From assembly GCA_944383545.1 (NCBI GenBank), contig CALWPY010000006.1, forward strand, positions 1 through 64,000: DNA of 64,000 nucleotides. Reading direction: 5' to 3'. Positions 1 to 64,000 of the stretch are shown piece by piece (position 1 is the first letter of the stretch; every line of letters starts with the position of its first letter). A program made the translations under genes and the position numbers. The stretch comes from an uncultured Lachnospiraceae bacterium (GTDB taxonomy: Bacteria; Bacillota; Clostridia; Lachnospirales; Lachnospiraceae). The notes beneath the pieces are model-generated. The model made no database searches and had not been told where the DNA came from. It saw nothing but the letters and a program-made list of their open reading frames with translations.

Positions 1-151
1 AAAAATCATCTTCTGACGGATAGAAGAAGCCAACTGTCAAATTTTAATTTTTAATCAGTGCGTTTTGCTCATCTCTATTTTATATATTGTTAACCTAATT
101 ATATACATTTTTTAATATTTTATCAACAATCACAGAATTATTCTTCAAACT

Positions 152-189
152 GAAAAACAGCCTGCAAAACATTGTCCTGCAGGCTGTTT
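152..189 (-). terminator. Terminator after the GH5 gene
   Basis: An 11-bp perfect inverted repeat (155-165 with 179-189, arm AAACAGCCTGC) lies just after the GH5 stop codon. On the minus strand it is followed by a short T run. I see nothing recognisable in the remaining 150 bases to the left window edge. Confidence 0.7.
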
Positions 190-197
190 GACTTATC

Positions 198-1265
198 TTA
201 AAGATATTTTACCAACTCATCTATTACCGGTTTCATATGCTCATCGGAAAGTCCGAAATCCTTTTCACGGAAGTTCCATGCACAACGTCCTATGTTGTAT
301 TTCCTGAATACTTTGTTTATTTCCTTATACCATTTAACAGTACTTTCAGTATCGGCTCTGTCGATAACTCCGTATTCACCGCAATATAAAGGTACATTTC
401 TTTCTTCAGCAGTCTGTATTGCTTCCATGAATAACCGCTCAAAAAACTCATAATCTAAAGGCTTATCCATGTCATATTCTCCGTATTTTAATATATTATT
501 TTCCAATTCAGAAAAATAATCAAATGAAGCATCACCTTTGTTAAGTGTTTCATTTGAAATTTTTCTGTATTCATTAAAAGTATGAGGATATTCCGTACGG
601 AAATCCAAAGGCATTTCCTTTATCCAATATGCCCCCTGATGTGTGAAAATAGTAGGGTCATATGAATGAAAAGTATATACGATATTTTCATCATAAGGCA
701 TTGCCAGGTCTTTTACTGACATTGCACTGTTATTCCAGTATCCTCCTACAAGAATCTTTATATCCGGCACAATGGCTCTGATTCTTTTTATACATTTATT
801 TGAGATATCATTCCAAATATCACTCAGGCTCTCGTCCGTAACCTCATTCAGAAGCTCAAATGCAAGCATATCCTTATATTTGCCGAATCTTTCAGCAAAC
901 TGCTCCCAAAGCCTGTAAAATCTTTCCTGATATTTTTCATTTTCAAAGAATCCTGATTCTTTTTCACCCTCATCAAAAGAATATCCGAATGTCTTATGTA
1001 AGTCCAAAATCATATTAAGATTATTCTTTTTGCAATAATTAATTGCTGTCTCAATACGGGCAAAGCCATTTTCTTTATATTCACCTTCTTTGGTCTCCAC
1101 TAAATTATAGTCTACAGGAATTCTTACATGGTCTGCACCCCAGGCTGCTACAGTTTCAAAATCCTTTTCGGTTATAAAATTATTATAACGCTCCTCTGAA
1201 TTGTCGCACTGTGAATACCAGCCGCCAAAATTAACACCCTTTTCAAATCCTTCAAATTTGCGCAT
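198..1265 (-). CDS. GH5-family glycoside hydrolase (endoglucanase-like), cytoplasmic
   Basis: A 355-aa TIM-barrel glycosidase. The GH5 signs are KGVNFGGW (9-16), the acid/base pair N140-E141 in LLNEVT, H200 in YTFHSY, the nucleophile E297 in YCGEYG, and W330 in CAWNF. GH5 enzymes cleave beta-glucans, mannans or related beta-linked glycans by a retaining mechanism; the exact substrate cannot be read here. There is no signal peptide, carbohydrate-binding module or membrane segment, so it probably acts on imported oligosaccharides or glycosides. I chose the ATG at 1265 because a strong AGGAGGG site sits 5 bases upstream; a longer in-frame reading to 1325 has no such site. It ends at its own terminator and lies downstream of purL, without an obvious functional link. 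Confidence 0.85.
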   Translation of the reverse strand: MRKFEGFEKGVNFGGWYSQCDNSEERYNNFITEKDFETVAAWGADHVRIPVDYNLVETKEGEYKENGFARIETAINYCKKNNLNMILDLHKTFGYSFDEGEKESGFFENEKYQERFYRLWEQFAERFGKYKDMLAFELLNEVTDESLSDIWNDISNKCIKRIRAIVPDIKILVGGYWNNSAMSVKDLAMPYDENIVYTFHSYDPTIFTHQGAYWIKEMPLDFRTEYPHTFNEYRKISNETLNKGDASFDYFSELENNILKYGEYDMDKPLDYEFFERLFMEAIQTAEERNVPLYCGEYGVIDRADTESTVKWYKEINKVFRKYNIGRCAWNFREKDFGLSDEHMKPVIDELVKYL

Positions 1266-1374
1266 AAAAACCCTCCTGAAATTATAATTAATTTTTACTG
1301 TAGCTTTATAGTAATAAAACACCAATTAAATATATACAAAAATCATGCACAAAATATCAAAAATATGTTTAATT

Positions 1375-4300
1375 TTAGCTGAAATATTCAACTCCCGATT
1401 CAAAGATATACTGATTCTGGTCACCGTAAATATTTATGGCAACTGCCGTATCTCTTCTCTCTGAATGAGCCATCTTTCCGAATACTCTTCCGTCAGGGCT
1501 TGTGATTCCCTCTATTGCATAGTAGGAAGCATTTACATTATAGTACTCATCCATTGTAGGATTTCCGTCCATGTCAACATATTGTGTTGCAACCTGTCCG
1601 TTTAAGAAAAGTTTCTTTATACATTCCTCATCGGCCACAAATCTTCCTTCACCATGTGAGATTGGCACTGTGTAAACTCCGCCAAGCTCTGCTTTCTTAA
1701 GCCACGGAGATTTGTTTGATACAACCTTTGTGTATACCATCTTGGACTGGTGGCGTCCTATGCTGTTTCTCGCAAGAGTAGGTGAATTATCTGTCTGAGG
1801 TTTTATCTCTCCATATGGCACAAGTCCAAGCTTTATAAGCGCCTGGAATCCGTTACAGATACCGAGTACAAGTCCGTCTCTTTCATTTAAAAGACGCATA
1901 ACCTCATCCTTAATCTTTTCATTTCTGAATGCCGTGGCTATAAACTTACCGGAGCCGTCAGGCTCATCACCTGCCGAGAATCCACCCGGGAACATGATAA
2001 TCTGCGAATCACTTATAGCCTTTGAAAAAGCATCTACGGAATCTCTTATACCCTGGGCATCCATATTCTTAAATACTATTGTTTCAACCTCTGCTCCTGC
2101 ACGTCTGAAAGCTTTTTCAGAATCATATTCGCAGTTTGTACCAGGGAATACAGGAATAAATACCTTTGGCTTTGCAACCTTATTCTTTGCAACAAGAATT
2201 GTTTTTGCATCATAAATTCCCGTATCTATCTTCTTATCAGGCACATTTGAATAAGTAGGGAAAATCTTTTCAAGAGTACCTGTCCATGCTGCTATTGCCT
2301 CATCCATATCTATTACCGTACCGGCATATTTGAATGACGCATCTTCCGTAACCTTACCGATAACCTTGCAAGGCACTGTAATTTTACTCTTGTTTTCAGG
2401 CTTAATCTCTATAATTATTGAGCCGTAGTCCTTTGAAATAAGCTCTTCTTTTGAAATGCTTTCATCAATTTCAACCCCCAGCTTATTACCGAATGCCATT
2501 TTACTTACGGCTTCTATTATTCCACCGAAACCGACTGCATATGATGATTCAACAAGTCCCTCTTTTATGTCATTATGGAGAAGTGCATACTTTTTTAGCA
2601 CATCTTCATACACAGGCTTGTCATACTTATCTCTTTCCGTATCAATCTTCAGGAGTATGTTTCCTGATTTTTTAAGCTCTGTTGTAACAACATCCATATA
2701 TCCTGCCACATCTACCGCAAAGGAGACAAGTGTAGGAGGTACATCTATGTCATTAAATGAGCCTGACATACTGTCCTTTCCACCGATTGAAGGAAGACCA
2801 AGTCCCATCTGTACATCATAAGCACCAAGAAGTGCCGCCAGAGGTTTGCCCCATCTTTCAGGCTCCTCTCTAAGTCTTTCAAAGTACTCCTGGAATGTAA
2901 GACGAATCTTAGATACATCTCCGCCTGAAGCCGCAATCTTTGCAACTGAATGAAGCACTGCATAAATTGCACCGTGGTATGGACTCCATGAAGAAAGATA
3001 AGGGTCAAATCCATAACTCATCATGGTAACCGTATCAGTCTTTCCTTCGAGTACAGGAAGCTTTGCTATCATTGTCTGGATAGGTGAAAGCTGATATTTA
3101 CCTCCATAAGGCATGGTGACACTACCTGCACCTATGGAAGAGTCAAACATTTCCACAAGCCCCTTCTGTGAGCAGACATTTAAATCAGAAAGTACCTTAA
3201 GCCACTCTGCCTTAACATCTGAATATTCTTCATTTTCTTTGAGATAATTTTTGCCTTCTTCAGGCATTTCCACCTTAACTTCAGTCTCCTGATGAGCACC
3301 GTTTGTATCAAGAAATGCTCTCTTTATATTAACTATTTCTTTACCTCTCCATGTAAGTACAAGCCTTGGCTCTTCTGTAACCACAGCTACCTTTACGGCT
3401 TCAAGGTTTTCTTCTTCTGCGTACTTAAGCATCTTGTCCGCATCAGCAGGGTCTACTACTATTGCCATTCTTTCCTGTGACTCTGAAATGGCAAGCTCTG
3501 TACCGTCAAGTCCTGCATACTTCTTAGGAACAAGGTCAAGATTTACCTTAAGTCCGTCAGCAAGTTCGCCTATTGCAACTGAAACTCCGCCTGCACCAAA
3601 ATCATTACATTTCTTTATAAGAGAAGCAACTTCTTCCCTTCTGAACAATCTCTGAATTTTTCTCTCTGTCGGAGGATTACCCTTCTGTACTTCTGCACCG
3701 CAGGTATCAATGGAACTTTCGGTATGTGCCTTTGATGAGCCTGTTGCACCGCCGCAGCCGTCACGTCCCGTACGTCCGCCGAGAAGGATAATTATATCTC
3801 CCGGGTCGGAATTAAGCCTTTTTACACATCTTCTTGGAGCCGCACCCATTACGGCGCCTATTTCCATACGCTTTGCCACGTAGTCAGGATGATATATTTC
3901 ATTTACAAGTCCTGTTGCAAGACCTATCTGATTACCGTAAGAGCTGTAGCCCTGTGCCGCAACAGTTACGATTTTTCTCTGTGGCAGTTTGCCCTTCATT
4001 GTTTCCTTAAGTGAAACCGTCGGGTCTGCGGCTCCTGTAACACGCATTGCCTGATATACATAAGAACGTCCTGAAAGCGGGTCTCTTATTGCACCGCCAA
4101 GGCAGGTTGCAGCACCTCCGAAAGGCTCTATTTCCGTTGGGTGGTTATGTGTCTCGTTCTTAAAGCTTACTAACCACTCCTCTTCTTTATCATCAATTTT
4201 TACGGGAACTACTATTGAACATGCATTTATTTCATCAGAAACCTCCATGTCCTCAAGCTTTCCCATGGAACGAAGCTTTTTCATTGCCATAAGAGCTATA

Positions 4301-5127
4301 TCCATAAGACAGATAAACTTATCGTTTCTGTCCTTATATATAATCTGTCTGTCTGCTTCATACTGCTTAAATGAATCCTCAATAGGCTTCTTATAATAAC
4401 CATCATTAAAATCAATCTTTGTAAGCTCCGTTGAGAATGTCGTATGACGGCAATGGTCTGACCAGTAAGTATCAAGCACCCTTATTTCCGTCATGGAAGG
4501 GTCTCTCTTTTCATCATTCTTAAAATAATTCTGAATATGAAGAAAATCCTTAAATGTCATGGCAAGTCCGAGGGAATTATAAAGCTCTGACAGAGTGTTT
4601 TCTTCCATATCCTTAAAGCCGTCAAAAATTATAACATCAGCCGGCTCATCATAATCCATTACAAGAGTTTCAGGCTTAACCTCGTCAGTAACCCTTGAAT
4701 CCACAGGATTTACTACATACTCTTTAATTGCGGTCTTTTGTTCATCATTGATATTTCCTGTTACAACATAAGTAACGGCAGACCTTATCAAAGGACTTTC
4801 CTCTTCATTTAAAAGCTTAACGCACTGCTCTGCTGAATCTGCCCTCTGGTCGAACTGTCCCGGAAGATATTCCATAGAAAAGCAGAAATCGCCTTCATTA
4901 AGCGGAAATGTTTCCTCATATACAATATCCACGGGCGGCTCTGAAAATACAGTTACCAGCGCCTTTTTATATGTTTCTTCAGATATGTTTTCAATATCAT
5001 ATCTGACAAGCTCTCTTACTTCGTCGGCAAATATACCAAGATAATTTTTAAACTGTTCCTTAAGGTCATTTGCCCTAACTGCATAATCAGGCTTTTTTTC
5101 AACGTAAATCCTTCTTACTCTGCTCAT
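1375..5127 (-). CDS. purL: Phosphoribosylformylglycinamidine synthase, single-chain
   Basis: A 1250-aa FGAM synthase, catalysing the ATP- and glutamine-dependent conversion of FGAR to FGAM in de novo purine synthesis. It is the long one-chain type, combining the synthetase and glutaminase that are separate PurL, PurQ and PurS in Bacillus. The synthetase part carries HNHPTEIEPFGGAATC, NDFGAGGVS and GGKDSMSG. The C-terminal class I glutaminase begins at FPGTNCEYD and has nucleophile C1091 in GICNGFQ, H1158 in SHGEGRF and a conserved H1221. The chosen ATG at 5127 has GGAGG 5 bases upstream; four codons further upstream another ATG lacks a site. The gene ends 25 bases from the AstE-like pair, so read-through from that unit is possible. 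No purine riboswitch is apparent upstream. Confidence 0.95.
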   Translation of the reverse strand: MSRVRRIYVEKKPDYAVRANDLKEQFKNYLGIFADEVRELVRYDIENISEETYKKALVTVFSEPPVDIVYEETFPLNEGDFCFSMEYLPGQFDQRADSAEQCVKLLNEEESPLIRSAVTYVVTGNINDEQKTAIKEYVVNPVDSRVTDEVKPETLVMDYDEPADVIIFDGFKDMEENTLSELYNSLGLAMTFKDFLHIQNYFKNDEKRDPSMTEIRVLDTYWSDHCRHTTFSTELTKIDFNDGYYKKPIEDSFKQYEADRQIIYKDRNDKFICLMDIALMAMKKLRSMGKLEDMEVSDEINACSIVVPVKIDDKEEEWLVSFKNETHNHPTEIEPFGGAATCLGGAIRDPLSGRSYVYQAMRVTGAADPTVSLKETMKGKLPQRKIVTVAAQGYSSYGNQIGLATGLVNEIYHPDYVAKRMEIGAVMGAAPRRCVKRLNSDPGDIIILLGGRTGRDGCGGATGSSKAHTESSIDTCGAEVQKGNPPTERKIQRLFRREEVASLIKKCNDFGAGGVSVAIGELADGLKVNLDLVPKKYAGLDGTELAISESQERMAIVVDPADADKMLKYAEEENLEAVKVAVVTEEPRLVLTWRGKEIVNIKRAFLDTNGAHQETEVKVEMPEEGKNYLKENEEYSDVKAEWLKVLSDLNVCSQKGLVEMFDSSIGAGSVTMPYGGKYQLSPIQTMIAKLPVLEGKTDTVTMMSYGFDPYLSSWSPYHGAIYAVLHSVAKIAASGGDVSKIRLTFQEYFERLREEPERWGKPLAALLGAYDVQMGLGLPSIGGKDSMSGSFNDIDVPPTLVSFAVDVAGYMDVVTTELKKSGNILLKIDTERDKYDKPVYEDVLKKYALLHNDIKEGLVESSYAVGFGGIIEAVSKMAFGNKLGVEIDESISKEELISKDYGSIIIEIKPENKSKITVPCKVIGKVTEDASFKYAGTVIDMDEAIAAWTGTLEKIFPTYSNVPDKKIDTGIYDAKTILVAKNKVAKPKVFIPVFPGTNCEYDSEKAFRRAGAEVETIVFKNMDAQGIRDSVDAFSKAISDSQIIMFPGGFSAGDEPDGSGKFIATAFRNEKIKDEVMRLLNERDGLVLGICNGFQALIKLGLVPYGEIKPQTDNSPTLARNSIGRHQSKMVYTKVVSNKSPWLKKAELGGVYTVPISHGEGRFVADEECIKKLFLNGQVATQYVDMDGNPTMDEYYNVNASYYAIEGITSPDGRVFGKMAHSERRDTAVAINIYGDQNQYIFESGVEYFS

Positions 5128-5151
5128 GTCAACCTCCATTTGTAATTTATA

Positions 5152-6087
5152 TTATTTATGAATTTTTCTTATCAGTTTATATATTATAACATTCTGGAAT
5201 ACCATCGGGGAATCCTGAACAAAAAATACTATTCCGTTTGTAGGTGCAATTACTTCTGACAGCACTTTACCATCCATAGGGTCAATTATTTCCGCAAGCA
5301 CCTGGCCTCGTTTTACTTCCCGGTTTATACCGACCAGCTTATGAAAGAAGCCTGCATCGTAGGCTTTTATATTTACCATGTCCTCTTCATTCATCACAGT
5401 TGAAATATATCCACCGTGACAGTTATATTTAATAATTCCCATTCTGGTAAGAAATCTGAGTACAGCTGAAACTGCTACTCCGGCACTTTTTTCATCAATT
5501 CTTTCCGTTCCTCCTGAATATATTGAAAAAGCCTCCGTTCCCTCCATCTGCCAGTTATAATTAAGTGTTGCATGGTCAAATGAGCGGGAATCACTTGTGA
5601 GTACATATGGCAATCCGAAAAGGTTGGCCAGATTTGTGCTCTCGTGCCCCGTTCTTATCATTCTCACATGTGATATAAATTCACCCTGCAGATAAAAACT
5701 AGGAAACTGTATTCCATATGAATATTCCTTTATTCTCTCTAAAAGTGAAGCTGCAATACGGCTAGTTGCAGGCCCCTCGGGATTTCCCGGAAATGACCTG
5801 TTAATATCGGAATCATCTGAAAGCCAGTATTTTCTCCCCGCATTCATTGAACTGTAGTTAAGGGACGGTATAATCATTATTTCCTTGCCTGAAACTATAT
5901 CTCCCTGGGATTCCAGTTCTGCGAGTCTTTTTGATAATAGTGAGCATATATATATCTGCTGGTATTCATTTCCTCTCATGGCACCGACAATGCACGCCGC
6001 CTTTGCTCCCTTTCCGTATGTATAGCCATATATTGAATACTCATCTCTAAATGCGGTATTCATTGTAAAAAGCATTTCTTTATTCAT
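5152..6087 (-). CDS. AstE/aspartoacylase-like protein, active site degenerate
   Basis: A 311-aa member of the succinylglutamate desuccinylase/aspartoacylase (M14-type carboxypeptidase fold) superfamily. The fold is recognisable from GAMRGNEYQQ, the substrate-loop DINRSFPG, HVRM, and a C-terminal barrel with a biotin-carrier-like loop (VKRGQVLAEI, VIAPTNG). Family enzymes bind zinc with a His-x2-Glu pair plus a later His and use a Glu as base. Here the first His is Arg (RGNE), the later DxH stretch reads GIQ, and the catalytic TE reads IY, so hydrolysis by the usual mechanism seems unlikely. The start is taken at the ATG at 6087, after AGGCGGTG; a GTG three codons upstream is an alternative. 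It overlaps the stop of its upstream paralog by 8 bases, which implies translational coupling and a joint function, perhaps as a heteromer. Confidence 0.7.
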   Translation of the reverse strand: MNKEMLFTMNTAFRDEYSIYGYTYGKGAKAACIVGAMRGNEYQQIYICSLLSKRLAELESQGDIVSGKEIMIIPSLNYSSMNAGRKYWLSDDSDINRSFPGNPEGPATSRIAASLLERIKEYSYGIQFPSFYLQGEFISHVRMIRTGHESTNLANLFGLPYVLTSDSRSFDHATLNYNWQMEGTEAFSIYSGGTERIDEKSAGVAVSAVLRFLTRMGIIKYNCHGGYISTVMNEEDMVNIKAYDAGFFHKLVGINREVKRGQVLAEIIDPMDGKVLSEVIAPTNGIVFFVQDSPMVFQNVIIYKLIRKIHK

Positions 6088-7024
6088 CAGATTCACCGCC
6101 TACCACTATTCTTGCAAGAAGCGAGCCTTCTTCCGTAGCAGGATACTCTCTTAATGCACAAATTGTTCCTGTTACAGGTGCTTTGATGCTTTCTTCTACT
6201 GAGCCTGTAATTACATTTACCACATAGCCCAGTTCATCGCCCTTATTTACTCTGTCAAACATTTTTACCCTCGGTATAAAAATACCGCTGCTTTCCGAAT
6301 TAATATATATTATATCATTATCATGTGCAATTATTGAATTCTTTATTTCAGGAACATCCCCCTGCCATATGCCCATGTATTTCATTATGGCAAATATTCC
6401 GTCTACGAGCTGATTACCGTAATCCTGATTAATCTTATATGCAAAGCCTGATTCCGTAACAAAACACTTTACGCCTCTTTTGTTTAATTCATATGCAAGA
6501 CTTCCGTCACGTACCTGTGTGGAAGGGTGTACCCATATCATGTCTGCATTGAAAAGCTTAGCATAAGGCATGAGAATATCCTCCACATCATCATTCATTC
6601 TTACCTGTGGTATCTCATGCAGGTATAAATTACTGGCATGAATATCAATACAGAAATCCGCACCCAGTATATCCTGAAGAATATTATATGCCGCATACTC
6701 TCCCATAGCCCCGCTTTGAGAGCCCGGAAAAAGCTCATTCATATCTATCTGAGAGCCTGGAATTTCCCTTATCTTAGCCGCCATTCCAAGCGGATTAAGT
6801 GTAGGATATACATCAACTATACCCGTAAGATTATGATATTCCTTCTTTATCCTTCTTATAACTTCATAACATATATACTGTCCCTGCAATTCATCTCCGT
6901 AAATACCGGAAACAAGGCATATTCTTTTTTCGTTTCCATTCGGAAAATCCGGTGCAAGACGGTTTTTCTTGATTTTTAAGACTTCTCCTACCATGAGATT
7001 TACCGATACAACAGTCTCTATCAT
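6080..7024 (-). CDS. AstE/aspartoacylase-like M14 deacylase
   Basis: A 314-aa AstE-superfamily protein, paralogous to the next gene downstream. It keeps the Glu metal ligand in SGIYGDELQG, the later zinc His in FCIDIHAS, the DMNELFPG substrate loop, HEIPQVRM and the catalytic Glu in VTESGF. The first zinc His of the usual HGDE motif is replaced by Tyr (YGDE). The C-terminal domain is again barrel-like (KGDELGYVV, KAPVTGTI). Related enzymes remove succinyl, acetyl or acyl groups from amino acids; the substrate here is unknown. The ATG at 7024 is chosen because GGAG lies 8 bases upstream; a GTG ten codons upstream has none. It is 79 bases downstream of the receiver gene, probably in the same transcript. 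Confidence 0.75.
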   Translation of the reverse strand: MIETVVSVNLMVGEVLKIKKNRLAPDFPNGNEKRICLVSGIYGDELQGQYICYEVIRRIKKEYHNLTGIVDVYPTLNPLGMAAKIREIPGSQIDMNELFPGSQSGAMGEYAAYNILQDILGADFCIDIHASNLYLHEIPQVRMNDDVEDILMPYAKLFNADMIWVHPSTQVRDGSLAYELNKRGVKCFVTESGFAYKINQDYGNQLVDGIFAIMKYMGIWQGDVPEIKNSIIAHDNDIIYINSESSGIFIPRVKMFDRVNKGDELGYVVNVITGSVEESIKAPVTGTICALREYPATEEGSLLARIVVGGESDE

Positions 7025-7103
7025 AACTACTACTCCAATCTGACAGGGCTGCACAGAAAAAGCACTCTGTTCTGAGTGCCATGAAAACTGATTAACAGCA
7101 CAA

Positions 7104-7463
7104 TCATCTATATATTTTTTTCACCTTATAAATCAATTCTCTTATGTCAACAGGTTTTGTAATAAATTCATCAGCTCCGTGCTTTACCGCCCGGATTACG
7201 AGTGACATCTTTTTCTCCTCAACAATAATTATAATAAGTGTAGTATCTTTATTATATTTTATGCTTTCTATAAATTCCAGCACTTCATTTTCAGGAAAAT
7301 CAGAGTCAATTATAACCAAATCCGGTTTTCCCCCAAAAAATAAATCTTTTCCTTCCTGAATGGAACATGCTTCACCATAAATTTCATAGCCCTCATTAAT
7401 AAGAGCTTCCTTTTCTAATTTTAGTTGTGCCTTTGAGGCATCAATAATAAGTATTCCGCTCAT
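7104..7463 (-). CDS. Stand-alone receiver-domain protein (CheY-like)
   Basis: A 119-aa single receiver domain without an output domain. D53 in VIIDSDFP is the expected phosphoacceptor and K103 in FITKPVD is conserved. The acidic pair is reduced to D8 (IDAS), and the usual Thr/Ser after beta-strand 4 appears to be Val (IIIIVEEK), so phosphorylation or switching may be atypical. It follows the MshEN/CheX-like gene by 21 bases. CheX-type proteins dephosphorylate receivers, so the two may act as a pair, but this is inference. Confidence 0.8.
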   Translation of the reverse strand: MSGILIIDASKAQLKLEKEALINEGYEIYGEACSIQEGKDLFFGGKPDLVIIDSDFPENEVLEFIESIKYNKDTTLIIIIVEEKKMSLVIRAVKHGADEFITKPVDIRELIYKVKKIYR

Positions 7464-7484
7464 AAATATTCTCCAAGTATAATG

Positions 7485-8384
7485 TCATGCAATGTTTAGT
7501 TCAGAATCCATGCTTATAATAACATCCATCCTGTCTCCTGCAATATAAAACGGCATAACATATATATCTTTCTCTGACGACAAAGAAATCATATCACTGA
7601 ATATTTTTATTTTTTCCTTACGCATATTCAATTCATTTTCTTTTTTAATAAAAAGAGCGTTTGTAAGATTAAGGAAATCAGACACAGTGTTAATGATATC
7701 ATCGTCTTTACACTTAAGCTCAAGATTATCCGTAAATATTTTTCCAAGCCTGTACATTCCTTTTCCGTCATTTCCCGAACATATACCTACGGAAATATGG
7801 CTGTCACCATTGATATCCTGATAAATCATAGAGCCTGAAGCATACTGTCTTACTATTTCCACTGCTTCAAAACGCACATCATTTTCTGTAAAACGTATTA
7901 AATTTTTTCCTATTATATCTATGTAGTCTTTTACAAGTTCAGGTATTTCATCATTTTTTGTAAAGATTTCCATAACCTTATCTATGTCATTAGATTTCAA
8001 TGTATCAATCTCACCGGCAGTATAATTCTCATTCTTTTTAAAATTATTTACATACTTCTGCAGTTCTTCAGGGGAAAAATTATACTCCCCAATAAGTATC
8101 TTAACAAAAATAAGGTATGTTTCCTCCTGTTTTTCAAGAAGTTCAGAAACCTGCTTTTCCTCAAGATACCCCTTTTCTACGGCCAGTTCACCAAATTTTA
8201 CATCATGATTAAGCTGAAGATGATTTATTTCATCAGCCTGTGTATCAGTCATATATCCCTCAGCGTTTGCCAACTGACCGATTTTCATCCTGCACTGTCT
8301 TACTTCAGACATAATATTCCCATACTGGTCTTCTGTCAGAACGCCTTCATCTAATAAATATTTCCCAAAATATGTTCCAAACAT
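7485..8384 (-). CDS. MshEN-like repeats fused to a CheX-like domain
   Basis: A 299-aa cytoplasmic protein. Residues 5-86 hold three 24-residue repeats with the spacing of the MshEN cyclic-di-GMP motif (G, two hydrophobics, G, two hydrophobics, then usually Gln): G7..G14, G36..G43..Q57 and G65..G72..Q86. The consensus Arg at repeat position 1 is Tyr, Lys and Lys, so ligand binding is uncertain. From about residue 150 to 295 it resembles CheX/FliY-type phosphatase or binding domains, with DFLN (D236, N239) in place of the CheX ExxN motif. The start ATG at 8384 has AAGGT 7 bases upstream; 13 extra codons of open frame lack a site. It heads a probable operon with a receiver and two AstE-like genes, behind a good sigma-A promoter. 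The domain calls come from motif reading only. Confidence 0.55.
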   Translation of the reverse strand: MFGTYFGKYLLDEGVLTEDQYGNIMSEVRQCRMKIGQLANAEGYMTDTQADEINHLQLNHDVKFGELAVEKGYLEEKQVSELLEKQEETYLIFVKILIGEYNFSPEELQKYVNNFKKNENYTAGEIDTLKSNDIDKVMEIFTKNDEIPELVKDYIDIIGKNLIRFTENDVRFEAVEIVRQYASGSMIYQDINGDSHISVGICSGNDGKGMYRLGKIFTDNLELKCKDDDIINTVSDFLNLTNALFIKKENELNMRKEKIKIFSDMISLSSEKDIYVMPFYIAGDRMDVIISMDSELNIA

Positions 8385-8414
8385 TCTATTACCTTCACTT
8401 TTTTTAATGTAATA

Positions 8415-8443
8415 ATTATACATAACACTAACTCAAAAAGCAA
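8415..8443 (-). promoter_or_regulatory. Sigma-A-type promoter for the MshEN/CheX-like operon
   Basis: The minus strand shows TTGCTT (8438-8443), a 17-base spacer, and a perfect TATAAT (8415-8420), 31 bases before the start codon at 8384. It is divergent from the promoter of the GGDEF-EAL gene. Confidence 0.6.
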
Positions 8444-8461
8444 TATTTACTATGAATTATA

Positions 8462-8490
8462 TTGAAATATTGACAATTTTTACATATAAT
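8462..8490 (+). promoter_or_regulatory. Sigma-A-type promoter for the GGDEF-EAL gene
   Basis: TTGAAA (8462-8467), a 17-base spacer and TATAAT (8485-8490) lie about 50 bases before the TTG start at 8542. The -35 boxes of the two divergent promoters are only 18 bases apart, so the two units could share regulation. Confidence 0.65.
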
Positions 8491-8541
8491 TATGTGGCAG
8501 ACATCTAAGACTAACTTTTATGCCAAGGAGGGATTCCTATC

Positions 8542-10254
8542 TTGAAAAAATCACTTCAAATTAAAATATCTTTAATTTCATCATTTTATATAATAATTAT
8601 GGCAATTATATGCTATTTATCATACAAATATCTGAGCGGTACTGCCTTTTTATTCACGCTTTTAGTTTCTGCTGTTCTTCTTATTGTTACCGCACTTATT
8701 ATTGCAGGTCATTTAGCCGGTTATTATTCAAAACCACTTATTCTTTTAAAAGAAGACATACTTAAAGTCAAAGCTGGTGATACACAAGCAGAATGGCATC
8801 AGGATTCCATCTATGAATATGGTGAAATTGCAAAGATGCTTAATGAATTATATGAATCATATAATTATAACATAAAAAAACTTACAGATTCAATTAATGC
8901 ACTCTCACTTACGGAACAGAAACTGGAAAACAAAGCCAGTCAGGTCCGACATATATCAAACCATGACATTCTTACGGGATTATATAACAGAACTACTTTT
9001 ATAAAAAGAGCCAACAGTATTTTAAAGGAACACTCCGAAACACTTGAAAAATTTGCAATTATATATATAGATGTTGATAATTTCAAAAATATAAATGATA
9101 CATTCGGACATATTCAGGGTGATTTACTCCTTGTAAAAATCGCTGAAACCCTCCTTCATTTTGTAAATAATAATTCTCAGGACAGTACCGATATTCTTGC
9201 CAGAACAGGTGGAGATGAATTTATTATTTTAAAGAATACTGTTACGTCAAAAAAGGATTTGACGGATTATGCAGATAATCTTATAAAAGCCCTTTGCATC
9301 ACATACGATTTAGATGATTCTTCGGTAAACGTATCAGTCAGTATAGGAATTTCACTCTTCCCTTATGACGGATTATCCATAAATGAACTTATAAAGGATG
9401 CAGATATTGCCATGTATGTGGCAAAAGACTCAGGGAAATCTAAATATGAAATGTTTAACAGTGAAATGGAAGATGCTTTTAACCGTAAAGTAGGATTAAA
9501 AACACTTTTGTCTGATGTAATTGAGAAAAATAATATATATCTTCAATATCAGGCACAGGCCGACTTAAATACAGGAAGTATCATAAACTTTGAAGCTCTT
9601 ATGAGAATAAAATCAGATAACTCAGAAAACATAAGACCATCGGAATTTATTCCCATTGCCGAAAACTCCGGCATTATTGCCGAACTGGGTGAATGGGCTC
9701 TCCTTGAAGCATGCTCATTCAATAAGAAACTTATGGATATGGGATACGGACCGTTCAGGGTTGCAGTAAATGTATCAACCGACCAGCTGAAAGAAAAAAA
9801 CTTTATAGATACAATCAAATCTGTTCCCGAAAAAACAGGACTCAGTTTAAAATATTTGGAAATAGAAATTACGGAAAGCGTACTTATGGAAGAGTTTAAG
9901 AGCAACCTTAAAACCATAACCATGATTAAAGAACTGGGTGCAAGAGTTGCGCTTGATGACTTCGGTACCTGCTACTCCTCATTTAACTATCTCACACATC
10001 TTCCTGTAGATGTAATAAAAATTGATAAATCCTTTATAGACGGTATATGTACTAATGAAAAAGATACATACATTACAGAATCCATGATTTCACTGGCTCA
10101 CAAGCTCAATATGACCGTTGTTGCCGAGGGTGTTGAAAATGTAGACCAGTTAAAAATCCTTCAGGAGCAACATTGCGACACTATTCAGGGATATCTGCTC
10201 TCAAAACCTCTTAGCGAGGAAGATTTCATTGATTTTATTGAAAAAAATAAATAA
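8542..10254 (+). CDS. Membrane GGDEF-EAL cyclic-di-GMP enzyme
   Basis: A 570-aa protein with two membrane helices (about 9-29 and 34-56), a short HAMP-like linker and coiled coil (60-135), a GGDEF domain (137-305) and an EAL domain (315-565). GGDEF is intact at 223-227; the RxxD inhibitory site just upstream reads DSTD, so product inhibition is probably absent. The EAL residues look complete: E351, N410, E442, E445, D472-D473, K494, E529 and Q549. One oddity is C477 in DDFGTC, where Gly is usual. It could therefore make cyclic-di-GMP, degrade it, or do both. Translation probably starts at TTG, 9 bases after AAGGAGGG. It is a single-gene unit, divergent from the MshEN/CheX-like operon. PilB in this window carries intact MshEN motifs and is a possible effector. 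Confidence 0.9.
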   Translation: MKKSLQIKISLISSFYIIIMAIICYLSYKYLSGTAFLFTLLVSAVLLIVTALIIAGHLAGYYSKPLILLKEDILKVKAGDTQAEWHQDSIYEYGEIAKMLNELYESYNYNIKKLTDSINALSLTEQKLENKASQVRHISNHDILTGLYNRTTFIKRANSILKEHSETLEKFAIIYIDVDNFKNINDTFGHIQGDLLLVKIAETLLHFVNNNSQDSTDILARTGGDEFIILKNTVTSKKDLTDYADNLIKALCITYDLDDSSVNVSVSIGISLFPYDGLSINELIKDADIAMYVAKDSGKSKYEMFNSEMEDAFNRKVGLKTLLSDVIEKNNIYLQYQAQADLNTGSIINFEALMRIKSDNSENIRPSEFIPIAENSGIIAELGEWALLEACSFNKKLMDMGYGPFRVAVNVSTDQLKEKNFIDTIKSVPEKTGLSLKYLEIEITESVLMEEFKSNLKTITMIKELGARVALDDFGTCYSSFNYLTHLPVDVIKIDKSFIDGICTNEKDTYITESMISLAHKLNMTVVAEGVENVDQLKILQEQHCDTIQGYLLSKPLSEEDFIDFIEKNK

Positions 10255-10261
10255 AAATTAA

Positions 10262-10304
10262 AAATCCCTTTTGTCATAAATATTTCATATGACAAAAGGG
10301 ATTT
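10262..10304. terminator. Shared terminator between convergent genes
   Basis: A perfect 17-bp inverted repeat (10262-10278 with 10288-10304) with a 9-base loop separates the GGDEF-EAL gene (plus) from the basic-protein gene (minus). The T-rich tail is better on the minus strand. On the plus strand it follows the stop codon by 7 bases. Confidence 0.75.
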
Positions 10305-10314
10305 ATGAAGATTA

Positions 10315-10812
10315 TTATTCATAATAATCTTCATAATCATCAAAGGCACCGTTTAAATATTCCTTTGTATAATTTATATTATTGGCTCTTTTTACCTTTA
10401 CCTGAGGTCTAGAGCTTTCTTTTTTCTTATTTCCTGCCTGTTTTTTCTTTACCGTTTTCTGCTCCTTTTCAAATCTGAGCTGAGTTCTTGTTTTATCAAG
10501 CTGAATAGTCTGCTGTTTATTTTCTTTCGGACGCATAGGTTTACTTCTTCTGCCGTTATCCGCCTCGTCATCATCCTTGTCCTTCATAAATCTCATCTGA
10601 TATCCACTGTTTCCCTGATCTCTTTTTACTCCGCCCTGTCTGCCTCCATCAAATTTCGGTCTGGAACTGTTATCATACTTAAACTTACTGTTGTGAGGTT
10701 TATCCTGTCTGCCTTTTCCACCGTCTCCTGTTCCAAATTTTTTTCGAGTTTCCTGTGACTTTGGTTTTACAAATTTAGCCTGATTTACCTCATTAGTACC
10801 TTGCGCTGACAC
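10315..10812 (-). CDS. Basic, low-complexity hypothetical protein
   Basis: A 165-aa protein very rich in Lys, Arg, Gln, Asn and Gly, with almost no hydrophobic stretches. It is probably disordered and able to bind nucleic acid or other polyanions. The middle has RPKFDGGRQGG-like and MRFMKDKDDD stretches, and the C-terminus turns acidic (FDDYEDYYE). I recognise no family. The start is GTG at 10812 with GGAG about 7 bases upstream. It lies downstream of spo0A, separated by 121 AT-rich bases, and ends at a strong terminator. The ribosome-binding site and tight terminator make it a credible gene. Confidence 0.7.
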   Translation of the reverse strand: MSAQGTNEVNQAKFVKPKSQETRKKFGTGDGGKGRQDKPHNSKFKYDNSSRPKFDGGRQGGVKRDQGNSGYQMRFMKDKDDDEADNGRRSKPMRPKENKQQTIQLDKTRTQLRFEKEQKTVKKKQAGNKKKESSRPQVKVKRANNINYTKEYLNGAFDDYEDYYE

Positions 10813-10933
10813 TTATTTTCTCCTTCCCATTTAATAAATTGTGTTTTGCACAGATTATTTTACTTAAACAGAATTTCATAGTCAATATTAATTTAAATAA
10901 ATTTCAACAATTTAACAAAAATAATACAAAAAA

Positions 10934-11740
10934 TCAAGCACGCATTTTATACTCCAGTCTTAATTTATCTGCTATAAGTGCAATAAATTCAGAATTTGTA
11001 GGTTTACCTTTTCCGGCACTTACTGTATAGCCGAACATTTCTTCTATAACATCTATCTTCCCTCTGTTCCAAGCAACCTCTATGGCATGTCTTATTGCTC
11101 TTTCAACACTGCTTGAAGTAGTCTTATACTTCTTCGCAATAGTAGGATATAGAAGTTTTGTAATATAATTCAGCATGTTTGAATCTTTAACCGCCATTAT
11201 TATTCCTTCTCTTATATACTGATATCCCTTTATATGAGCCGGTATTCCGATTTCTCTTATTATATCGGTAACATCGCTTTCCAGACTTCCCATAAAGTAA
11301 TCTTCACTACTGGAATTAAATTCCTCAATGCCCGTTGCAGATTCTTTAAATATCCCTGTAAGTCCCAGTTGAATTACTCTTTTAGCCACAATTTCAGGAT
11401 TATATGGTTTCATTAAATAGTAATCAGCTCCCATACTGAATGCACAGTTTATGATTCTGGAAGAGCCTACAGATGTAAGAAATAAAACTTTAGTATTATT
11501 TAATTCTTCATTATCTCTTATCTGTTCCAATACCTCCAATCCATCCATTCCAGATAAAAACACATCCAGTAAAATTACGTCAGGTCTGTAATCACACACT
11601 GCACTGAGTGCTTCTTCCCCGTCTTTAACAGCTGTTACAATATTAATTTTATTGCCTCCGCAAAATTCAACAAGCTGTTTTGCAATTTCATCACAGTCAT
11701 TATCTGCAACTACCACACTGCATTTCGATTTTTCTCCCAT
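10934..11740 (-). CDS. spo0A: Sporulation response regulator Spo0A, canonical copy
   Basis: A 268-aa Spo0A, the phosphorelay-controlled master regulator of sporulation entry. The receiver keeps D in VVADND, the phosphoacceptor in VILLDV, Thr in LFLTSVG and Lys in YLMKPY. The second acidic-pocket Asp is Asn, and the usual Pro after the phosphorylation loop is Ser (FLSGMDG). The C-terminal DNA-binding domain is highly conserved: [35 protein letters not shown], and [16 protein letters not shown]. It lies 84 bases downstream of a second spo0A-like gene, which is the copy adjacent to spoIVB. The ATG at 11740 has GAGGAG upstream. Confidence 0.93.
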
Positions 11741-11824
11741 TTTCTTAATTAACTCCTCTCTGTTGTTATAATTAAATACTTTTAGATAATAAAACGAAAT
11801 AAATAAAATTTCCAGTTGATTATT

Positions 11825-12625
11825 TTAGGCGGATTTTATTTTATTATCTAATCTTATTTTATCAGCCATAAGAGCAATAAATTCTGAGTTTGTCGGTTTC
11901 GTTTTACCTGAATGAGATGAATATCCAAACAGATCATTTATGGTTTCATCTTTTCCCCTGCTCCATGCCACCTCTATGGCATGTCTTATTGCCCTTTCTA
12001 CCCTTGAAGGAGTCGTACCATGCTCTTTAGCCACTTCAGGATAAAGCTGTTTTGTTATAGAATTAAGTATGTCCATATCGTTTACTGCAAGAATTATAGA
12101 ACTTCTCAAATATTGATATCCTTTAATATGTGCCGGCACTCCGATTTCGTGTATTATATCGGTAACAAGTATCATAAGGTCATTGTCTGATACTATGTCT
12201 TCATCCTGAGTTTTATATATGTTAATCCCACTCTTTTTTATTCTTGCAGTATTTTTTATTGCATCCGACATATATTCTTCTTCATTTTTATCTTCCATAA
12301 TGTTTACTATAATGTTATCGGATTTATCCTCCAATGCTTCCTTTATAAAATTACTCTGCTTATCAGATGCACATATAAGAAATTTCACAGGTGCTGAAAA
12401 TTTCAAAGCATTGATTTCCTCCATTATTGCTATTCCATCCTTATTGGGAAGGATAAGGTCCAGCATCACTACATCCGCTTCTCTTTTTCTTATTAAATTA
12501 ACAGCTTTACTGCCATCCTGACAGTTCCCGCAAAGCTCAATATCGTCACGTTTTTCTAAAATTTTCTTTATCTTGCTCGTATAATTTACATCATGCTTTA
12601 TCAAAAGCACTTTTATACGATTCAT
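11825..12625 (-). CDS. Spo0A paralog with degenerate receiver
   Basis: A 266-aa Spo0A-like protein. The DNA-binding domain is as conserved as in the neighbouring copy ([51 protein letters not shown]), so it should recognise 0A-type boxes. The receiver has lost key residues: the acidic pair is Lys-His (LLIKHD), the Thr position reads FLICAS, and the conserved Lys-Pro region reads NIMEDKN. Only the phosphoacceptor Asp in VVMLDL remains. It may act without phosphorylation, as a competitor, or through dimerisation with the other copy. Its position after spoIVB is the classic spo0A position. The ATG at 12625 has AGGAGG 7 bases upstream. Confidence 0.85.
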
Positions 12626-12763
12626 AAATAACCTCCTATATTTATTTTTCATAGACCGTCTTTATTATGCAATGCATGTACGACTCCTTATTTCCTGTTA
12701 ATTATAAATTAGAGGTTTTAATTCGGCAATATACTACCATACGCAAGTTTTGACAGTAAGTTC

Positions 12764-12778
12764 CGACTAAATTAGTCG
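12764..12778. promoter_or_regulatory. 15-bp perfect palindrome over the spoIVB stop codon
   Basis: CGACTAA-A-TTAGTCG is a perfect 7-1-7 inverted repeat that includes the spoIVB stop codon (12772-12774). There is no T run after it on the minus strand, so it is unlikely to be an efficient terminator. It lies about 140 bases upstream of the spo0A-like start, next to 0A-box-like sites. Confidence 0.4.
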
Positions 12779-13911
12779 TTTGACGAATTAATCATTTCTT
12801 CGACAAATGTTCCGTAACCTTTTGTAGAATCTTTTAGAAAAACGTGAGTTACTGCACCGACAAGCTTTCCGTCCTGAAGAATCGGCGTACCTGACATTCC
12901 CTGCACGATTCCTCCTGTCAGTGCTATAAGCCTTTCATCGGTCACTTCAATTTCAATTTCTTTACCGGCATCATTTTCAGAATATGAAACACTTTTAATA
13001 TTTATTTCATAATATACGGCTTCACCTGAAATACAGGACAAAATATATGCTTTTCCCTTGTGTACCTCGCTTTTATCACCAACAGGTACCCACTCCCTGT
13101 TTTCTGTCAGCTGATTCATTCTGCTGTTTATTGTACCGCTAATTCCGTATTCACAATTAACATTTACCCTGCCGATTATTTTTTCATCAGAATAATTTAT
13201 AATTCCTTCCAGGCGGCCGGGATTATCATCTTCAGGCTTATCTATATTTATAAGTCTTGCAGGATATATGGCACCGTCAGAAACTTTGAAAACTGTACCT
13301 GTGTCATTGTCATTTATACTGTGACCCAAAGCACCGAATCCGTCTTTGGTGACATAGGTGAGTGTTCCAATACCGGAAATATCATCCTTTACCCATAAAC
13401 CAATCATATATCTGTCGTTTTTTCCTTTTACTGCGTCAATCTGAAGCATAATTTCTGTTTCATCTCTTTCCACCAGTACGGAAAGAGTATTTTCTCCATA
13501 TTCATCAATAACCTCAATAAGCTTGGTTTTATCGGTAATTTCAATACCGTTAATTTCTTTAATGTAGTCCCCCTGTATAAGCTTACCTTCCGACGGTGAA
13601 TAAACTTTTCCGTCATTTCCCGTCACTTCTCCCGTATCTACTACCATAACTCCATCAGTTTTGACATAAATACCTATGGGCTCTCCAACAGGAATCACGA
13701 AATCAGTCGATGCGTCATCTGCATATTCTGACGTATCCACAGAATAATTAACATAATCAACAGTTTTTATATTTTCTTCTGCATAGCTCTCGCTGATATT
13801 TATATTTTCGTCTTTTTTTGTCACATAAAAAATACTGCACAGTACTGCAACTAATAAAGTCGAAAGAAACAATCTATATAAATTTTTTGTTTTTTTATCT
13901 GCATATTTCAT
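12772..13911 (-). CDS. spoIVB: SpoIVB serine peptidase
   Basis: A 379-aa forespore-made protease that, in Bacillus, crosses the inner forespore membrane and triggers the sigma-K checkpoint; Clostridia retain it for related late signalling. Residues 12-30 form the membrane anchor or signal. A PDZ domain spans about 75-160 (EGKLIQGDYIKEINGI). The S55 peptidase domain has H197 in GALGHS and nucleophile S340 in GMSGTP. The ATG at 13911 has AAGGAGG 6 bases upstream; nine more codons upstream lack a site. A terminator separates it from recN, so it should have its own promoter, probably forespore-specific, though I could not identify one with confidence. Confidence 0.93.
   Translation of the reverse strand: MKYADKKTKNLYRLFLSTLLVAVLCSIFYVTKKDENINISESYAEENIKTVDYVNYSVDTSEYADDASTDFVIPVGEPIGIYVKTDGVMVVDTGEVTGNDGKVYSPSEGKLIQGDYIKEINGIEITDKTKLIEVIDEYGENTLSVLVERDETEIMLQIDAVKGKNDRYMIGLWVKDDISGIGTLTYVTKDGFGALGHSINDNDTGTVFKVSDGAIYPARLINIDKPEDDNPGRLEGIINYSDEKIIGRVNVNCEYGISGTINSRMNQLTENREWVPVGDKSEVHKGKAYILSCISGEAVYYEINIKSVSYSENDAGKEIEIEVTDERLIALTGGIVQGMSGTPILQDGKLVGAVTHVFLKDSTKGYGTFVEEMINSSND
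12781..12805. promoter_or_regulatory. Two 0A-box-like heptamers
   Basis: TGACGAA on the plus strand (12781-12787) and TGTCGAA on the minus strand (12799-12805) match the known Spo0A box TGNCGAA. Both lie in the 3' end of spoIVB, 155-180 bases upstream of the spo0A-like start. This is a plausible site for autoregulation, but short motifs also occur by chance in coding DNA. Confidence 0.35.
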
Positions 13912-13934
13912 ATCCGGCCTCCTTAATTTTTTGC

Positions 13935-13968
13935 ACAAAAAAAGAGTACACTTTTTTCGTGTACTCTT
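13935..13968 (-). terminator. Terminator between recN and spoIVB
   Basis: A 10-bp stem (13942-13951 with 13959-13968, arm AAGAGTACAC) is followed on the minus strand by seven T residues. It ends the long argR-recN transcript before spoIVB. Confidence 0.85.
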
Positions 13969-13995
13969 ATTATCCGATTTATGATTGATAAATAA

Positions 13996-15678
13996 TCAGT
14001 ATATTTTTGTACTATCTGCCAAGTCTTTCATCTCCTCGGCACTTAAAATAACCTTATCCGTAATATTTTCACCACCTATAAGACGGGCTATTTCTTTAAT
14101 TGATGCATCTCTGTCCAGCCTGACAATATCTGTTAATGTTTTTTCATTTAATACTTTCTTTTCAATAAGATAATTTGTATCTGCCATGGCTGCAATCTGC
14201 GGAAGATGTGTAATGGAAATAACCTGATGGCAGGAAGCGATTTCAGAAAGCTTAAGTGCTACTTTCTGAGCGGTAATACCGCTTATTCCTACATCAACTT
14301 CATCAAATATCAATGTAGGTGTGGAATCCTCATCTGCCAGACAAGATTTAATGGCAAGCATGATTCTTGAAAGTTCTCCCCCTGATGCCGCTTCATATAA
14401 AGGTTTTACAGGCTCACCTACATTTGTGGAAATGACAAAGTATGCCGCATCATGTCCCTCGGAAGAATATTCCTTAGTTTCCATAAATTCCATATCAAAC
14501 TTTACCTGGTTAAAATTAAGTTCGCTGAGTGCATTTCTTATTTTTTCACACAACTCCCTGGCGCAGGTCTTTCTTATACGACTGAGATTATTACAGGCTG
14601 TTTTTAATTTTTCAAATGTTTTTTCATATCTAATCTTTAAATCACTTAAATTATCTTCATATTCAATAAGATTATTATACTCTGTTTTCAGTTCTTCTAA
14701 ATATGAATTTATTTCATCTATGGAATTTCCATATTTTTCTTTTAAACGATTTATAAGATTAAGTCTCTCATAAACTTCATTAAAATAATTATCATCAAAC
14801 TCCATATCCTGCATATATTCTTTAATCTCACGGTTAAAATCATTAAGCAGGGCATCTATGTCCGACATTATATCCATTACAGGTGATATACCACTGTCGA
14901 GAGTTTGAATTCTTTTAAGTCTTGCCATTGCGTTTGAAATTTTCACCGCCGCACTATCCTTATTGTCATATCCTGTAAGTTCATATATTTCTGATGCCGA
15001 AGATATTATTTCTCTGGAATTTTCAATCTTTCTGTACTCACTTTCCAGATTTACATCCTCATCTTTTTTTAAATCTGCCGCCTCAATCTCTGAAATTTCG
15101 TATTTTATATAGTCCAGACGCTTACTCCTTTCAGCAGGATTCATATCCATTTCATTAAGCTTTCTTTTTATGTCACTGTATTCTTTAAAAATTTCAGAAA
15201 CCTCTGTCTTTACTTCGGCTATTTTTTCCTTTCCGAACAAATCAAGTATTTCTATATGCTTTGAAGCCTGAAGCAAAGTCTGCTGTTCATGCTGGGCATG
15301 GAGATTTATAAGTATCTCAGATACAGCTTTAAGCTTAGCCGTAGTCACTGTAACATCATTTATTCTGTTTATTGTACGGCCATTATTTAGTCTCCTTGAA
15401 ATAAATATTTCATCTTCTGAAATATCAATATCAAGCTCAGAGAGCATATTTCTGATATTTTCATTTTCTACGGAAAAGGTGAGTTCAACAATTCCGTCAG
15501 CTTCCGTATTTCTCAGAATATCCTTGGAAAATTTACCACCCATTCCTATTCCGAGAGCACCGATAATTATAGATTTACCTGCTCCCGTTTCACCCGTAAG
15601 TATATTAAGACCGGGTTCAAAATCAATATCTATATCATCTATGAGCAAAATATTTTTTATATGTAAGTTAAGTAACAT
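13996..15678 (-). CDS. recN: DNA repair protein RecN
   Basis: A 560-aa SMC-like ATPase of double-strand-break repair. It has Walker A GETGAGKS at 29-36, long coiled coils in the middle (about 150-380), the ABC signature ASGGELSR, Walker B LIFDEVDVGISG, and the switch His in ISITHLPQIAAMA. Length matches the family. It follows argR by 15 bases and ends before a strong terminator. The argR-recN-spoIVB-spo0A order is classic Firmicutes synteny. Confidence 0.95.
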   Translation of the reverse strand: MLLNLHIKNILLIDDIDIDFEPGLNILTGETGAGKSIIIGALGIGMGGKFSKDILRNTEADGIVELTFSVENENIRNMLSELDIDISEDEIFISRRLNNGRTINRINDVTVTTAKLKAVSEILINLHAQHEQQTLLQASKHIEILDLFGKEKIAEVKTEVSEIFKEYSDIKRKLNEMDMNPAERSKRLDYIKYEISEIEAADLKKDEDVNLESEYRKIENSREIISSASEIYELTGYDNKDSAAVKISNAMARLKRIQTLDSGISPVMDIMSDIDALLNDFNREIKEYMQDMEFDDNYFNEVYERLNLINRLKEKYGNSIDEINSYLEELKTEYNNLIEYEDNLSDLKIRYEKTFEKLKTACNNLSRIRKTCARELCEKIRNALSELNFNQVKFDMEFMETKEYSSEGHDAAYFVISTNVGEPVKPLYEAASGGELSRIMLAIKSCLADEDSTPTLIFDEVDVGISGITAQKVALKLSEIASCHQVISITHLPQIAAMADTNYLIEKKVLNEKTLTDIVRLDRDASIKEIARLIGGENITDKVILSAEEMKDLADSTKIY

Positions 15679-15693
15679 TATAATTTCTCCTTA

Positions 15694-16152
15694 TCACTTC
15701 TTTGGATATGCTACTTTCTTTATCTCAGCCACTACATTTTCCACAAGTTTTTTTGACTGTACGGCAAGAAATATTGTGTCATCTCCCGCTATACAGCCCA
15801 TAAGACCTCTTATTTCCATATTGTCAAGAGCTGCCCCCACTGCCATTGCAACTCCCGACACGGTTTTTATCACTATCAGATTTTCTGCTGATTCAATTGA
15901 AATTATTCCCGCTGAAAGTACCTTTCTGTAGGAATCTGTTGTTCCGGAATCAACCCCGTCACCCTCTGTATAACGCTGTCTGGTGCCCTTATATACCTCT
16001 TTTCTTAGTTTAAGCTCTCTGATATCTCTCGATATGGTTGCCTGAGTTGCAACAAAGCCATAATCAGCAAGCATTTCCAAAAGCTCATCCTGTGTCTCTA
16101 TATTATGGTTTCTGATTATCTCAAGGATTTTCATCTGCCTTTTATGCTTCAT
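15694..16152 (-). CDS. argR: Arginine repressor ArgR/AhrC
   Basis: A 152-aa arginine-responsive regulator. The N-terminal winged helix includes ATQATISRDIRELKL. The C-terminal hexamerisation and arginine-binding part carries GCIAGDDTIFLA. In Firmicutes it represses arginine synthesis and activates catabolism. Its ATG overlaps the nadK stop by 4 bases (ATGA), indicating coupling. Confidence 0.95.
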   Translation of the reverse strand: MKHKRQMKILEIIRNHNIETQDELLEMLADYGFVATQATISRDIRELKLRKEVYKGTRQRYTEGDGVDSGTTDSYRKVLSAGIISIESAENLIVIKTVSGVAMAVGAALDNMEIRGLMGCIAGDDTIFLAVQSKKLVENVVAEIKKVAYPKK

Positions 16153-17012
16153 AATTCTCCTCCGATTTTTTTTCTGAGCACCTCATAGAAATTAACGTCA
16201 TACATCTTGACCAGATTTATGTATCTCTTTGCCGCCTTTATTTCAGCATAATCACCTGCCGCCATATCGCACAAATTATTTCCGTCAAATGATACTATGG
16301 ACTCGGTATCTACTGTCCTTCTTTTCTTTAAAATTTCTATTTTTATTACATCTTTTGCATCAAAAACAACACTTTTTGCAGAAAGTGCATGCGGTGATAT
16401 CGGAGTAACCAGAATAAGTTCCGCATTTGGACTTACTATAGGTCCTCCTGCCGAAAGATTATATCCGGTAGAGCCTGTAGGTGTTGAAACAATAACCCCG
16501 TCTGCCTCATATGTATCTAAAAGCTGTCCGTTTACATATATATTAAATGCAACAATTCTCAGTGTTCCCGAACGGCTTAATACTATGTCATTTAATGCAT
16601 CCTGACATATTTTTTCTTCACCGTTAATTGTTACACATCCTGTAAGCATCATTCTTTTTTCAAGTGAGAATTCACCCGATATAAGCCTGTCAGCCATTTT
16701 TAAGATGTTTTTTTCTTCTACCTCGGTTAAAAAACCAAGTGTTCCTAAATTTACGCCAATCATGCTTATATTATGGTTTCCTATTGCATGAGCCGCCCGA
16801 AGCATCGTTCCGTCTCCACCCATAACAATCACACATTCGGCAGAGTTTAAAGCTTCTTCATCTATATATTCATTTACATAATTCCAGTCTTCGCTGATTA
16901 TAAGTGCATTACAGCCTTTGCTTATTATGTAATCTCTTAAGCCTTCGGAAAGAATGAGGTCATAATCTTTTTCGACATTTGAATATATAATAAAATCTTT
17001 AAAACCCTTCAA
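16149..17012 (-). CDS. nadK: NAD kinase
   Basis: A 287-aa enzyme phosphorylating NAD to NADP. The diagnostic motifs are GGDGT at 65-69, GVNLGTLGFLTEV, and TPTGSTGYNLSAGGPIV. The start is probably TTG at 17012, 7 bases after AAGGAGG. It sits 12 bases after tlyA and overlaps argR, inside the long housekeeping operon. Confidence 0.95.
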   Translation of the reverse strand: MKGFKDFIIYSNVEKDYDLILSEGLRDYIISKGCNALIISEDWNYVNEYIDEEALNSAECVIVMGGDGTMLRAAHAIGNHNISMIGVNLGTLGFLTEVEEKNILKMADRLISGEFSLEKRMMLTGCVTINGEEKICQDALNDIVLSRSGTLRIVAFNIYVNGQLLDTYEADGVIVSTPTGSTGYNLSAGGPIVSPNAELILVTPISPHALSAKSVVFDAKDVIKIEILKKRRTVDTESIVSFDGNNLCDMAAGDYAEIKAAKRYINLVKMYDVNFYEVLRKKIGGEL

Positions 17013-17024
17013 TTTTCTTCCTCC

Positions 17025-17834
17025 TTATGACTGCTTATCAAGTTCTTCATGAGATTTAAATACAGTTTCTTCTACGTCTATGTCTATACCGGTGTTATTT
17101 TCTACACCTTTTACAAGGTAAAGCAGATATTCAATATTTCCTTCCGGTCCTTTAACAGGGGAATATGTAAGCTTTACGGGAGTGAACATTATTTCCCTTG
17201 AAAAATCAACTATTTTTTCTATTACTTCTTTGTGTACCGATTTATCACGTACAACGCCTTTTTTTCCTACCTTTTCCCTTCCTGCTTCAAACTGAGGTTT
17301 TATAAGGCACACCACTTCACCCTTTTCATTTAAAAGCCTGTAAACCACAGGAAGTACCTTTGTAAGTGAAATAAATGACACATCAACCGAGGAAAAATCT
17401 ATTGCATCCTCTATATTATCAGGCTCCACATATCTTATATTGGTTTTTTCCATGCATACTACTCTGTCATCATTTCTTAATTTCCATGCCAGTTGTCCGT
17501 GTCCTACGTCCACGGCATATACTTTTTTAGCACCGTTAAGAAGCATGCAGTCCGTAAATCCGCCGGTAGAAGCCCCCACATCCATACAGATTTTATCTTT
17601 TAAATCAAGCCCAAAACTATCTACCGCCTTTTCAAGCTTAAGTCCTCCGCGGCTCACATATTTCAGTGTATTTCCGCGCACTTCTATATTGGCGCTTTCT
17701 TCAAAAACAGAGCCTGCCTTGTCCTCTTTAATATTATCCACATACACTATTCCTGACATAATCACTGCCTTTGCTTTTTCTCTTGAGGCAGCAAGTCCCT
17801 TTTCCACAAGTAAAACGTCAAGCCTTTTTTTCAT
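17025..17834 (-). CDS. tlyA: TlyA-family rRNA methyltransferase
   Basis: A 269-aa protein of the TlyA/hemolysin A family: an N-terminal S4 RNA-binding domain (1-60, RLDVLLVEKGLA) and a Rossmann methyltransferase domain with SAM motif DVGASTGGFTD and AVDVGHGQLAWKLR. Characterised members 2'-O-methylate cytidines in rRNA; the old hemolysin name is historical. It overlaps dxs by 4 bases and precedes nadK by 12. Confidence 0.92.
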   Translation of the reverse strand: MKKRLDVLLVEKGLAASREKAKAVIMSGIVYVDNIKEDKAGSVFEESANIEVRGNTLKYVSRGGLKLEKAVDSFGLDLKDKICMDVGASTGGFTDCMLLNGAKKVYAVDVGHGQLAWKLRNDDRVVCMEKTNIRYVEPDNIEDAIDFSSVDVSFISLTKVLPVVYRLLNEKGEVVCLIKPQFEAGREKVGKKGVVRDKSVHKEVIEKIVDFSREIMFTPVKLTYSPVKGPEGNIEYLLYLVKGVENNTGIDIDVEETVFKSHEELDKQS

Positions 17835-19714
17835 TTTTTCGTACTGTCTCCAATATCTATTTTATCTTTAATTTCTTTATATATACTGTCACTATCTATT
17901 CCCAGTTCTTTTTTTAATTCAGGAATTTTTCCATGCTCTACAATTCCACTGTGTATGCAGAAATGCTCAAATTTAATTTCTTTTCCCTTTTCCATAAGAT
18001 ATTCTGCAACATGCTCTCCATAACTTCCTTCAGTCACATTTTCCTCAAGCACGGCAATCATTTCATATTTTTCGTTTATCTCATCTATCATTTCGTAATC
18101 TATGGGATTAAGAAATCTTGCATTATAGAGTCCTGCAGAAATACCGTCATTATTAAGCTTTTTATATACCTCCAGAGCTCCTTTCACCATGCTTCCGCAT
18201 CCGATTAAGGCTACTCTGTTTCCTTCAAAAATCTTCTCGCTCTTTCCATGAACAAATTCACTGTTAAATTCAGAAAGTTCTCTAAATGCCGTGCCTTTTG
18301 GATATTTTACGGCTACAGGGCCATTATATTTTATGGCATATTCCATAGCAGACTTAAGTTCCTCTGCATTTTTCGGTGCAATTACCGTCATCCCCGGCAT
18401 TTCAGAAAGAAATGAAGTATCATATATGCCATGATGTGTTGCTCCGTCAGGGCCCACAAGTCCTGACCTGTCCACTGCAAACACCACATGCAGTCCCTGC
18501 AGACATACATCATGGAGTATCTGGTCATATGCTCTCTGCAAAAATGATGAATATATTGCAACAACAGGTATCATACCTGCTGCAGCAAGTCCTGCCGCAA
18601 AAGTTACCGCATTCTGTTCTGCAATTCCCACATCAAATGTTCTCTCGGGAAATTTTTTCTGAAAGTGCGATATACCCGTTCCATGTGCCATGGCAGCCGT
18701 AATTGCAACTACTTTATCATTTTTTTCTCCTATTTCAACAAGCTTCCTTGCAAAGACATCAGTATAAGTAAGTGACGTTTTCTTTACTACAGGCTTTCCT
18801 GTAACTATATCAAACGGCTCTACACCATGAAAAAATTCAGGATATTTTTCAGCATATTTATATCCTTTTCCCTTTTTAGTCTTTACGTGCACAACTATAG
18901 GTCTGTTAAGACGAAAGGCCTTTTCAAAAACTTCTGCCATTTCAAAAATATTGTGACCGTCCACAGGACCCAGGTAGGTTATTCCCATGTCATCAAAAAA
19001 CGTACTCGGCACAAAGATATTTTTGATGGAATCCTTTGAACGCTTTATCTTTTTGGCAAGCTTATAACCGATATCAGGTATATTTAAAAGTTTATTTTCC
19101 ACGCTGGATTTTAAGTCATTATAAGTATGCCCGACACGTATATTTGTAAGATATCTGGACATTCCTCCCACATTTTTATCGATTGACATTTCATTATCAT
19201 TTAATACGATAAGGCATCCCGTTTTCGCACGTGCAATAAAATTAAGTGCCTCATATGCCATGCCTCCGGTAAGAGAGCCGTCTCCTATTACTGCCGCCAC
19301 TCTGGCGTCAGAGCCTGTCAAATCTCTTGCTTTGGCAAACCCCAGAGCTGCGGAAATACTGGTTGAACTGTGTCCCGTATTAAAAGCATCGGAATCACTT
19401 TCATTCCTTTTTGGAAAACCGCTCATTCCCCCATACTGTCTCAAATTATCAAACCCTTCTTTTCTTCCGGTAAGTATTTTATGTGTATAGGACTGATGTC
19501 CTACATCCCATATGATTTTATCCTTTGGAAATTCCATACATAAATGAAGTGCCATTGTTATTTCAACTACACCAAGATTTGACGCCAGATGTCCCCCTGT
19601 TCTGCTTACCTTATCAATTATAAATCCCCGTATTTCATCTGCAAGGACCGGCAGCTCATTTTTTTCTATATTTTTTATGTCATTTGCATAATTAATTTTT
19701 TCAAGTACACTCAT
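17831..19714 (-). CDS. dxs: 1-deoxy-D-xylulose-5-phosphate synthase
   Basis: A 627-aa thiamine-diphosphate enzyme that condenses pyruvate and glyceraldehyde 3-phosphate, the first step of the MEP isoprenoid pathway. Visible are H73 in DVGHQSYTHK, GHSSTSIS at 114-121, the TPP/Mg motif beginning GDGS at 144, and GIAEQNAVTFAAGLA for the catalytic Glu. It is co-transcribed with ispA upstream, so isoprenoid precursor and prenyl-chain synthesis are linked here. Confidence 0.96.
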   Translation of the reverse strand: MSVLEKINYANDIKNIEKNELPVLADEIRGFIIDKVSRTGGHLASNLGVVEITMALHLCMEFPKDKIIWDVGHQSYTHKILTGRKEGFDNLRQYGGMSGFPKRNESDSDAFNTGHSSTSISAALGFAKARDLTGSDARVAAVIGDGSLTGGMAYEALNFIARAKTGCLIVLNDNEMSIDKNVGGMSRYLTNIRVGHTYNDLKSSVENKLLNIPDIGYKLAKKIKRSKDSIKNIFVPSTFFDDMGITYLGPVDGHNIFEMAEVFEKAFRLNRPIVVHVKTKKGKGYKYAEKYPEFFHGVEPFDIVTGKPVVKKTSLTYTDVFARKLVEIGEKNDKVVAITAAMAHGTGISHFQKKFPERTFDVGIAEQNAVTFAAGLAAAGMIPVVAIYSSFLQRAYDQILHDVCLQGLHVVFAVDRSGLVGPDGATHHGIYDTSFLSEMPGMTVIAPKNAEELKSAMEYAIKYNGPVAVKYPKGTAFRELSEFNSEFVHGKSEKIFEGNRVALIGCGSMVKGALEVYKKLNNDGISAGLYNARFLNPIDYEMIDEINEKYEMIAVLEENVTEGSYGEHVAEYLMEKGKEIKFEHFCIHSGIVEHGKIPELKKELGIDSDSIYKEIKDKIDIGDSTKK

Positions 19715-19739
19715 ACTAAATACTTCTTTTCACAAATTT

Positions 19740-20615
19740 TTATTTATCTCTTTTTACCAGAGATTCTATTATCGCCAAAAGATTACGGCAGTGTTCATTT
19801 TCCTCGGTAACTACCGCCTTAATCATGGATATTGCTTTTTCTGACTGCTCCTTTACATACTCATGGGCGTTTTCGATTCCATACATGGTTGCATAGGTAT
19901 ATTTTTGATTTTTCTCATCCGATCCTACGGGTTTTCCTATAATTTCTTCATCACCCGTCATATCCAGAATATCATCCTGTACCTGAAATGCCATACCAAT
20001 ATGCCCTGCCGCACTTCTTATGTTTTCTGTCTTAACTTTATCAGCCCCCGCAAGACATGCACCTATTTCCATGGCACATTCTATCAATGCAGCCGTTTTA
20101 TTCTCATAAATATACATAAGTTCTGACTTGTCCGGTTTCTTTCCTGTCAGTACCACATCAGCAGTCTGTCCGCCTATCATGCCGTAAATGCCCGGCCTTT
20201 TTGCCAGTACCGTATATGCCTTTTCAACTCTTATATCTCCCGGTGACATGGAAAATGCCTTTGCCGCAGTCTCATAGGCATAATTAAGCAGGGCATCTCC
20301 TGCCAGTATGGCAATATCCTCGCCAAAAGCCACATGCACGGTAGGTCTGCCCCTTCTGAGATAATCATTATCCAAAGCAGGAAGGTCATCATGAATAAGT
20401 GAATATGTATGAATCATTTCTATGGCAGCCATAAAAGGCTCAATGATTTTTTCGTCACCGCCCAACATTTTATAGGTAAGCAGCATAAGCACCGGTCTTA
20501 CCCTTTTTCCGCCGGCATCCACAGCATAATTCATCGCATCTATCACTTTTTCCTGATATTCTTTTTCGTGAGGCATGTACTTTTTTATTGCCTCTTCTGC
20601 CATTTCTTTATACAT
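19740..20615 (-). CDS. ispA: Farnesyl/geranyl diphosphate synthase
   Basis: A 291-aa trans-prenyltransferase with both Asp-rich motifs (HDDLPALDND and QDDILD), GKRVRPVL near the N-terminus and GGQTADV. It builds C10-C15 prenyl diphosphates. The ATG at 20615 is chosen because GGAGG lies 6 bases upstream and is buried in the xseB end; an ATG two codons earlier is too close to that site. It overlaps xseB by 8 bases. Confidence 0.94.
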   Translation of the reverse strand: MYKEMAEEAIKKYMPHEKEYQEKVIDAMNYAVDAGGKRVRPVLMLLTYKMLGGDEKIIEPFMAAIEMIHTYSLIHDDLPALDNDYLRRGRPTVHVAFGEDIAILAGDALLNYAYETAAKAFSMSPGDIRVEKAYTVLAKRPGIYGMIGGQTADVVLTGKKPDKSELMYIYENKTAALIECAMEIGACLAGADKVKTENIRSAAGHIGMAFQVQDDILDMTGDEEIIGKPVGSDEKNQKYTYATMYGIENAHEYVKEQSEKAISMIKAVVTEENEHCRNLLAIIESLVKRDK

Positions 20616-20814
20616 TGTCATCCTCCGCTGTAAGAATCTTCATTTCCTTTTCCACACCTTCAAGACTTTTTTCACATTTTTTCACAAGCTCTACTCCTTC
20701 TGTATAAAGTGAAAGAGAGTCTTTAAGACTTGTTCCCGGCGCGGAAAGAAGTCCGGAAATTTCTTCCAGACGCTTAAACGCATCCTCTATTGAAAAATCT
20801 TCTTTACTTCCCAT
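20608..20814 (-). CDS. xseB: Exodeoxyribonuclease VII small subunit
   Basis: A 68-aa helical subunit (DFSIEDAFKRLEEIS, SLSLYTEGVELVKKCEKSL) that partners XseA in degrading single-stranded DNA. The ATG at 20814 has GGAG 6 bases upstream; another ATG four codons earlier has no site. It lies 26 bases after xseA. Confidence 0.93.
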   Translation of the reverse strand: MGSKEDFSIEDAFKRLEEISGLLSAPGTSLKDSLSLYTEGVELVKKCEKSLEGVEKEMKILTAEDDNV

Positions 20815-20840
20815 ATTTTTCTCCATTTAAATTTAAAATA

Positions 20841-22046
20841 TTATTTTATATTTATTTCTTTCACTTCAGATATCAAACTGCCATCATTTACAGTTATTTC
20901 TATAATGTCTCCTTCTGAAACCTCTTTTAGTGAAATCAGAGGAGAGCCATTCTTTTCAATATATCCGTAACCGTTAATAAGCTTTGCGGTGGGCGACAAT
21001 CCGTCAAGTCTTACAGTATAAAGCTGAAGGGCATGCTTCATACGGTTTATTTTATCTTTTACCACATCTGTCATTTTATCATATAAATCTGCAAGATAAA
21101 TTTTATTTTTGTCAAGTTGTGCCACAGGACTTAACTTTTCTAAATTGAGCCTTTTTACTTTCAGCTCATAATATGTCATGCTCAGCTTTCTTTCCATTTC
21201 GGTTTTAAGCTTATCCTTAAGCTTTCTCACACTAATTATGTCAGCCATAACATCAGGTATTGCAAGCTCACATGCCGCAGACGGAGTCGGCGCTCTTAAA
21301 TCAGCCGCATAATCAGCTATGGTATTATCCGTCTCATGTCCCGTGCCTGAAATAATCGGTGTCTTTGCCGCATATATTGCCCTTGCAACCTTTTCTTCAT
21401 TAAATGCCCACAGGTCTTCAATGGAGCCACCGCCACGTCCTATGATAATTGTATCAAGACCCATTTTATCAAGCACCTGAATGCCCTTTACAATAGTATC
21501 AGCGGCACCATCACCCTGTACCTTTGCAGGGTAAAGGATTAACTCTACATATGGATTTCTTCTTTTTGCAATATTTTTTATATCCTGAATTGCGGCTCCT
21601 GTGGGAGCAGTAACTATGCCTACTCTTTTAGGGAACCTGGGAATAGTCTTTTTAATTTCAAAATCAAACAGACCTTCTTCTGCAAGCCTCATTTTAAGCA
21701 TCTCATATTCTTCATAAAGCCGGCCTGCTCCGTCAAGTGTAATACTTTTGGCATAAAGCTGGTATTTTCCGTCTCTTTCATATACATTTATGGAGCCGGT
21801 AACAAGCACTGACTGTCCGTCGGCAAGCCTGAATTTAAGTCCGCTTGCCAGACTTCCCTTAAACATAACACAAGACATGGAACTTTCCTCATCCTTCAAA
21901 GAAAAATAAATATGTCCCATGCTGTGGTATTTACAGTTTGATACCTCTCCCTTAACACATATGTTTTTAAGGAGATAGTCAGTACCTATCAGATTTTTTA
22001 TATAATTATTTACATTACTTACAGAATAAGTTCTCTTCTGCACCAT
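20841..22046 (-). CDS. xseA: Exodeoxyribonuclease VII large subunit
   Basis: A 401-aa nuclease subunit. It has an N-terminal OB fold (1-100), the core motifs GIVTAPTGAAIQDI, IGRGGGSIEDLWAFNEE and GTGHETDNTIADYAAD, and a C-terminal coiled coil. It works with the adjacent XseB in single-strand DNA degradation and mismatch or recombination repair. The family length is usual. Confidence 0.95.
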   Translation of the reverse strand: MVQKRTYSVSNVNNYIKNLIGTDYLLKNICVKGEVSNCKYHSMGHIYFSLKDEESSMSCVMFKGSLASGLKFRLADGQSVLVTGSINVYERDGKYQLYAKSITLDGAGRLYEEYEMLKMRLAEEGLFDFEIKKTIPRFPKRVGIVTAPTGAAIQDIKNIAKRRNPYVELILYPAKVQGDGAADTIVKGIQVLDKMGLDTIIIGRGGGSIEDLWAFNEEKVARAIYAAKTPIISGTGHETDNTIADYAADLRAPTPSAACELAIPDVMADIISVRKLKDKLKTEMERKLSMTYYELKVKRLNLEKLSPVAQLDKNKIYLADLYDKMTDVVKDKINRMKHALQLYTVRLDGLSPTAKLINGYGYIEKNGSPLISLKEVSEGDIIEITVNDGSLISEVKEINIK

Positions 22047-22063
22047 GTCATCTGTCCTTAAAC

Positions 22064-22462
22064 TTAATCACTGAATTTTGCAAGTACCCCGTTAATAAAT
22101 CCTTTTGCCTCCTTATTGCAGTAAACCTTTGAAAGCTCCACGGCTTCATTTACGGCAACCTTATAAGGCACAGAATCATCATAATGAATTTCATAAATCG
22201 CAAGCCTTAATATGGCAAGCTCTGCCTTTCCTATTCTTCCAAGGCTCCAGCCTTCAAGTGCCATATTTAGTTTATTATCAATTTCGTCCTTATGGCATAC
22301 AATACTGTTTACTTTATTCTTAATATATTCAGCATCTTCCTCTGAAGCTTCTGTCATCTCAGAAACAGACATCTCTGCCTGCTCCTGCATTTCTTCAGGT
22401 CTGTTAAATTCCAGTCCGAACAATATTTTAAATATACTTTCTCTTAGGTTTCTTCTAGTCAT
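22064..22462 (-). CDS. nusB: Transcription antitermination factor NusB
   Basis: A 132-aa all-helical NusB (RRNLRESIFKILFGLEF at the start; VPYKVAVNEAVELSKVY and FINGVLAKF at the end). It binds boxA RNA with NusE during rRNA antitermination. It lies between the Asp23-like gene and xseA; the folD often found here in Bacillus is absent. Confidence 0.93.
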   Translation of the reverse strand: MTRRNLRESIFKILFGLEFNRPEEMQEQAEMSVSEMTEASEEDAEYIKNKVNSIVCHKDEIDNKLNMALEGWSLGRIGKAELAILRLAIYEIHYDDSVPYKVAVNEAVELSKVYCNKEAKGFINGVLAKFSD

Positions 22463-22473
22463 AATACCACCTG

Positions 22474-22860
22474 CTAATCACCCATCTGTATTCCGAGAAC
22501 TCTTACATTTACCTTTGACACGCCAAGACCTGTCATGTTTAAGAGAGCCTGCTTTACCTTTTCCTGTACTGACTTTGATACATCCATAATGTTATATCCA
22601 AACTTAACATACATGGAAACATCCACTCTCACCAGACCTTCTTCAAGCGTAACCTTTATTCCCTTTGCAAGATTTTTCTTACCAAGCTTTGCCACAAGGT
22701 CATTCGGCACATTTCCTGCGAGTTTTGAAACTCCTTCCACTTCCGTAACGGCAAGTCCGGCGATGCTTGCAACCACATCATCTGCTATCTGGATGACTCC
22801 GGTTTTTCCTTCCTCATTAATAGTATATCTGCTTTCTCTTTCTTCTTTATTTTCGCCCAT
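22474..22860 (-). CDS. Asp23/Gls24-family envelope protein (YqhY-like)
   Basis: A 128-aa protein of the Asp23/Gls24 family (GVIQIADDVVASIAGLA, VEGVSKLAG, MYVKFGYNIMDVSKSVQEKV). Bacillus YqhY, in the same position before nusB, has been linked to the control of acetyl-CoA carboxylase. Here accB and accC are not adjacent. The gene is the first after the 22.98-kb promoter and therefore heads the housekeeping operon. Confidence 0.9.
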   Translation of the reverse strand: MGENKEERESRYTINEEGKTGVIQIADDVVASIAGLAVTEVEGVSKLAGNVPNDLVAKLGKKNLAKGIKVTLEEGLVRVDVSMYVKFGYNIMDVSKSVQEKVKQALLNMTGLGVSKVNVRVLGIQMGD

Positions 22861-22970
22861 TTTTACTCCTCCTAAAACATTATGCCAAATAATTACATCA
22901 ATCCCTTTTCCGTATAGTTTCAGAAAATTTCAGACATTAATTATTTAAAGTTTGCTGATTTTTACTTTAT

Positions 22971-22999
22971 ATTATACATAATTAACATATTTATATCAA
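22971..22999 (-). promoter_or_regulatory. Sigma-A promoter of the asp23-recN operon
   Basis: On the minus strand TTGATA (22994-22999), a 17-base spacer and TATAAT (22971-22976) lie about 110 bases before the asp23-like start. It sits directly behind the spoIIIA terminator. The 260-base gap 22861-23121 holds this promoter, the leader and that terminator. Confidence 0.75.
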
Positions 23000-23050
23000 G
23001 AAAAAAGAATATAATCGTCAGAGCAAATGTCTCATTACCAAGACAAATAA

Positions 23051-23086
23051 AAAAGCATGAATCAGATTTTAATTCATACTTTTTTA
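23051..23086 (-). terminator. Terminator of the spoIIIA operon
   Basis: An 8-bp stem with one G-U pair (23056-23063 with 23073-23080) is followed on the minus strand by six T residues and further T-rich sequence. It lies about 35 bases after the spoIIIAH stop. Confidence 0.75.
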
Positions 23087-23121
23087 CATAAAATAAACCA
23101 ATATAATATCATTAACTGTAA

Positions 23122-23721
23122 TTACTGAGACTCAGAGGTAACAAGATTTATAACAATTTTATCTACCGTACATCCCGTGCTGTTTACTATAACATCTTCT
23201 ATCTGGGCTTTTTGTTCATCAGTTATGGAAGCGGTATTTATGGTTACATCCACAGTATTTTCCGTAATGGTAACTATAGCTTCCGGAAATCCCTTTGCGG
23301 TAAGAAGATTTTCAGCTTCTGTTTCTTTTTCCATATTTTCCGTCAGTTTTACATATGCATCTGCTGCCGCTTTCTTTTCTTCTTCGCTGAGTGAAGAATT
23401 ATTGATTATTTCGAGGTAATTTTCCTTGGATTTAGATCTGGACTGTTCACGGTTAAGCTTGGCTGTTACCATATAGTTTGCTGAGGTTTCGGCGCTGGTA
23501 AGTACAGCCTCACCGATATCCTCTTCATCTGAATTAAGCTGTATATTTTCCTCATATACGGCACTGTCATCATCCTCTGCAAATGCAGACTGGCTTCCCA
23601 AATCATTTTCTCCGTCAGCCAAATCTAAGTTCTTACCGGAAAAGTTGATATATCCGGCTACTGCTATCATAAGGGTAAGAGCGGCTATGATAACCTGGTT
23701 TCTTTTTACGATTTTTTTCAT
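23122..23721 (-). CDS. spoIIIAH: Stage III sporulation protein AH
   Basis: A 199-aa mother-cell membrane protein that, with forespore SpoIIQ in Bacillus, forms the channel across the intermembrane space. It has one N-terminal helix (about 7-24), an acidic linker, and a C-terminal YscJ/FliF-like ring-building domain (KAAADAYVKL, AENLLTAKGFPEAIVTI, IEDVIVNSTG). The ATG at 23721 has GGAGG 4 bases upstream. It is the last gene of the operon. Confidence 0.92.
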   Translation of the reverse strand: MKKIVKRNQVIIAALTLMIAVAGYINFSGKNLDLADGENDLGSQSAFAEDDDSAVYEENIQLNSDEEDIGEAVLTSAETSANYMVTAKLNREQSRSKSKENYLEIINNSSLSEEEKKAAADAYVKLTENMEKETEAENLLTAKGFPEAIVTITENTVDVTINTASITDEQKAQIEDVIVNSTGCTVDKIVINLVTSESQ

Positions 23722-23743
23722 ATAACCTCCATGAATCATATTT

Positions 23744-24130
23744 TTAATTCATTTTCAATACCTTTACCTTATGCGTGGGAACGTCAAAGAGTGCGGTAAC
23801 TGCCGATATTATATCAGCGACAGCCCTTTCATCATCAGCAGCTGCAGCAACTACCAGTACTCCCTCGACACTTTCCTTTCCTTCTTCAAAATATGTAGCT
23901 TCACTGTCACTCACAGTAATCATTACATCAATAGTACCCTCTCCATATGTTTTTTCAAGAATCTTAACAAGTCTCTGTTCAAGCTCTTCTGTATATGAAG
24001 CCTCAGTACTGCTTTCTCCCGAAGCACCATCTGAGCTGCCTGACGGAACAGCCAGAATCAGTAATAATATGCCGGCAAGCACGACAAGTATTATCTTATC
24101 AAGTCCATATTTTTTTAACTTTAATTCCAT
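23744..24130 (-). CDS. spoIIIAG: Stage III sporulation protein AG, short form
   Basis: A 128-aa ring-forming component of the SpoIIIA complex, with one membrane helix at about 12-30. The ring-building domain spans about 50-128 (LVKILEKTYGEGTIDVMITV, GVLVVAAAADDE, AVTALFDVPTHKVKV). Bacillus SpoIIIAG is about 100 residues longer, largely because of an insert between the two halves of this domain (the beta-triangle). Here only about ten residues join the halves, so that extension is missing. Its ATG overlaps the spoIIIAF stop by one base. Confidence 0.9.
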   Translation of the reverse strand: MELKLKKYGLDKIILVVLAGILLLILAVPSGSSDGASGESSTEASYTEELEQRLVKILEKTYGEGTIDVMITVSDSEATYFEEGKESVEGVLVVAAAADDERAVADIISAVTALFDVPTHKVKVLKMN

Positions 24131-24609
24131 TACCTCACCTGTCTTATTACATATATACTATCTTCGTCAAGATTATAGACTTCCGAAATTAAATTTTTTA
24201 TCTGTTTTTCTGTATCTGAAGAAGCATCTTCTCCTGAAATGTATATATTTATTCTCAAAATATTACTTTTTTCGTCCGTGGTTACTGATACATTTTCCGT
24301 ATAGATATCCTTTTCTTTAAGATTTTCTTCTACTGCCCTTTCTATACTCATATCATAATAATCATATATGCCTTCTCCGTAAACATCTCCCCCGTCTTCC
24401 AGAAATTGATTCAGACTGTCTGCATATGCGGAAAGTTCTCTGCCTCCGTCAAAGGAAAAAATAAAAGATATAGGACGCAGTACTATTAAAATCATAATTA
24501 TTCCTGACAAAAACTGTATGTATTTTTTATAGTTTTTATCCGGTGCCATGTTATAAAGTATTGAAGAAAACAGCATATATACTATAATATTTTTTATCCA
24601 TTCCTTAAT
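24130..24609 (-). CDS. spoIIIAF: Stage III sporulation protein AF (probable ATT start)
   Basis: A 159-aa membrane protein of the SpoIIIA complex. Two helices (about 5-17 and 26-45, FLSGIIMILIVLRP) are followed by a C-terminal soluble domain (EENLKEKDIYTENVSV). A strong AAAAGGAGG (24618-24626) ends 8 bases before an in-frame ATT, giving IKEWIKNIIVY as the N-terminus, matching the family's usual beginning. No ATG, GTG or TTG lies at a usable distance in this frame: the upstream TTG codons lie inside spoIIIAE with no site, and the next ATG would remove the first helix. ATT initiation is rare but known from infC. Confidence 0.8.
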   Translation of the reverse strand: MKEWIKNIIVYMLFSSILYNMAPDKNYKKYIQFLSGIIMILIVLRPISFIFSFDGGRELSAYADSLNQFLEDGGDVYGEGIYDYYDMSIERAVEENLKEKDIYTENVSVTTDEKSNILRINIYISGEDASSDTEKQIKNLISEVYNLDEDSIYVIRQVR

Positions 24610-24625
24610 AACTTCCGCCTCCTTT

Positions 24626-25828
24626 TCATCCTCCTGATGAAGATACTGCAATAAGCGCAATACTCAGCATAAAGATAACAACGGCGCTTCCAAGTGCCGT
24701 AAGCAACAATTTACAGCCTTCTGACAAGGCTTCTATTCCTGCCGCATATCTTTTATCACCTACGGGCTGAACAAGTGCCGCCGTAAACTTTGTCATAATC
24801 ATCATAATCACCATTTTAATCACGGGAATAAGTACAACTATGAGAAGAATTATTATTCCTGCTGCACCAATACTGTTTTTTACAAGCTTTCCCGCACTAA
24901 TAAAAGTTCCCGTAAGAAGAGATACAACACTTCCTCCGGGCAGTGCGGAAATCACCTTGTTTACGGTGCTTTTACTGACTGAATCCATGGCAGGAGCAAT
25001 CATTGTCTTAATTACATTTATTCCGGCAATAAATACCACCATTGTTTTAAGTATCCAGTTAATAAGACTCTTTAAAAGATTTGCCATCTTTGAAAAACTG
25101 TCTTCTTTATTAATGTTATTTACCATAGTAAGTATTACATAAAACTTTATCATGGGAATTATTACATTTAATATGAATATTTCCACCAACCATATTCCCA
25201 CAAGCATAATCTGATACATCCATGCAGATGATACGGTCTCTCCAAGGAAATTAAGAGATAATATATAAATTGGAATAAGCACCCTTATTACCGATATGAT
25301 TTCTGATATTGCTTCGGCAGTAACATTCAGGACCAGAGTAAATGAAGAAAGCATAATTGACGTTATTATAAGATATGTAATGTAAAATCCGTTTTCCGGG
25401 GTCATTCCTCCTCCAAACGGTCCCGCAAGATTCACAAATACTGCCCCTACCATAACCACCGCCATAAGCTGGAGCATAAGATTTTTGTTTATCTTTATTT
25501 CATTTGTCACAGAAGTAATAACGGAATTTTTTATCTGTTTGATAACTCCCGAAAAATCCCCCTCCATCAGACTTTCAGTAATTTTCGTAAAGCTTATGCT
25601 GCCCTCAATTTGAAGCTTTTGAAGCTCATTATCAACAGACTCGGCATTAAGCCTGTCCAGTATATCGTCTGTTTCTTTATTTATATCGTATCCCTCTGAT
25701 TTTGTATTATTTTCTTCTTCATATTCTGTACTTACTTCACCTGCATAAACATGAAAGCCTGTCCGAAACAGGATGCAGGCAAATAATATAAACAAGGCCG
25801 TTACCATAATATATATTCTTCTATCCAA
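24626..25828 (-). CDS. spoIIIAE: Stage III sporulation protein AE
   Basis: A 400-aa polytopic membrane protein, the largest SpoIIIA subunit. It has an N-terminal signal sequence (about 5-28), an extracytoplasmic segment to about residue 110, and then roughly seven helices (LMLQLMAVVMVGAVFVNLAG, ILIPIYILSLNFLG, MVVFIAGINVIKTMIAP). It is thought to form part of the mother-cell channel base. The start is TTG at 25828, 9 bases after AAGGTGG; it overlaps spoIIIAD by 8 bases. Confidence 0.92.
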   Translation of the reverse strand: MDRRIYIMVTALFILFACILFRTGFHVYAGEVSTEYEEENNTKSEGYDINKETDDILDRLNAESVDNELQKLQIEGSISFTKITESLMEGDFSGVIKQIKNSVITSVTNEIKINKNLMLQLMAVVMVGAVFVNLAGPFGGGMTPENGFYITYLIITSIMLSSFTLVLNVTAEAISEIISVIRVLIPIYILSLNFLGETVSSAWMYQIMLVGIWLVEIFILNVIIPMIKFYVILTMVNNINKEDSFSKMANLLKSLINWILKTMVVFIAGINVIKTMIAPAMDSVSKSTVNKVISALPGGSVVSLLTGTFISAGKLVKNSIGAAGIIILLIVVLIPVIKMVIMMIMTKFTAALVQPVGDKRYAAGIEALSEGCKLLLTALGSAVVIFMLSIALIAVSSSGG

Positions 25829-26207
25829 GCAGACTTACCACCTTATCTATTACACTTATTACCACGGGCATGCTTATAACAAGCATAGTCAGCTTTCCAA
25901 CCATTTCAATCTGAGATGAGACTGCTGAATATCCTGCATCCTTACTTATTCCCGATGCAAATTCACATATATATGATATGCCTACAAGCTTTAAAAGTAC
26001 GGAAAGATATACGCTGTCAACTGATATGTATTCTGAAATTCTTTCAATCATTTCAGTAACCGCACCAAGCCTGTCTATACTTATACCTATAATTATTATA
26101 CATATTCCCGCACTCATAAGCGTGCTGATTTCGGGGTTTCTGCTTTTTAAGCTGAGCGCCAGAATTACTGCAATTATCACAAGTGACATAGTTACTGCAA
26201 GCGTCAT
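25821..26207 (-). CDS. spoIIIAD: Stage III sporulation protein AD
   Basis: A 128-aa membrane protein with about four helices (LVIIAVILALSL, AGICIIIIGISI, LKLVGISYICEFASGI, LTMLVISMPVVISVIDKVV). It is a paralog of SpoIIIAC, and the pair has been likened to bacterial export-gate components. The ATG at 26207 has AGGAGG 7 bases upstream; an ATG 11 codons earlier has none. Confidence 0.92.
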   Translation of the reverse strand: MTLAVTMSLVIIAVILALSLKSRNPEISTLMSAGICIIIIGISIDRLGAVTEMIERISEYISVDSVYLSVLLKLVGISYICEFASGISKDAGYSAVSSQIEMVGKLTMLVISMPVVISVIDKVVSLLG

Positions 26208-26220
26208 ATATATGCCTCCT

Positions 26221-26415
26221 CTATATATTAAAAAGGTCATTTATATTCATAAAAATTTCATATATATAAGGAATAATCCATGATAAGACAATTATAAGTC
26301 CGGCAAGACTTACAAGGTATGCCTGGTCATCTCTTCCCGAATGCTTAAGAATCTGATTTATAAGCGACACAATTATTCCCACTGCTGCAATTTTAAATAT
26401 TAAAGAAACTGTCAT
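26221..26415 (-). CDS. spoIIIAC: Stage III sporulation protein AC
   Basis: A 64-aa two-helix membrane protein (IFKIAAVGIIVSLINQIL and LVSLAGLIIVLSWIIPYI). Its length is close to the usual 66-68 aa. The ATG at 26415 is preferred over a TTG four codons earlier, which directly abuts the GAGGGG site. The site is then about 12 bases away, so initiation may be weak. Confidence 0.88.
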   Translation of the reverse strand: MTVSLIFKIAAVGIIVSLINQILKHSGRDDQAYLVSLAGLIIVLSWIIPYIYEIFMNINDLFNI

Positions 26416-26433
26416 TCGATATACCAACCCCTC

Positions 26434-26955
26434 TCATATCAGAAGCATGGCAAGCATTACCCCTCCAAGTCCTGCCAGGGTAAGTGCCGTCTTTTGTTTT
26501 CCCGGAAGTTCCTCCCTCATTACCTTTATTTTACTGTCCAGTTCTTCTATCTCCATATCAATACCTGCAAGCTGCATTTTTACATCCAGAAATCCAAGTG
26601 TCTTCCCCAGCTCCTTCAGATTTTCCATGTCTCCCTTTTTTAAATATGTATTTTTACTCAATTCAGAAAGCTCCTCTTCCCATATTTTAGAAAAATCTCC
26701 GTCTTCAGTCACGAAAAGTCTGTTACATAGAGAAATAAGCCAGTCGGAAAACACAGGGGTTGTCCTTTTTGACAGCTTACTAAACGCCTCAGCAAGAGGG
26801 GTAAAGCCATAGCTTATTTCCCCTCTCAGCCAGCTTAAAATTTTTCTGAGTTCAATTATTTCGTTAAATCTCTTTTTCATCACAAATGAAGTTTTAATTC
26901 CTGCCGCAATACCTCCGAAAATCACCATGCAGCATCCTGCGATTTTAAAAATCAT
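26434..26955 (-). CDS. spoIIIAB: Stage III sporulation protein AB
   Basis: A 173-aa protein with an N-terminal helix (FKIAGCCMVIFGGIAAG), a helical cytoplasmic region (RFNEIIELRKILSWLRGEISYG, LKELGKTLGFLD) and a C-terminal helix (TLAGLGGVMLAMLLI). The fold resembles type II secretion GspF. The ATG at 26955 fits the family's N-terminus and lies inside spoIIIAA, overlapping by 11 bases. An upstream ATG at 26979 lacks a ribosome-binding site, so some doubt about the start remains. Confidence 0.85.
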   Translation of the reverse strand: MIFKIAGCCMVIFGGIAAGIKTSFVMKKRFNEIIELRKILSWLRGEISYGFTPLAEAFSKLSKRTTPVFSDWLISLCNRLFVTEDGDFSKIWEEELSELSKNTYLKKGDMENLKELGKTLGFLDVKMQLAGIDMEIEELDSKIKVMREELPGKQKTALTLAGLGGVMLAMLLI

Positions 26956-27907
26956 ATGCAAGTCTGTTACCCCGTTCATCAAATATATCGCTTACACTGC
27001 CTACTCCGTTTTTTCTTCCCAGAACAATATATCTTTCAAAAACTCTTTCCTGTACAAGCTTTCTTAAGCCCGGTTTATTTCTGATATCATCTATGGAATT
27101 TCCGTGTACGGTTGCAATAATGGAACAGCCGCAGTTTATTACATAAGATATCGCATCTATATCCTCCCTGCTTCCTATTTCGTCTACTGCAATTACGTTT
27201 GGTGACATGGAACGAATCAGCATAAGCATACCTTCTGCCTTAGGACAGCAGTCCAATATATCCGTTCTTATTCCCACGTCATTCTGAGGAGCTCCCATAT
27301 AGCAGGCAGCTATTTCAGAGCGTTCATCAACCACCCCTACGGTTTTTCCCTTAAGACCTTCCGTTCCGTCCGAGACAAGCCTTACAATATCCCTCAGCAT
27401 GGTAGTTTTTCCTCCACCCGGAGGAGAAATTATAAGTGTATGGAGAATTTTTCCGTCTTTTACAATATATGGAATTACCTTTTTGGCACAGCCCTTTACC
27501 TCATGTGAAAGTCTGATGTTTATAAACGTAATATATTTTACATTTTTTATCTTTCCTGCATCTATGGTAACCTTTCCTGCAAGGCCCACTCTGTGTCCTC
27601 CGGATATGGTTATAAATCCCTGTCTTACTTCATCCTCATATGCATATAGAGAGTAATTGCTTATGTACTCTACCGTATCCCTTATGTCCTCTGCTGAAAC
27701 AATATATGCCTCTTCCTTTTTTTCAGTAAGATATCCCACTCTGCCAAGAAAAAATTCCCTGTTATCATATTTTAATATAAGCGGCTCATTAATCCTGAGT
27801 CTCAGCTCCGTAAGCCGTTCATAATCTATAATTGATTTAATCATCAGATTTCTGATTTTCATTGAGAGTATTTTAAGTACCCTGTTATCCTGAAGCGTAA
27901 TATCCAT
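26945..27907 (-). CDS. spoIIIAA: Stage III sporulation protein AA, ATPase
   Basis: A 320-aa AAA-type secretion ATPase and first gene of the operon, thought to energise the feeding channel from mother cell to forespore. It has Walker A ISPPGGGKTT, VGVVDERSEIAA, and Walker B NVIAVDEIGS, with GGHRVGLAGKV before the P-loop. The ATG at 27907 has GAGGTGG 4 bases upstream. The open frame extends 57 codons further, across the promoter region, and that extension is not coding. Confidence 0.93.
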   Translation of the reverse strand: MDITLQDNRVLKILSMKIRNLMIKSIIDYERLTELRLRINEPLILKYDNREFFLGRVGYLTEKKEEAYIVSAEDIRDTVEYISNYSLYAYEDEVRQGFITISGGHRVGLAGKVTIDAGKIKNVKYITFINIRLSHEVKGCAKKVIPYIVKDGKILHTLIISPPGGGKTTMLRDIVRLVSDGTEGLKGKTVGVVDERSEIAACYMGAPQNDVGIRTDILDCCPKAEGMLMLIRSMSPNVIAVDEIGSREDIDAISYVINCGCSIIATVHGNSIDDIRNKPGLRKLVQERVFERYIVLGRKNGVGSVSDIFDERGNRLAYDF

Positions 27908-27949
27908 TTTTCCACCTCTCTTCCAAAACAGGTATATCTGCTTTTCAAT

Positions 27950-27977
27950 ATTATATGCTGTGATATTTTTAATATGA
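27950..27977 (-). promoter_or_regulatory. Sigma-E-like promoter of spoIIIA
   Basis: On the minus strand TCATATT (27971-27977), 13 bases, then CATATAAT (27950-27957) resemble the sigma-E consensus (ATATT with CATAnnnT). It is 42 bases before the spoIIIAA start. Mother-cell sigma-E transcription of spoIIIA is established in Bacillus. The spacer is slightly short, and the -10 also resembles a sigma-A box. Confidence 0.5.
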
Positions 27978-27996
27978 TTAAAACAGGAAAAAAAGG

Positions 27997-28024
27997 TTAC
28001 AATCAATATAATTAATGTTATAAT
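27997..28024 (+). promoter_or_regulatory. Probable promoter of the double YfhO gene
   Basis: TTACAA (27997-28002), a 16-base spacer and a perfect TATAAT (28019-28024) lie 39 bases before the ATG at 28064. The -35 match is only partial. Confidence 0.5.
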
Positions 28025-28063
28025 AAGGGCAATGTAAATTAAATGATTTCCGGAGGAGTTACA

Positions 28064-31000
28064 ATGAATAAAAATCAAAAAACAATTATTATGACTGCCA
28101 GTTTCTTAATACCGGTAATTGCAGTACTTATAGGTTTTATATCAGGAGGTTTTGCCCCATTCGGAGAACTTGATGTACTTAGTGCAGGAGGAATGTATGA
28201 TTATATTCCTTATTTTTCTGAGCTGTATGACAGGGTACATAATGGCGAGTCTCTTATATATAGTTTAAAAGAAGGTCTTGGCTATAACTTTACGACAATC
28301 TGGACATACTATCTCTCAGACCCTCTCAATTTACTTGTGCTGCTGTTTCCAAAGTCAGCCATGTATACTGTATTTAACTTTTTATACATGTTTAAAATAG
28401 GTCTCGCGGGATTTACATTCAGTATATTTCTTATGTACAGAAAAAAAAGAATTTCTGAAGCATCGGCTGAAATGGCTGAAAAACGTGCCGACGAAATAGC
28501 CGCATACAAAGAAAAAACCTCAGCAAAAAAAGCTGCCAAAAAGAAGGATAAAAAGGATATAAAAATAGGAGGAACTGAAAATCCAAAGAGTTATTTCGGA
28601 CAGTTTATTGCCTGCCTTGATATTAAAATACTCGGTTTTTCAGTTGCATATGCACTTTCTTCATATATGCTCGGTCAGGGACTTAATATCACCTGGCTTG
28701 GTTCAATATGCATTTTTCCGCTTATAATCATGGGACTGGACAAACTTATTTATGAGGGTAAGTGGCATTTCTTTACAATAACTTATATTGCATCATTCTA
28801 TCTTAATTTTTACATAACTACAGTAATTTCCATTTTCCTTATTTTTTATATTGCTCTGCACGAATATAAAAGCCTTAGACACTTTTTCAAAAGTCTTTTA
28901 CTTATAATTTTAAGCTCCGTGCTTGCCATTGGCTGCTCACTTCTTATAATACTTCCATGCATAAACGGTACTGTTTTTAAAGAGCTTATAAGTCTTAAGT
29001 TTAATATTATCACATTTAACTGCAATATCTTTGATGTAATCAGGGGTATGCTTATTAACTCTGACCCGTCAACAATTTCCTCTTACGCTTTCGGAATAGA
29101 TATTTACAGCGGCATTAGCGTGATTTTTCTTATTATCTGCTATATTTTAAATAAAAATATATATATTCAGACAAAGCTTAAAAATATAGCACTGATATTT
29201 ATCCTCATCTTCGGAACATTTATAAATACACCTAATTATCTATTTAACGGTTTCTTCTATTCAGAAGAAAATATATGCGTGTTTGGATTCATGCTTATTT
29301 TTATGCTTCTCTCAATTTCATTTGAAGCACTGGAAAATATAAATTTCAGCAAAACCTCGCATTTAAATACAGCTATAATTCTGACTGTTTCTATTATTAT
29401 TGCTGATTTACTTCTTGTTGATAATTACACCACCATGACACCTTTTATGCTCTCTCTTGAAGTTGTCTTTTTATATTATATTATTACTCTTCTCTATAAA
29501 AATGACAGCATGACTAAAACCTTTTTCATGATACTCTTTCCTGTTGTAATTATAGCTGAGCTTTCCTTTAATTATGTTTCTATCATTAAAGATTTTGGTA
29601 ACACGGCCTCATGCTATGAAGATACATATACTTATAAAATGGAAGGGGCAGCAGACTATATCCACGACAATTCACCCTATGCAAGAATTTTATATTATGA
29701 CAGTGATACATCCGATTCAGAGCCTCTTACCAATACACTTTTGGGATATCAGTATGTTATAACTCCCGAAACCACAAATATCGTCGATTCTCTGCTTGAA
29801 TTTAAAGAAAATTATAATGGTGTAGATATATATGAGAATCCATATTATGTTCCTACGGGATTTTTTGTAAATGAAGATATTACAACATGGGAATACAGCA
29901 CATACTCTCCGTTTATATCACTCAACCTGCTTGCTAAAGACTGTCTTGGCGGCGACGAAATCTATACTGCAATAACAGGTGATTTTAGCACTACCGATTC
30001 AGCAGATATAGGTCTTGATGAAGAAAACAATACTTCCCGAATGATATACTATAATTTCATACCTGAAAGTTCAGGAGATATTTATACCAATCCTTCAAAT
30101 ATTGTACATTTAGGTAATTATGAAGCAGGTGAAAATATATCATTTTCACATAAATATACAAACAGGGAAGCTCAAAATATATTTTTTATGGTTACCTTTA
30201 ACACATTTAACAGCGATGCCCTTATTAATTTATATAATTCCATAAACTTATTTGATGCTGAACATCTTTCATCATACAGTTTATCAGGTACCATAACTGC
30301 CGATTCTTCAGGATATATTTTTATGAATATTCCTTATGAAGCAGGCTGGTCATGTGAGGTAAACGGAACTGAAGCTGAATTAATTTCAATAAGTGACACA
30401 TATATCGGAATTCCGGTTATACAGGGAGAAAGCTCTGTTTCTCTCAGCTTTAAGCCTGTATTTATATACACAGGGCTTTTACTTTCAATAATATTTATTA
30501 TTGTATTTGCTCTGTTATGTACTCCTGTGTCCTTAAAACTTAAAAATGCAATACAAAAACTACTTTCAAAAGGCCGTATTACCGATGTCATCATAAATCA
30601 CATAAGCGACAACCGTGTATATTATTTACTTTTTATAATTGTAACTTCCTTATTTATTATCATGCTTATGCTCCATTCCTGCATACCTTTCGGAGATAAT
30701 TTTGCCATTATAAGTGACGGACTTCAGCTTTCATATCCTCAGTTTTACAGTATGTTCGAGGGCATAAGAAACGGGAACTTCTCGCTACTTGACTGGTCAG
30801 CAGGCATGGTGACTGATAATTATACTATAATAAGCTTATTTTTACTTGACCCTATAAACTATCTTTACCTGCTTTTCCCTGAAAGCGCCAGTGAATTTGC
30901 TTTTTCATTTATTTACTATATAAAGCTTCTTCTTTGCAGCATTACATTTATTTACTACCTTACACACAGGTGCAGAGGCAAAAAACTTGACAAACATTCA

Positions 31001-33127
31001 TATTCACTTATCGGATTTGGAGTTGCCTATGGATTGAATGCATTCGTACTTTCATACTTCTGCTTTTTCTCCTTCCTGGAAGTAATAGCACTGGCCCCAA
31101 TCATAATACTTAATATGGAAAAGCTTTTATATGAGAAAAAAACTGTTCCATACATTTTATCACTTTTATTCCTTATGATTATGGGATATTATTACGCATT
31201 CCTGTTTTGTGAGTTTTTATTCCTGTATTTCTTTATGACTGAATTTGATAATATAAAAGATTTCTTTAAAAAAGGAGTACGCTTTGGACTGTCATCTATC
31301 ATTGCGGCAGGTATGTCAGGAATATTTCTTATTCCATATTATATATTTACACTTTCTTCACCTTATAAGGCAGGTGACAGTATTTATCCTGAATTTTCAC
31401 TGTCGTCATCACTGCAGAATGTACTGAATTCATTTATGATAAATCCTGACCCTGTTGTAATAGATTCTGATTTTTCGCTTGTAAATATATACTGCGGATT
31501 GACTGTACTTTTACTTATACCTGTATACCTTTTAAATAAAAACATAAAACTCTCGGTAAGAATAAGAAAATTTATTCTTGTTGCCCTTCTTGTATTTTCC
31601 TTCGGGAATGAATTATTAAATTATGTTTTTCACGGTTTCCATTATCAGTCCATGGTACCAAACAGATATGCAATATTTGCAATTTTCCTGCTAATTACCA
31701 TGGCATATGATGCATATTTAAATATTAAAGAAATAAAGCCTGTAACAATTTTAATTTCAGGTATCGTTATTTCATCACTGCTTGCAATCGGTTGGACTTT
31801 GAATGATGACATTTCAAAAACGTCTTTCAGATACTTATTGTCAATAGCTGTATTAATAATATTTATAATATTATCAATTATATATGTAATAAAAAATAAA
31901 CCTGAAAAGTTTAAAAAGTCATTGTCTGTAATGCTCACATTGGAAATACTGATATCTTCAATACTTCAATTTACGCTGACCTTCGGAGTAACAGTTTCAT
32001 CTTCCTATCTTGATGACTCTGTTTTAATTAATGAGCTTTCATCAGAATTAAATATGCAGGACAGTCTGCAGATAACAGAATACTCCAATGCACCTATGAT
32101 AAACATATCATATCTGACAGATATCAACTCAATTAGTTTATTTTCAAATATGATAGTTCAGGAACATCAGGACCTTATAACGCAATGGCAGATATCACCG
32201 TCAGTAAATTATATTGATTACACAGGAAATCCTGTGTCAGATTTGATGCTTCGAATCAGATATAATATTACAAATTCTTATTATGATTCTTCATGGTCAC
32301 AGTATGAGGAAGTAGCATCACTAAACAATATTGTGGTACATGAAAATCCTTACTACATTCCTCTCGGTATACTATTTGATGACAGCATATCCGAATGGAC
32401 AAACAGCAATATTATTGAGGATTACGATAATATTATTGATTACTACAATGCATTTTCAAACTCTCTCGGATGTGGTGATGTATTTAATGAAATAAGCATT
32501 GCCCAAACAGAAGAAGAAATTACGGAAGATTCTACATATTGCCTTGCAGACCTTTCGCAATTAGTTGACGGACAGGGTACCGTTCCTATACAGGTACATG
32601 TATCACCTTCTGTAGGCGGAACACTATATATATATGATGAATATTCACTAATATATCTGGGTGAAGCAGAAGAAGGAAAAAATGATGTGATAGAAATATC
32701 AATTACACTTACTGAAGATTATAATAATTTTACCGTCAATCTGGTTTCCGTAAATGAAGAAAGTATTAAAAATCTTTATGAAAAGCTCAGTAAAAGCAAC
32801 ATGACAAATATTGAATACGGCTCCACATACCTTTCAGGCGACTTTGAAGCTTCTCATGACGGAACTTTATATCTTTCATTGCCTAACTTCAGCGGATTTA
32901 CCGCATATGTAGACGGCGTAAAAACCGAGTGTAAGGATTATCTGGGAGGAATAGGTCTGGACATGACTACCGGAGCCCATCACATAGAACTAAAATATAC
33001 CCCTCCGGGGCTTATTCCGGGTGCTGTCTTAAGCGGTATATCCATTATAATATTTATAGTCTACCTGATAATCCGAAAAAAGATAAACAGGAATCAGAAA
33101 CAGCTTGAAAAAACAGTTGAAAATTAA
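28064..33127 (+). CDS. Tandem-duplicated YfhO-like membrane protein
   Basis: A 1687-aa polytopic protein made of two YfhO-like halves in one chain. YfhO proteins are GT-C-like membrane proteins; Bacillus YfhO has been tied to glycosylation of lipoteichoic acid. Half 1 covers about 1-840 and half 2 about 855-1687. Each half has an N-terminal helix, an extracytoplasmic loop ([35 protein letters not shown]), about 10-12 helices, then a large outer domain ending in a beta-rich lobe ([38 protein letters not shown]) and a final helix. Half 1 alone has a Lys/Ala/Glu-rich cytoplasmic insert near 140-180. The ATG at 28064 has GGAGGAG 5 bases upstream. It is divergent from spoIIIAA and shows no functional tie to it. 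Confidence 0.8.
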
Positions 33128-33180
33128 CTTTAAATATATTAAAATATTTAAAGTATGCTATATATTTAAGGAGGATTTAT

Positions 33181-33738
33181 ATGATATCAGCAGGCGAATT
33201 CAGAAACGGTGTTACAATAGAATATGAAGGTAACATATATCAGATTATAGAATTTCAGCACGTAAAGCCGGGAAAGGGTGCTGCTTTTGTAAGAACAAAG
33301 CTTAAAAACATAAAAAGCGGCGGTGTTGTTGAAAAAACTTTCAGACCTACTGAAAAGTGCGAAACAGCACATATTGACAGAAAGGACATGCAGTATTTAT
33401 ATACTGATGGTGAGTTATACCATTTCATGGATACAGAGACCTATGACCAGATAGCTCTTAATGATGACGTTATCGGTGATTCTCTTAAATTCGTTAAAGA
33501 AAATGAAATGTGCAAGGTTATTTCACATAATGGTGATGTATTTGCAGTAGAGCCACCTCTCTTCGTTGAACTTCTTATTACAGAATGTGAGCCGGGAGTT
33601 AAAGGTGATACAGCTACAGGTGCCACAAAGCCTTGTACTGTTGAAACAGGTGCTACCTTAAACGTGCCTCTTTTCGTTAATCAGGGCGATACAATTAAGA
33701 TAGATACCAGAACAGGCGAATACTTATCCAGAGTTTAA
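33181..33738 (+). CDS. efp: Translation elongation factor P
   Basis: A 185-aa, three-domain EF-P that rescues ribosomes stalled on polyproline. The loop at 29-35 is KPGKGAA with K32 at the tip, the Bacillus-type lysine that can be modified. Later motifs [21 protein letters not shown] and [19 protein letters not shown] are standard. AAGGAGG lies 6 bases upstream of the ATG. It ends in a strong terminator. Confidence 0.96.
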
Positions 33739-33788
33739 TATATTAACATCTGATAACTGTTTAAATTAATATATCTAATAATACATTT

Positions 33789-33827
33789 ACCGCCTGACCT
33801 TAAAAAAGTCAGGCGGTATTATTTTTT
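33789..33827 (+). terminator. Terminator after efp
   Basis: A perfect 10-bp GC-rich stem (33789-33798 with 33808-33817, arm ACCGCCTGAC) is followed by ATTATTTTTT. Confidence 0.92.
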
Positions 33828-33892
33828 GCAGTTTAATAACCGTACATATATTTTTTTTAATATATAAAAATAAAGGGAAAGGAAAATCAACT

Positions 33893-35455
33893 ATGAACGC
33901 AGAAACAATCAAGATTCTTATTGCGATGTTATGCTATATGCTTATAGTAATAGGCATTGGATTATACTTCGCAAAAAGAGCACAGACAAATTCTGAAAAC
34001 TACTTTTTGGGAGGACGTTCACTCGGTCCCTGGGTGGCTGCAATGAGTGCCGAAGCCTCAGACATGAGCGGATGGCTCCTCATGGGACTGCCCGGTGTTG
34101 CTTACTGGTGCGGGCTTGCTGATGCCGCATGGACTGCAATCGGACTGGCATTAGGTACTTATATCAACTGGCTTATCGTAGCAAAAAGACTTCGTAACTA
34201 CTCTGCTGTTGCAGGAAATTCAATTACGGTACCTGATTTTTTCAGCAACAGATTTCATGAAAAGAATAAAATTCTTTTATCAATATCAGCAATTTTTATC
34301 CTTGTATTCTTTACCGTATACGCAGGAAGCTGTTTTGTAACATGTGGGAAGCTCTTTTCTACTCTCTTTGATGCAGATTATCATGTCATGATGATTATAG
34401 GAGCTGTTTTCGTTGTTATATATACCTTTATCGGCGGATTCCTTGCAGAAAGTGCATCTGACTTTATGCAGGCTATAGTAATGATTCTTGCACTTGTTAC
34501 AATATTAATACTCGGTTGTATAAATGCCGGAGGAGTTGATGCCGTAATTCAAAATGCAAAGGAAATCCCAGGATATTTCTCAATTAACAATATTGCTTCA
34601 CCTATAGTAGACGCAGACGGAGTACAGCAGACAGCAAACAATCTTCCACTCTTTGGTGATGCAGGCTCTTACGGATTCCTTACAATTATTTCCACACTTT
34701 CATGGGGTCTCGGTTATTTTGGTATGCCTCAGGTACTTCTCAGATTTATGGCAATAAGAAAGGTTGATGAACTTAAATATTCAAGAAGAATCGCAACCGT
34801 ATGGTGTGTAATTTCACTTACGGCAGCAGTATCAATAGGAATAATAGGCAGAGCAATGCTTCCTATCCACGCAGAACTCTCTACTGCTTCAGCCGCTGAG
34901 AATATATTTATAGTAATGTCACAGTCACTGCTCCCTGCTCTCCTTGCAGGTATTGTAATGGCAGGAATACTTGCAGCAACAATCAGTTCATCAGACTCAT
35001 ATCTTCTTATCGCCGCTTCTGCATTTTCAAAAAACATTTACGAAGGTATAGTAAATAAAAAGGCTGAAGATAAAAAAGTAATGATGGTATCAAAAATTAC
35101 ACTTCTTGTCATTGCCCTTATAGGCATAGTAATTGCATGGGATGACAAAAGTGTTATATTTAATATAGTATCATTTGCATGGGCAGGATTTGGAGCCACC
35201 TTCGGTCCTATAATGCTCTTCTCCCTTTTCTGGAAGAGAACAAACAGAAACGGTGCAATAGCCGGAATGCTTACAGGAGGAATAATGGTATTTGTATGGA
35301 ATCTTTTACTTAAGCCTCTCGGCGGAATTTTCGGAATATATGAACTTTTACCTGCATTTATTCTTTCATCATTGGCAATAATTGTTGTATCACTTTGTAC
35401 AAAGCAGCCTGATAAGGAAATAACAGATGAATTTGAAAAGGTTAAAGCAATGTAA
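33893..35455 (+). CDS. putP: Sodium/proline symporter
   Basis: A 520-aa sodium:solute symporter of the PutP type with about 13 helices. The family motifs are YFLGGRSLGPWVAAMSAEA, DMSGWLLMGLPGVAYWCG and, near 355-375, SSSDSYLLIAASAFSKNIY, which includes sodium-site residues. It imports proline, or a close relative, with Na+. It is monocistronic, between the efp terminator and a shared terminator. The ribosome-binding site is weak (AAAGGAAAATCAACT). Confidence 0.92.
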   Translation: MNAETIKILIAMLCYMLIVIGIGLYFAKRAQTNSENYFLGGRSLGPWVAAMSAEASDMSGWLLMGLPGVAYWCGLADAAWTAIGLALGTYINWLIVAKRLRNYSAVAGNSITVPDFFSNRFHEKNKILLSISAIFILVFFTVYAGSCFVTCGKLFSTLFDADYHVMMIIGAVFVVIYTFIGGFLAESASDFMQAIVMILALVTILILGCINAGGVDAVIQNAKEIPGYFSINNIASPIVDADGVQQTANNLPLFGDAGSYGFLTIISTLSWGLGYFGMPQVLLRFMAIRKVDELKYSRRIATVWCVISLTAAVSIGIIGRAMLPIHAELSTASAAENIFIVMSQSLLPALLAGIVMAGILAATISSSDSYLLIAASAFSKNIYEGIVNKKAEDKKVMMVSKITLLVIALIGIVIAWDDKSVIFNIVSFAWAGFGATFGPIMLFSLFWKRTNRNGAIAGMLTGGIMVFVWNLLLKPLGGIFGIYELLPAFILSSLAIIVVSLCTKQPDKEITDEFEKVKAM

Positions 35456-35490
35456 CAGATACAATATTTTATTCCTACACTAACATTATA

Positions 35491-35540
35491 AAAAGTAACG
35501 GCGTATGAATCTATATAATTCATACGCCGTTACTTTTTGA
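35491..35540. terminator. Bidirectional terminator between putP and the pilus operon
   Basis: A perfect 18-bp stem (35493-35510 with 35518-35535) with a 7-base loop. T runs follow on both strands, so it can stop both putP (plus) and the last gene of the pilus operon (minus). Confidence 0.93.
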
Positions 35541-35565
35541 ATTAATCTGCAGACCGCAGAAATTT

Positions 35566-38500
35566 TTAAGTTAAATCATGTAAGTACTGTGTCATCATAA
35601 TCTTAATACGCTGATATACTGTATTTCCTTCCGTATCGGTTACGGCAATTACAATATAAGTATATTCCTGATTATATGGGTCAAAGTATTCAGGTCTTAG
35701 CTGTAATGCTGTTACTAACTCACCATTTATAGTAACATTTCTTGCAACACTTGTATCAACCTGTTTCAAAAGACCACTTGCTACATTATTTGCAGGGTCA
35801 TAATTTGATTCAAATATCAATATATGATTTGCATCATTTGTATATGCACCGGTCTGGTTTGTAAGATAATCAAGGTCATAATATATCTTTACATTTGTGA
35901 TTTCGGTTTCTTCATCAGTGGTTGCCTTATATGCGAATGTCGGTATTGCATTCATGTCATCTACCTTAGCATAATAGCTTCCGTCTGCATCTACCTTTAT
36001 GAAATCACCAAGTTTTTCACCCTGATTGTAGTCATATACATTGATTGTAGGCATCTTAGCACTGTTTCTTACGGAATTACAGATAATATTGATATATAAC
36101 ATTCTTTCATCATTATTATCTTTTCCGATACCCGTTACCTTAGAATGTCCGGCACCGCAGTATGTAATTCCCTTATAGCTGTAAATAAAGTAATTATCTG
36201 CACCGTCATTCGGTGATGCCGCATATATTGATGAATCCTTACCGTTAGTACCTCCCGCAAGAGAATACCAAACTACTAAATCCTCATCCTCTACATCCAG
36301 TACAAAGGTCTGATTGTGAGTTCCTGATATATTAAGTCTTGAACTAATCTTAAACGGATATGAGGTAACTATACCTTCATTATTTTGAGTAGCTCTGTTC
36401 GTACCAAATTTAACATTTGCATCTTCACCGGTAGTATTACTTGCAGCATAAGCCCAATATGCCATATTTGCATATGCAACGTCTGCATACTTATACATAA
36501 GACCTCCTGCATTGGTATTACTTGCAGACTCACCTATTGCTACTATAGGAGTAAGCGCTATCGCACTCAGATACTTATTGGCAGAAACATAATAATTATT
36601 ATTTACCTGCTGATATCTGTAAAGCCACATGCTTGTAGGGTCTGAAGTAAATTTACTAAGCGGACTTATATAGTACTCTGAGCTGTCATATCCGTCTACC
36701 GTCTTATATGGCAGATATATCTGGCTATATGAAGAAGTATCTACGGAACTAAATGCATTGCTGTCAATGAGTATACTTGCTGTACCTTCATTATCAGTTG
36801 TGCCGGAATAATTATTTCCGTTCATGGATACATTTATGCTTCTTCCTGATACAGGATTTCCATTAGGGTCAATTACATTTACAGTTATTATATTTGAGCC
36901 TGTTTCAGTACTGTCTCCAGTTCTTGTTACTGTAGCATCAAAGCTGTTTACTTCATAATTATTTAATTCAAATACGGCAAGACCATTTGCATCTGTAGTT
37001 GCAGTAGCAATAATGTTTGATGCATTTGAAGAATCACCACTGCTGCACATATAAACCCTCATTCCCGATACAGGAGTACCACTATTTGAATAACAATACA
37101 AATTAATGGTAGATGTGCCTATATCTGTCAGAGTCTCATCCTTACTGTTTTCTGTTATGTTATCAAACAGAGTATTATTCCAGCTTGTAAGCCTTGCACT
37201 CAAATCAATACTGTTTGTGTTTCCAGAAATGGTATACGACACTGCACCCCAGTTTTGTTGTGCTCCCGTAAAGTACACCGTCTGACTGTCAAGCTTTGTA
37301 GCCTGTGCCTGCATATCTATTCTGGTTTCTGATGTTGATTTAGATATGGTAGTCGTATATGAGCCCATTCCGGCCACTGATATGGTTGCCTGTGTGTCCG
37401 CATATACCAGTCCCGTACTATCAAGCTCTTCCTCATCAATCTCCATATGCCTTGCGTCCATACCCAAAGCAGCTCTTAAGTCATCAGTAAGATTTACACT
37501 TCCGGTATCGGCAAACTTTGACATTGTATCATGGAAGAGTACCATAGTTCCGTTCTGCTCTACATATTTCAGAAAAGCTTCTGTTCCAATATCCTCTATA
37601 TCTTCTCCTCCAAAGTCCTCTGCCGCACCGATTACAACAGCACTGTAGGTCTCATATATATCCCATATATTTCTGTCTTCTCCAGTTACCGAGCTGAGTC
37701 TGAGATTTTCAATATAGTTATCATAATATGAAAGCTCTTTGTTCTTTGCATTTCTCCATTCAACAAAGTATGTATCAATAGTTTCACCATTTCCAAGAAT
37801 TGCACCGGAAAGTTCATTATATCTGGATGTACCTATCGAATAATAATCATAATATTTGTCGGTATCTAATAATCTTTGAAGCTCATCTCTTAACTCACTT
37901 GCAGTTAATCCGTAAGGTCTTGCATTACTCTCTGTTACATTGTCAATCATACGCTGAATACAGTCTTCAAGTTCTTCAGCAGCAGTTTTTGTTGTTTTGG
38001 AAATACCCGATATTTCTTCGTTTACCAAATCACTTCCCTCTACTGTGCTTGCTCCTGCTTCCTCTTCACGCATAAAGTTGTAAAGCTGCCAGTAATCACT
38101 TGACCTTTCAAAATACTGTCTGGAAGTAATATAGATTGCCTTTTCCATAGTGGTCATGGCATCATATTCTTCCTTATCAGAGTCATCATCTTCCATGGTG
38201 AATCCCTGCACAATACTTTCAGCCTCCGCCTCAGTAAAATTATATGCATCATAAACTTCCTGACACATTTCCTCAAATTGTTCTTCTGTTACTATGTCAA
38301 GCTTAAAATCATAATCATCAGAAAGCTCATCAGCAAGGTTAACGTCCCAATCATCTATACCCGTAATGGTTGTTGAGCCGTTCTCCAGGGTCAGGGTACT
38401 GTCATATTTTACTATACCGAATTTATGTTCATGATAACCGAGAGAATTTGTTCCCAGTCTGGTAATGGTAAGTGACTTTCCTCTTGGATAATCAGGGTCA

Positions 38501-41412
38501 TTTATAGAATCCTCATAATTTCCTCCATATAAAGCCCCAAAGCTTCCTCTGGTTGCATCAGACCACGGATTACCCTGAAGTATCTGATATGCCTGCTGAC
38601 ATTCAGTACACAGATAAAGCGTATTCATACCCTCTGCTCCCTGTCCGCTGTGAGGCATAATCTGAAGCACCTGCACAAGCTGTTTTGCCTCAGGGTCAGG
38701 ATTTGCAACCTTTGAAAGTCCTGAATAAGAAGCACATGCCTCTCCATTAGAATCTGTAACTTCAAATTTCCAGTATACCGGACCATAGAAAGAAGATGAA
38801 AGCTCATATTCAAATGTACCCGATGCGCCTCCCGATGCCTGTCTGAAGACCTCATCTTCACTGAATAAACTGTTTCCGTCATCATCTATATACAGCTTTA
38901 AATTATAACTCGTACTTGAACCTGTAATCTCATACTTAAATTTTAATTTACCACTGGTAAGTATAGAGTCATCATTATTCTGGTCATATAAGCTAGGCAT
39001 ACTTGTAAGTACAAGCTTAGGTCTCTGATTTGATGTAGTTATCAAATCTGCAAGTCTCTGAGCATCACCGTCAGTATTCTCAACTCCGGTCAAATAGTCG
39101 GTTGAATCTCCGATTTTACCTGCAAACACGGTAGCATATCCTTTAACCGTATTCAAACCATACTTTCCGTTTACATTTTCAACCTGTACTGTTTTTTCAT
39201 TGTCAAAATTCCATAAAATGTTGGAATTACCTGCTTCTTCAAGCTCCTTTGCATGAGTAAGGAATTCATACATTTTAGATTCAGGGTCAATCAAATGCTG
39301 CTCTGTCTGCTGCACTACGGCATTCTCATAAGCCTCAGAAACATCTTTACTGAATACAATCGGCATTCCTGCATTAACATATTCAATAAGTTCATCTAAT
39401 TTATCCTGTGTTAAATCGTTTCCTGTCTGAACGCCAAACGAATCCTGTGTAGTACCATTTAAGGTTACATTACCATAGATGGCACCGCCCCTCAAACCGC
39501 CTGAAGAATTAACACCTCCGACATAAAAGGTATACAAATCACCATTATGGTAATACATATTATAGGTTGGTACAAGATTTCTAATATTTGCCTCAGAGCC
39601 CCAGCCAAAGATACGTCCCATTATAAAATAATCTATATCTTTTATTGCTGAATTATTTCCGCCAATATATATAAGGTCATAAGTATCAATAAGCGTATCC
39701 TTATTACAGATAAATTCTTCTGTAGACATCTGAACAAGATTTATCTGGTCATAAGGTATTCCCGTAACATGAGCAATTTTCGCCTTAGAAAGCTCCCATG
39801 CATAATATTCCTGATACTCATCTGATATTTCATCAAGTGTAGTTCCGTTTAATATGGAATCCGGGTCAGTATAATAATTACCTTCGCCATAATAACTTGC
39901 AGCGCTTCCTTCTCTAGGTGTTACCGTTGCAATTCTTAATGCAAGTTCCTCATCTATAGGATAACTTGGCTGAAGTTCAAGCACTGTATACATTGTTGAA
40001 GCATTTCCCTGTCCTCCTATGCCTCTGTACGCACCTGCATTAATTATACTTACAATCGGGGCCATTGTATTTCCTGAAGTAGCTGCAGCAAACATATTCA
40101 CCTGGTCCTGATTAGTTACAAGAATATTTGAATATCTTGCTATTTCTTTGGAAGTTGCCACCATATAAAATAACTCTGCGTAATTTGTATCATTATTTAC
40201 TTCTCCGGTAGTATCATCTGACGTACCTGATACTAACGAAGAATCATAAACCAAATGCTGATTAGCATACATAACACCCGCCAGTTTGTTATATACGGCA
40301 TCACTTATAATAGATGATGCTCCGCAGTCAGCCTCCATAATAATCATGTCATATCCTGACAGATCCATATCTTCAGTTTCATCCATTGATACCGTTTCAA
40401 ATCTTACATATGTAGGTCTTATTTCTCTGGCATTATATCCGTAATTATATAAATCTGAGCCTGCTGATAATACATATGTATTTTCGAGAGTAACTTCATT
40501 TCCTGCAGCATCTGATGCCGTAGCCAGTGTACATGGCTCTGTCAGACCATTCTTAACCATATCCGTAAGTGTGGTATTTGTTGAAGTTTCATCTCTGACT
40601 ATTGTAAGTATTGTTGCAATAGTTTCGTTATTACCGTTATTTTCAACATTAAGCCAATTTGAACTTAAAGTATCACCATGCATAGGAAGGTACATGGAAT
40701 CATTACGGTGGTTAAAAAAGTCTTCTGCACTATTTGTACTGTTCCAGTTAAATGTATATCTGGATGAGCCATAAACTTCAAACAGATTTGTAACAAGCAT
40801 TCCTACTGTCTTAGATGACTGCTTTTCAATTATTTCCGTCTCTGTAGGACTGTCAATCATCATAGGCTTATAATCACCTACCGCAAATGTATGCAGAAGG
40901 GTATATACGTCCTCAGGCAAATCGTTTGATTGTGAATACTGATTTCCCGGCTGGTTGTTTACATATATAAAATCAGCCTGAGACATTTTCTGGAGCGCCT
41001 CTGTCAAATCTACGGCACCTGAATTCAAATCAGCTACTGAATAAAACGTATAATCAATTTTTCCGTCAGGCATTTCACCATCAATAGTTCTGTTTGCATT
41101 GATAACTAATTCCTGGAAAATTGTCTTACCTGATTCATCGGCTGTCACCATACTCTGTAAGGCTGAAGGTGAGCCGGAGCCGATTTCTACTATATGATAT
41201 ACAGTATCTACATCTGCATCTGTAGATGTAGCCGTTTCAATAATTCTGTCAATGTTAGTTTTTGTATTTGATGCAGCTTCAACATCGGTAGTGCCGGAAC
41301 CGGTATTATCATTATTATCGGCAAGAGAGAAAGAAAGTATTGCGACTGTAATAGTCATTATAAGCATTACAGCAAAGGCTGCAATAATTACTCTTTTATT
41401 TACTTTTCCCAT
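35566..41412 (-). CDS. Giant exported protein, candidate pilus-tip adhesin
   Basis: A 1948-aa protein at the 3' end of the pilus operon. An N-terminal helix (about 6-31) serves as signal or anchor, followed by an acidic Ser/Thr/Asn-rich exported chain. Several segments look like alpha/beta class I amidotransferase-like folds without the catalytic Cys (SQADFIYVNNQPG; YDMIIMEADCG; YDLIYIGGN; YSAVVIGAAEDFGGED near 1267). A Cys pair (CTECQQ) lies near 934. Two Ig-like (Big-type) domains lie at about 1425-1560 (DANGLAVFEL, DPNGNPVSGRS). There is no sortase motif. I do not recognise a characterised family. It follows four prepilin-like genes, the place held by PilY1 adhesins in proteobacterial minor-pilin operons, so tip or secreted adhesin is my inference. 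The ATG at 41412 has GGAG 11 bases upstream; a TTG ten codons earlier is possible. Confidence 0.7.
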   Translation of the reverse strand: MGKVNKRVIIAAFAVMLIMTITVAILSFSLADNNDNTGSGTTDVEAASNTKTNIDRIIETATSTDADVDTVYHIVEIGSGSPSALQSMVTADESGKTIFQELVINANRTIDGEMPDGKIDYTFYSVADLNSGAVDLTEALQKMSQADFIYVNNQPGNQYSQSNDLPEDVYTLLHTFAVGDYKPMMIDSPTETEIIEKQSSKTVGMLVTNLFEVYGSSRYTFNWNSTNSAEDFFNHRNDSMYLPMHGDTLSSNWLNVENNGNNETIATILTIVRDETSTNTTLTDMVKNGLTEPCTLATASDAAGNEVTLENTYVLSAGSDLYNYGYNAREIRPTYVRFETVSMDETEDMDLSGYDMIIMEADCGASSIISDAVYNKLAGVMYANQHLVYDSSLVSGTSDDTTGEVNNDTNYAELFYMVATSKEIARYSNILVTNQDQVNMFAAATSGNTMAPIVSIINAGAYRGIGGQGNASTMYTVLELQPSYPIDEELALRIATVTPREGSAASYYGEGNYYTDPDSILNGTTLDEISDEYQEYYAWELSKAKIAHVTGIPYDQINLVQMSTEEFICNKDTLIDTYDLIYIGGNNSAIKDIDYFIMGRIFGWGSEANIRNLVPTYNMYYHNGDLYTFYVGGVNSSGGLRGGAIYGNVTLNGTTQDSFGVQTGNDLTQDKLDELIEYVNAGMPIVFSKDVSEAYENAVVQQTEQHLIDPESKMYEFLTHAKELEEAGNSNILWNFDNEKTVQVENVNGKYGLNTVKGYATVFAGKIGDSTDYLTGVENTDGDAQRLADLITTSNQRPKLVLTSMPSLYDQNNDDSILTSGKLKFKYEITGSSTSYNLKLYIDDDGNSLFSEDEVFRQASGGASGTFEYELSSSFYGPVYWKFEVTDSNGEACASYSGLSKVANPDPEAKQLVQVLQIMPHSGQGAEGMNTLYLCTECQQAYQILQGNPWSDATRGSFGALYGGNYEDSINDPDYPRGKSLTITRLGTNSLGYHEHKFGIVKYDSTLTLENGSTTITGIDDWDVNLADELSDDYDFKLDIVTEEQFEEMCQEVYDAYNFTEAEAESIVQGFTMEDDDSDKEEYDAMTTMEKAIYITSRQYFERSSDYWQLYNFMREEEAGASTVEGSDLVNEEISGISKTTKTAAEELEDCIQRMIDNVTESNARPYGLTASELRDELQRLLDTDKYYDYYSIGTSRYNELSGAILGNGETIDTYFVEWRNAKNKELSYYDNYIENLRLSSVTGEDRNIWDIYETYSAVVIGAAEDFGGEDIEDIGTEAFLKYVEQNGTMVLFHDTMSKFADTGSVNLTDDLRAALGMDARHMEIDEEELDSTGLVYADTQATISVAGMGSYTTTISKSTSETRIDMQAQATKLDSQTVYFTGAQQNWGAVSYTISGNTNSIDLSARLTSWNNTLFDNITENSKDETLTDIGTSTINLYCYSNSGTPVSGMRVYMCSSGDSSNASNIIATATTDANGLAVFELNNYEVNSFDATVTRTGDSTETGSNIITVNVIDPNGNPVSGRSINVSMNGNNYSGTTDNEGTASILIDSNAFSSVDTSSYSQIYLPYKTVDGYDSSEYYISPLSKFTSDPTSMWLYRYQQVNNNYYVSANKYLSAIALTPIVAIGESASNTNAGGLMYKYADVAYANMAYWAYAASNTTGEDANVKFGTNRATQNNEGIVTSYPFKISSRLNISGTHNQTFVLDVEDEDLVVWYSLAGGTNGKDSSIYAASPNDGADNYFIYSYKGITYCGAGHSKVTGIGKDNNDERMLYINIICNSVRNSAKMPTINVYDYNQGEKLGDFIKVDADGSYYAKVDDMNAIPTFAYKATTDEETEITNVKIYYDLDYLTNQTGAYTNDANHILIFESNYDPANNVASGLLKQVDTSVARNVTINGELVTALQLRPEYFDPYNQEYTYIVIAVTDTEGNTVYQRIKIMMTQYLHDLT

Positions 41413-41434
41413 TATTCTTCTCACTCCTTTCCTT

Positions 41435-42256
41435 CTACTCAAAATCCTTTAATACATAAGAATTTCTTATATTGACCATTCCGAGCGTTGTATAACTCAT
41501 GCTCTTATCTGCAAACATAAGCTCAATCCCTATCGAATTGTTTTCTGCATCTACCGTTGCCACTGCACCAGTAACAGTCGTTCCGTCAGCCAGTTCTACA
41601 TAATTTAAAGAAGAAGAATACAACTGATTGGACTTATCAGCTCCTGATGCCGTATCATTTAAGGTGGTCATATATTCATATGTCCTTGAAAGATACATGT
41701 TCTTTCCGTCAAATTCATATACTGCCGTACATGTATCCACAGATAATGCGCTTGCTTCTGACTGTTTATCTGTTGGAACAGCACTTATATCCATCGGCAC
41801 CGCATATTTTATTGTAAGCTTTGTTATATATACCTCTGTATATGATGTAGTTCCTGTATCATAAGTGGTCTTAAGGGTCATAAAATCTGATTTTCCTAAC
41901 TGCTGCTCACTCGGCAACGCTTCGATATCCGACCCTCGCATATAAATAGCTTCACTTACATCTGTTCCTGATACTACAGCTCCCACATTTGTTTCATCAA
42001 ACTCAAACTTATCACCGGATGTAATAACATATCCCTCAAGCCTGATATTCTTTGCCTGCATTATAGCATCGGTAATATTATCATATGTTTCCTGTGCCGA
42101 GTTCTGTACAGTTATATCTGCCTTTGTCTTCTTAAAAGAAGTCATCTGAACTCCCATTAGTCCGCATATAGCCGTCATAAGCAGTGCTAAGATAGCCATG
42201 GCGATAATCAGCTCCACGAGAGTGAATCCGCCATTATTGTTTAGTCTTTTTTTCAA
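41435..42256 (-). CDS. Prepilin-like minor pilin (PilW-like)
   Basis: A 273-aa type IV prepilin-like protein. The class III leader is cut after G10 (NNNGG|FTLVE), giving F1 and E5 in the mature form, followed by a hydrophobic helix (LIIAMAILALLMTAICGL). The C-terminal domain is beta-rich and otherwise unrecognised. The start is TTG at 42256 with GGAG 9 bases upstream. Size and order suggest a PilW/PilJ-type minor pilin. It precedes the giant exported protein by 22 bases. Confidence 0.85.
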   Translation of the reverse strand: MKKRLNNNGGFTLVELIIAMAILALLMTAICGLMGVQMTSFKKTKADITVQNSAQETYDNITDAIMQAKNIRLEGYVITSGDKFEFDETNVGAVVSGTDVSEAIYMRGSDIEALPSEQQLGKSDFMTLKTTYDTGTTSYTEVYITKLTIKYAVPMDISAVPTDKQSEASALSVDTCTAVYEFDGKNMYLSRTYEYMTTLNDTASGADKSNQLYSSSLNYVELADGTTVTGAVATVDAENNSIGIELMFADKSMSYTTLGMVNIRNSYVLKDFE

Positions 42257-42273
42257 CGCTCATCACTCCCATC

Positions 42274-42852
42274 TTATCTCAGCTCATGGCTGCCGTTTTT
42301 TCTTAAGATTACATTTGCAACCATATTGCCATTTCTTTTATAGAAATTATAAGTGCCGTCTCCTTCAATACAGCCACCGTTTCTGCTGTATCTTATTATA
42401 ACTCCACTGTCATCTATATCCGCTTCAGTGCCGCCTGTAGAAGTATAAGTTACCCTTACATATGACGTAAGCGACTTTCCTTTTCCATTGTTATTTGAAT
42501 CCGTTGTACTGTTGAATATATATGTATCATTCGCTACATCATAATAGCCTCTCATTACATAATATATATCTCCATCCTTATACACCCTCAGACAATGGAC
42601 ATAATCTTCATGCATTTCTGCTATTCCGTCACTGTCAGCATCATATGTACATACTGTATTCTTTGATTTTGTTATTAAAGTCGCCACTTCTGAATCAAAT
42701 GTTACAGAAGCCTCCTTAGCCTTGGCTGAATTAATAAGAGTAATTGAAATTCCCGCTGCCATGGAAAGCACAGCAATAATGGCAAGTACAATTATCATTT
42801 CTACCAAAGTATAACCACTATTATTATTTTTTAAATTTTTATAGTTTTTCAT
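42274..42852 (-). CDS. Prepilin-like minor pilin
   Basis: A 192-aa prepilin-like protein. The leader is cut after G13 (NNNSG|YTLVE) with E5 conserved, followed by helix MIIVLAIIAVLSMAAGISI. The globular part has two Cys that could pair (TVCTYD, VHCLRV) and another in NGGCIEGDG. The ATG at 42852 has GAGGTG 6 bases upstream. It resembles GspH/FimT-type minor pilins in size. Confidence 0.85.
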   Translation of the reverse strand: MKNYKNLKNNNSGYTLVEMIIVLAIIAVLSMAAGISITLINSAKAKEASVTFDSEVATLITKSKNTVCTYDADSDGIAEMHEDYVHCLRVYKDGDIYYVMRGYYDVANDTYIFNSTTDSNNNGKGKSLTSYVRVTYTSTGGTEADIDDSGVIIRYSRNGGCIEGDGTYNFYKRNGNMVANVILRKNGSHELR

Positions 42853-42863
42853 AATCGGCACCT

Positions 42864-45683
42864 CTATTCTACATTCTTCATCCAGTTGTCATATCTTACA
42901 ACATCTGAATAATCTATAGCATCAATAGTTTTAGTGTCCGTTGAAACTTCAGTATTTTCATTTTCAGAATCTTCATAACCCTTAAAGAGCGACAATACAA
43001 ATTTTGCGTTATCACTTCCATCAAGCTGACATTCTCTCAGAATGGCCTTGCAGACTTCAGCGTTTGCTGACATGGTGGTAAGCTGGTTATTTATATAAAT
43101 CTTACCTCCAGATACTATAAGACCTTCAAATTTAACTACACTTGCATCAAAGGTTATATCTCCCTTGGATAAGATTATTCCTCTTACAATTCCGTCACCA
43201 TCATAATCATTTATTGCTAAATCTCCACCTACCCATACCGAATATCCTGAATTAAGATTTAATACATCTGAGCCATTGTCCGTATCAGACATTTTAGGTC
43301 TGATAAAAGTTGTTGCTGTAATCTTATTAAAATTAAAATACCTGTTTATAGGTGTGATTGATGCTTCACCGCGGTCGTTTACAAGATTTTCTACATATAT
43401 TGCCTCACTGTCAGCTGCCGATAAATCCATTAAAGCCCACTTAACATAGTTATAATGGCTCTCATAAGTATCCGAAGCATTAATAAGGTCTGTAGGTGTA
43501 ACCGATACAGATGTCTCACCCAGAAGAGCCGTCGGTATATTTATATCCTTCTGAGAAACAATATTAAATGAAGTACCCGATTTTGAAGTAATCGCACCAC
43601 TTGAATATATAGTGGCAGCACCAATTTCAGATGTTGTATCAGGAAGAATTATATTTCCCGATTCAAAATCCTCATAATTAGTAATATCCGTAAGATAATC
43701 GCTTATGGAACTGAGTGGATTATTAAGTTCCGCCACATAGTCAATTATAAATCCCTCCGCCATATCTTCAGCAGAATCAAAAGTTCCCGTAGGTGAAATC
43801 TGTCCGCTCTCATACATTTCATAAGCTGTTTCAAAATCAATGTAATAATACATTTTTCCTGAAACCGATACACCTATACATGGGATACTCTGCGTATCTC
43901 CAAAATATTTGGTAAACAAAGTACTGCCGGTCAATGCAGGATGAAGTGTTGCCAGATAATAATCTTCTCCCTCAACAGCAGTAGGCACACCCATATATGT
44001 TATAGGTATATATGCCACCTGACTTACCTTGGTCGAAATACTTTCTCCTGTCTTATAATCCTGAGAAGCACTGTTATATGTATAAGTTTCTCTCTTAACA
44101 TTTTCAGGCTCGTCAACTGTTCCTATATTATCATCATACTCAGAAATAGTCTTTGAAAGCTCTATGTATGAACGGCCGGCAAGAAAAATCACTTCTGTTC
44201 TTGATAAATCAAGAGTTGCATCTTCACCGTTAACTATAATTGCACTACTGTTATAATGTCCTCTGTTAGCTGTAGTTCCATCCGAATCCGTATACTGGAA
44301 ATCAGCCGTATCAACAGTAGGAATAAATGTTCTGTCATCTTTGCTTGTACTGTCACCATATCCATAATAAGAGCCATATAAGCTGAAAGATGCGCTGTCA
44401 GCATTTACTTCCAAATCATCTCTTACATACATGTTAGCCCTTAAAACAGCAGTTGCACTGTTTACAGAAGCATTAGCAGTTGTAGTCGCTGTCGTATTTG
44501 CCCTTGTATATCCTCCAAGTACTACATTATCCGCCCAGATTTCTGCAGTAGATACCGTATTTCCATTACTTCCGTAAACCGAAAGAGAGCCTGTATTAAA
44601 TACAGATATAGTACCCGGAACTATAATGGTCTCGGCCATAACTGAAACATCAGAACCATTAACATAAAAACCTGAATATTTACTAAGTTCATTTACTCCG
44701 TCATAATATTGTAATGGTGCTCCTTCATTATTAGCCGCATAGTTTTTGTTATAATAAGTATTTACTCCGGAAGCACCGTCTTCATATTGATTAAATGTTA
44801 CGCTTCCCAGATAATAATCGAAATCTTCCCCATTTATAGTCTGGCTGTATTCTGCATATTCGGCATATTCATCATCAGAAATATCAGAATACATATTCTG
44901 ATTATAATCCTTGTTATAATAATCCGCCGCCGCGTATATATTTCCGTTTATGGTAAGCGGAACGCTTGGCTCCTGATTAACTTCAACTCCTGAATCAGCT
45001 ATCATGGCAAAGTCAAATACATTTGCATAGTCCACATTTACACTGTTAAAATTTACCGTAAAATCCGGTCTTCCTATGACTATGTCAGTCGTAATTGTTT
45101 GTGTATAAGTGTCATTAGCTGTCGAACGGCTGTATTCAACTGTTCTTGTCAGTTTTACATTTCTTATAACAATTCTGTCTAGCGCTTCTCCACTTGTCCA
45201 TGCCTCTCCATTTGCATTCAGTTTTTCAACTCTTATGGCAGATTTATCAAGCTTTACCGTGTCATTTGATATGTACTTTTCAAGCTCATTTGCAATTTCT
45301 GCATTAAAATAGGTGGATGTTGCCATTTCCTCCATGAACTTATCTTTAAACAAGTTATTTGCGGCATCATCACCAATGTTAACATATGCACCCTCAGCTA
45401 AATCGTATCTTACCATGTTTTCAACGGTATATGAATAAGCTTCCTTCATGTATTCAACTGTCTGATTGCCTACACCTGCGTAAATCTCATCCATCGCCTG
45501 TTCAACATAATAGAAATTGTCTCTGGCATTATAATCATATAACTTAAGCCTGTAAACATATCCTACCGCTGAAAGAAGCGCTCCTACAAGAATTCCGACA
45601 AAAGCCAGTGCAACAACCACAAGTACAAGACTAGAGCCGGAGTTATCCAATTTTTTGTGAAGCTTTTTTATTATTTTCTTCAA
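42864..45683 (-). CDS. 939-aa PilX/GspK-like giant minor pilin
   Basis: A 939-aa protein with a prepilin-like N-terminus (NSG|SSLVLVVVALAFVGIL). It lacks E5 (Leu at mature position 5), as GspK-type initiating pseudopilins lack it. The helix is followed by a PilX-like region (YYVEQAMDEIYAGVG) and a very long Asn/Thr/Tyr/Asp-rich beta region. That region has short repeats suggestive of a beta-solenoid (GTISVFNTGSLSVYG, ADNVVLGGY, GGDLAINDYDGDGIVRG, KGDITFDASVVKFEG). PilX proteins are usually below 250 aa. It lies directly before the small minor pilin (11 bases) and one base after the PilV-like gene. Confidence 0.75.
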   Translation of the reverse strand: MKKIIKKLHKKLDNSGSSLVLVVVALAFVGILVGALLSAVGYVYRLKLYDYNARDNFYYVEQAMDEIYAGVGNQTVEYMKEAYSYTVENMVRYDLAEGAYVNIGDDAANNLFKDKFMEEMATSTYFNAEIANELEKYISNDTVKLDKSAIRVEKLNANGEAWTSGEALDRIVIRNVKLTRTVEYSRSTANDTYTQTITTDIVIGRPDFTVNFNSVNVDYANVFDFAMIADSGVEVNQEPSVPLTINGNIYAAADYYNKDYNQNMYSDISDDEYAEYAEYSQTINGEDFDYYLGSVTFNQYEDGASGVNTYYNKNYAANNEGAPLQYYDGVNELSKYSGFYVNGSDVSVMAETIIVPGTISVFNTGSLSVYGSNGNTVSTAEIWADNVVLGGYTRANTTATTTANASVNSATAVLRANMYVRDDLEVNADSASFSLYGSYYGYGDSTSKDDRTFIPTVDTADFQYTDSDGTTANRGHYNSSAIIVNGEDATLDLSRTEVIFLAGRSYIELSKTISEYDDNIGTVDEPENVKRETYTYNSASQDYKTGESISTKVSQVAYIPITYMGVPTAVEGEDYYLATLHPALTGSTLFTKYFGDTQSIPCIGVSVSGKMYYYIDFETAYEMYESGQISPTGTFDSAEDMAEGFIIDYVAELNNPLSSISDYLTDITNYEDFESGNIILPDTTSEIGAATIYSSGAITSKSGTSFNIVSQKDINIPTALLGETSVSVTPTDLINASDTYESHYNYVKWALMDLSAADSEAIYVENLVNDRGEASITPINRYFNFNKITATTFIRPKMSDTDNGSDVLNLNSGYSVWVGGDLAINDYDGDGIVRGIILSKGDITFDASVVKFEGLIVSGGKIYINNQLTTMSANAEVCKAILRECQLDGSDNAKFVLSLFKGYEDSENENTEVSTDTKTIDAIDYSDVVRYDNWMKNVE

Positions 45684-47333
45684 TTAATTAGCCCCCTTTG
45701 CACCTGTGAATGTTGTTTCGCTGCCTGATATCACATCACCATCATCATCTGTTCTGAACAGCCTTACCGTAACCGAATAAAGTCGTCCGTCATATCTTGT
45801 ATCTTCTGAAATCGGCTTGATATAATCCGACCTTGTCGTGTCTGACGTATCCTCTGAATATTCAGGATATCCTGTAAGTTCAGTTCCGTCAGGATTTTTT
45901 AAATTAGGTATATACGTCAAACCGCTTAGTATCTGCGAAAATTCAAAGGACTGTGCCATATTCATATTACTGCCGTCGCCTTCAATGTTCAGATTTGTAT
46001 AAATCATAAGTGGCTCGGTGCTTTTTGAAGGGTCCGTAAAATTAATCTGATTAATATATATTGTTACAGGACTCCATACACCGCCTGATACATTAGTCCA
46101 AAATACATTGTCTGAATATGCGCTCATATCATAACTGTTTGCGTCCTGCTTTACCGTAAGCTGTGAATTATCAGGTTTAATAAGATAAAGCTTTGCATCC
46201 TTTGAAGCTTCATCATTATATACAGTTATATAATCTCGACCTGCATACTGTGCGGTTGAATCAGTTGATTCCTCAACAAAAGGCTCATATATAAAGTAAA
46301 TATCCGGAGCTTCATTTGTATAAAAGCGCTGTGAATATACATTATAATTAAGTATATCCGTTACATCAACCGAATTACCGTTTCTTACCATTTTAGTACT
46401 TTCAGTATCTACTTCAACAAATCCCGGGTCAGGAGTTATGGAAATTGTATAAACATCACTGTAATATATATCACATGAAACATCATAATACGTCTTTCCG
46501 TCAGCCTCACCGCTGGTAATGGAAATCTTCGTAAATTTATTTGTACTTTCTCTAAAGTCTGCAGCACTAAATATAGATTCACCCTCTGTGTGATTCATAG
46601 CCTGCTCCCATGAACTATATGAAATCTGCTTCAGGTGACTCATCTTAAGAGCATAGAACTCAGATTCCGCCTGCTCATCAGAATTTGAAGCAACACCTTG
46701 TATAATGGCTACCTTTGTGCTGTCCAAATCCTGAACATAACCAAGATTCACTTCGTTCGGGTCAACATAACCTGAAGCTTCTGCATTCTGTTCACATATA
46801 ATATCTATTATATGATTATTACTGTCATATTTAACACAGCTTCCTTCATTTGTAAATGTATACCCATTCGACTGAAGAGCAGAGGTCTCGTCATCCGTAA
46901 AATCATATTTTACGTTAAAATCGTTGGCAAGGAGTCTGTTTGATAAATCATCTATCGAAACAGTACGGTTATATTCATTTTGATCTCTTCCCAAATTTTT
47001 CGAGTCAAGCACATAATCAGTAACCGTATATGAAACTGATGAGGACAATGTACTTCCCTCGACATTATGTACCTCACAGCTTACAGTAGTGGAAACAGGA
47101 GTTCCCGCTACTGTAACAGCCCCGTCTGCACCAATATCATCTATATCAGTTTTTTGGAAATATTCCAGAACATATTCTGCATTTTCTACTACATACTGTT
47201 TTTCCTTAGCCTGTGAGTTGACCCTTATAGACTGGACTAACTGCACAATAATCGGGGAAAGTAGTAATGTCAAAACGGCTATGGCTATAACAATTTCTAT
47301 CAAACTGAAACCTTTATTATTCTTTTTTGTCAT
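45684..47333 (-). CDS. Large prepilin-like protein (PilV-like)
   Basis: A 549-aa prepilin-like protein with leader NNKG|FSLIE, E5 conserved, and a helix (IVIAIAVLTLLLSPIIVQLV). The rest is an extracytoplasmic beta-rich domain of unknown family (SVSYTVTDYVLDSKNLG, VYTISITPDPGFVEVDTEST). It is much larger than a normal PilV (about 150-200 aa). The ATG at 47333 has GGAG 8 bases upstream. It follows the PilO-like gene by 16 bases. Confidence 0.8.
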   Translation of the reverse strand: MTKKNNKGFSLIEIVIAIAVLTLLLSPIIVQLVQSIRVNSQAKEKQYVVENAEYVLEYFQKTDIDDIGADGAVTVAGTPVSTTVSCEVHNVEGSTLSSSVSYTVTDYVLDSKNLGRDQNEYNRTVSIDDLSNRLLANDFNVKYDFTDDETSALQSNGYTFTNEGSCVKYDSNNHIIDIICEQNAEASGYVDPNEVNLGYVQDLDSTKVAIIQGVASNSDEQAESEFYALKMSHLKQISYSSWEQAMNHTEGESIFSAADFRESTNKFTKISITSGEADGKTYYDVSCDIYYSDVYTISITPDPGFVEVDTESTKMVRNGNSVDVTDILNYNVYSQRFYTNEAPDIYFIYEPFVEESTDSTAQYAGRDYITVYNDEASKDAKLYLIKPDNSQLTVKQDANSYDMSAYSDNVFWTNVSGGVWSPVTIYINQINFTDPSKSTEPLMIYTNLNIEGDGSNMNMAQSFEFSQILSGLTYIPNLKNPDGTELTGYPEYSEDTSDTTRSDYIKPISEDTRYDGRLYSVTVRLFRTDDDGDVISGSETTFTGAKGAN

Positions 47334-47349
47334 AGCGTTCACTCCAATC

Positions 47350-48474
47350 CTAATATACCTTTACCACACCTGACCTGTTTACTATTCTAAATCTTGGTGA
47401 TGCAGAATCGTCATCAACAACCTTAAAGAATACCGGCATTGATGTAGTATTTGAAACAGTTACGTTCACTCCGTTTGTATCATCTGCATTCACTCTTTCC
47501 GAAGACTGTACATATATGGTCACATCATCTGTAAGTATTTCCTGCTCGTATGACTCATCACCGATTTCATATGATACGAAATTCTTTCCTTCTGCTGTAT
47601 ACACTGAAATGGTAAGGTCTACTGCCTCATTTGCATTTGATGTTACATATGTATCTTCATCGCCGTCATCAGCAGCAACGATAATTCCTGATGCAGCATC
47701 ATTATTTGCATCATTTAACATAATTGTCAGATTGTTATCAGTTATTATAGATTCTCCGTTATCCGAATCATATTCATATGTTACAGATGCAGAGGAGGAT
47801 GCAGAGCCACTTCCGCCTACAAATATGTTGTCAACACCTGTCGGAACATCTACATCAACCGTATCTGCTTCTCTTCCAGGACCGCTTATTGAATATAAAT
47901 TAAGGCCAACTGTTCCCGCACATGTTCCCTCTTCTAAATTATATGTTGCAGTAATAGATGAAATATTCATTCTGTATCTGTAGTTAGCTATGTAATCCAT
48001 AAAATCTTTTAAGCTTTCATATGTTCCTGTATATGAAATACTATACTCACCTGTATTACATACATAACTGTCTTCCGTAATTAATTCTTCGTCTACAACC
48101 TGCTCTCCTTCTTCCATTCCCTGTCCTAATACATAGAACTGAGAATCTCTTGGAAGTGCCACAGTCTGATTTACAAAATCAAACTGTTCTTCAATGCCCT
48201 TCATAAACATTACTGTTACTTCCTGATTCAATTCAGCTGGATAATATGCAAGCATTTCATCAAACTGTTGGTTATATTCTTCCGTTTCCTGAAGCAACTG
48301 TTCTCTGTTTGCTTCCTTTGCCTTTAAATCATTATATCTCGCTTCAAGAGTTTCAATTTCACTGTCTAATGTATCATTATCCTGCTGTGTAGGACTATAT
48401 ACATACATATATGCAATGAGTAATATAGCAATTGCTGCTACAACAAGTAATAATTTCTTATTAGAATCTGTCAT
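47350..48474 (-). CDS. pilO: PilO-like pilus alignment protein with C-terminal extension
   Basis: A 374-aa protein. An N-terminal helix (LLLVVAAIAILLIAYMYVY) is followed by a coiled coil (DSEIETLEARYNDLKAKEANREQ, about 38-60) and a ferredoxin-like PilO domain (EYSISYTGTYESLKDFMDYI; MNISSITATY) to about 200. A Ser/Asp-rich extension of some 170 residues, probably outside the membrane, is added. Typical PilO is about 200 aa. PilO with PilM and PilN joins the cytoplasmic motor to the pilus. The assignment rests on order and topology. Confidence 0.75.
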   Translation of the reverse strand: MTDSNKKLLLVVAAIAILLIAYMYVYSPTQQDNDTLDSEIETLEARYNDLKAKEANREQLLQETEEYNQQFDEMLAYYPAELNQEVTVMFMKGIEEQFDFVNQTVALPRDSQFYVLGQGMEEGEQVVDEELITEDSYVCNTGEYSISYTGTYESLKDFMDYIANYRYRMNISSITATYNLEEGTCAGTVGLNLYSISGPGREADTVDVDVPTGVDNIFVGGSGSASSSASVTYEYDSDNGESIITDNNLTIMLNDANNDAASGIIVAADDGDEDTYVTSNANEAVDLTISVYTAEGKNFVSYEIGDESYEQEILTDDVTIYVQSSERVNADDTNGVNVTVSNTTSMPVFFKVVDDDSASPRFRIVNRSGVVKVY

Positions 48475-48503
48475 ATTTTATCCCTCCTTCTTTATATAAC
48501 GTA

Positions 48504-50108
48504 CTACTCAACCACTACTTCTTCCGATGCTTCCTCTTCAAGACCGGCAAATGGATTAGTATATACACATGTCAAAGAGAAATTAAATATCGTCTGTCCT
48601 GTCACTTCATCCGTTGACTGACTAAATGCTGAAAGATATACATCATCTATACATTCTATCGTTTTAAGATTAACTATAAATTCTGCAATATCATCATAGC
48701 TTGTAGCAACTCCCGGTATTGATACGAGGTCACTGGTAGAGTTAAAACTTGTTATATATATGTTTGAAGGAATTTTTTCCTCAAGCTCATTGATAAATGT
48801 CAGTGCATTTTCATTTAATTCATATGTAGATGCATTCATTGTTACAATGTCAGTATATTTTGCCTGAGCTGCATCATGCTCCGTAATAATCTGTTCAATA
48901 TCGCTTATTGCAGCAATATCCGCCTCAAGTCTGGCAACTTCTTCTTCTTTACTGTTTTTCTGTGCAAGTGCATAGAAAGACGCGCCTGCCGCTATAAGAG
49001 CAGCCGCCACTACAACCGCTATATATGGTGTAAGACCGACATCTGATTTTACCTTTTCAGCTCCCTGCGGCACAAATCCCATAGGATTCATGGCAGCACC
49101 GATAGGAGTTACAAGATATACAGGGCTGTATACCTTAAGGTCGATGCTTGGGTCAAATTTAACATTATACAAGCTGTCCATAATTCTTGCAGATACATTG
49201 AGCTGTATCTTAAAGAGTCCGTCTATTCCTCTGATTAACGCACCGTCTCCTGTAAGGAATACATCATCAATAGGATTATCAGGATTTTTGCTTGCATAAT
49301 AATCCATTACACGTCCGATATTGTTAATAAGGTATCTGAAAGCTCCCGTAGCCTCATTATCATCAAAGTCTACGGTAATTATTCTGTCATTCTGAAGCAT
49401 TGTCATGGCAGTGGTAGCATCCACTCCTTTTTCATCCATTACAACATTTACTACAGAGTTTGTACCATAAGGTACTGTTCTTTGAAGAAGAAGCTTGTCA
49501 CCGCATACTATATTAAGTACGGTTGACTCACTTCCTAACTGGATTACCATTGTGGTAGCATTTGCCACGGTCTGTGTCTTGATTAACTGAAGCATACTGT
49601 TTCCGATATAATCAAGATTCTGCACCTTAAGTCCGCAGGCAGCTCCTAACTCATAATACGACTTAACCATCTGTGCAGGTGCGGCAACCGCAAGAACTCT
49701 CATCTGTTTTGCGCCTTCTGCATCTGTCGTTGTTTCAAGCAGCGTATGAGAAACCACATAATCCTCTATATTTACAGGGAAATAATCTGATGAATTAGCA
49801 TTTATGATTCCTCTGATTTTATTCTCTTTTACAAAAGGTATAACAACCTCTCTTGTTACAATCTTTGTAGAATTCATAACAAGTATTGCATTTTTGTTTG
49901 ATATTCCCGCAGCGGCAAGCTGATTTTTTATTTCCGCCGCAATTCTTTCCGAATCCTTAATCACTCCGTCTTCATATGAGTCCTCAGGAGTCTCAAATAT
50001 AAGAACTCTGTGAATATAAGTCTGCTTCTTCTGTGAAGCTGTAATTTCAATAATAGTTATACTTTCATTCGCAATGTCTATTGATAAGACCTTATTACTC
50101 TTTGCCAT
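48504..50108 (-). CDS. pilM: PilM-PilN fusion protein
   Basis: A 534-aa protein joining two usually separate T4P components. Residues 1-345 are an actin-like PilM (VLSIDIANESITIIEI at the start; VIQLGSESTVLNIV; FLTGDGALIRGIDGLF). A membrane helix (361-383), a coiled coil (386-420) and a C-terminal PilN-like domain (NELEEKIPSNIYITSF) follow. Separate PilN begins with a conserved INLLP peptide that docks into PilM. Here the linker reads GFVPQGAEKVK at that position, so the contact may be made within one chain. It sits between pilD and pilO. Confidence 0.88.
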   Translation of the reverse strand: MAKSNKVLSIDIANESITIIEITASQKKQTYIHRVLIFETPEDSYEDGVIKDSERIAAEIKNQLAAAGISNKNAILVMNSTKIVTREVVIPFVKENKIRGIINANSSDYFPVNIEDYVVSHTLLETTTDAEGAKQMRVLAVAAPAQMVKSYYELGAACGLKVQNLDYIGNSMLQLIKTQTVANATTMVIQLGSESTVLNIVCGDKLLLQRTVPYGTNSVVNVVMDEKGVDATTAMTMLQNDRIITVDFDDNEATGAFRYLINNIGRVMDYYASKNPDNPIDDVFLTGDGALIRGIDGLFKIQLNVSARIMDSLYNVKFDPSIDLKVYSPVYLVTPIGAAMNPMGFVPQGAEKVKSDVGLTPYIAVVVAAALIAAGASFYALAQKNSKEEEVARLEADIAAISDIEQIITEHDAAQAKYTDIVTMNASTYELNENALTFINELEEKIPSNIYITSFNSTSDLVSIPGVATSYDDIAEFIVNLKTIECIDDVYLSAFSQSTDEVTGQTIFNFSLTCVYTNPFAGLEEEASEEVVVE

Positions 50109-50148
50109 CCTATAGCCTCCCTCGCTAATCAGTAGTTTTTTATTTTGT

Positions 50149-50907
50149 TTAGGACCAAATGCCCACTATACCCAGGTACCAGCTTACAAGCTGCTCACCC
50201 CATATCATTGCTATGAAAACGCCCGCAGATAAATACGGACCGAAAGCCAGAACTTTGTCTGTCTTTTTAATTGCCATTATGGAGAGATGAATTACCGAGC
50301 CCAGTATACATCCCATCATAAGTGCTACAACATTGAGCTGCCAGCCCAATAGTAAGCCGGTTGCTGCCATAAGTTTAACGTCGCCGCCTCCTATGCCCCT
50401 GCCATTAGTTACAATTAACAGGAGATATAAAAAACCGCTGACTGCAAACAAACCGATTACATACTGACTCCAGTTACCCAAATCGGTAACAAGTCTAATC
50501 AGTCCTAAGAATAAAATAAATATATTGAATCCCACAGGAATTTCATATGTGCGCCAGTCTATGACGCTTATGCATATCAAGGCAGAAGTACACAGACAGT
50601 AAAGAAAAGTTTCAACAGTGACGCCCTTAACGAGGTATAACAGGACGTATAATAATCCATTCAGAAATTCCACCAGAGGATACTGAAGTGAAATTTTTTC
50701 TTTACAATGTCTGCACTTTCCACCTAAAATTATGTAGCTTATTATCGGTATCATTTCATACCACTTAAGTTTCGTTTTGCAGCTCATACATATCGACGGT
50801 GCAAAAAGTTTTCTTTCTTTTTCCGGAACTCTTATAATAAGAACATTAAGCAGACTGCCTATAAATATACCGTATAAGAAAAATACCAAGCAAAACTTAA
50901 ATACCAT
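50149..50907 (-). CDS. pilD: Prepilin peptidase (leader peptidase and N-methyltransferase)
   Basis: A 252-aa membrane aspartyl protease that trims and methylates prepilins. The N-terminal cytoplasmic loop has two CxxC pairs (SICMSCK; KCRHCKEK), typical of bifunctional enzymes. The two catalytic Asp lie in VIDWRTYEIP and GGGDVKLM. About seven helices follow. The ATG at 50907 has GGAAGGT 8 bases upstream. All five prepilin-like proteins in this operon are candidate substrates. Confidence 0.93.
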   Translation of the reverse strand: MVFKFCLVFFLYGIFIGSLLNVLIIRVPEKERKLFAPSICMSCKTKLKWYEMIPIISYIILGGKCRHCKEKISLQYPLVEFLNGLLYVLLYLVKGVTVETFLYCLCTSALICISVIDWRTYEIPVGFNIFILFLGLIRLVTDLGNWSQYVIGLFAVSGFLYLLLIVTNGRGIGGGDVKLMAATGLLLGWQLNVVALMMGCILGSVIHLSIMAIKKTDKVLAFGPYLSAGVFIAMIWGEQLVSWYLGIVGIWS

Positions 50908-50950
50908 TTGAACTGACCTTCCAAAATAAGCTGATGATTATAAATCATAT

Positions 50951-50983
50951 CTATCCGCCCGAACAAACTTTTCAGGCGGATAG
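50951..50983 (-). other. Strong hairpin between pilA and pilD
   Basis: On the minus strand a 13-bp stem with one G-U pair and a 7-base loop spans 50951-50983. No T run follows, so it is not a typical terminator. In this place it could stabilise the pilA message or limit downstream expression. Confidence 0.6.
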
Positions 50984-51006
50984 GTAGACATTAGACAAAT
51001 AAAATT

Positions 51007-51456
51007 TTACTTGTAAGATGCATCAATTTCAGGCTGTAATATCCATGAATTGCCATTTCCAGAAACAGCTACCTGAATTTCACCGTTAGAGCCAAGAGTT
51101 ACAAGAAATTCTCTTGCACCATCTTTTGTATAGCTTACTGAAGGCTTTGTGCTTAAGTTACTTGCAACTTCCTGTGAAAATACAGTTCCGGCTGCTTCCA
51201 CTATAGACTTGTTTGAAATTCTTAAAAGTGTAGCGCCTGTAGAAAGTCCTGCGATTTCGGCATTAGCCGTTTCATTTGCCATAGCTGTATCAACAGCTGT
51301 CTTGATTGTCTTTGCTGCTGTTACGTCATTTGACTTTCTTGACTTATCAATGTATCTGATAAGCGCAGGAGCGATAGCTGCTGCAAGGATAGCCATAATG
51401 GCAATAACGATGATAAGTTCTACGAGTGAGAAACCTTTGTTGTTCATTTTCTTCAT
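51007..51456 (-). CDS. pilA: Major type IV pilin
   Basis: A 149-aa prepilin. The leader MKKMNNKG is cut before FSLVELIIVIAIMAIL, giving F1 and E5 and a 141-aa mature pilin. An Ala-rich helix and a small C-terminal domain without Cys follow. The size, strong AAGGAGAG site and own promoter region suggest that this is the abundant shaft subunit. It lies between pilC and pilD, with a strong hairpin after it. Confidence 0.93.
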   Translation of the reverse strand: MKKMNNKGFSLVELIIVIAIMAILAAAIAPALIRYIDKSRKSNDVTAAKTIKTAVDTAMANETANAEIAGLSTGATLLRISNKSIVEAAGTVFSQEVASNLSTKPSVSYTKDGAREFLVTLGSNGEIQVAVSGNGNSWILQPEIDASYK

Positions 51457-51520
51457 AATTTTTCTCTCCTTTTTATTAAATTTATATATATCCTGCCCCC
51501 TCGTCCGGCAGAGTATATTC

Positions 51521-51559
51521 ATTATAATATATGATACTTTCCGGTATTATTTCCGGTAT
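51521..51559 (-). promoter_or_regulatory. Candidate pilA promoter with tandem direct repeats
   Basis: On the minus strand TATAAT (51521-51526) lies 65 bases before the pilA start. No recognisable -35 exists; instead a 10-base sequence (ATACCGGAAA on the minus strand) occurs twice, 12 bases apart, at 51538-51547 and 51550-51559. A direct repeat overlapping a missing -35 suggests an activator site. Confidence 0.45.
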
Positions 51560-51561
51560 TT

Positions 51562-52764
51562 TTAATAGTTGTCAACCGCATCGTACATGTTGAGAATAGG
51601 TGAGTAAATCGCAAGTACCATAGCACCTACTACAGTAGCCATAACCACTATTATAAGAGGCTCAAGCATTGACGTAAGTGCATCAACCGCAACATCTACC
51701 TCATCCTCATAATAATCGGCAACCTTACTCATCATTTCTTCTATATTACCCGTTTCCTCACCGATATGCATCATCTGAGGAAGCATTACAGGGAATATTT
51801 CCATATCCTTAATCGGTTTTGAAAGAGGTACACCTTTTGCCACCTGCACCTTACAATCAAGAAGCTGTTCTCTTATTATTTTGTTTTTCATGACTCTTGC
51901 AGTCTGCTCAACGGCATCAATTATAGGAATACCCGCAGAAAGAAGTGTTGCAAAGGTCCTTGAAAAAGTAGCCGCAGCCGTCTTTACCGTTAGATTTCCG
52001 AAAATAGGTGCTTTTAACGATATGTTTGCAAATAGTGTTTCGCCGGTAGGAGTTTTCTTAAATGCCCTTACGGCAATAACAATAACTGCAACTATCGCAA
52101 GAACTATGTACCACCTCGCCACCAGAAAATTACTGAAGTTTACCAAAATCTGCGTCGCTGTCGGAAGCTCTGTACCCATATCCGCAAACATATCTGCAAA
52201 TGTAGGAATAACCATGACAAGCATAAGTACAACAACGGCAATAACTACAACGAGTATTACTATAGGGTATGTCATGGCACCTTTTATTTTTGACTGGATA
52301 TGTCCATCCTTTTCAAACTGCGTTGACAGTCTTTCAAATGCAATTTCCATACTACCTGACTGCTCACCTGCAGCAACCATGTTGCAGAGCATCGGCGGGA
52401 ATACTTTCGGATTTAATTTAAATGCATCCGCAAGGGTCCCTCCCTTTTGAACATATGCCTGCGCCTCTTTAAGTGCATTTCTTAATGTTTTGTTATCCAT
52501 CTGATCCGACATCATATCAAGTGCCGATATAATAGGAACACCCGCTTTTAGAACTGAAGCAAACTGCTTACAGAACACAGCCAAATCTCTTGTTTTTACT
52601 TTCTTTCCTCTGCCTGACCCTTTGGCAGCTTTTTCACCAATCTCAAGTACGTTGTAACCCTCACTTTTAAGCTTTTCTCTGGCTTTGTCTTGATTTTGAG
52701 CTTCAACGGTGCCTTTTTTAGGCTTTCCATTCTTGTCCAGAACCTTATAAGTGTACTGTGCCAT
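51562..52764 (-). CDS. pilC: Pilus inner-membrane platform protein
   Basis: A 400-aa GspF/PilC protein with two repeated cytoplasmic domains (LAVFCKQFASVLKAGVPI near 67; FSRTFATLLSAGIPI near 270) and three to four helices (VVVIAVVVLMLVMVIPTF; LEPLIIVVMATVVGAMVLAIY). The N-terminus is YTYKVLDKNGKPKKG. It forms the platform on which PilB and PilT act. The ATG at 52764 has GGAGG 7 bases upstream; an ATG two codons earlier is too close to it. Confidence 0.95.
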   Translation of the reverse strand: MAQYTYKVLDKNGKPKKGTVEAQNQDKAREKLKSEGYNVLEIGEKAAKGSGRGKKVKTRDLAVFCKQFASVLKAGVPIISALDMMSDQMDNKTLRNALKEAQAYVQKGGTLADAFKLNPKVFPPMLCNMVAAGEQSGSMEIAFERLSTQFEKDGHIQSKIKGAMTYPIVILVVVIAVVVLMLVMVIPTFADMFADMGTELPTATQILVNFSNFLVARWYIVLAIVAVIVIAVRAFKKTPTGETLFANISLKAPIFGNLTVKTAAATFSRTFATLLSAGIPIIDAVEQTARVMKNKIIREQLLDCKVQVAKGVPLSKPIKDMEIFPVMLPQMMHIGEETGNIEEMMSKVADYYEDEVDVAVDALTSMLEPLIIVVMATVVGAMVLAIYSPILNMYDAVDNY

Positions 52765-52895
52765 TACCATTCCTCCGACCCATTAAATTTTTCTGATTCC
52801 TTCGTTTATTTTTACAGCATATATTTAAATATTTCACAATATATTCACCAAAAAACAACTGAAGATTTACATAACTTTCTATAGTGATATACCTT

Positions 52896-52924
52896 ATATT
52901 ACATCATTTTATTAAATATTGCAA
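52896..52924 (-). promoter_or_regulatory. Possible internal promoter before pilC
   Basis: The 237-base AT-rich gap 52765-53001 between pilT and pilC has, on the minus strand, TTGCAA (52919-52924), a 17-base spacer and TAATAT (52896-52901), each four of six consensus bases. It would allow pilC-pilA transcription apart from pilB-pilT. Confidence 0.35.
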
Positions 52925-53001
52925 TAAATATAACAAAAATTATTAATTTTTTATTAATATTATACAATTTTTTTCCTCGCACATTTTCTATCGTGCAATT
53001 T

Positions 53002-54054
53002 TTACATGTTTTTCCTCATGTTCACAGGGTCCTGAGCATAAATCAGCGCATTTTCCCTTGTAATAACACCATTTTTATATAAATCAAGCAGTGAATCATC
53101 CATGGTTATCATACCTACATTTCTGCTGGTCTGTACCGTAGACTGAATCTGGTGTGTTTTTCCTTCACGGATAAGACTTCTTATTGCGGGCGTTGCAAGC
53201 ATGACTTCAAACGCTGCAACTCTTCCTTTTCCGTCTGCCGTCGGAACAAGCTGCTGAGATATAACACCTTCTATTACCATAGCCACCTGTGTTTTAATCT
53301 GCTGCTGCTGATGAGGAGGGAAAACGTCTACAATACGGTCAATGGTAGCCGCCGCTCCGATTGTATGCAGTGTTGAAAATACAAGGTGTCCTGTTTCAGC
53401 CGCCGTAATGGCTATCTGAATTGTCTCAGGGTCACGCATCTCTCCTACGAGGATTATATCCGGGTCCTCACGGAGTGCAGCTCTAAGCGCATTATCAAAG
53501 CTCAGGGTATCCATACCCAGCTCTCTCTGATTTACAAGAGATTTTTTATGCTTATGTATGTACTCTATAGGGTCCTCCAGAGTTATTATGTGCTCTGTAA
53601 GATTTTCATTAGCTTTATTTATAACAGCCGCAAGTGTTGTTGATTTACCTGAGCCTGTAGGTCCGGTAACAAGTACCAGTCCTCTTCTCTTCTTATATAA
53701 ATCTACAACCGCAGGTGTAAGTCCCAATGCTTCAGGTCTTGGAATTATTGTGTCAATCTTTCTGAATGCAGCCGCCATATTTCCTCTGTCCATATATACA
53801 TTAACACGAAAACGTGCCGCATCCTGTACTGAATATGCATAGTCAACCTCACCTCTGTCCTTAAGTATGGCTTTCTGCCTTTCATTCATAGTCATTCCTA
53901 TACTCTCGGCAGCCTCCTGAGGTGTAAGCGGCGGAATATCCACATCTATCAGAGCTCCGTTTATACGAAGCTTTGGCGGTACTCCTACAGCAATATGCAC
54001 GTCAGATGCATTCTTTTCCACAGCCAGCCTGAGCAGTTCTCTCATGTCAGTCAT
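53002..54054 (-). CDS. pilT: Pilus retraction ATPase
   Basis: A 350-aa hexameric ATPase driving pilus retraction (twitching, DNA or surface responses). Walker A is GPTGSGKST (131-139); the Asp box (EDPIEYIHKHK), Walker B (DIILVGEMRDPET), His box (HLVFSTLHT) and the PilT-specific AIRSLIRE motif near the C-terminus are all present. It lies 30 bases after pilB. The start ATG at 54054 has only a distant AAAGGG site. Confidence 0.95.
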   Translation of the reverse strand: MTDMRELLRLAVEKNASDVHIAVGVPPKLRINGALIDVDIPPLTPQEAAESIGMTMNERQKAILKDRGEVDYAYSVQDAARFRVNVYMDRGNMAAAFRKIDTIIPRPEALGLTPAVVDLYKKRRGLVLVTGPTGSGKSTTLAAVINKANENLTEHIITLEDPIEYIHKHKKSLVNQRELGMDTLSFDNALRAALREDPDIILVGEMRDPETIQIAITAAETGHLVFSTLHTIGAAATIDRIVDVFPPHQQQQIKTQVAMVIEGVISQQLVPTADGKGRVAAFEVMLATPAIRSLIREGKTHQIQSTVQTSRNVGMITMDDSLLDLYKNGVITRENALIYAQDPVNMRKNM

Positions 54055-54084
54055 TTAAAATTCACGCCCTTTCATTAAAATACC

Positions 54085-55803
54085 TTAATATTCATCTCCT
54101 GCTTCATAAACGATTTTCTTCATCTCGCCTATGGAAGTTATTCCGTTTAATACATGTTTGGCAGCACCCATCTTAAGAGTAAGCATTCCTTCTTCCAAAG
54201 CCTGCTTTTCAATTACATCTGCCGTAGACCCCCTTGATATGACCGCCTGAAGTTTTTTCGATACAGGCATCATCTCATATACACCGATTCGTCCTGAAAA
54301 TCCGGTTTCGTTACACAGAGGACATCCGACCGGCTCATAAATAACCACATCTTCCTCATCAGCAACTCCGAGAACTTCTTTTTCTTCCGGCTCCGCAAGT
54401 CTTGCTTCTCTGCACGCCGTACAAAGACGTCTTACAAGTCTCTGTGCTATAACGCCTACAAGGGCATCACCTATAATGTAAGGCTCAATACCCATATCGA
54501 TTATACGGGTTACCGTTGATGCCGCAGAGTTTGTATGCAGTGTGGAAACCACAAGGTGTCCGGTGATAGCAGCCTGAACGGCAATCTGCGCAGTCTCACC
54601 GTCTCGAATCTCTCCTATCATTATTATATCAGGGTCCTGACGAAGTATGGAACGAAGTGCGGCAGCAAATGTCATTTCTGCCTTTACATTTACCTGCACC
54701 TGATTAATTCCGTCTATATTTGCCTCTACAGGGTCCTCAACCGTAATAATATTAACATCTTCTGTATTAAGCTCACTGAGTGCGGTATAAAGCGTAGTAG
54801 ATTTACCTGAGCCCGTAGGTCCCGTAACAAGTATAATTCCGTGAGGATTACTGAGTAACCCGTCAAACACCTTTATTTCATCTTCGGTAAGTCCAAGTCC
54901 GCTCTTTGGTTTTGTAAGACCTTCCTTGGAGGTAAGTCTCATAACTGTTTTTTCTCCGTAAACAGTAGGCAGCATGGAAACACGGACATCATATTCCCTT
55001 CTGTCCACCATTATGGAGATACGACCGTCCTGAGGCTTTCTCTTCTCTGCTATATCCATGCCTCCTATAATTTTTATACGTGCACAAATTGCCGAAAGCA
55101 GACTGTAATCATAGGTCATTACCTGCTTTAAGGAACCGTCTATTCTGTACCTTACTCTTACGTTTGTTTCCATCGGCTCTATATGTATATCCGAGGCTCT
55201 CTGTCTTACTCCGCCTTCCATTATCTGGTTTACCAGAAGTACGATAGGCGAGTTCTCAATATCCTCGTTCATCATATCTGCTTCTTCATCAGTAAGCTCC
55301 TGGGATTCACGCTCCTTACGATACTGCTCCGCAGCCTCCATGGCCTGCTGGCTTCCGTAATACTTTCCTATAGCTTCCTCAATATCTTCTTCAAACGCAA
55401 GATATGGCTCTACCTGAAGTCCCGTCATAATACTTACATCATCAACAGCCACTATATCCATCGGGTCCGCCATTGCAACCTTTATGATATTCGGATTATT
55501 TTCATCATATCCCAGTGGTATGAGTTTGTATTTATTAACTATGTTTTCAGGTACAAGCCTTAAGACTTCATCATCGATTTTACATGCTTTAAGCTCGACA
55601 AATTCAATACCCATCTGTGTAGTAAGAACAGTTATAAGAAGTTCCTTACTGATAAAGCCCATCTCCATGATGATATTACCAATACGTCCGCCCTCTTCCT
55701 TCTGTTTGGCAAGAGCTTCCTGAAGCTGTTCTTCAGTGATTGCACCTGCAGCAACAAGCAAATCACCTACACGTATTTTTTTTCTGGCTCCTGTTATACG
55801 CAT
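54085..55803 (-). CDS. pilB: Pilus extension ATPase with MshEN domain
   Basis: A 572-aa assembly ATPase. The N-terminal MshEN domain has two full 24-residue cyclic-di-GMP motifs: R11..G13..G20..L27..L31..Q34 and R40..G42..G49..L56..L60..Q63. The ATPase core carries GPTGSGKST, EDPVEANIDGINQ, DIIMIGEIRDGET and HLVVSTLHTN. A zinc-binding loop follows (CTAC and CPLC). Cyclic-di-GMP binding through MshEN is established for MshE and a clostridial PilB, so extension here may respond to that messenger. It is the first gene of the pilus cluster. Confidence 0.95.
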   Translation of the reverse strand: MRITGARKKIRVGDLLVAAGAITEEQLQEALAKQKEEGGRIGNIIMEMGFISKELLITVLTTQMGIEFVELKACKIDDEVLRLVPENIVNKYKLIPLGYDENNPNIIKVAMADPMDIVAVDDVSIMTGLQVEPYLAFEEDIEEAIGKYYGSQQAMEAAEQYRKERESQELTDEEADMMNEDIENSPIVLLVNQIMEGGVRQRASDIHIEPMETNVRVRYRIDGSLKQVMTYDYSLLSAICARIKIIGGMDIAEKRKPQDGRISIMVDRREYDVRVSMLPTVYGEKTVMRLTSKEGLTKPKSGLGLTEDEIKVFDGLLSNPHGIILVTGPTGSGKSTTLYTALSELNTEDVNIITVEDPVEANIDGINQVQVNVKAEMTFAAALRSILRQDPDIIMIGEIRDGETAQIAVQAAITGHLVVSTLHTNSAASTVTRIIDMGIEPYIIGDALVGVIAQRLVRRLCTACREARLAEPEEKEVLGVADEEDVVIYEPVGCPLCNETGFSGRIGVYEMMPVSKKLQAVISRGSTADVIEKQALEEGMLTLKMGAAKHVLNGITSIGEMKKIVYEAGDEY

Positions 55804-55851
55804 CCCACATTACCTCTCATCATTTTTGTTTTAATAACACATATATATGAA

Positions 55852-55860
55852 ATTATATCA
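55852..55860 (-). promoter_or_regulatory. Extended -10 promoter of the pilus operon
   Basis: The minus strand reads TGATATAAT (55852-55860), an extended -10 (TGnTATAAT) 48 bases before the pilB start. Seventeen bases further upstream is a weak -35, TTTAAT. Confidence 0.55.
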
Positions 55861-55950
55861 TATCGCAGCTTATAATTAAAGAAATATATGCTTTTCAGCA
55901 TTTTTGCAAAAAATATTTTCCAGTTCTCGCCAAATATTCGGGTTTATTTT

Positions 55951-55963
55951 GTGCAAATTGCAC
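55951..55963. promoter_or_regulatory. Palindrome in the pilB-sigK divergent region
   Basis: GTGCAA-A-TTGCAC is a perfect 6-1-6 inverted repeat in the 232-base gap between the divergent pilB and sigK. It is about 90 bases upstream of the pilus -10 and 70-85 bases upstream of the sigK start. It may be an operator, but no regulator can be named. Confidence 0.35.
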
Positions 55964-56035
55964 AACACCGTATGGATAAGCACTTTTTTCACAGATAAAA
56001 CATAAAATATATAAACATCTGAAATGAGGTATGAC

Positions 56036-56656
56036 ATGCAGACCTTTAAAAAGCCTCTGTCATATGATGAAGAAGCTCATTATCTGTCCCGCGTGCGTAA
56101 AGGAGATACCGAAGCCCGTAACATCCTTGTAGAATATAATCTGAGACTTGTTGCCCACATAGTTAAGAAATATTCCATGTCATGCCATGATGCAGAGGAC
56201 CTTATTTCCATCGGAACAATAGGACTTATAAAAGCTATAAACACATATGATAGTTCTAAAGGGAACCGGCTGGTTACCTACGCCTCAAGATGTATAGAAA
56301 ACGAGCTTCTTATGAAGCTGAGACAGGAAAGAAAAAAAAGCAGAGAAGTTTCCTTATATGAGCCCATTGGCACCGACAAGGAAGGTAACGAAATCAGCTT
56401 AATGGACATAATCGGCAGTGATGACGAAGGAATTCTCTCTGAAATGATAACCAAAGACCGGATAAAAAATGTGCAGGAGCTTATCCCCGTGACTCTGGAT
56501 GAAAGAGAAAAAGCAGTTATTACTTTAAGATACGGCCTCACGGGAGAAAAAGAACTGACACAAAGAGAGGTTGCCGATATGCTTGGCATATCAAGGTCAT
56601 ATGTATCACGAATAGAAAAAAAAGCACTGCTTAAGCTTCGCAGTGCTTTGTTCTGA
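56036..56656 (+). CDS. sigK: Sporulation sigma factor SigK, intact and without pro-sequence
   Basis: A 206-aa late mother-cell sigma factor. It begins MQTFKKPLSYDEE, continuous with region 1.2 of SigK, and has NLRLVAHIVKKY, DAEDLISIGTIGLIKAI and YASRCIENELLMKLR in region 2, PIGTDKEGNEISLMD in the linker, and REVADMLGISRSYVSRIEKKAL in region 4. The hydrophobic pro-peptide of Bacillus pro-SigK is missing, as in Clostridioides difficile, and no skin-type element interrupts the gene. The ATG at 56036 has GAGG 6 bases upstream; another ATG four codons earlier is also possible. A CATAAAAT at 56001-56008 could be a sigma-E -10. The 3' end overlaps the trhP-like gene convergently by 26 bases. Confidence 0.9.
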   Translation: MQTFKKPLSYDEEAHYLSRVRKGDTEARNILVEYNLRLVAHIVKKYSMSCHDAEDLISIGTIGLIKAINTYDSSKGNRLVTYASRCIENELLMKLRQERKKSREVSLYEPIGTDKEGNEISLMDIIGSDDEGILSEMITKDRIKNVQELIPVTLDEREKAVITLRYGLTGEKELTQREVADMLGISRSYVSRIEKKALLKLRSALF

Positions 56657-57884
56657 TAACCATTCCCTTTTCAGGCAAAAATTCGGAGAAATTTTCTTTG
56701 AATTCAATATAAAGCTTTTGCTTTGGATGAGGAGCTGATTCCATAGGTTTCATTTCCTCATCATATATTGCCTTTACGGTAAATTCTTTATCAGTTCCGG
56801 AAAATCCCATGACACTGATTTTTTCTCCCACTGAAAATTTATTTTTCTGGGTAATGACAATTCTTCCTTCTTCTGTCACTTCTTCAATAATACCTAAAAA
56901 TGTATAATTTTTTACATAGGTATTATTGTCATATATCTGTGACTCATGTGTAGGCTTGCTGAAATAAAATCCTGTTGTAAACTGGCGGAAAGTACATGCA
57001 GATATTTCCTGTTTATAATAATCCATCCTGCTTCTGTAAAGTTCCTCGGAAAAAAGGCAGTCATCTATCGCCTGTCTGTATGTTCTGGTTGCCGCTGCAA
57101 CGTAAAGGGCCGTTTTCATCCTTCCTTCTATTTTAAATGAATATATACCTGAGTCTATGAGTTCCGGAATATATTCAATCATACATAAATCCTTGGAATT
57201 AAATATATACGTTCCTCTGTCATCTTCTTCAATAGGAAGATATTCACCCTGGCGGGTTTCTTCCGTAATTGCATATTTCCACCTGCACGGATGTGTACAT
57301 GCACCTCTGTTTCCGTCTCGTCCGGTAAAATAACTGCTGAGAAGACATCTTCCCGAATAAGAAATACACATTGCCCCATGTACAAATGCCTCTATATCCA
57401 TTTCAGAATCTGCTTTTTCCCTTATTTCCTTTATTTCCTTAAGTGAAAGCTCCCTCGCAGCCACAACTCTCTTTGCGCCCATTTTATGCCAGAAATTATA
57501 GGTCATATAATTTGTATTGTTAGCCTGGGTACTTATATGAATTTCCATGCCGGGCAGCATTTCTTTTGCAAGCATAAAAACTCCGGGGTCCGAAATAATA
57601 AGAGCATCAATTCCCATATCCTTAATTTCCGAAAAATATTTTTTTATACCTTCAATATCACCATTATGAGCAAAAATATTTACCGTGACATATACCTTTA
57701 CATTTCTTTTATGGGCATATTCAATACCCTCTGTCATCTCTTCCTTTGTAAAGTTTCCTGCCTTTGCCCGAAGTCCGTACTGCTGTCCGCCTATATATAC
57801 CGCATCGGCGCCGTAATCGACTGCAACCTTAAGTGTAGACAGCCCGCCTGCCGGAATAAGTAATTCAGGTTTTCTGTAATTCAT
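56631..57884 (-). CDS. trhP: U32 family protein, probable tRNA hydroxylase TrhP
   Basis: A 417-aa peptidase-family U32 protein with the signature EAFVHGAMCISYSGRC and nearby Cys (GACTHPCRW) that probably bind iron-sulfur. The N-terminus is KPELLIPAGGLSTLKVAVDYGADAVYIGG. Family members RlhA and TrhP hydroxylate RNA, using prephenate; TrhP makes 5-hydroxyuridine at the tRNA wobble position. The next gene upstream is a TrmR-like methyltransferase, which acts on that product, so TrhP is the favoured call over a protease. The ATG at 57884 has GAGG 8 bases upstream. Confidence 0.78.
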   Translation of the reverse strand: MNYRKPELLIPAGGLSTLKVAVDYGADAVYIGGQQYGLRAKAGNFTKEEMTEGIEYAHKRNVKVYVTVNIFAHNGDIEGIKKYFSEIKDMGIDALIISDPGVFMLAKEMLPGMEIHISTQANNTNYMTYNFWHKMGAKRVVAARELSLKEIKEIREKADSEMDIEAFVHGAMCISYSGRCLLSSYFTGRDGNRGACTHPCRWKYAITEETRQGEYLPIEEDDRGTYIFNSKDLCMIEYIPELIDSGIYSFKIEGRMKTALYVAAATRTYRQAIDDCLFSEELYRSRMDYYKQEISACTFRQFTTGFYFSKPTHESQIYDNNTYVKNYTFLGIIEEVTEEGRIVITQKNKFSVGEKISVMGFSGTDKEFTVKAIYDEEMKPMESAPHPKQKLYIEFKENFSEFLPEKGMVIRTKHCEA

Positions 57885-57916
57885 GTTTATTTCCTCTGTT
57901 TTTAATATCATATATG

Positions 57917-58561
57917 TTATTTCATACAGGAAAGAGCCACTCCGTCGCCTATAGGGATAATTGCCGTTTCCATCCTGTCATCATTCTTTATCCTGTATAA
58001 ATATTCTCTCATCCTGTCATGTATGGTACGGTTTCTCTTTGCCACCAGATAATGCGATTCCAGTATCTCCCCCTCCTGAAGCACATTATCGGACAAAATC
58101 ATCCCACCATCATTAATTATTTTTATGACCTCTTCATAATAATTTATATACTGGGCTTTAGCCGCATCAATAAAAATAAAATCAAAACCTTTTTTTAACG
58201 TCTTTAAAACTTCTGACGCATCTCCCGTAAGCACTGTAATCCTGTCTGACTTTTCAAGCCTTTTTATGTTTTCCTTAGCTTCTTCTGCACGAGCCTTGTC
58301 CAGCTCGATTGTGGTAATATGGGCTTTCTCAGGAAGATAATTACTCATATATAAAGAAGAATAGCCTACTGCCGTGCCTATTTCAAGCACATGCATAGGC
58401 TTTTTTTCTGTAATCAGTACTTTTAAAAACTCTCTTGTTTCCCTTCTTATAACCGGAATCTTTTCGGATACCGCTTTTTCATATATCTCACCTAAGAGAC
58501 CTTCATCGTCTTTTCCAAAGGAATTTATGAACGATGCAACCCTGTCATAATCATATGTCAT
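57917..58561 (-). CDS. trmR: O-methyltransferase, probable TrmR
   Basis: A 214-aa SAM-dependent O-methyltransferase (class 3 type). SAM motif EIGTAVGYSSLYM, TTIELD, and FDFIFIDAAKAQYINYY with metal-binding Asp residues (ILSDNVLQEG) are visible. Bacillus YrrM (TrmR) methylates 5-hydroxyuridine at tRNA position 34; the neighbouring U32 gene would supply the hydroxyl group. The ATG at 58561 has AGGAGG 7 bases upstream and overlaps the previous stop by one base. Confidence 0.8.
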   Translation of the reverse strand: MTYDYDRVASFINSFGKDDEGLLGEIYEKAVSEKIPVIRRETREFLKVLITEKKPMHVLEIGTAVGYSSLYMSNYLPEKAHITTIELDKARAEEAKENIKRLEKSDRITVLTGDASEVLKTLKKGFDFIFIDAAKAQYINYYEEVIKIINDGGMILSDNVLQEGEILESHYLVAKRNRTIHDRMREYLYRIKNDDRMETAIIPIGDGVALSCMK

Positions 58562-58965
58562 CACTCATCCTCCTCTTCGGAGATGCCGCACAAAATATCA
58601 AGTATCTCGTCGTATGTCATGGAAGGAGAAAGTCCATATTTATTTGCCTGAATCTGTGATGAATATCCGCCTATTTTCATCTTGGCAAGCATTACATATT
58701 TATTTTCAATAACTCCACTGTCATATAAGGCATCTGCAATGTCCGAAGCAGAAGAATCAGGCTGTATCTCTACAACCACATACTCCTGTGAGGAAGGATC
58801 TTTTGCTGAATCAGCAAAAACATCATATGAAAAATTAAAAGCATATGTAAATACCTTAACAAAAATAAAGAGAATAATAACATCAACAAGCAGGTTTATC
58901 ATAAACCTCAATATTCTCTTTATTCCTTTAACATTGCTGCTTTGCTTCTTTTTCCTTACGGCCAT
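58561..58965 (-). CDS. MltG N-terminal-like membrane protein without catalytic domain
   Basis: A 134-aa protein: a basic N-terminus, a membrane helix (FMINLLVDVIILFIFVKVF, about 21-39), and an outer LysM-like segment (VVVEIQPDSSASDIADALYDSGVIENK; YGLSPSMTYDEILDILCG) matching the N-terminal part of MltG/YceG endolytic transglycosylases. The large catalytic domain is absent, and no frameshift remnant follows, because the next gene starts at its stop. In Bacillus, the mltG homolog yrrL lies next to yrrM, so this stands in the syntenic place. It may bind glycan or the synthesis machinery without cutting. Confidence 0.7.
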   Translation of the reverse strand: MAVRKKKQSSNVKGIKRILRFMINLLVDVIILFIFVKVFTYAFNFSYDVFADSAKDPSSQEYVVVEIQPDSSASDIADALYDSGVIENKYVMLAKMKIGGYSSQIQANKYGLSPSMTYDEILDILCGISEEEDE

Positions 58966-58976
58966 TTTTAATCTCC

Positions 58977-59306
58977 TTAGATATAGTCTATATCGATATC
59001 TTCAGTTATGACAGAAAACATCTCTCTAATATTCTTAAACAGTTTTGCCTCTGCCACAAGAAAACTGCTTACGGGTGTCAGATGAAGCATGTCTGAAAAC
59101 TCCTTTGTAAGCTGCATTGCTTCATCATATTGATTTTCTCCCGTAGCATATTGAATGTGATAATTTCTTCTTCGGAATTCGTTTACCCTGTTATAGAGCT
59201 CTTCATCCTGCTTAAGAATATTTTTTGCAGCAATATATTGCTTATATTCTTCGGAATTTTTTATACGCTCATTCAGTTCTTTTCCTCCGATTAAAAATTC
59301 ATTCAT
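58977..59306 (-). CDS. YlbF/YmcA-family protein
   Basis: A 109-aa helical protein of the YlbF/YmcA family (LNERIKNSEEYKQYIAAKN, LYNRVNEFRRRNY, AEAKLFKNIREMF). In Bacillus such proteins form a complex that modulates RNase Y. Here it directly follows the RNase J gene (2 bases), suggesting a link to RNA turnover. The ATG at 59306 has AGAGGT 6 bases upstream, inside the end of rnjA. Confidence 0.82.
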   Translation of the reverse strand: MNEFLIGGKELNERIKNSEEYKQYIAAKNILKQDEELYNRVNEFRRRNYHIQYATGENQYDEAMQLTKEFSDMLHLTPVSSFLVAEAKLFKNIREMFSVITEDIDIDYI

Positions 59307-59308
59307 AA

Positions 59309-60973
59309 TCATACCTCTGAAATAATTGGAAGTATCATAGGACTTCTCTTTGTCCTCTTCCATAAAAACTCACTTAAAGCATCCTTTATACTGCCCTTTA
59401 TTCTTCCCCAGTCTGTAGTGTTTCTTCTCAGACACTCATCCAGTGCTTCGCTTACTACAAGACGGCAGTCATCAAGAAGCGACTCCGACTCCCTTACATA
59501 TACAAAACCTCTGGATACTATATCAGGTCCTGCAAGTATCTGGTTACTATGCTTTTCTAAGGTTACTACTACTATTATGAGACCATTCTGTGAAAGATGC
59601 TGTCTGTCACGAAGTACAATGTTTCCTACATCTCCAACTCCAAGTCCGTCTACCAGTATTCCCTGTGCCGGAACTCTTCCGACCACTTTAAATCTGTTTT
59701 CTGATATCTCAAGTACATCACCTGTGGTGAGTATTTTTACATTTTCCTTTGGTATACCCATCTCTACGGCAAGCTCTGCATGTCTCTTTAAATGTCTGTA
59801 TTCTCCATGTACGGGTATCGAATACTTAGGTTTTGTCAAAGCATACATGAGCTTTAACTCCTCCTGACAAGCATGTCCCGATACATGTGTATCCTGAAAA
59901 ATCACATGGGCACCTTTCATTTCGAGCTCATTTATTACTTTAAATACCGCTTTTTCATTTCCCGGAATAGGATTAGAACTGAATATTACCACATCTCCCG
60001 GTTTAATTGATATTTTCTGGTGAATGGAAGCGGCAATTCTTGAAAGCGCCGCCATATTTTCACCCTGACTTCCCGTGGTAATAAGTACCACCTTTTCATC
60101 AGGATAATTTTTTATACTGTCTATATCTATCAGTGTGTTGTCAGGAATATTAATATAACCAAGCTCCATGGCAGTCTGTATGATGTTCACCATGCTTCTG
60201 CCTTCAACAACCACTTTTCTTCCATACTTATATGCAGAATTTATTATCTGCTGAACTCTGTCGACATTTGAAGCAAAAGTAGCAATTATAATTCTTCTGT
60301 CCTTATTATCATCAAATAAATGGTCAAAAGTACGTCCTACTGTTTTCTCTGACTGGGTATAACCCGGTCTTTCCACATTTGTGGAATCTGCCATAAGCGC
60401 CAGAACGCCTTTTTTTCCAATTTCCGCAAACCTCTGCAGGTCTATAACTTCACCGAATACAGGTGTATAATCAATTTTAAAATCTCCCGTGTGGACTATT
60501 ATTCCCGCAGGTGTATATATGGCAAGTGCCGCCGCATCTGCTATGGAATGGTTTGTCCTGATAAATTCTATTCTGAAGCATCCCAGATTAATAATCTGTC
60601 CATGCCTTACAACCTTACGCTTTACATTCTGAATAATGTTATGCTCCCTGAGTTTATTATCTATAATTCCCATAGTAAGCTTTGTTGCATAAATCGGCAT
60701 GTTAAGCTCTTTCTCCACATAAGGAATCGCTCCGATATGGTCCTCGTGTCCGTGGGTAATTACAAGTCCCTTAATCTTATCGGCATTTTCCTTCAGATAA
60801 GTCACGTCCGGTATTACCAGGTCTATGCCCAGCATCTCATCTTCAGGAAATGACAGTCCGCAGTCAATAACCACAATACTGTCTTCATACTCTATTGCGG
60901 TAATGTTCATTCCTATCTGCTCCAGGCCGCCGAGAGGAATAATCTTTACCGGCTTATTGTTTGTAATTTTCAA
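59309..60973 (-). CDS. rnjA: Ribonuclease J
   Basis: A 554-aa metallo-beta-lactamase/beta-CASP ribonuclease with 5' exonuclease and endonuclease activity in mRNA and rRNA processing. Zinc motif THGHEDHIGAIPY, then HTGDFKIDYTP, STNVERPG, the beta-CASP core, and HVSGHACQEEL and PVHGEYRHLK are all present. The start is TTG at 60973 with GGAGG 7 bases upstream. It follows the DUF1292 gene by two bases. Confidence 0.94.
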   Translation of the reverse strand: MKITNNKPVKIIPLGGLEQIGMNITAIEYEDSIVVIDCGLSFPEDEMLGIDLVIPDVTYLKENADKIKGLVITHGHEDHIGAIPYVEKELNMPIYATKLTMGIIDNKLREHNIIQNVKRKVVRHGQIINLGCFRIEFIRTNHSIADAAALAIYTPAGIIVHTGDFKIDYTPVFGEVIDLQRFAEIGKKGVLALMADSTNVERPGYTQSEKTVGRTFDHLFDDNKDRRIIIATFASNVDRVQQIINSAYKYGRKVVVEGRSMVNIIQTAMELGYINIPDNTLIDIDSIKNYPDEKVVLITTGSQGENMAALSRIAASIHQKISIKPGDVVIFSSNPIPGNEKAVFKVINELEMKGAHVIFQDTHVSGHACQEELKLMYALTKPKYSIPVHGEYRHLKRHAELAVEMGIPKENVKILTTGDVLEISENRFKVVGRVPAQGILVDGLGVGDVGNIVLRDRQHLSQNGLIIVVVTLEKHSNQILAGPDIVSRGFVYVRESESLLDDCRLVVSEALDECLRRNTTDWGRIKGSIKDALSEFLWKRTKRSPMILPIISEV

Positions 60974-60975
60974 AA

Positions 60976-61239
60976 CTATACCTCCAAATCAAAGTCATCA
61001 ATCAGTTCATTAAATATTTTTGCAACTGATTCCAATTCGTCCTTTTCTTCAACAATTTCGTAAGAAGCGACCTCTTCTTCACTGCCCGATACATCCTTCA
61101 GTATAAGAAAAGTTCCCTCCTCACTTTCTACATCATCCGTAACCAGAATATAATTTTTTCCGCCGAGAGTTGTCTGTTCAAGTACATAAAACTCTACTTC
61201 TCCTTCATCAGTTTCAAATATTATGCTCTCCATTTTCAT
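60976..61239 (-). CDS. DUF1292 protein
   Basis: An 87-aa acidic protein (IIFETDEGEVEFYVLEQTTLGG; DVSGSEEEVASYEIVEEKDEL) of the DUF1292 family, unknown in function but conserved beside ruvX and ireB in Firmicutes (yrzB in Bacillus). The ATG at 61239 has AAGGG 7 bases upstream. A 78-codon upstream extension of the frame lies inside ruvX and is not coding. Confidence 0.88.
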   Translation of the reverse strand: MKMESIIFETDEGEVEFYVLEQTTLGGKNYILVTDDVESEEGTFLILKDVSGSEEEVASYEIVEEKDELESVAKIFNELIDDFDLEV

Positions 61240-61243
61240 AATT

Positions 61244-61681
61244 TTACCCTTCTTCGCCTTCATTATTCCTGAAGTCCAGCCAAGTCTGCAATATGATTGC
61301 AGCAGCCATCTTATCAATATGCTCCTTGCGCCCGCTCCCTGCAACACCTGTCTCTGCAAGGATTCTGTCAGCTTCCCTGGTTGTGAGTCTCTCATCAATA
61401 AGGATAACGGGCAAGCCCGTCCTTCTCTCAAGATTTTTCTTAAACTCTTCTGTCTCAAGAGCTCTTTCCCCAAGGGAATTATTCATATTTTTGGGATACC
61501 CCAGAGCAATTTCGGAAACACCGTATTCAGCCACAATACTTTCCAACTGTGCATAAGTCTGTCTTAATTTATTTGGTTTATTTCTTTCTATGGTAATAAA
61601 AGGCTGTGCCGTAATAAGCAGCTCATCACTTAAAGCCACCCCTACAGTCTTAGTTCCGTAATCCAGTCCCATAATTCTCAT
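61244..61681 (-). CDS. ruvX: Holliday junction resolvase-like RuvX/YqgF
   Basis: A 145-aa RNase H-fold nuclease. D7 in GLDYGTKTVGVALSD, the GYPKNMNNSLGERA loop, DERLTT with its acidic pair, and D in HIDKMAAAIIL form the active site. YqgF proteins have been tied to 16S rRNA 5' processing and to Holliday junctions. It lies between ireB and DUF1292. Confidence 0.93.
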   Translation of the reverse strand: MRIMGLDYGTKTVGVALSDELLITAQPFITIERNKPNKLRQTYAQLESIVAEYGVSEIALGYPKNMNNSLGERALETEEFKKNLERRTGLPVILIDERLTTREADRILAETGVAGSGRKEHIDKMAAAIILQTWLDFRNNEGEEG

Positions 61682-61697
61682 AGTATACCTCTAATAG

Positions 61698-61955
61698 TTA
61701 TCTGAGCTTTGTCTCAATATAATTTTCCATCAGCACTTCAATAATTTCATCACGCTCCGCCTTCATAATAAGACTTCTTGCATTTTTATAGCTTGTGATA
61801 TAGGTAGGGTCCCCGCTCATAATATAACCCACAATCTGATTTACGGGATTATATCCTTTTTCCGAAAGTGCTTCATAAACCTGAGCAATTATATCAGGAA
61901 CTTCAATCATGGTTTCTTTTACAATGTTAATATCTTGAGTATTTTGGTTATTCAT
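61698..61955 (-). CDS. ireB: IreB family regulatory protein
   Basis: An 85-aa protein of the UPF0297/IreB family ([33 protein letters not shown]). In Enterococcus, IreB is a phosphorylated substrate of the PASTA kinase IreK and affects cephalosporin resistance. The ireB-ruvX-DUF1292 trio is conserved in Firmicutes. AAGGA lies 9 bases before the ATG. Confidence 0.93.
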
Positions 61956-61985
61956 TTAATCACGTCCTTACACACATATAAGTGT

Positions 61986-62047
61986 ATTTTAATATAAATC
62001 CGAAAAAATATCAACCTTTATATATACTTGGGCGAGGCTGCCGTCAA
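61986..62047 (-). promoter_or_regulatory. Two tandem sigma-A promoters before ireB
   Basis: On the minus strand P1 is TTGACG (62042-62047), 17 bases, TATATA (62019-62024). P2 is TTGATA (62009-62014), 17 bases, TAAAAT (61986-61991). Both precede the ireB start by 30-65 bases and lie in the 110-base gap after polC. Confidence 0.55.
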
Positions 62048-62065
62048 ATCTATATGACTCATACC

Positions 62066-64000
62066 TTATAAAAAAGCAGATAATGTAAGCTGGTTGTCTT
62101 CAGGCAGGTCTCCCAGTATTCCCAATTCTGACATTTTATCAACAACTGTTTTAGATATTTTTGCCCTCTGCCTGATTTCATCCTTTGATAAAAATTCACC
62201 CTGAGCCGCAGCTTCCTTTAACTGCTGTGCAGCCTTTTCACCCATACCGTCAATGGATGCAAGAGACGGCATTATTTTTCCGTCTATTATCTGAAATCTG
62301 TCGGCATCTGCCCTGTAAATATCAATCGGCATAAATTCAAATCCTCTTGCATACATCTCAAGTACTATTCTCATATCCCTTAAGGTATCCTGGTCTTTAG
62401 CCTTCTGGTCTGGCTTCTTTTTCAGCTCATTCATATGATACAAAAGTCTTTCCTTTCCCATACACATTAGTTCATAGTTAAAGGCAGTTGCCCTTATACT
62501 GAAAAATGCCGCATAGTAAGCAAGCGGGAAATTAATCTTATAATAAGCTATACGCCATCCCATCATGACATAAGCAGCCGCATGAGCCTTCGGGAACATA
62601 TACTTAATCTTTTTACATGACCAGATATACCAGTCGGGCACACCATGAGCCTTCATCTCATCTATCCATTCATCCTTAAGTCCTTTTCCCTTTCTTACGC
62701 TTTCCATTATGGTAAATGAAAGTCCTTTATCAAGCCCCATGCCGATAAGATAAATCATAATATCATCACGGCAGCATATGGCAGATGAAAGCTCGCACTT
62801 TCCTTCTTCAATAAGAGTCTTCGCATTTCCGAGCCATACATCTGTTCCATGTGACAGTCCAGCAATACGCACAAGGTCTGAAAAACATTTAGGCTTTGCA
62901 TCTATAAGCATCTGCATGGCAAAATCAGTTCCAAATTCAGGTGTACCAAGGGAGCCGAGCGGTACTCCGTCAATATCCTCCGGCATAATACCCAGTGCAG
63001 AAGTATCCTGAAAAAGAGTCATGACCTCTTTATCATCCAGAGGAACATCTGTTGCCTTAAATCCCGTCAGGTCCTCAAGACGCCTTACCATTGTAGGGTC
63101 ATCATGTCCCAGAATATCAAGCTTAAGAAGGTTATGGTCTATGGAATGATATTCAAAATGTGTGGTTATGGTGTCCGTTGTCATGTCGTTTGCAGGTTTC
63201 TGAATCGGTGTAAAACTATATATTTCCTCATGTCTTGGAAGTACAATCATTCCACCCGGATGCTGTCCCGTAGTTCTCTTTACACCGGTACATCCCTCAG
63301 CAATCCTCTCCATTTCCGCTCTTCTTTTTACTATGCCTCTTTCTTCATAGTATTTATATACATATCCAAAGGCAGTCTTTTCCGCAAGCGTACCGATTGT
63401 ACCTGCCCTGAATGCCTTTCCCTTTCCAAAAAGCTCTTCAGTATAGGCATGTGCTTTTGGCTGATATTCACCCGAAAAGTTAAGGTCTATATCAGGCTCT
63501 TTATCACCTTTAAATCCCAGAAATGTTTCAAAAGGAATATCATGACCTTCTTTAAGTAAATCTCTGCCGCAATTCGGACATTTTCTGTCAGGCATATCGC
63601 ATCCGGAAATTCCTACATGCTCTTTCACAAAATCCGAATCAAAATCCACAAAGTGGCAGTCAGGACATATGTAGTGTGCAGGCAGAGGATTAACCTCCGT
63701 AATACCCGCCATAGTCGCCACAAACGATGAGCCGACAGAGCCTCTCGAGCCTACCAGATAACCGTCTTCATTGGACTTCCACACAAGTTTCTGCGCAATT
63801 ATGTACATAACAGCAAATCCGTTTGTTATAATGGAATGAAGTTCTCTTTCAAGTCTGTCCACAACTATATCCGGGAGATTTGGTCCGTATATCTCATGCG
63901 CCTTATCATAGCAGATTTTAGTAAGCGTCTCATCTGAATTTTCTATTACAGGAGGCTGCTTATCAGGACGCACAGGTGATATTTTTTCTATCATGTCTGC
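62066..64000 (-). CDS. polC: DNA polymerase III alpha subunit PolC, C-terminal part
   Basis: The last 644 codons of Gram-positive replicative polymerase PolC; the 5' part lies beyond the right edge. Visible are GSRGSVGSSFVATM, a four-Cys zinc motif (CPDC and CPNC), the palm Asp motif PDIDLNFSGEYQPKAH, KRTTGQHPGGMIVLP, the thumb/fingers region (AHAAAYVMMGWRIAYYK) and a C-terminal helix-hairpin region (SLASIDGMGEKAAQQLKEAA). The reading frame is open at the window edge. Confidence 0.96.
   Translation of the reverse strand, partial: ADMIEKISPVRPDKQPPVIENSDETLTKICYDKAHEIYGPNLPDIVVDRLERELHSIITNGFAVMYIIAQKLVWKSNEDGYLVGSRGSVGSSFVATMAGITEVNPLPAHYICPDCHFVDFDSDFVKEHVGISGCDMPDRKCPNCGRDLLKEGHDIPFETFLGFKGDKEPDIDLNFSGEYQPKAHAYTEELFGKGKAFRAGTIGTLAEKTAFGYVYKYYEERGIVKRRAEMERIAEGCTGVKRTTGQHPGGMIVLPRHEEIYSFTPIQKPANDMTTDTITTHFEYHSIDHNLLKLDILGHDDPTMVRRLEDLTGFKATDVPLDDKEVMTLFQDTSALGIMPEDIDGVPLGSLGTPEFGTDFAMQMLIDAKPKCFSDLVRIAGLSHGTDVWLGNAKTLIEEGKCELSSAICCRDDIMIYLIGMGLDKGLSFTIMESVRKGKGLKDEWIDEMKAHGVPDWYIWSCKKIKYMFPKAHAAAYVMMGWRIAYYKINFPLAYYAAFFSIRATAFNYELMCMGKERLLYHMNELKKKPDQKAKDQDTLRDMRIVLEMYARGFEFMPIDIYRADADRFQIIDGKIMPSLASIDGMGEKAAQQLKEAAAQGEFLSKDEIRQRAKISKTVVDKMSELGILGDLPEDNQLTLSAFL

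What the first reader, a model, noticed from the sequence alone, without database searches (positions are those of the whole stretch)
35566..47333. Giant exported protein at the PilY1 position of a Gram-positive T4P operon
Four prepilin-like genes are followed directly by a 1948-aa exported protein with Ig-like and amidotransferase-like segments and no sortase motif. In proteobacteria the order fimU-pilV-pilW-pilX-pilY1 encodes a tip-priming complex with a large adhesin. The sequence shows similar topology and order, without recognisable PilY1 homology. My inference is an independently evolved tip or secreted adhesin loaded by the minor pilins.
Basis: partly seen in the sequence, partly recalled or inferred. 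Interest (0 to 1): 0.75.

Follow-up and report, generated by a model that had tools for sequence, protein, structure and literature searches.

The report
Giant pilus-tip candidate in Gram-positive bacteria
A very large secreted protein of unknown function is encoded right behind the type IV pilus genes in most relatives examined, where Gram-negative bacteria keep their pilus-tip adhesin, so it is probably a separately evolved tip protein of Gram-positive pili.

Summary
One strand carries pilB-pilT-pilC-pilA-pilD-pilMN-pilO, four prepilins and a 1948-aa exported protein, in that order. The giant belongs to Pfam DUF5057 (PF16480, 63.4 bits, cut-off 27.9). It has no credible PDB relative by sequence, and no paper of the held library contains the family name.

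It is strongly tied to type IV pili. Of 164 distinct DUF5057-type proteins, 11 lie at contig edges. Of the other 153, 144 have a pil gene directly upstream and 4 more have T4P genes in the region. The four pilins show the pattern of the known tip complex: three with Glu5 and one without. The giants have an export signal, no sortase anchor and a conserved core. A few members add adhesive, lectin-like or Ig-like modules.

Best explanation: a monoderm counterpart of PilY1, built from unrelated domains, carried on the minor-pilin tip and presenting swappable binding modules. The pilus link is shown. PMC9934059 states that PilC/PilY1 is absent in monoderms (passage).

The parts
35566..41412 (-). 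Giant exported protein, 1948 aa, DUF5057 family; last gene of the T4P operon
   Evidence: synteny
41320..41412 (-). N-terminal export signal of the giant (about residues 1-31, placed by eye)
   Evidence: sequence; motif scan of 154 distinct relatives: all have a hydrophobic stretch, 135 an AXA-like site
38632..39420 (-). Pfam DUF5057 match (residues 665-927)
   Evidence: 63.4 bits against a cut-off of 27.9
36745..37122 (-). Lineage-variable Ig-like insert of the giant (residues 1431-1556), Big_1 (below cut-off) and DUF7382 matches
   Evidence: column occupancy about 6-34% among 74 rows (window and 73 relatives)
36073..36387 (-). Most conserved segment of the giant (residues 1676-1780), second half of a split alpha/beta domain (fold inferred)
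41435..42256 (-). mp4, prepilin 273 aa with Glu5 (PilW/J-like by elimination; inferred)
   Evidence: N_methyl 35 bits
42274..42861 (-). mp3, prepilin 195 aa with Glu5 (FimU/H-like; inferred)
   Evidence: N_methyl 34 bits
42864..45683 (-). mp2, prepilin-like 939 aa lacking Glu5 (PilX/GspK-like tip-cap candidate)
45684..47342 (-). mp1, prepilin 552 aa with Glu5 (PilV/I-like; inferred); ATG start possible at 47333
   Evidence: (ComGE-like 2.3e-08, 34 bits, below its cut-off of 49)
47350..48474 (-). PilO-like protein
   Evidence: PilO 20 bits (below cut-off 22)
48504..50108 (-). PilM-PilN fusion
50149..50907 (-). PilD prepilin peptidase (named from sequence, recalled)
   Evidence: sequence; ortholog profile
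51007..51522 (-). Major pilin PilA (class III signal GFSLVE, read by eye)
51562..52770 (-). PilC platform protein (named from sequence, recalled)
   Evidence: ortholog profile
53002..54054 (-). PilT-type ATPase (T2SSE family; PilT by recall)
   Evidence: PF00437
54085..55803 (-). PilB-type ATPase (T2SSE family; PilB by recall)
   Evidence: PF00437
35490..35538 (.). Perfect 20-bp inverted repeat with T run beyond the giant, terminator-like

Best explanation
The giant is the non-pilin tip protein of a monoderm type IV pilus, in the role that PilC/PilY1 has in diderms, but made of unrelated domains. Proposed steps: (1) Sec export by a type I-like signal [motif level]; (2) capture on the outer face of the membrane by the complex of four minor pilins, with the Glu5-less mp2 as cap [inferred]; (3) the complex primes the filament and is pushed out at its tip by PilB, and pulled back by PilT [inferred]; (4) the conserved core (tandem alpha/beta domains, DUF5057 beta domain, split C-terminal domain) is the carrier [inferred], and lineage-specific Ig, lectin or adhesive modules inserted in it or added behind it bind surfaces or glycans [modules seen in a few members, binding inferred].
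For: Linkage: 144 of 153 evaluable distinct genes have a pil gene directly upstream on the same strand; 4 more have T4P genes in the region, one of them a tandem second giant (L100) and three divergent from the operon (L223-L225). The gene is last in the window's operon, which closes with a terminator-like repeat. Tip-complex pattern: Glu5 in 156 of 159 mp1 (the other 3 Asp), 147 of 147 mp3 and 163 of 163 mp4; for mp2 Gly-1 in 153 of 153 and Glu5 in 0 of 153, one Asp. [quoted passage not shown] PMC9934059, passages). Export without an anchor: of 154 distinct giants of 800 aa or more with an N-terminus, all have a hydrophobic stretch and 135 an AXA-like site; of the 146 with a complete C-terminus 0 have a strict sortase motif and none a real C-terminal membrane span (the single regex hit, L223, is a Thr/Ser/Gly-rich stretch). 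Modules: pAdhesive_15 in L223 (E 4.7e-40) and in 2 of the 28 members of A9 (best 8.5e-50); in A9 also List_Bact repeat 2, Big_2 2, CBM26 1 (E 1.7e-04), ricin-type lectin 1 (E 2.1e-04); SHIRT 1 and GEVED 1 of 31; F5/8 type C 1 (E 2.5e-06) and Big_1 2 of 24. Of the six neighbours compared, divergence tracks mp2 most closely (r 0.888; partial on pilM 0.575; 54 loci). T4P loci without a giant have a longer last pilin (median 455 aa, n=11, against 293.5 aa, n=142; p 0.011), as if the modules sat on the pilin instead.
Against: No structure could be computed, so no interface with the pilins was tested. No binding or localisation data exist in what I saw. The giant is not universal: 11 of 20 T4P loci sampled without a DUF5057 hit have no protein of 900 aa or more directly behind the last pilin, so it is not a required part of the machine. 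Four loci (L071, L127, L128, L228) have a DUF5057-type gene without T4P genes in the region; L071 is a full-length member (1315 aa), the matches in the other three are weak or partial. Most members, by Pfam, show no recognised ligand-binding module, and the CBM26 and ricin matches are weak. The Mantel correlations partly reflect shared ancestry. 18% of giant-bearing loci also have a last pilin above 400 aa, so the two are not strict alternatives.
Confidence: 0.6

Rival explanations
1. The T4P machine works here as a secretion device and the giant is its released substrate (like the soluble effectors that T4b pili and T2SS pass out), an extracellular enzyme or matrix protein rather than a tip subunit.
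For: No wall or membrane anchor in 146 giants with a complete C-terminus and an AXA-like site in 135 of 154. Short gene distance to the machine. PulA and TcpF are listed with PilC1/PilC2 as non-pilin tip-located effectors in PMC10191384 Table 1 (passages).
Against: Monoderms have no outer membrane to cross, so Sec export alone would release it (recalled). No enzyme domain was recognised by Pfam in the window giant or in the 83 members of A4, A9 and A10. The adhesive and lectin-like modules of a few members fit binding better.
Confidence: 0.18
2. The giant is a membrane- or wall-resident assembly factor, for example a guide through the thick wall, and never reaches the tip.
For: The N-terminal hydrophobic stretch could stay as an anchor in the 19 of 154 giants without an AXA-like site. 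Monoderm machines lack the outer-membrane components (PMC10191384, passages).
Against: T4P loci with the same pilM-pilO-pilins order lack it (11 of 20 sampled). Complete giants over 800 aa vary from 858 to 3304 aa, and the insert varies by lineage, unlike a conduit.
Confidence: 0.1
3. The giant is the tip receptor for DNA in a pilus used for transformation.
For: In L071 the giant stands between comM and dprA, followed by topA (Pfam). topA-like genes recur downstream of T4P operons in relatives (similarity; order). mp1 has weak ComGE-like similarity.
Against: The window operon is not followed by those genes. No DNA-binding domain was recognised in the scans. Lectin-like and starch-binding matches in single relatives point elsewhere.
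Confidence: 0.07

Closest known systems
PilC/PilY1 (Pfam PF05567), non-pilin tip protein of diderm T4aP
   Same: Very large, exported by a type I-like signal, not a pilin, encoded with a set of four minor pilins of which one lacks Glu5; modular
   Different: No PF05567 propeller match. The conserved core is DUF5057 plus tandem alpha/beta domains. The host is monoderm. Pilin order differs. Optional among T4P loci.
Modular tip pilins of monoderms (Streptococcus sanguinis PilB, PilC; PMC8179133, PMC9934059, passages read)
   Same: Carrier plus swappable binding modules (vWA, Ig, lectin) presented at the tip of a monoderm pilus
   Different: The giant has no class III prepilin signal, so it is not a pilin; it would have to be held by pilins. 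In these loci the last pilin is itself sometimes large (up to 1145 aa).
Pfam DUF5057 (PF16480)
   Same: Member above the curated cut-off
   Different: The family has no known function, and no paper of the held library contains its name.
GATase1-like superfamily (ThuA, GATase1_like, GldG/ABC_transp_aux)
   Same: The split domain aligns in register with these families; best single pairwise values 8e-05 (GldG), 4e-04 (GATase1_like), 0.007 (ThuA)
   Different: Similarity is weak and depends on the profile used: with the broad profile GldG falls to 0.054. No enzyme activity is claimed; catalytic residues were not tested.

Membership tests
PilC/PilY1 | C-terminal PilY1 beta-propeller domain (PF05567) | tested here: not met
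   No PF05567 hit in the window giant at E up to 1 nor among the 83 relatives of A4, A9, A10 at E up to 0.01 or 0.001. No PilY1 was scanned as a positive control. The genome search found 0 of 150, but no control genome rang, so that search shows nothing.
PilC/PilY1 | Type I signal peptide, non-pilin | tested here: met
   Motif scan only: 154 of 154 distinct giants of 800 aa or more have a hydrophobic stretch, 135 an AXA-like site. A stricter run-of-residues pattern missed L067, L083 and the 652-aa L048. No SignalP was available.
PilC/PilY1 | Encoded with four minor pilins, one of them (K/PilX) lacking Glu5 | tested here: met
PilC/PilY1 | Located at the pilus tip and bound to the minor pilins | not testable with these tools
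Modular type IV pilin | Class III prepilin signal (N_methyl) at the N-terminus | tested here: not met
   No N_methyl match in the giant at E up to 1
Sortase-anchored surface adhesin | C-terminal LPXTG-type motif with hydrophobic tail | tested here: not met
   0 of 146 distinct giants with a complete C-terminus by a strict pattern; one LPATE without tail (L069) by a looser one
DUF5057 (PF16480) | Match over the curated cut-off | tested here: met
   63.4 bits against 27.9
GATase1-like superfamily | Significant profile similarity to known members | tested here: inconclusive
   Best of 24 comparisons: 61% with GldG and 35% with GATase1_like (window-clade profile dD), 5.7% with ThuA; broad profile DE 21% with GATase1_like and 1% with GldG. 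Known pairs of the superfamily gave 29-96%. Nulls, run with DE and C4 only, were at most 0.3% for 11 T4P families.
GATase1-like superfamily | Catalytic cysteine and histidine | not tested
   No structure or curated site alignment was available
HIJK tip complex (mp1-mp4) | Three minor pilins with Glu5 and one without | tested here: met
HIJK tip complex (mp1-mp4) | Sequence homology of mp2 to PilX/GspK | tested here: inconclusive
   PilX_N in 2 of 33 members, best E 0.051

The most novel reading that the evidence does not exclude
Bacillota evolved their own large non-pilin tip adhesin family for type IV pili, with a carrier core unrelated to PilY1 that docks on a Glu5-less minor pilin and displays swappable modules. 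A role held to be absent in monoderms would then have arisen at least twice.
Probability: 0.5. Interest if true: 0.85.

Novelty: new variant of a known kind. Interest (0 to 1): 0.72.

Why it matters
Diderm T4P carry the huge non-pilin adhesin PilC/PilY1 at the tip (PMC10191384, passages); PMC9934059 states that it is absent in monoderms, where modular pilins serve in the one model studied there (passages). A DUF5057 giant at the matching gene position in gut and rumen Lachnospiraceae (record titles) would give a named candidate for how these commensals attach, a function for an uncharacterised Pfam family, and a second case for testing what a tip protein must do (prime, stop retraction, bind) independent of the PilY1 fold.

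Tried and rejected
Amidotransferase enzyme: no Pfam GATase match in the giant; only weak fold-level similarity, so an enzyme is not claimed. Results against that fold reading: the broad profile DE gives only 1% with GldG and 5.7% with ThuA, and the profiles dA, dB and dC of the earlier repeats give 0.1-5.5% with all three families. PDB relatives by sequence: none for the window giant. Profile hits look like chance: a designed protein and 14-3-3, E 0.11 or worse; BceA and TFIIE beta, E 0.38 or worse; BceA, E 0.005, with A4, not followed up. The first genome-contig scan with the single protein found no relative; the alignment scan gave 73 loci. A negative reading, that T4P loci without a DUF5057 hit simply lack the protein, was partly overturned: three of the large proteins standing there (L130, L133, L144) are distant relatives (hhalign 87-98%, single-comparison E 3.8e-06 to 5e-14; four unrelated proteins and five shuffled ones E 0.018 or worse), L132 is weak (45%, E 2e-04) but related to L133 (E about 1e-23 to 1e-22), and L135 shows no similarity. 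None of L130, L132, L133, L144 has a Pfam match at E up to 0.01. A calcium-loop idea (D-x-N-x-D-G in the DUF5057 domain, consensus) was left as a lead: a loose pattern fits 92 of 154 giants, and the parallel in PilY1 is recalled. Absence of PF05567 in Lachnospiraceae (0 of 150) is not used, since no control rang.

Limits of the counts: linkage was measured from the giant's side. 'DUF5057-type' means found by iterated profile search with the window giant plus L122, a Pfam hit missed by that search and added by hand; in the Pfam scans DUF5057 itself matched 31 of 31, 27 of 28 and 21 of 24 members. Pil genes were named by profiles seeded with the window's proteins; duplicates were removed by identical 200-aa stretches. 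The 652-aa L048 protein (directly behind pilC, no visible signal) and the 397-aa L228 ORF were left out of the signal count. The last-pilin lengths of the 11 no-giant loci were read by eye and typed into. Of these 11, L142 has a 1699-aa protein with an LPETG-type end one gene further on, and the 540- and 542-aa ORFs behind the last pilin in L140 and L141 were not identified. A2 and A3 used 63 of 71 and 62 of 67 relatives listed; rows with poor mapping were dropped. Mantel tests used the 54 loci complete for seven families. The GATase1_like alignment held six sequences, two of them fragments.
Full report
OBSERVATION. The reading is right in gene order, strand, sizes and features. From pilB to the giant the operon runs on one strand, with intergenic gaps of at most about 230 bases. 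The giant's ATG lies 22 bases behind the stop of the last pilin, and a perfect 20-bp inverted repeat with a T run follows the giant. The genome (2.26 Mb, 99.87% complete) has one copy.

IDENTITY. The giant matches Pfam DUF5057 at 63.4 bits against a cut-off of 27.9, residues 665-927; Ig-like families match weakly between 1444 and 1556, DUF7382 just over its cut-off. NCBIfam has nothing. No solved structure matches by sequence, nor do profiles built from relatives give a credible hit. No paper in the held library contains the word DUF5057.

DISTRIBUTION. PF16480 occurs in 80 of 397 genomes of the window's family, 23 of 344 of its order, 19 of them in the same family, and 5 of 348 of its phylum, 2 in the same family and 3 in one other family with 5.6-6.8 Mb genomes. 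None of the 14 control genomes has it.

NEIGHBOURHOOD. I read 86 regions from genome-search hits, 73 named loci from the genome collection and 14 more. Named carriers include Eubacterium ruminantium ATCC 17233 (L185) and Lachnospiraceae bacterium NC2004 (L222). Some genes appear in both sets. After removing duplicates there are 164 distinct DUF5057-type proteins, the window's included: 144 have a pil gene directly upstream on the same strand (mp4 in 137 of 144 before removal of duplicates), 4 more have T4P genes in the region (one second tandem copy, L100; three divergent from a pilB-led operon, L223-L225, genes named by eye), 11 are at contig edges and 5 (four loci) have no T4P gene in the region. 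So 148 of 153 evaluable genes are pilus-linked. Complete giants over 800 aa run from 858 to 3304 aa, median 1762 (n=146).

THE FOUR PILINS. In an alignment of N-termini, mp1 has Glu5 in 156 of 159 (Asp in 3), mp3 in 147 of 147 and mp4 in 163 of 163; mp2 has the cleavage Gly in 153 of 153 and Glu5 in 0 of 153 (M 56, L 29, V 20, I 16, T 16, S 6, F 4, A 4, N 1, D 1). N_methyl matches 24 of 24 mp1, 24 of 24 mp3 and 28 of 28 mp4 members scanned at E up to 0.1; for mp2, PilX_N matches 2 of 33, weakly. In the literature the K/PilX subunit lacks Glu5 and caps the HIJK complex, and PilY1 binds that complex (PMC7541494, PMC9934059; passages). The window's order puts the Glu5-less pilin second, unlike fimU-pilV-pilW-pilX. 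The assignment of mp1, mp3 and mp4 to I, H and J is inference.

ANATOMY OF THE GIANT. Export signal: 154 of 154 distinct giants of 800 aa or more have a hydrophobic N-terminal stretch, 135 an AXA-like site behind it (motif scans, not SignalP; a stricter pattern missed L067 and L083). Of 146 with a complete C-terminus none has a strict sortase motif. The most conserved part is residues 1676-1775; the stretch 1341-1560 is present in roughly 5-34% of 74 rows, so Ig-like modules come and go inside a split domain. Internal repeats: the domain starting VLEIEP and the split domain starting VLQI are homologous (hhalign 96%, single-comparison E 3.8e-09), and earlier segments also resemble each other (81% and 58%). 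Against known families the first half of the split domain aligns in register with GldG and GATase1_like (8e-05 and 4e-04 with the window-clade profile) and the whole with ThuA (0.007); with the broad profile the values are 0.054, 0.001 and 0.007. Eleven T4P families as nulls gave 0.24 or worse with the broad profile; nulls were not run with the window-clade profile. I take this as a likely GATase1-like fold, unproven.

MODULES IN RELATIVES. Among 83 relatives scanned in three sets of 31 (E up to 0.01), 28 and 24 (E up to 0.001), Pfam finds SHIRT in 1 and GEVED in 1; pAdhesive_15 in 2, List_Bact repeat in 2, Big_2 in 2, CBM26 in 1, ricin-type lectin in 1 and Y_Y_Y in 1; Big_1 in 2 and F5/8 type C in 1. 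L223, outside these sets, has pAdhesive_15 at E 4.7e-40. Two further single matches (HEPN_Toprim_N, Trypan_PARP) look like chance. Most members have no recognised module beyond DUF5057.

T4P LOCI WITHOUT A DUF5057 HIT. Of 20 sampled, three were truncated (L134, L145, L148) and one (L149) was of another type. Of the other 16, four carry a diverged relative or a likely one (L130, L132, L133, L144), one a large exported protein without similarity (L135), and 11 no protein of 900 aa or more directly behind the last pilin. In those 11 the last pilin is longer (median 455 against 293.5 aa, p 0.011). This fits modules sitting either on a pilin or on the giant, though 18% of giant-bearing loci also have a last pilin above 400 aa.

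MECHANISM. The best reading is a carrier-plus-effector tip protein in the sense PMC8179133 uses for PilC/PilY1 and modular pilins (passages): exported, held by the minor-pilin cap, pushed out at the filament tip, binding with variable modules. Shown: linkage, pilin pattern, export signal, lack of anchor, module variety in a few members. Inferred: docking, tip location, ligand binding. Divergence of the giant tracks that of mp2 best (r 0.888, partial on pilM 0.575; mp1 0.858 and 0.451; mp4 0.810 and 0.306; mp3 0.743 and 0.249; pilO 0.824 and 0.228; pilM 0.834; 54 loci), which agrees with a contact to mp2 but does not prove it.

NOVELTY. PMC9934059 states that PilC/PilY1 is 'absent in monoderms' (passage). 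Literature searches (T4P with Lachnospiraceae and minor pilin; PilY1 with Gram-positive and adhesin; T4P with Butyrivibrio and Roseburia; T4P with Clostridia, PilV and PilK; PilY1 with Bacillota; T4P with Lachnospiraceae, adhesin, pilM; type 4 pili with monoderm, PilY1, Clostridium; E. ruminantium with T4P) listed no paper whose title or shown abstract describes this gene. These are listings only, and two were cut (25 of 58, 12 of 163). Only open PubMed Central papers were searched. I file it as a new variant of a known kind: a non-pilin tip effector, not a PilY1 family member.

Noticed in passing
L071:11181-19999; by gene lengths and topA similarity also L045, L051, L130, L221: comM-dprA-topA genes stand downstream of the T4P operon and giant position in several relatives; in L071 the giant sits between comM and dprA without the pil genes. 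Hints at a link of these pili with DNA uptake. All three genes were Pfam-checked only in L071; elsewhere topA by similarity, comM and dprA by length alone.
   Followed up: partly
L136:9222-16649: A 2475-aa gene with a weak prepilin N-terminus (N_methyl 16.8 bits, cut-off 21.2) and a GLUG motif in a T4P locus without a giant: a possible record-size modular pilin.
   Followed up: partly
window 42864-45683 and orthologs: The Glu5-less pilin is itself 566-1275 aa long in giant-bearing loci (n=136); 3 of 33 orthologs show weak bactofilin-like matches, best E 0.0018.
   Followed up: partly
L228:4805-10558: Two DUF5057-related ORFs (1454 and 397 aa) among genes that look like sugar-nucleotide and glycosyltransferase genes (by eye), with no T4P genes in the region.
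   Followed up: no
L100:10170-20000: Two DUF5057 giants in tandem behind one minor-pilin set, as if a pilus could choose between two tip proteins.
   Followed up: no
L142:1143-6242: A 1699-aa protein with an LPETG-type C-terminus stands one gene behind the pilins of a T4P locus without a giant.
   Followed up: no
window 28043-33127: A 1694-aa YfhO family membrane protein with six matching stretches, looking like a tandem duplication.
   Followed up: no
own genome G000:C8:57595-57870: A GATase1_like (PF07090) match inside a 1502-aa open frame.
   Followed up: no
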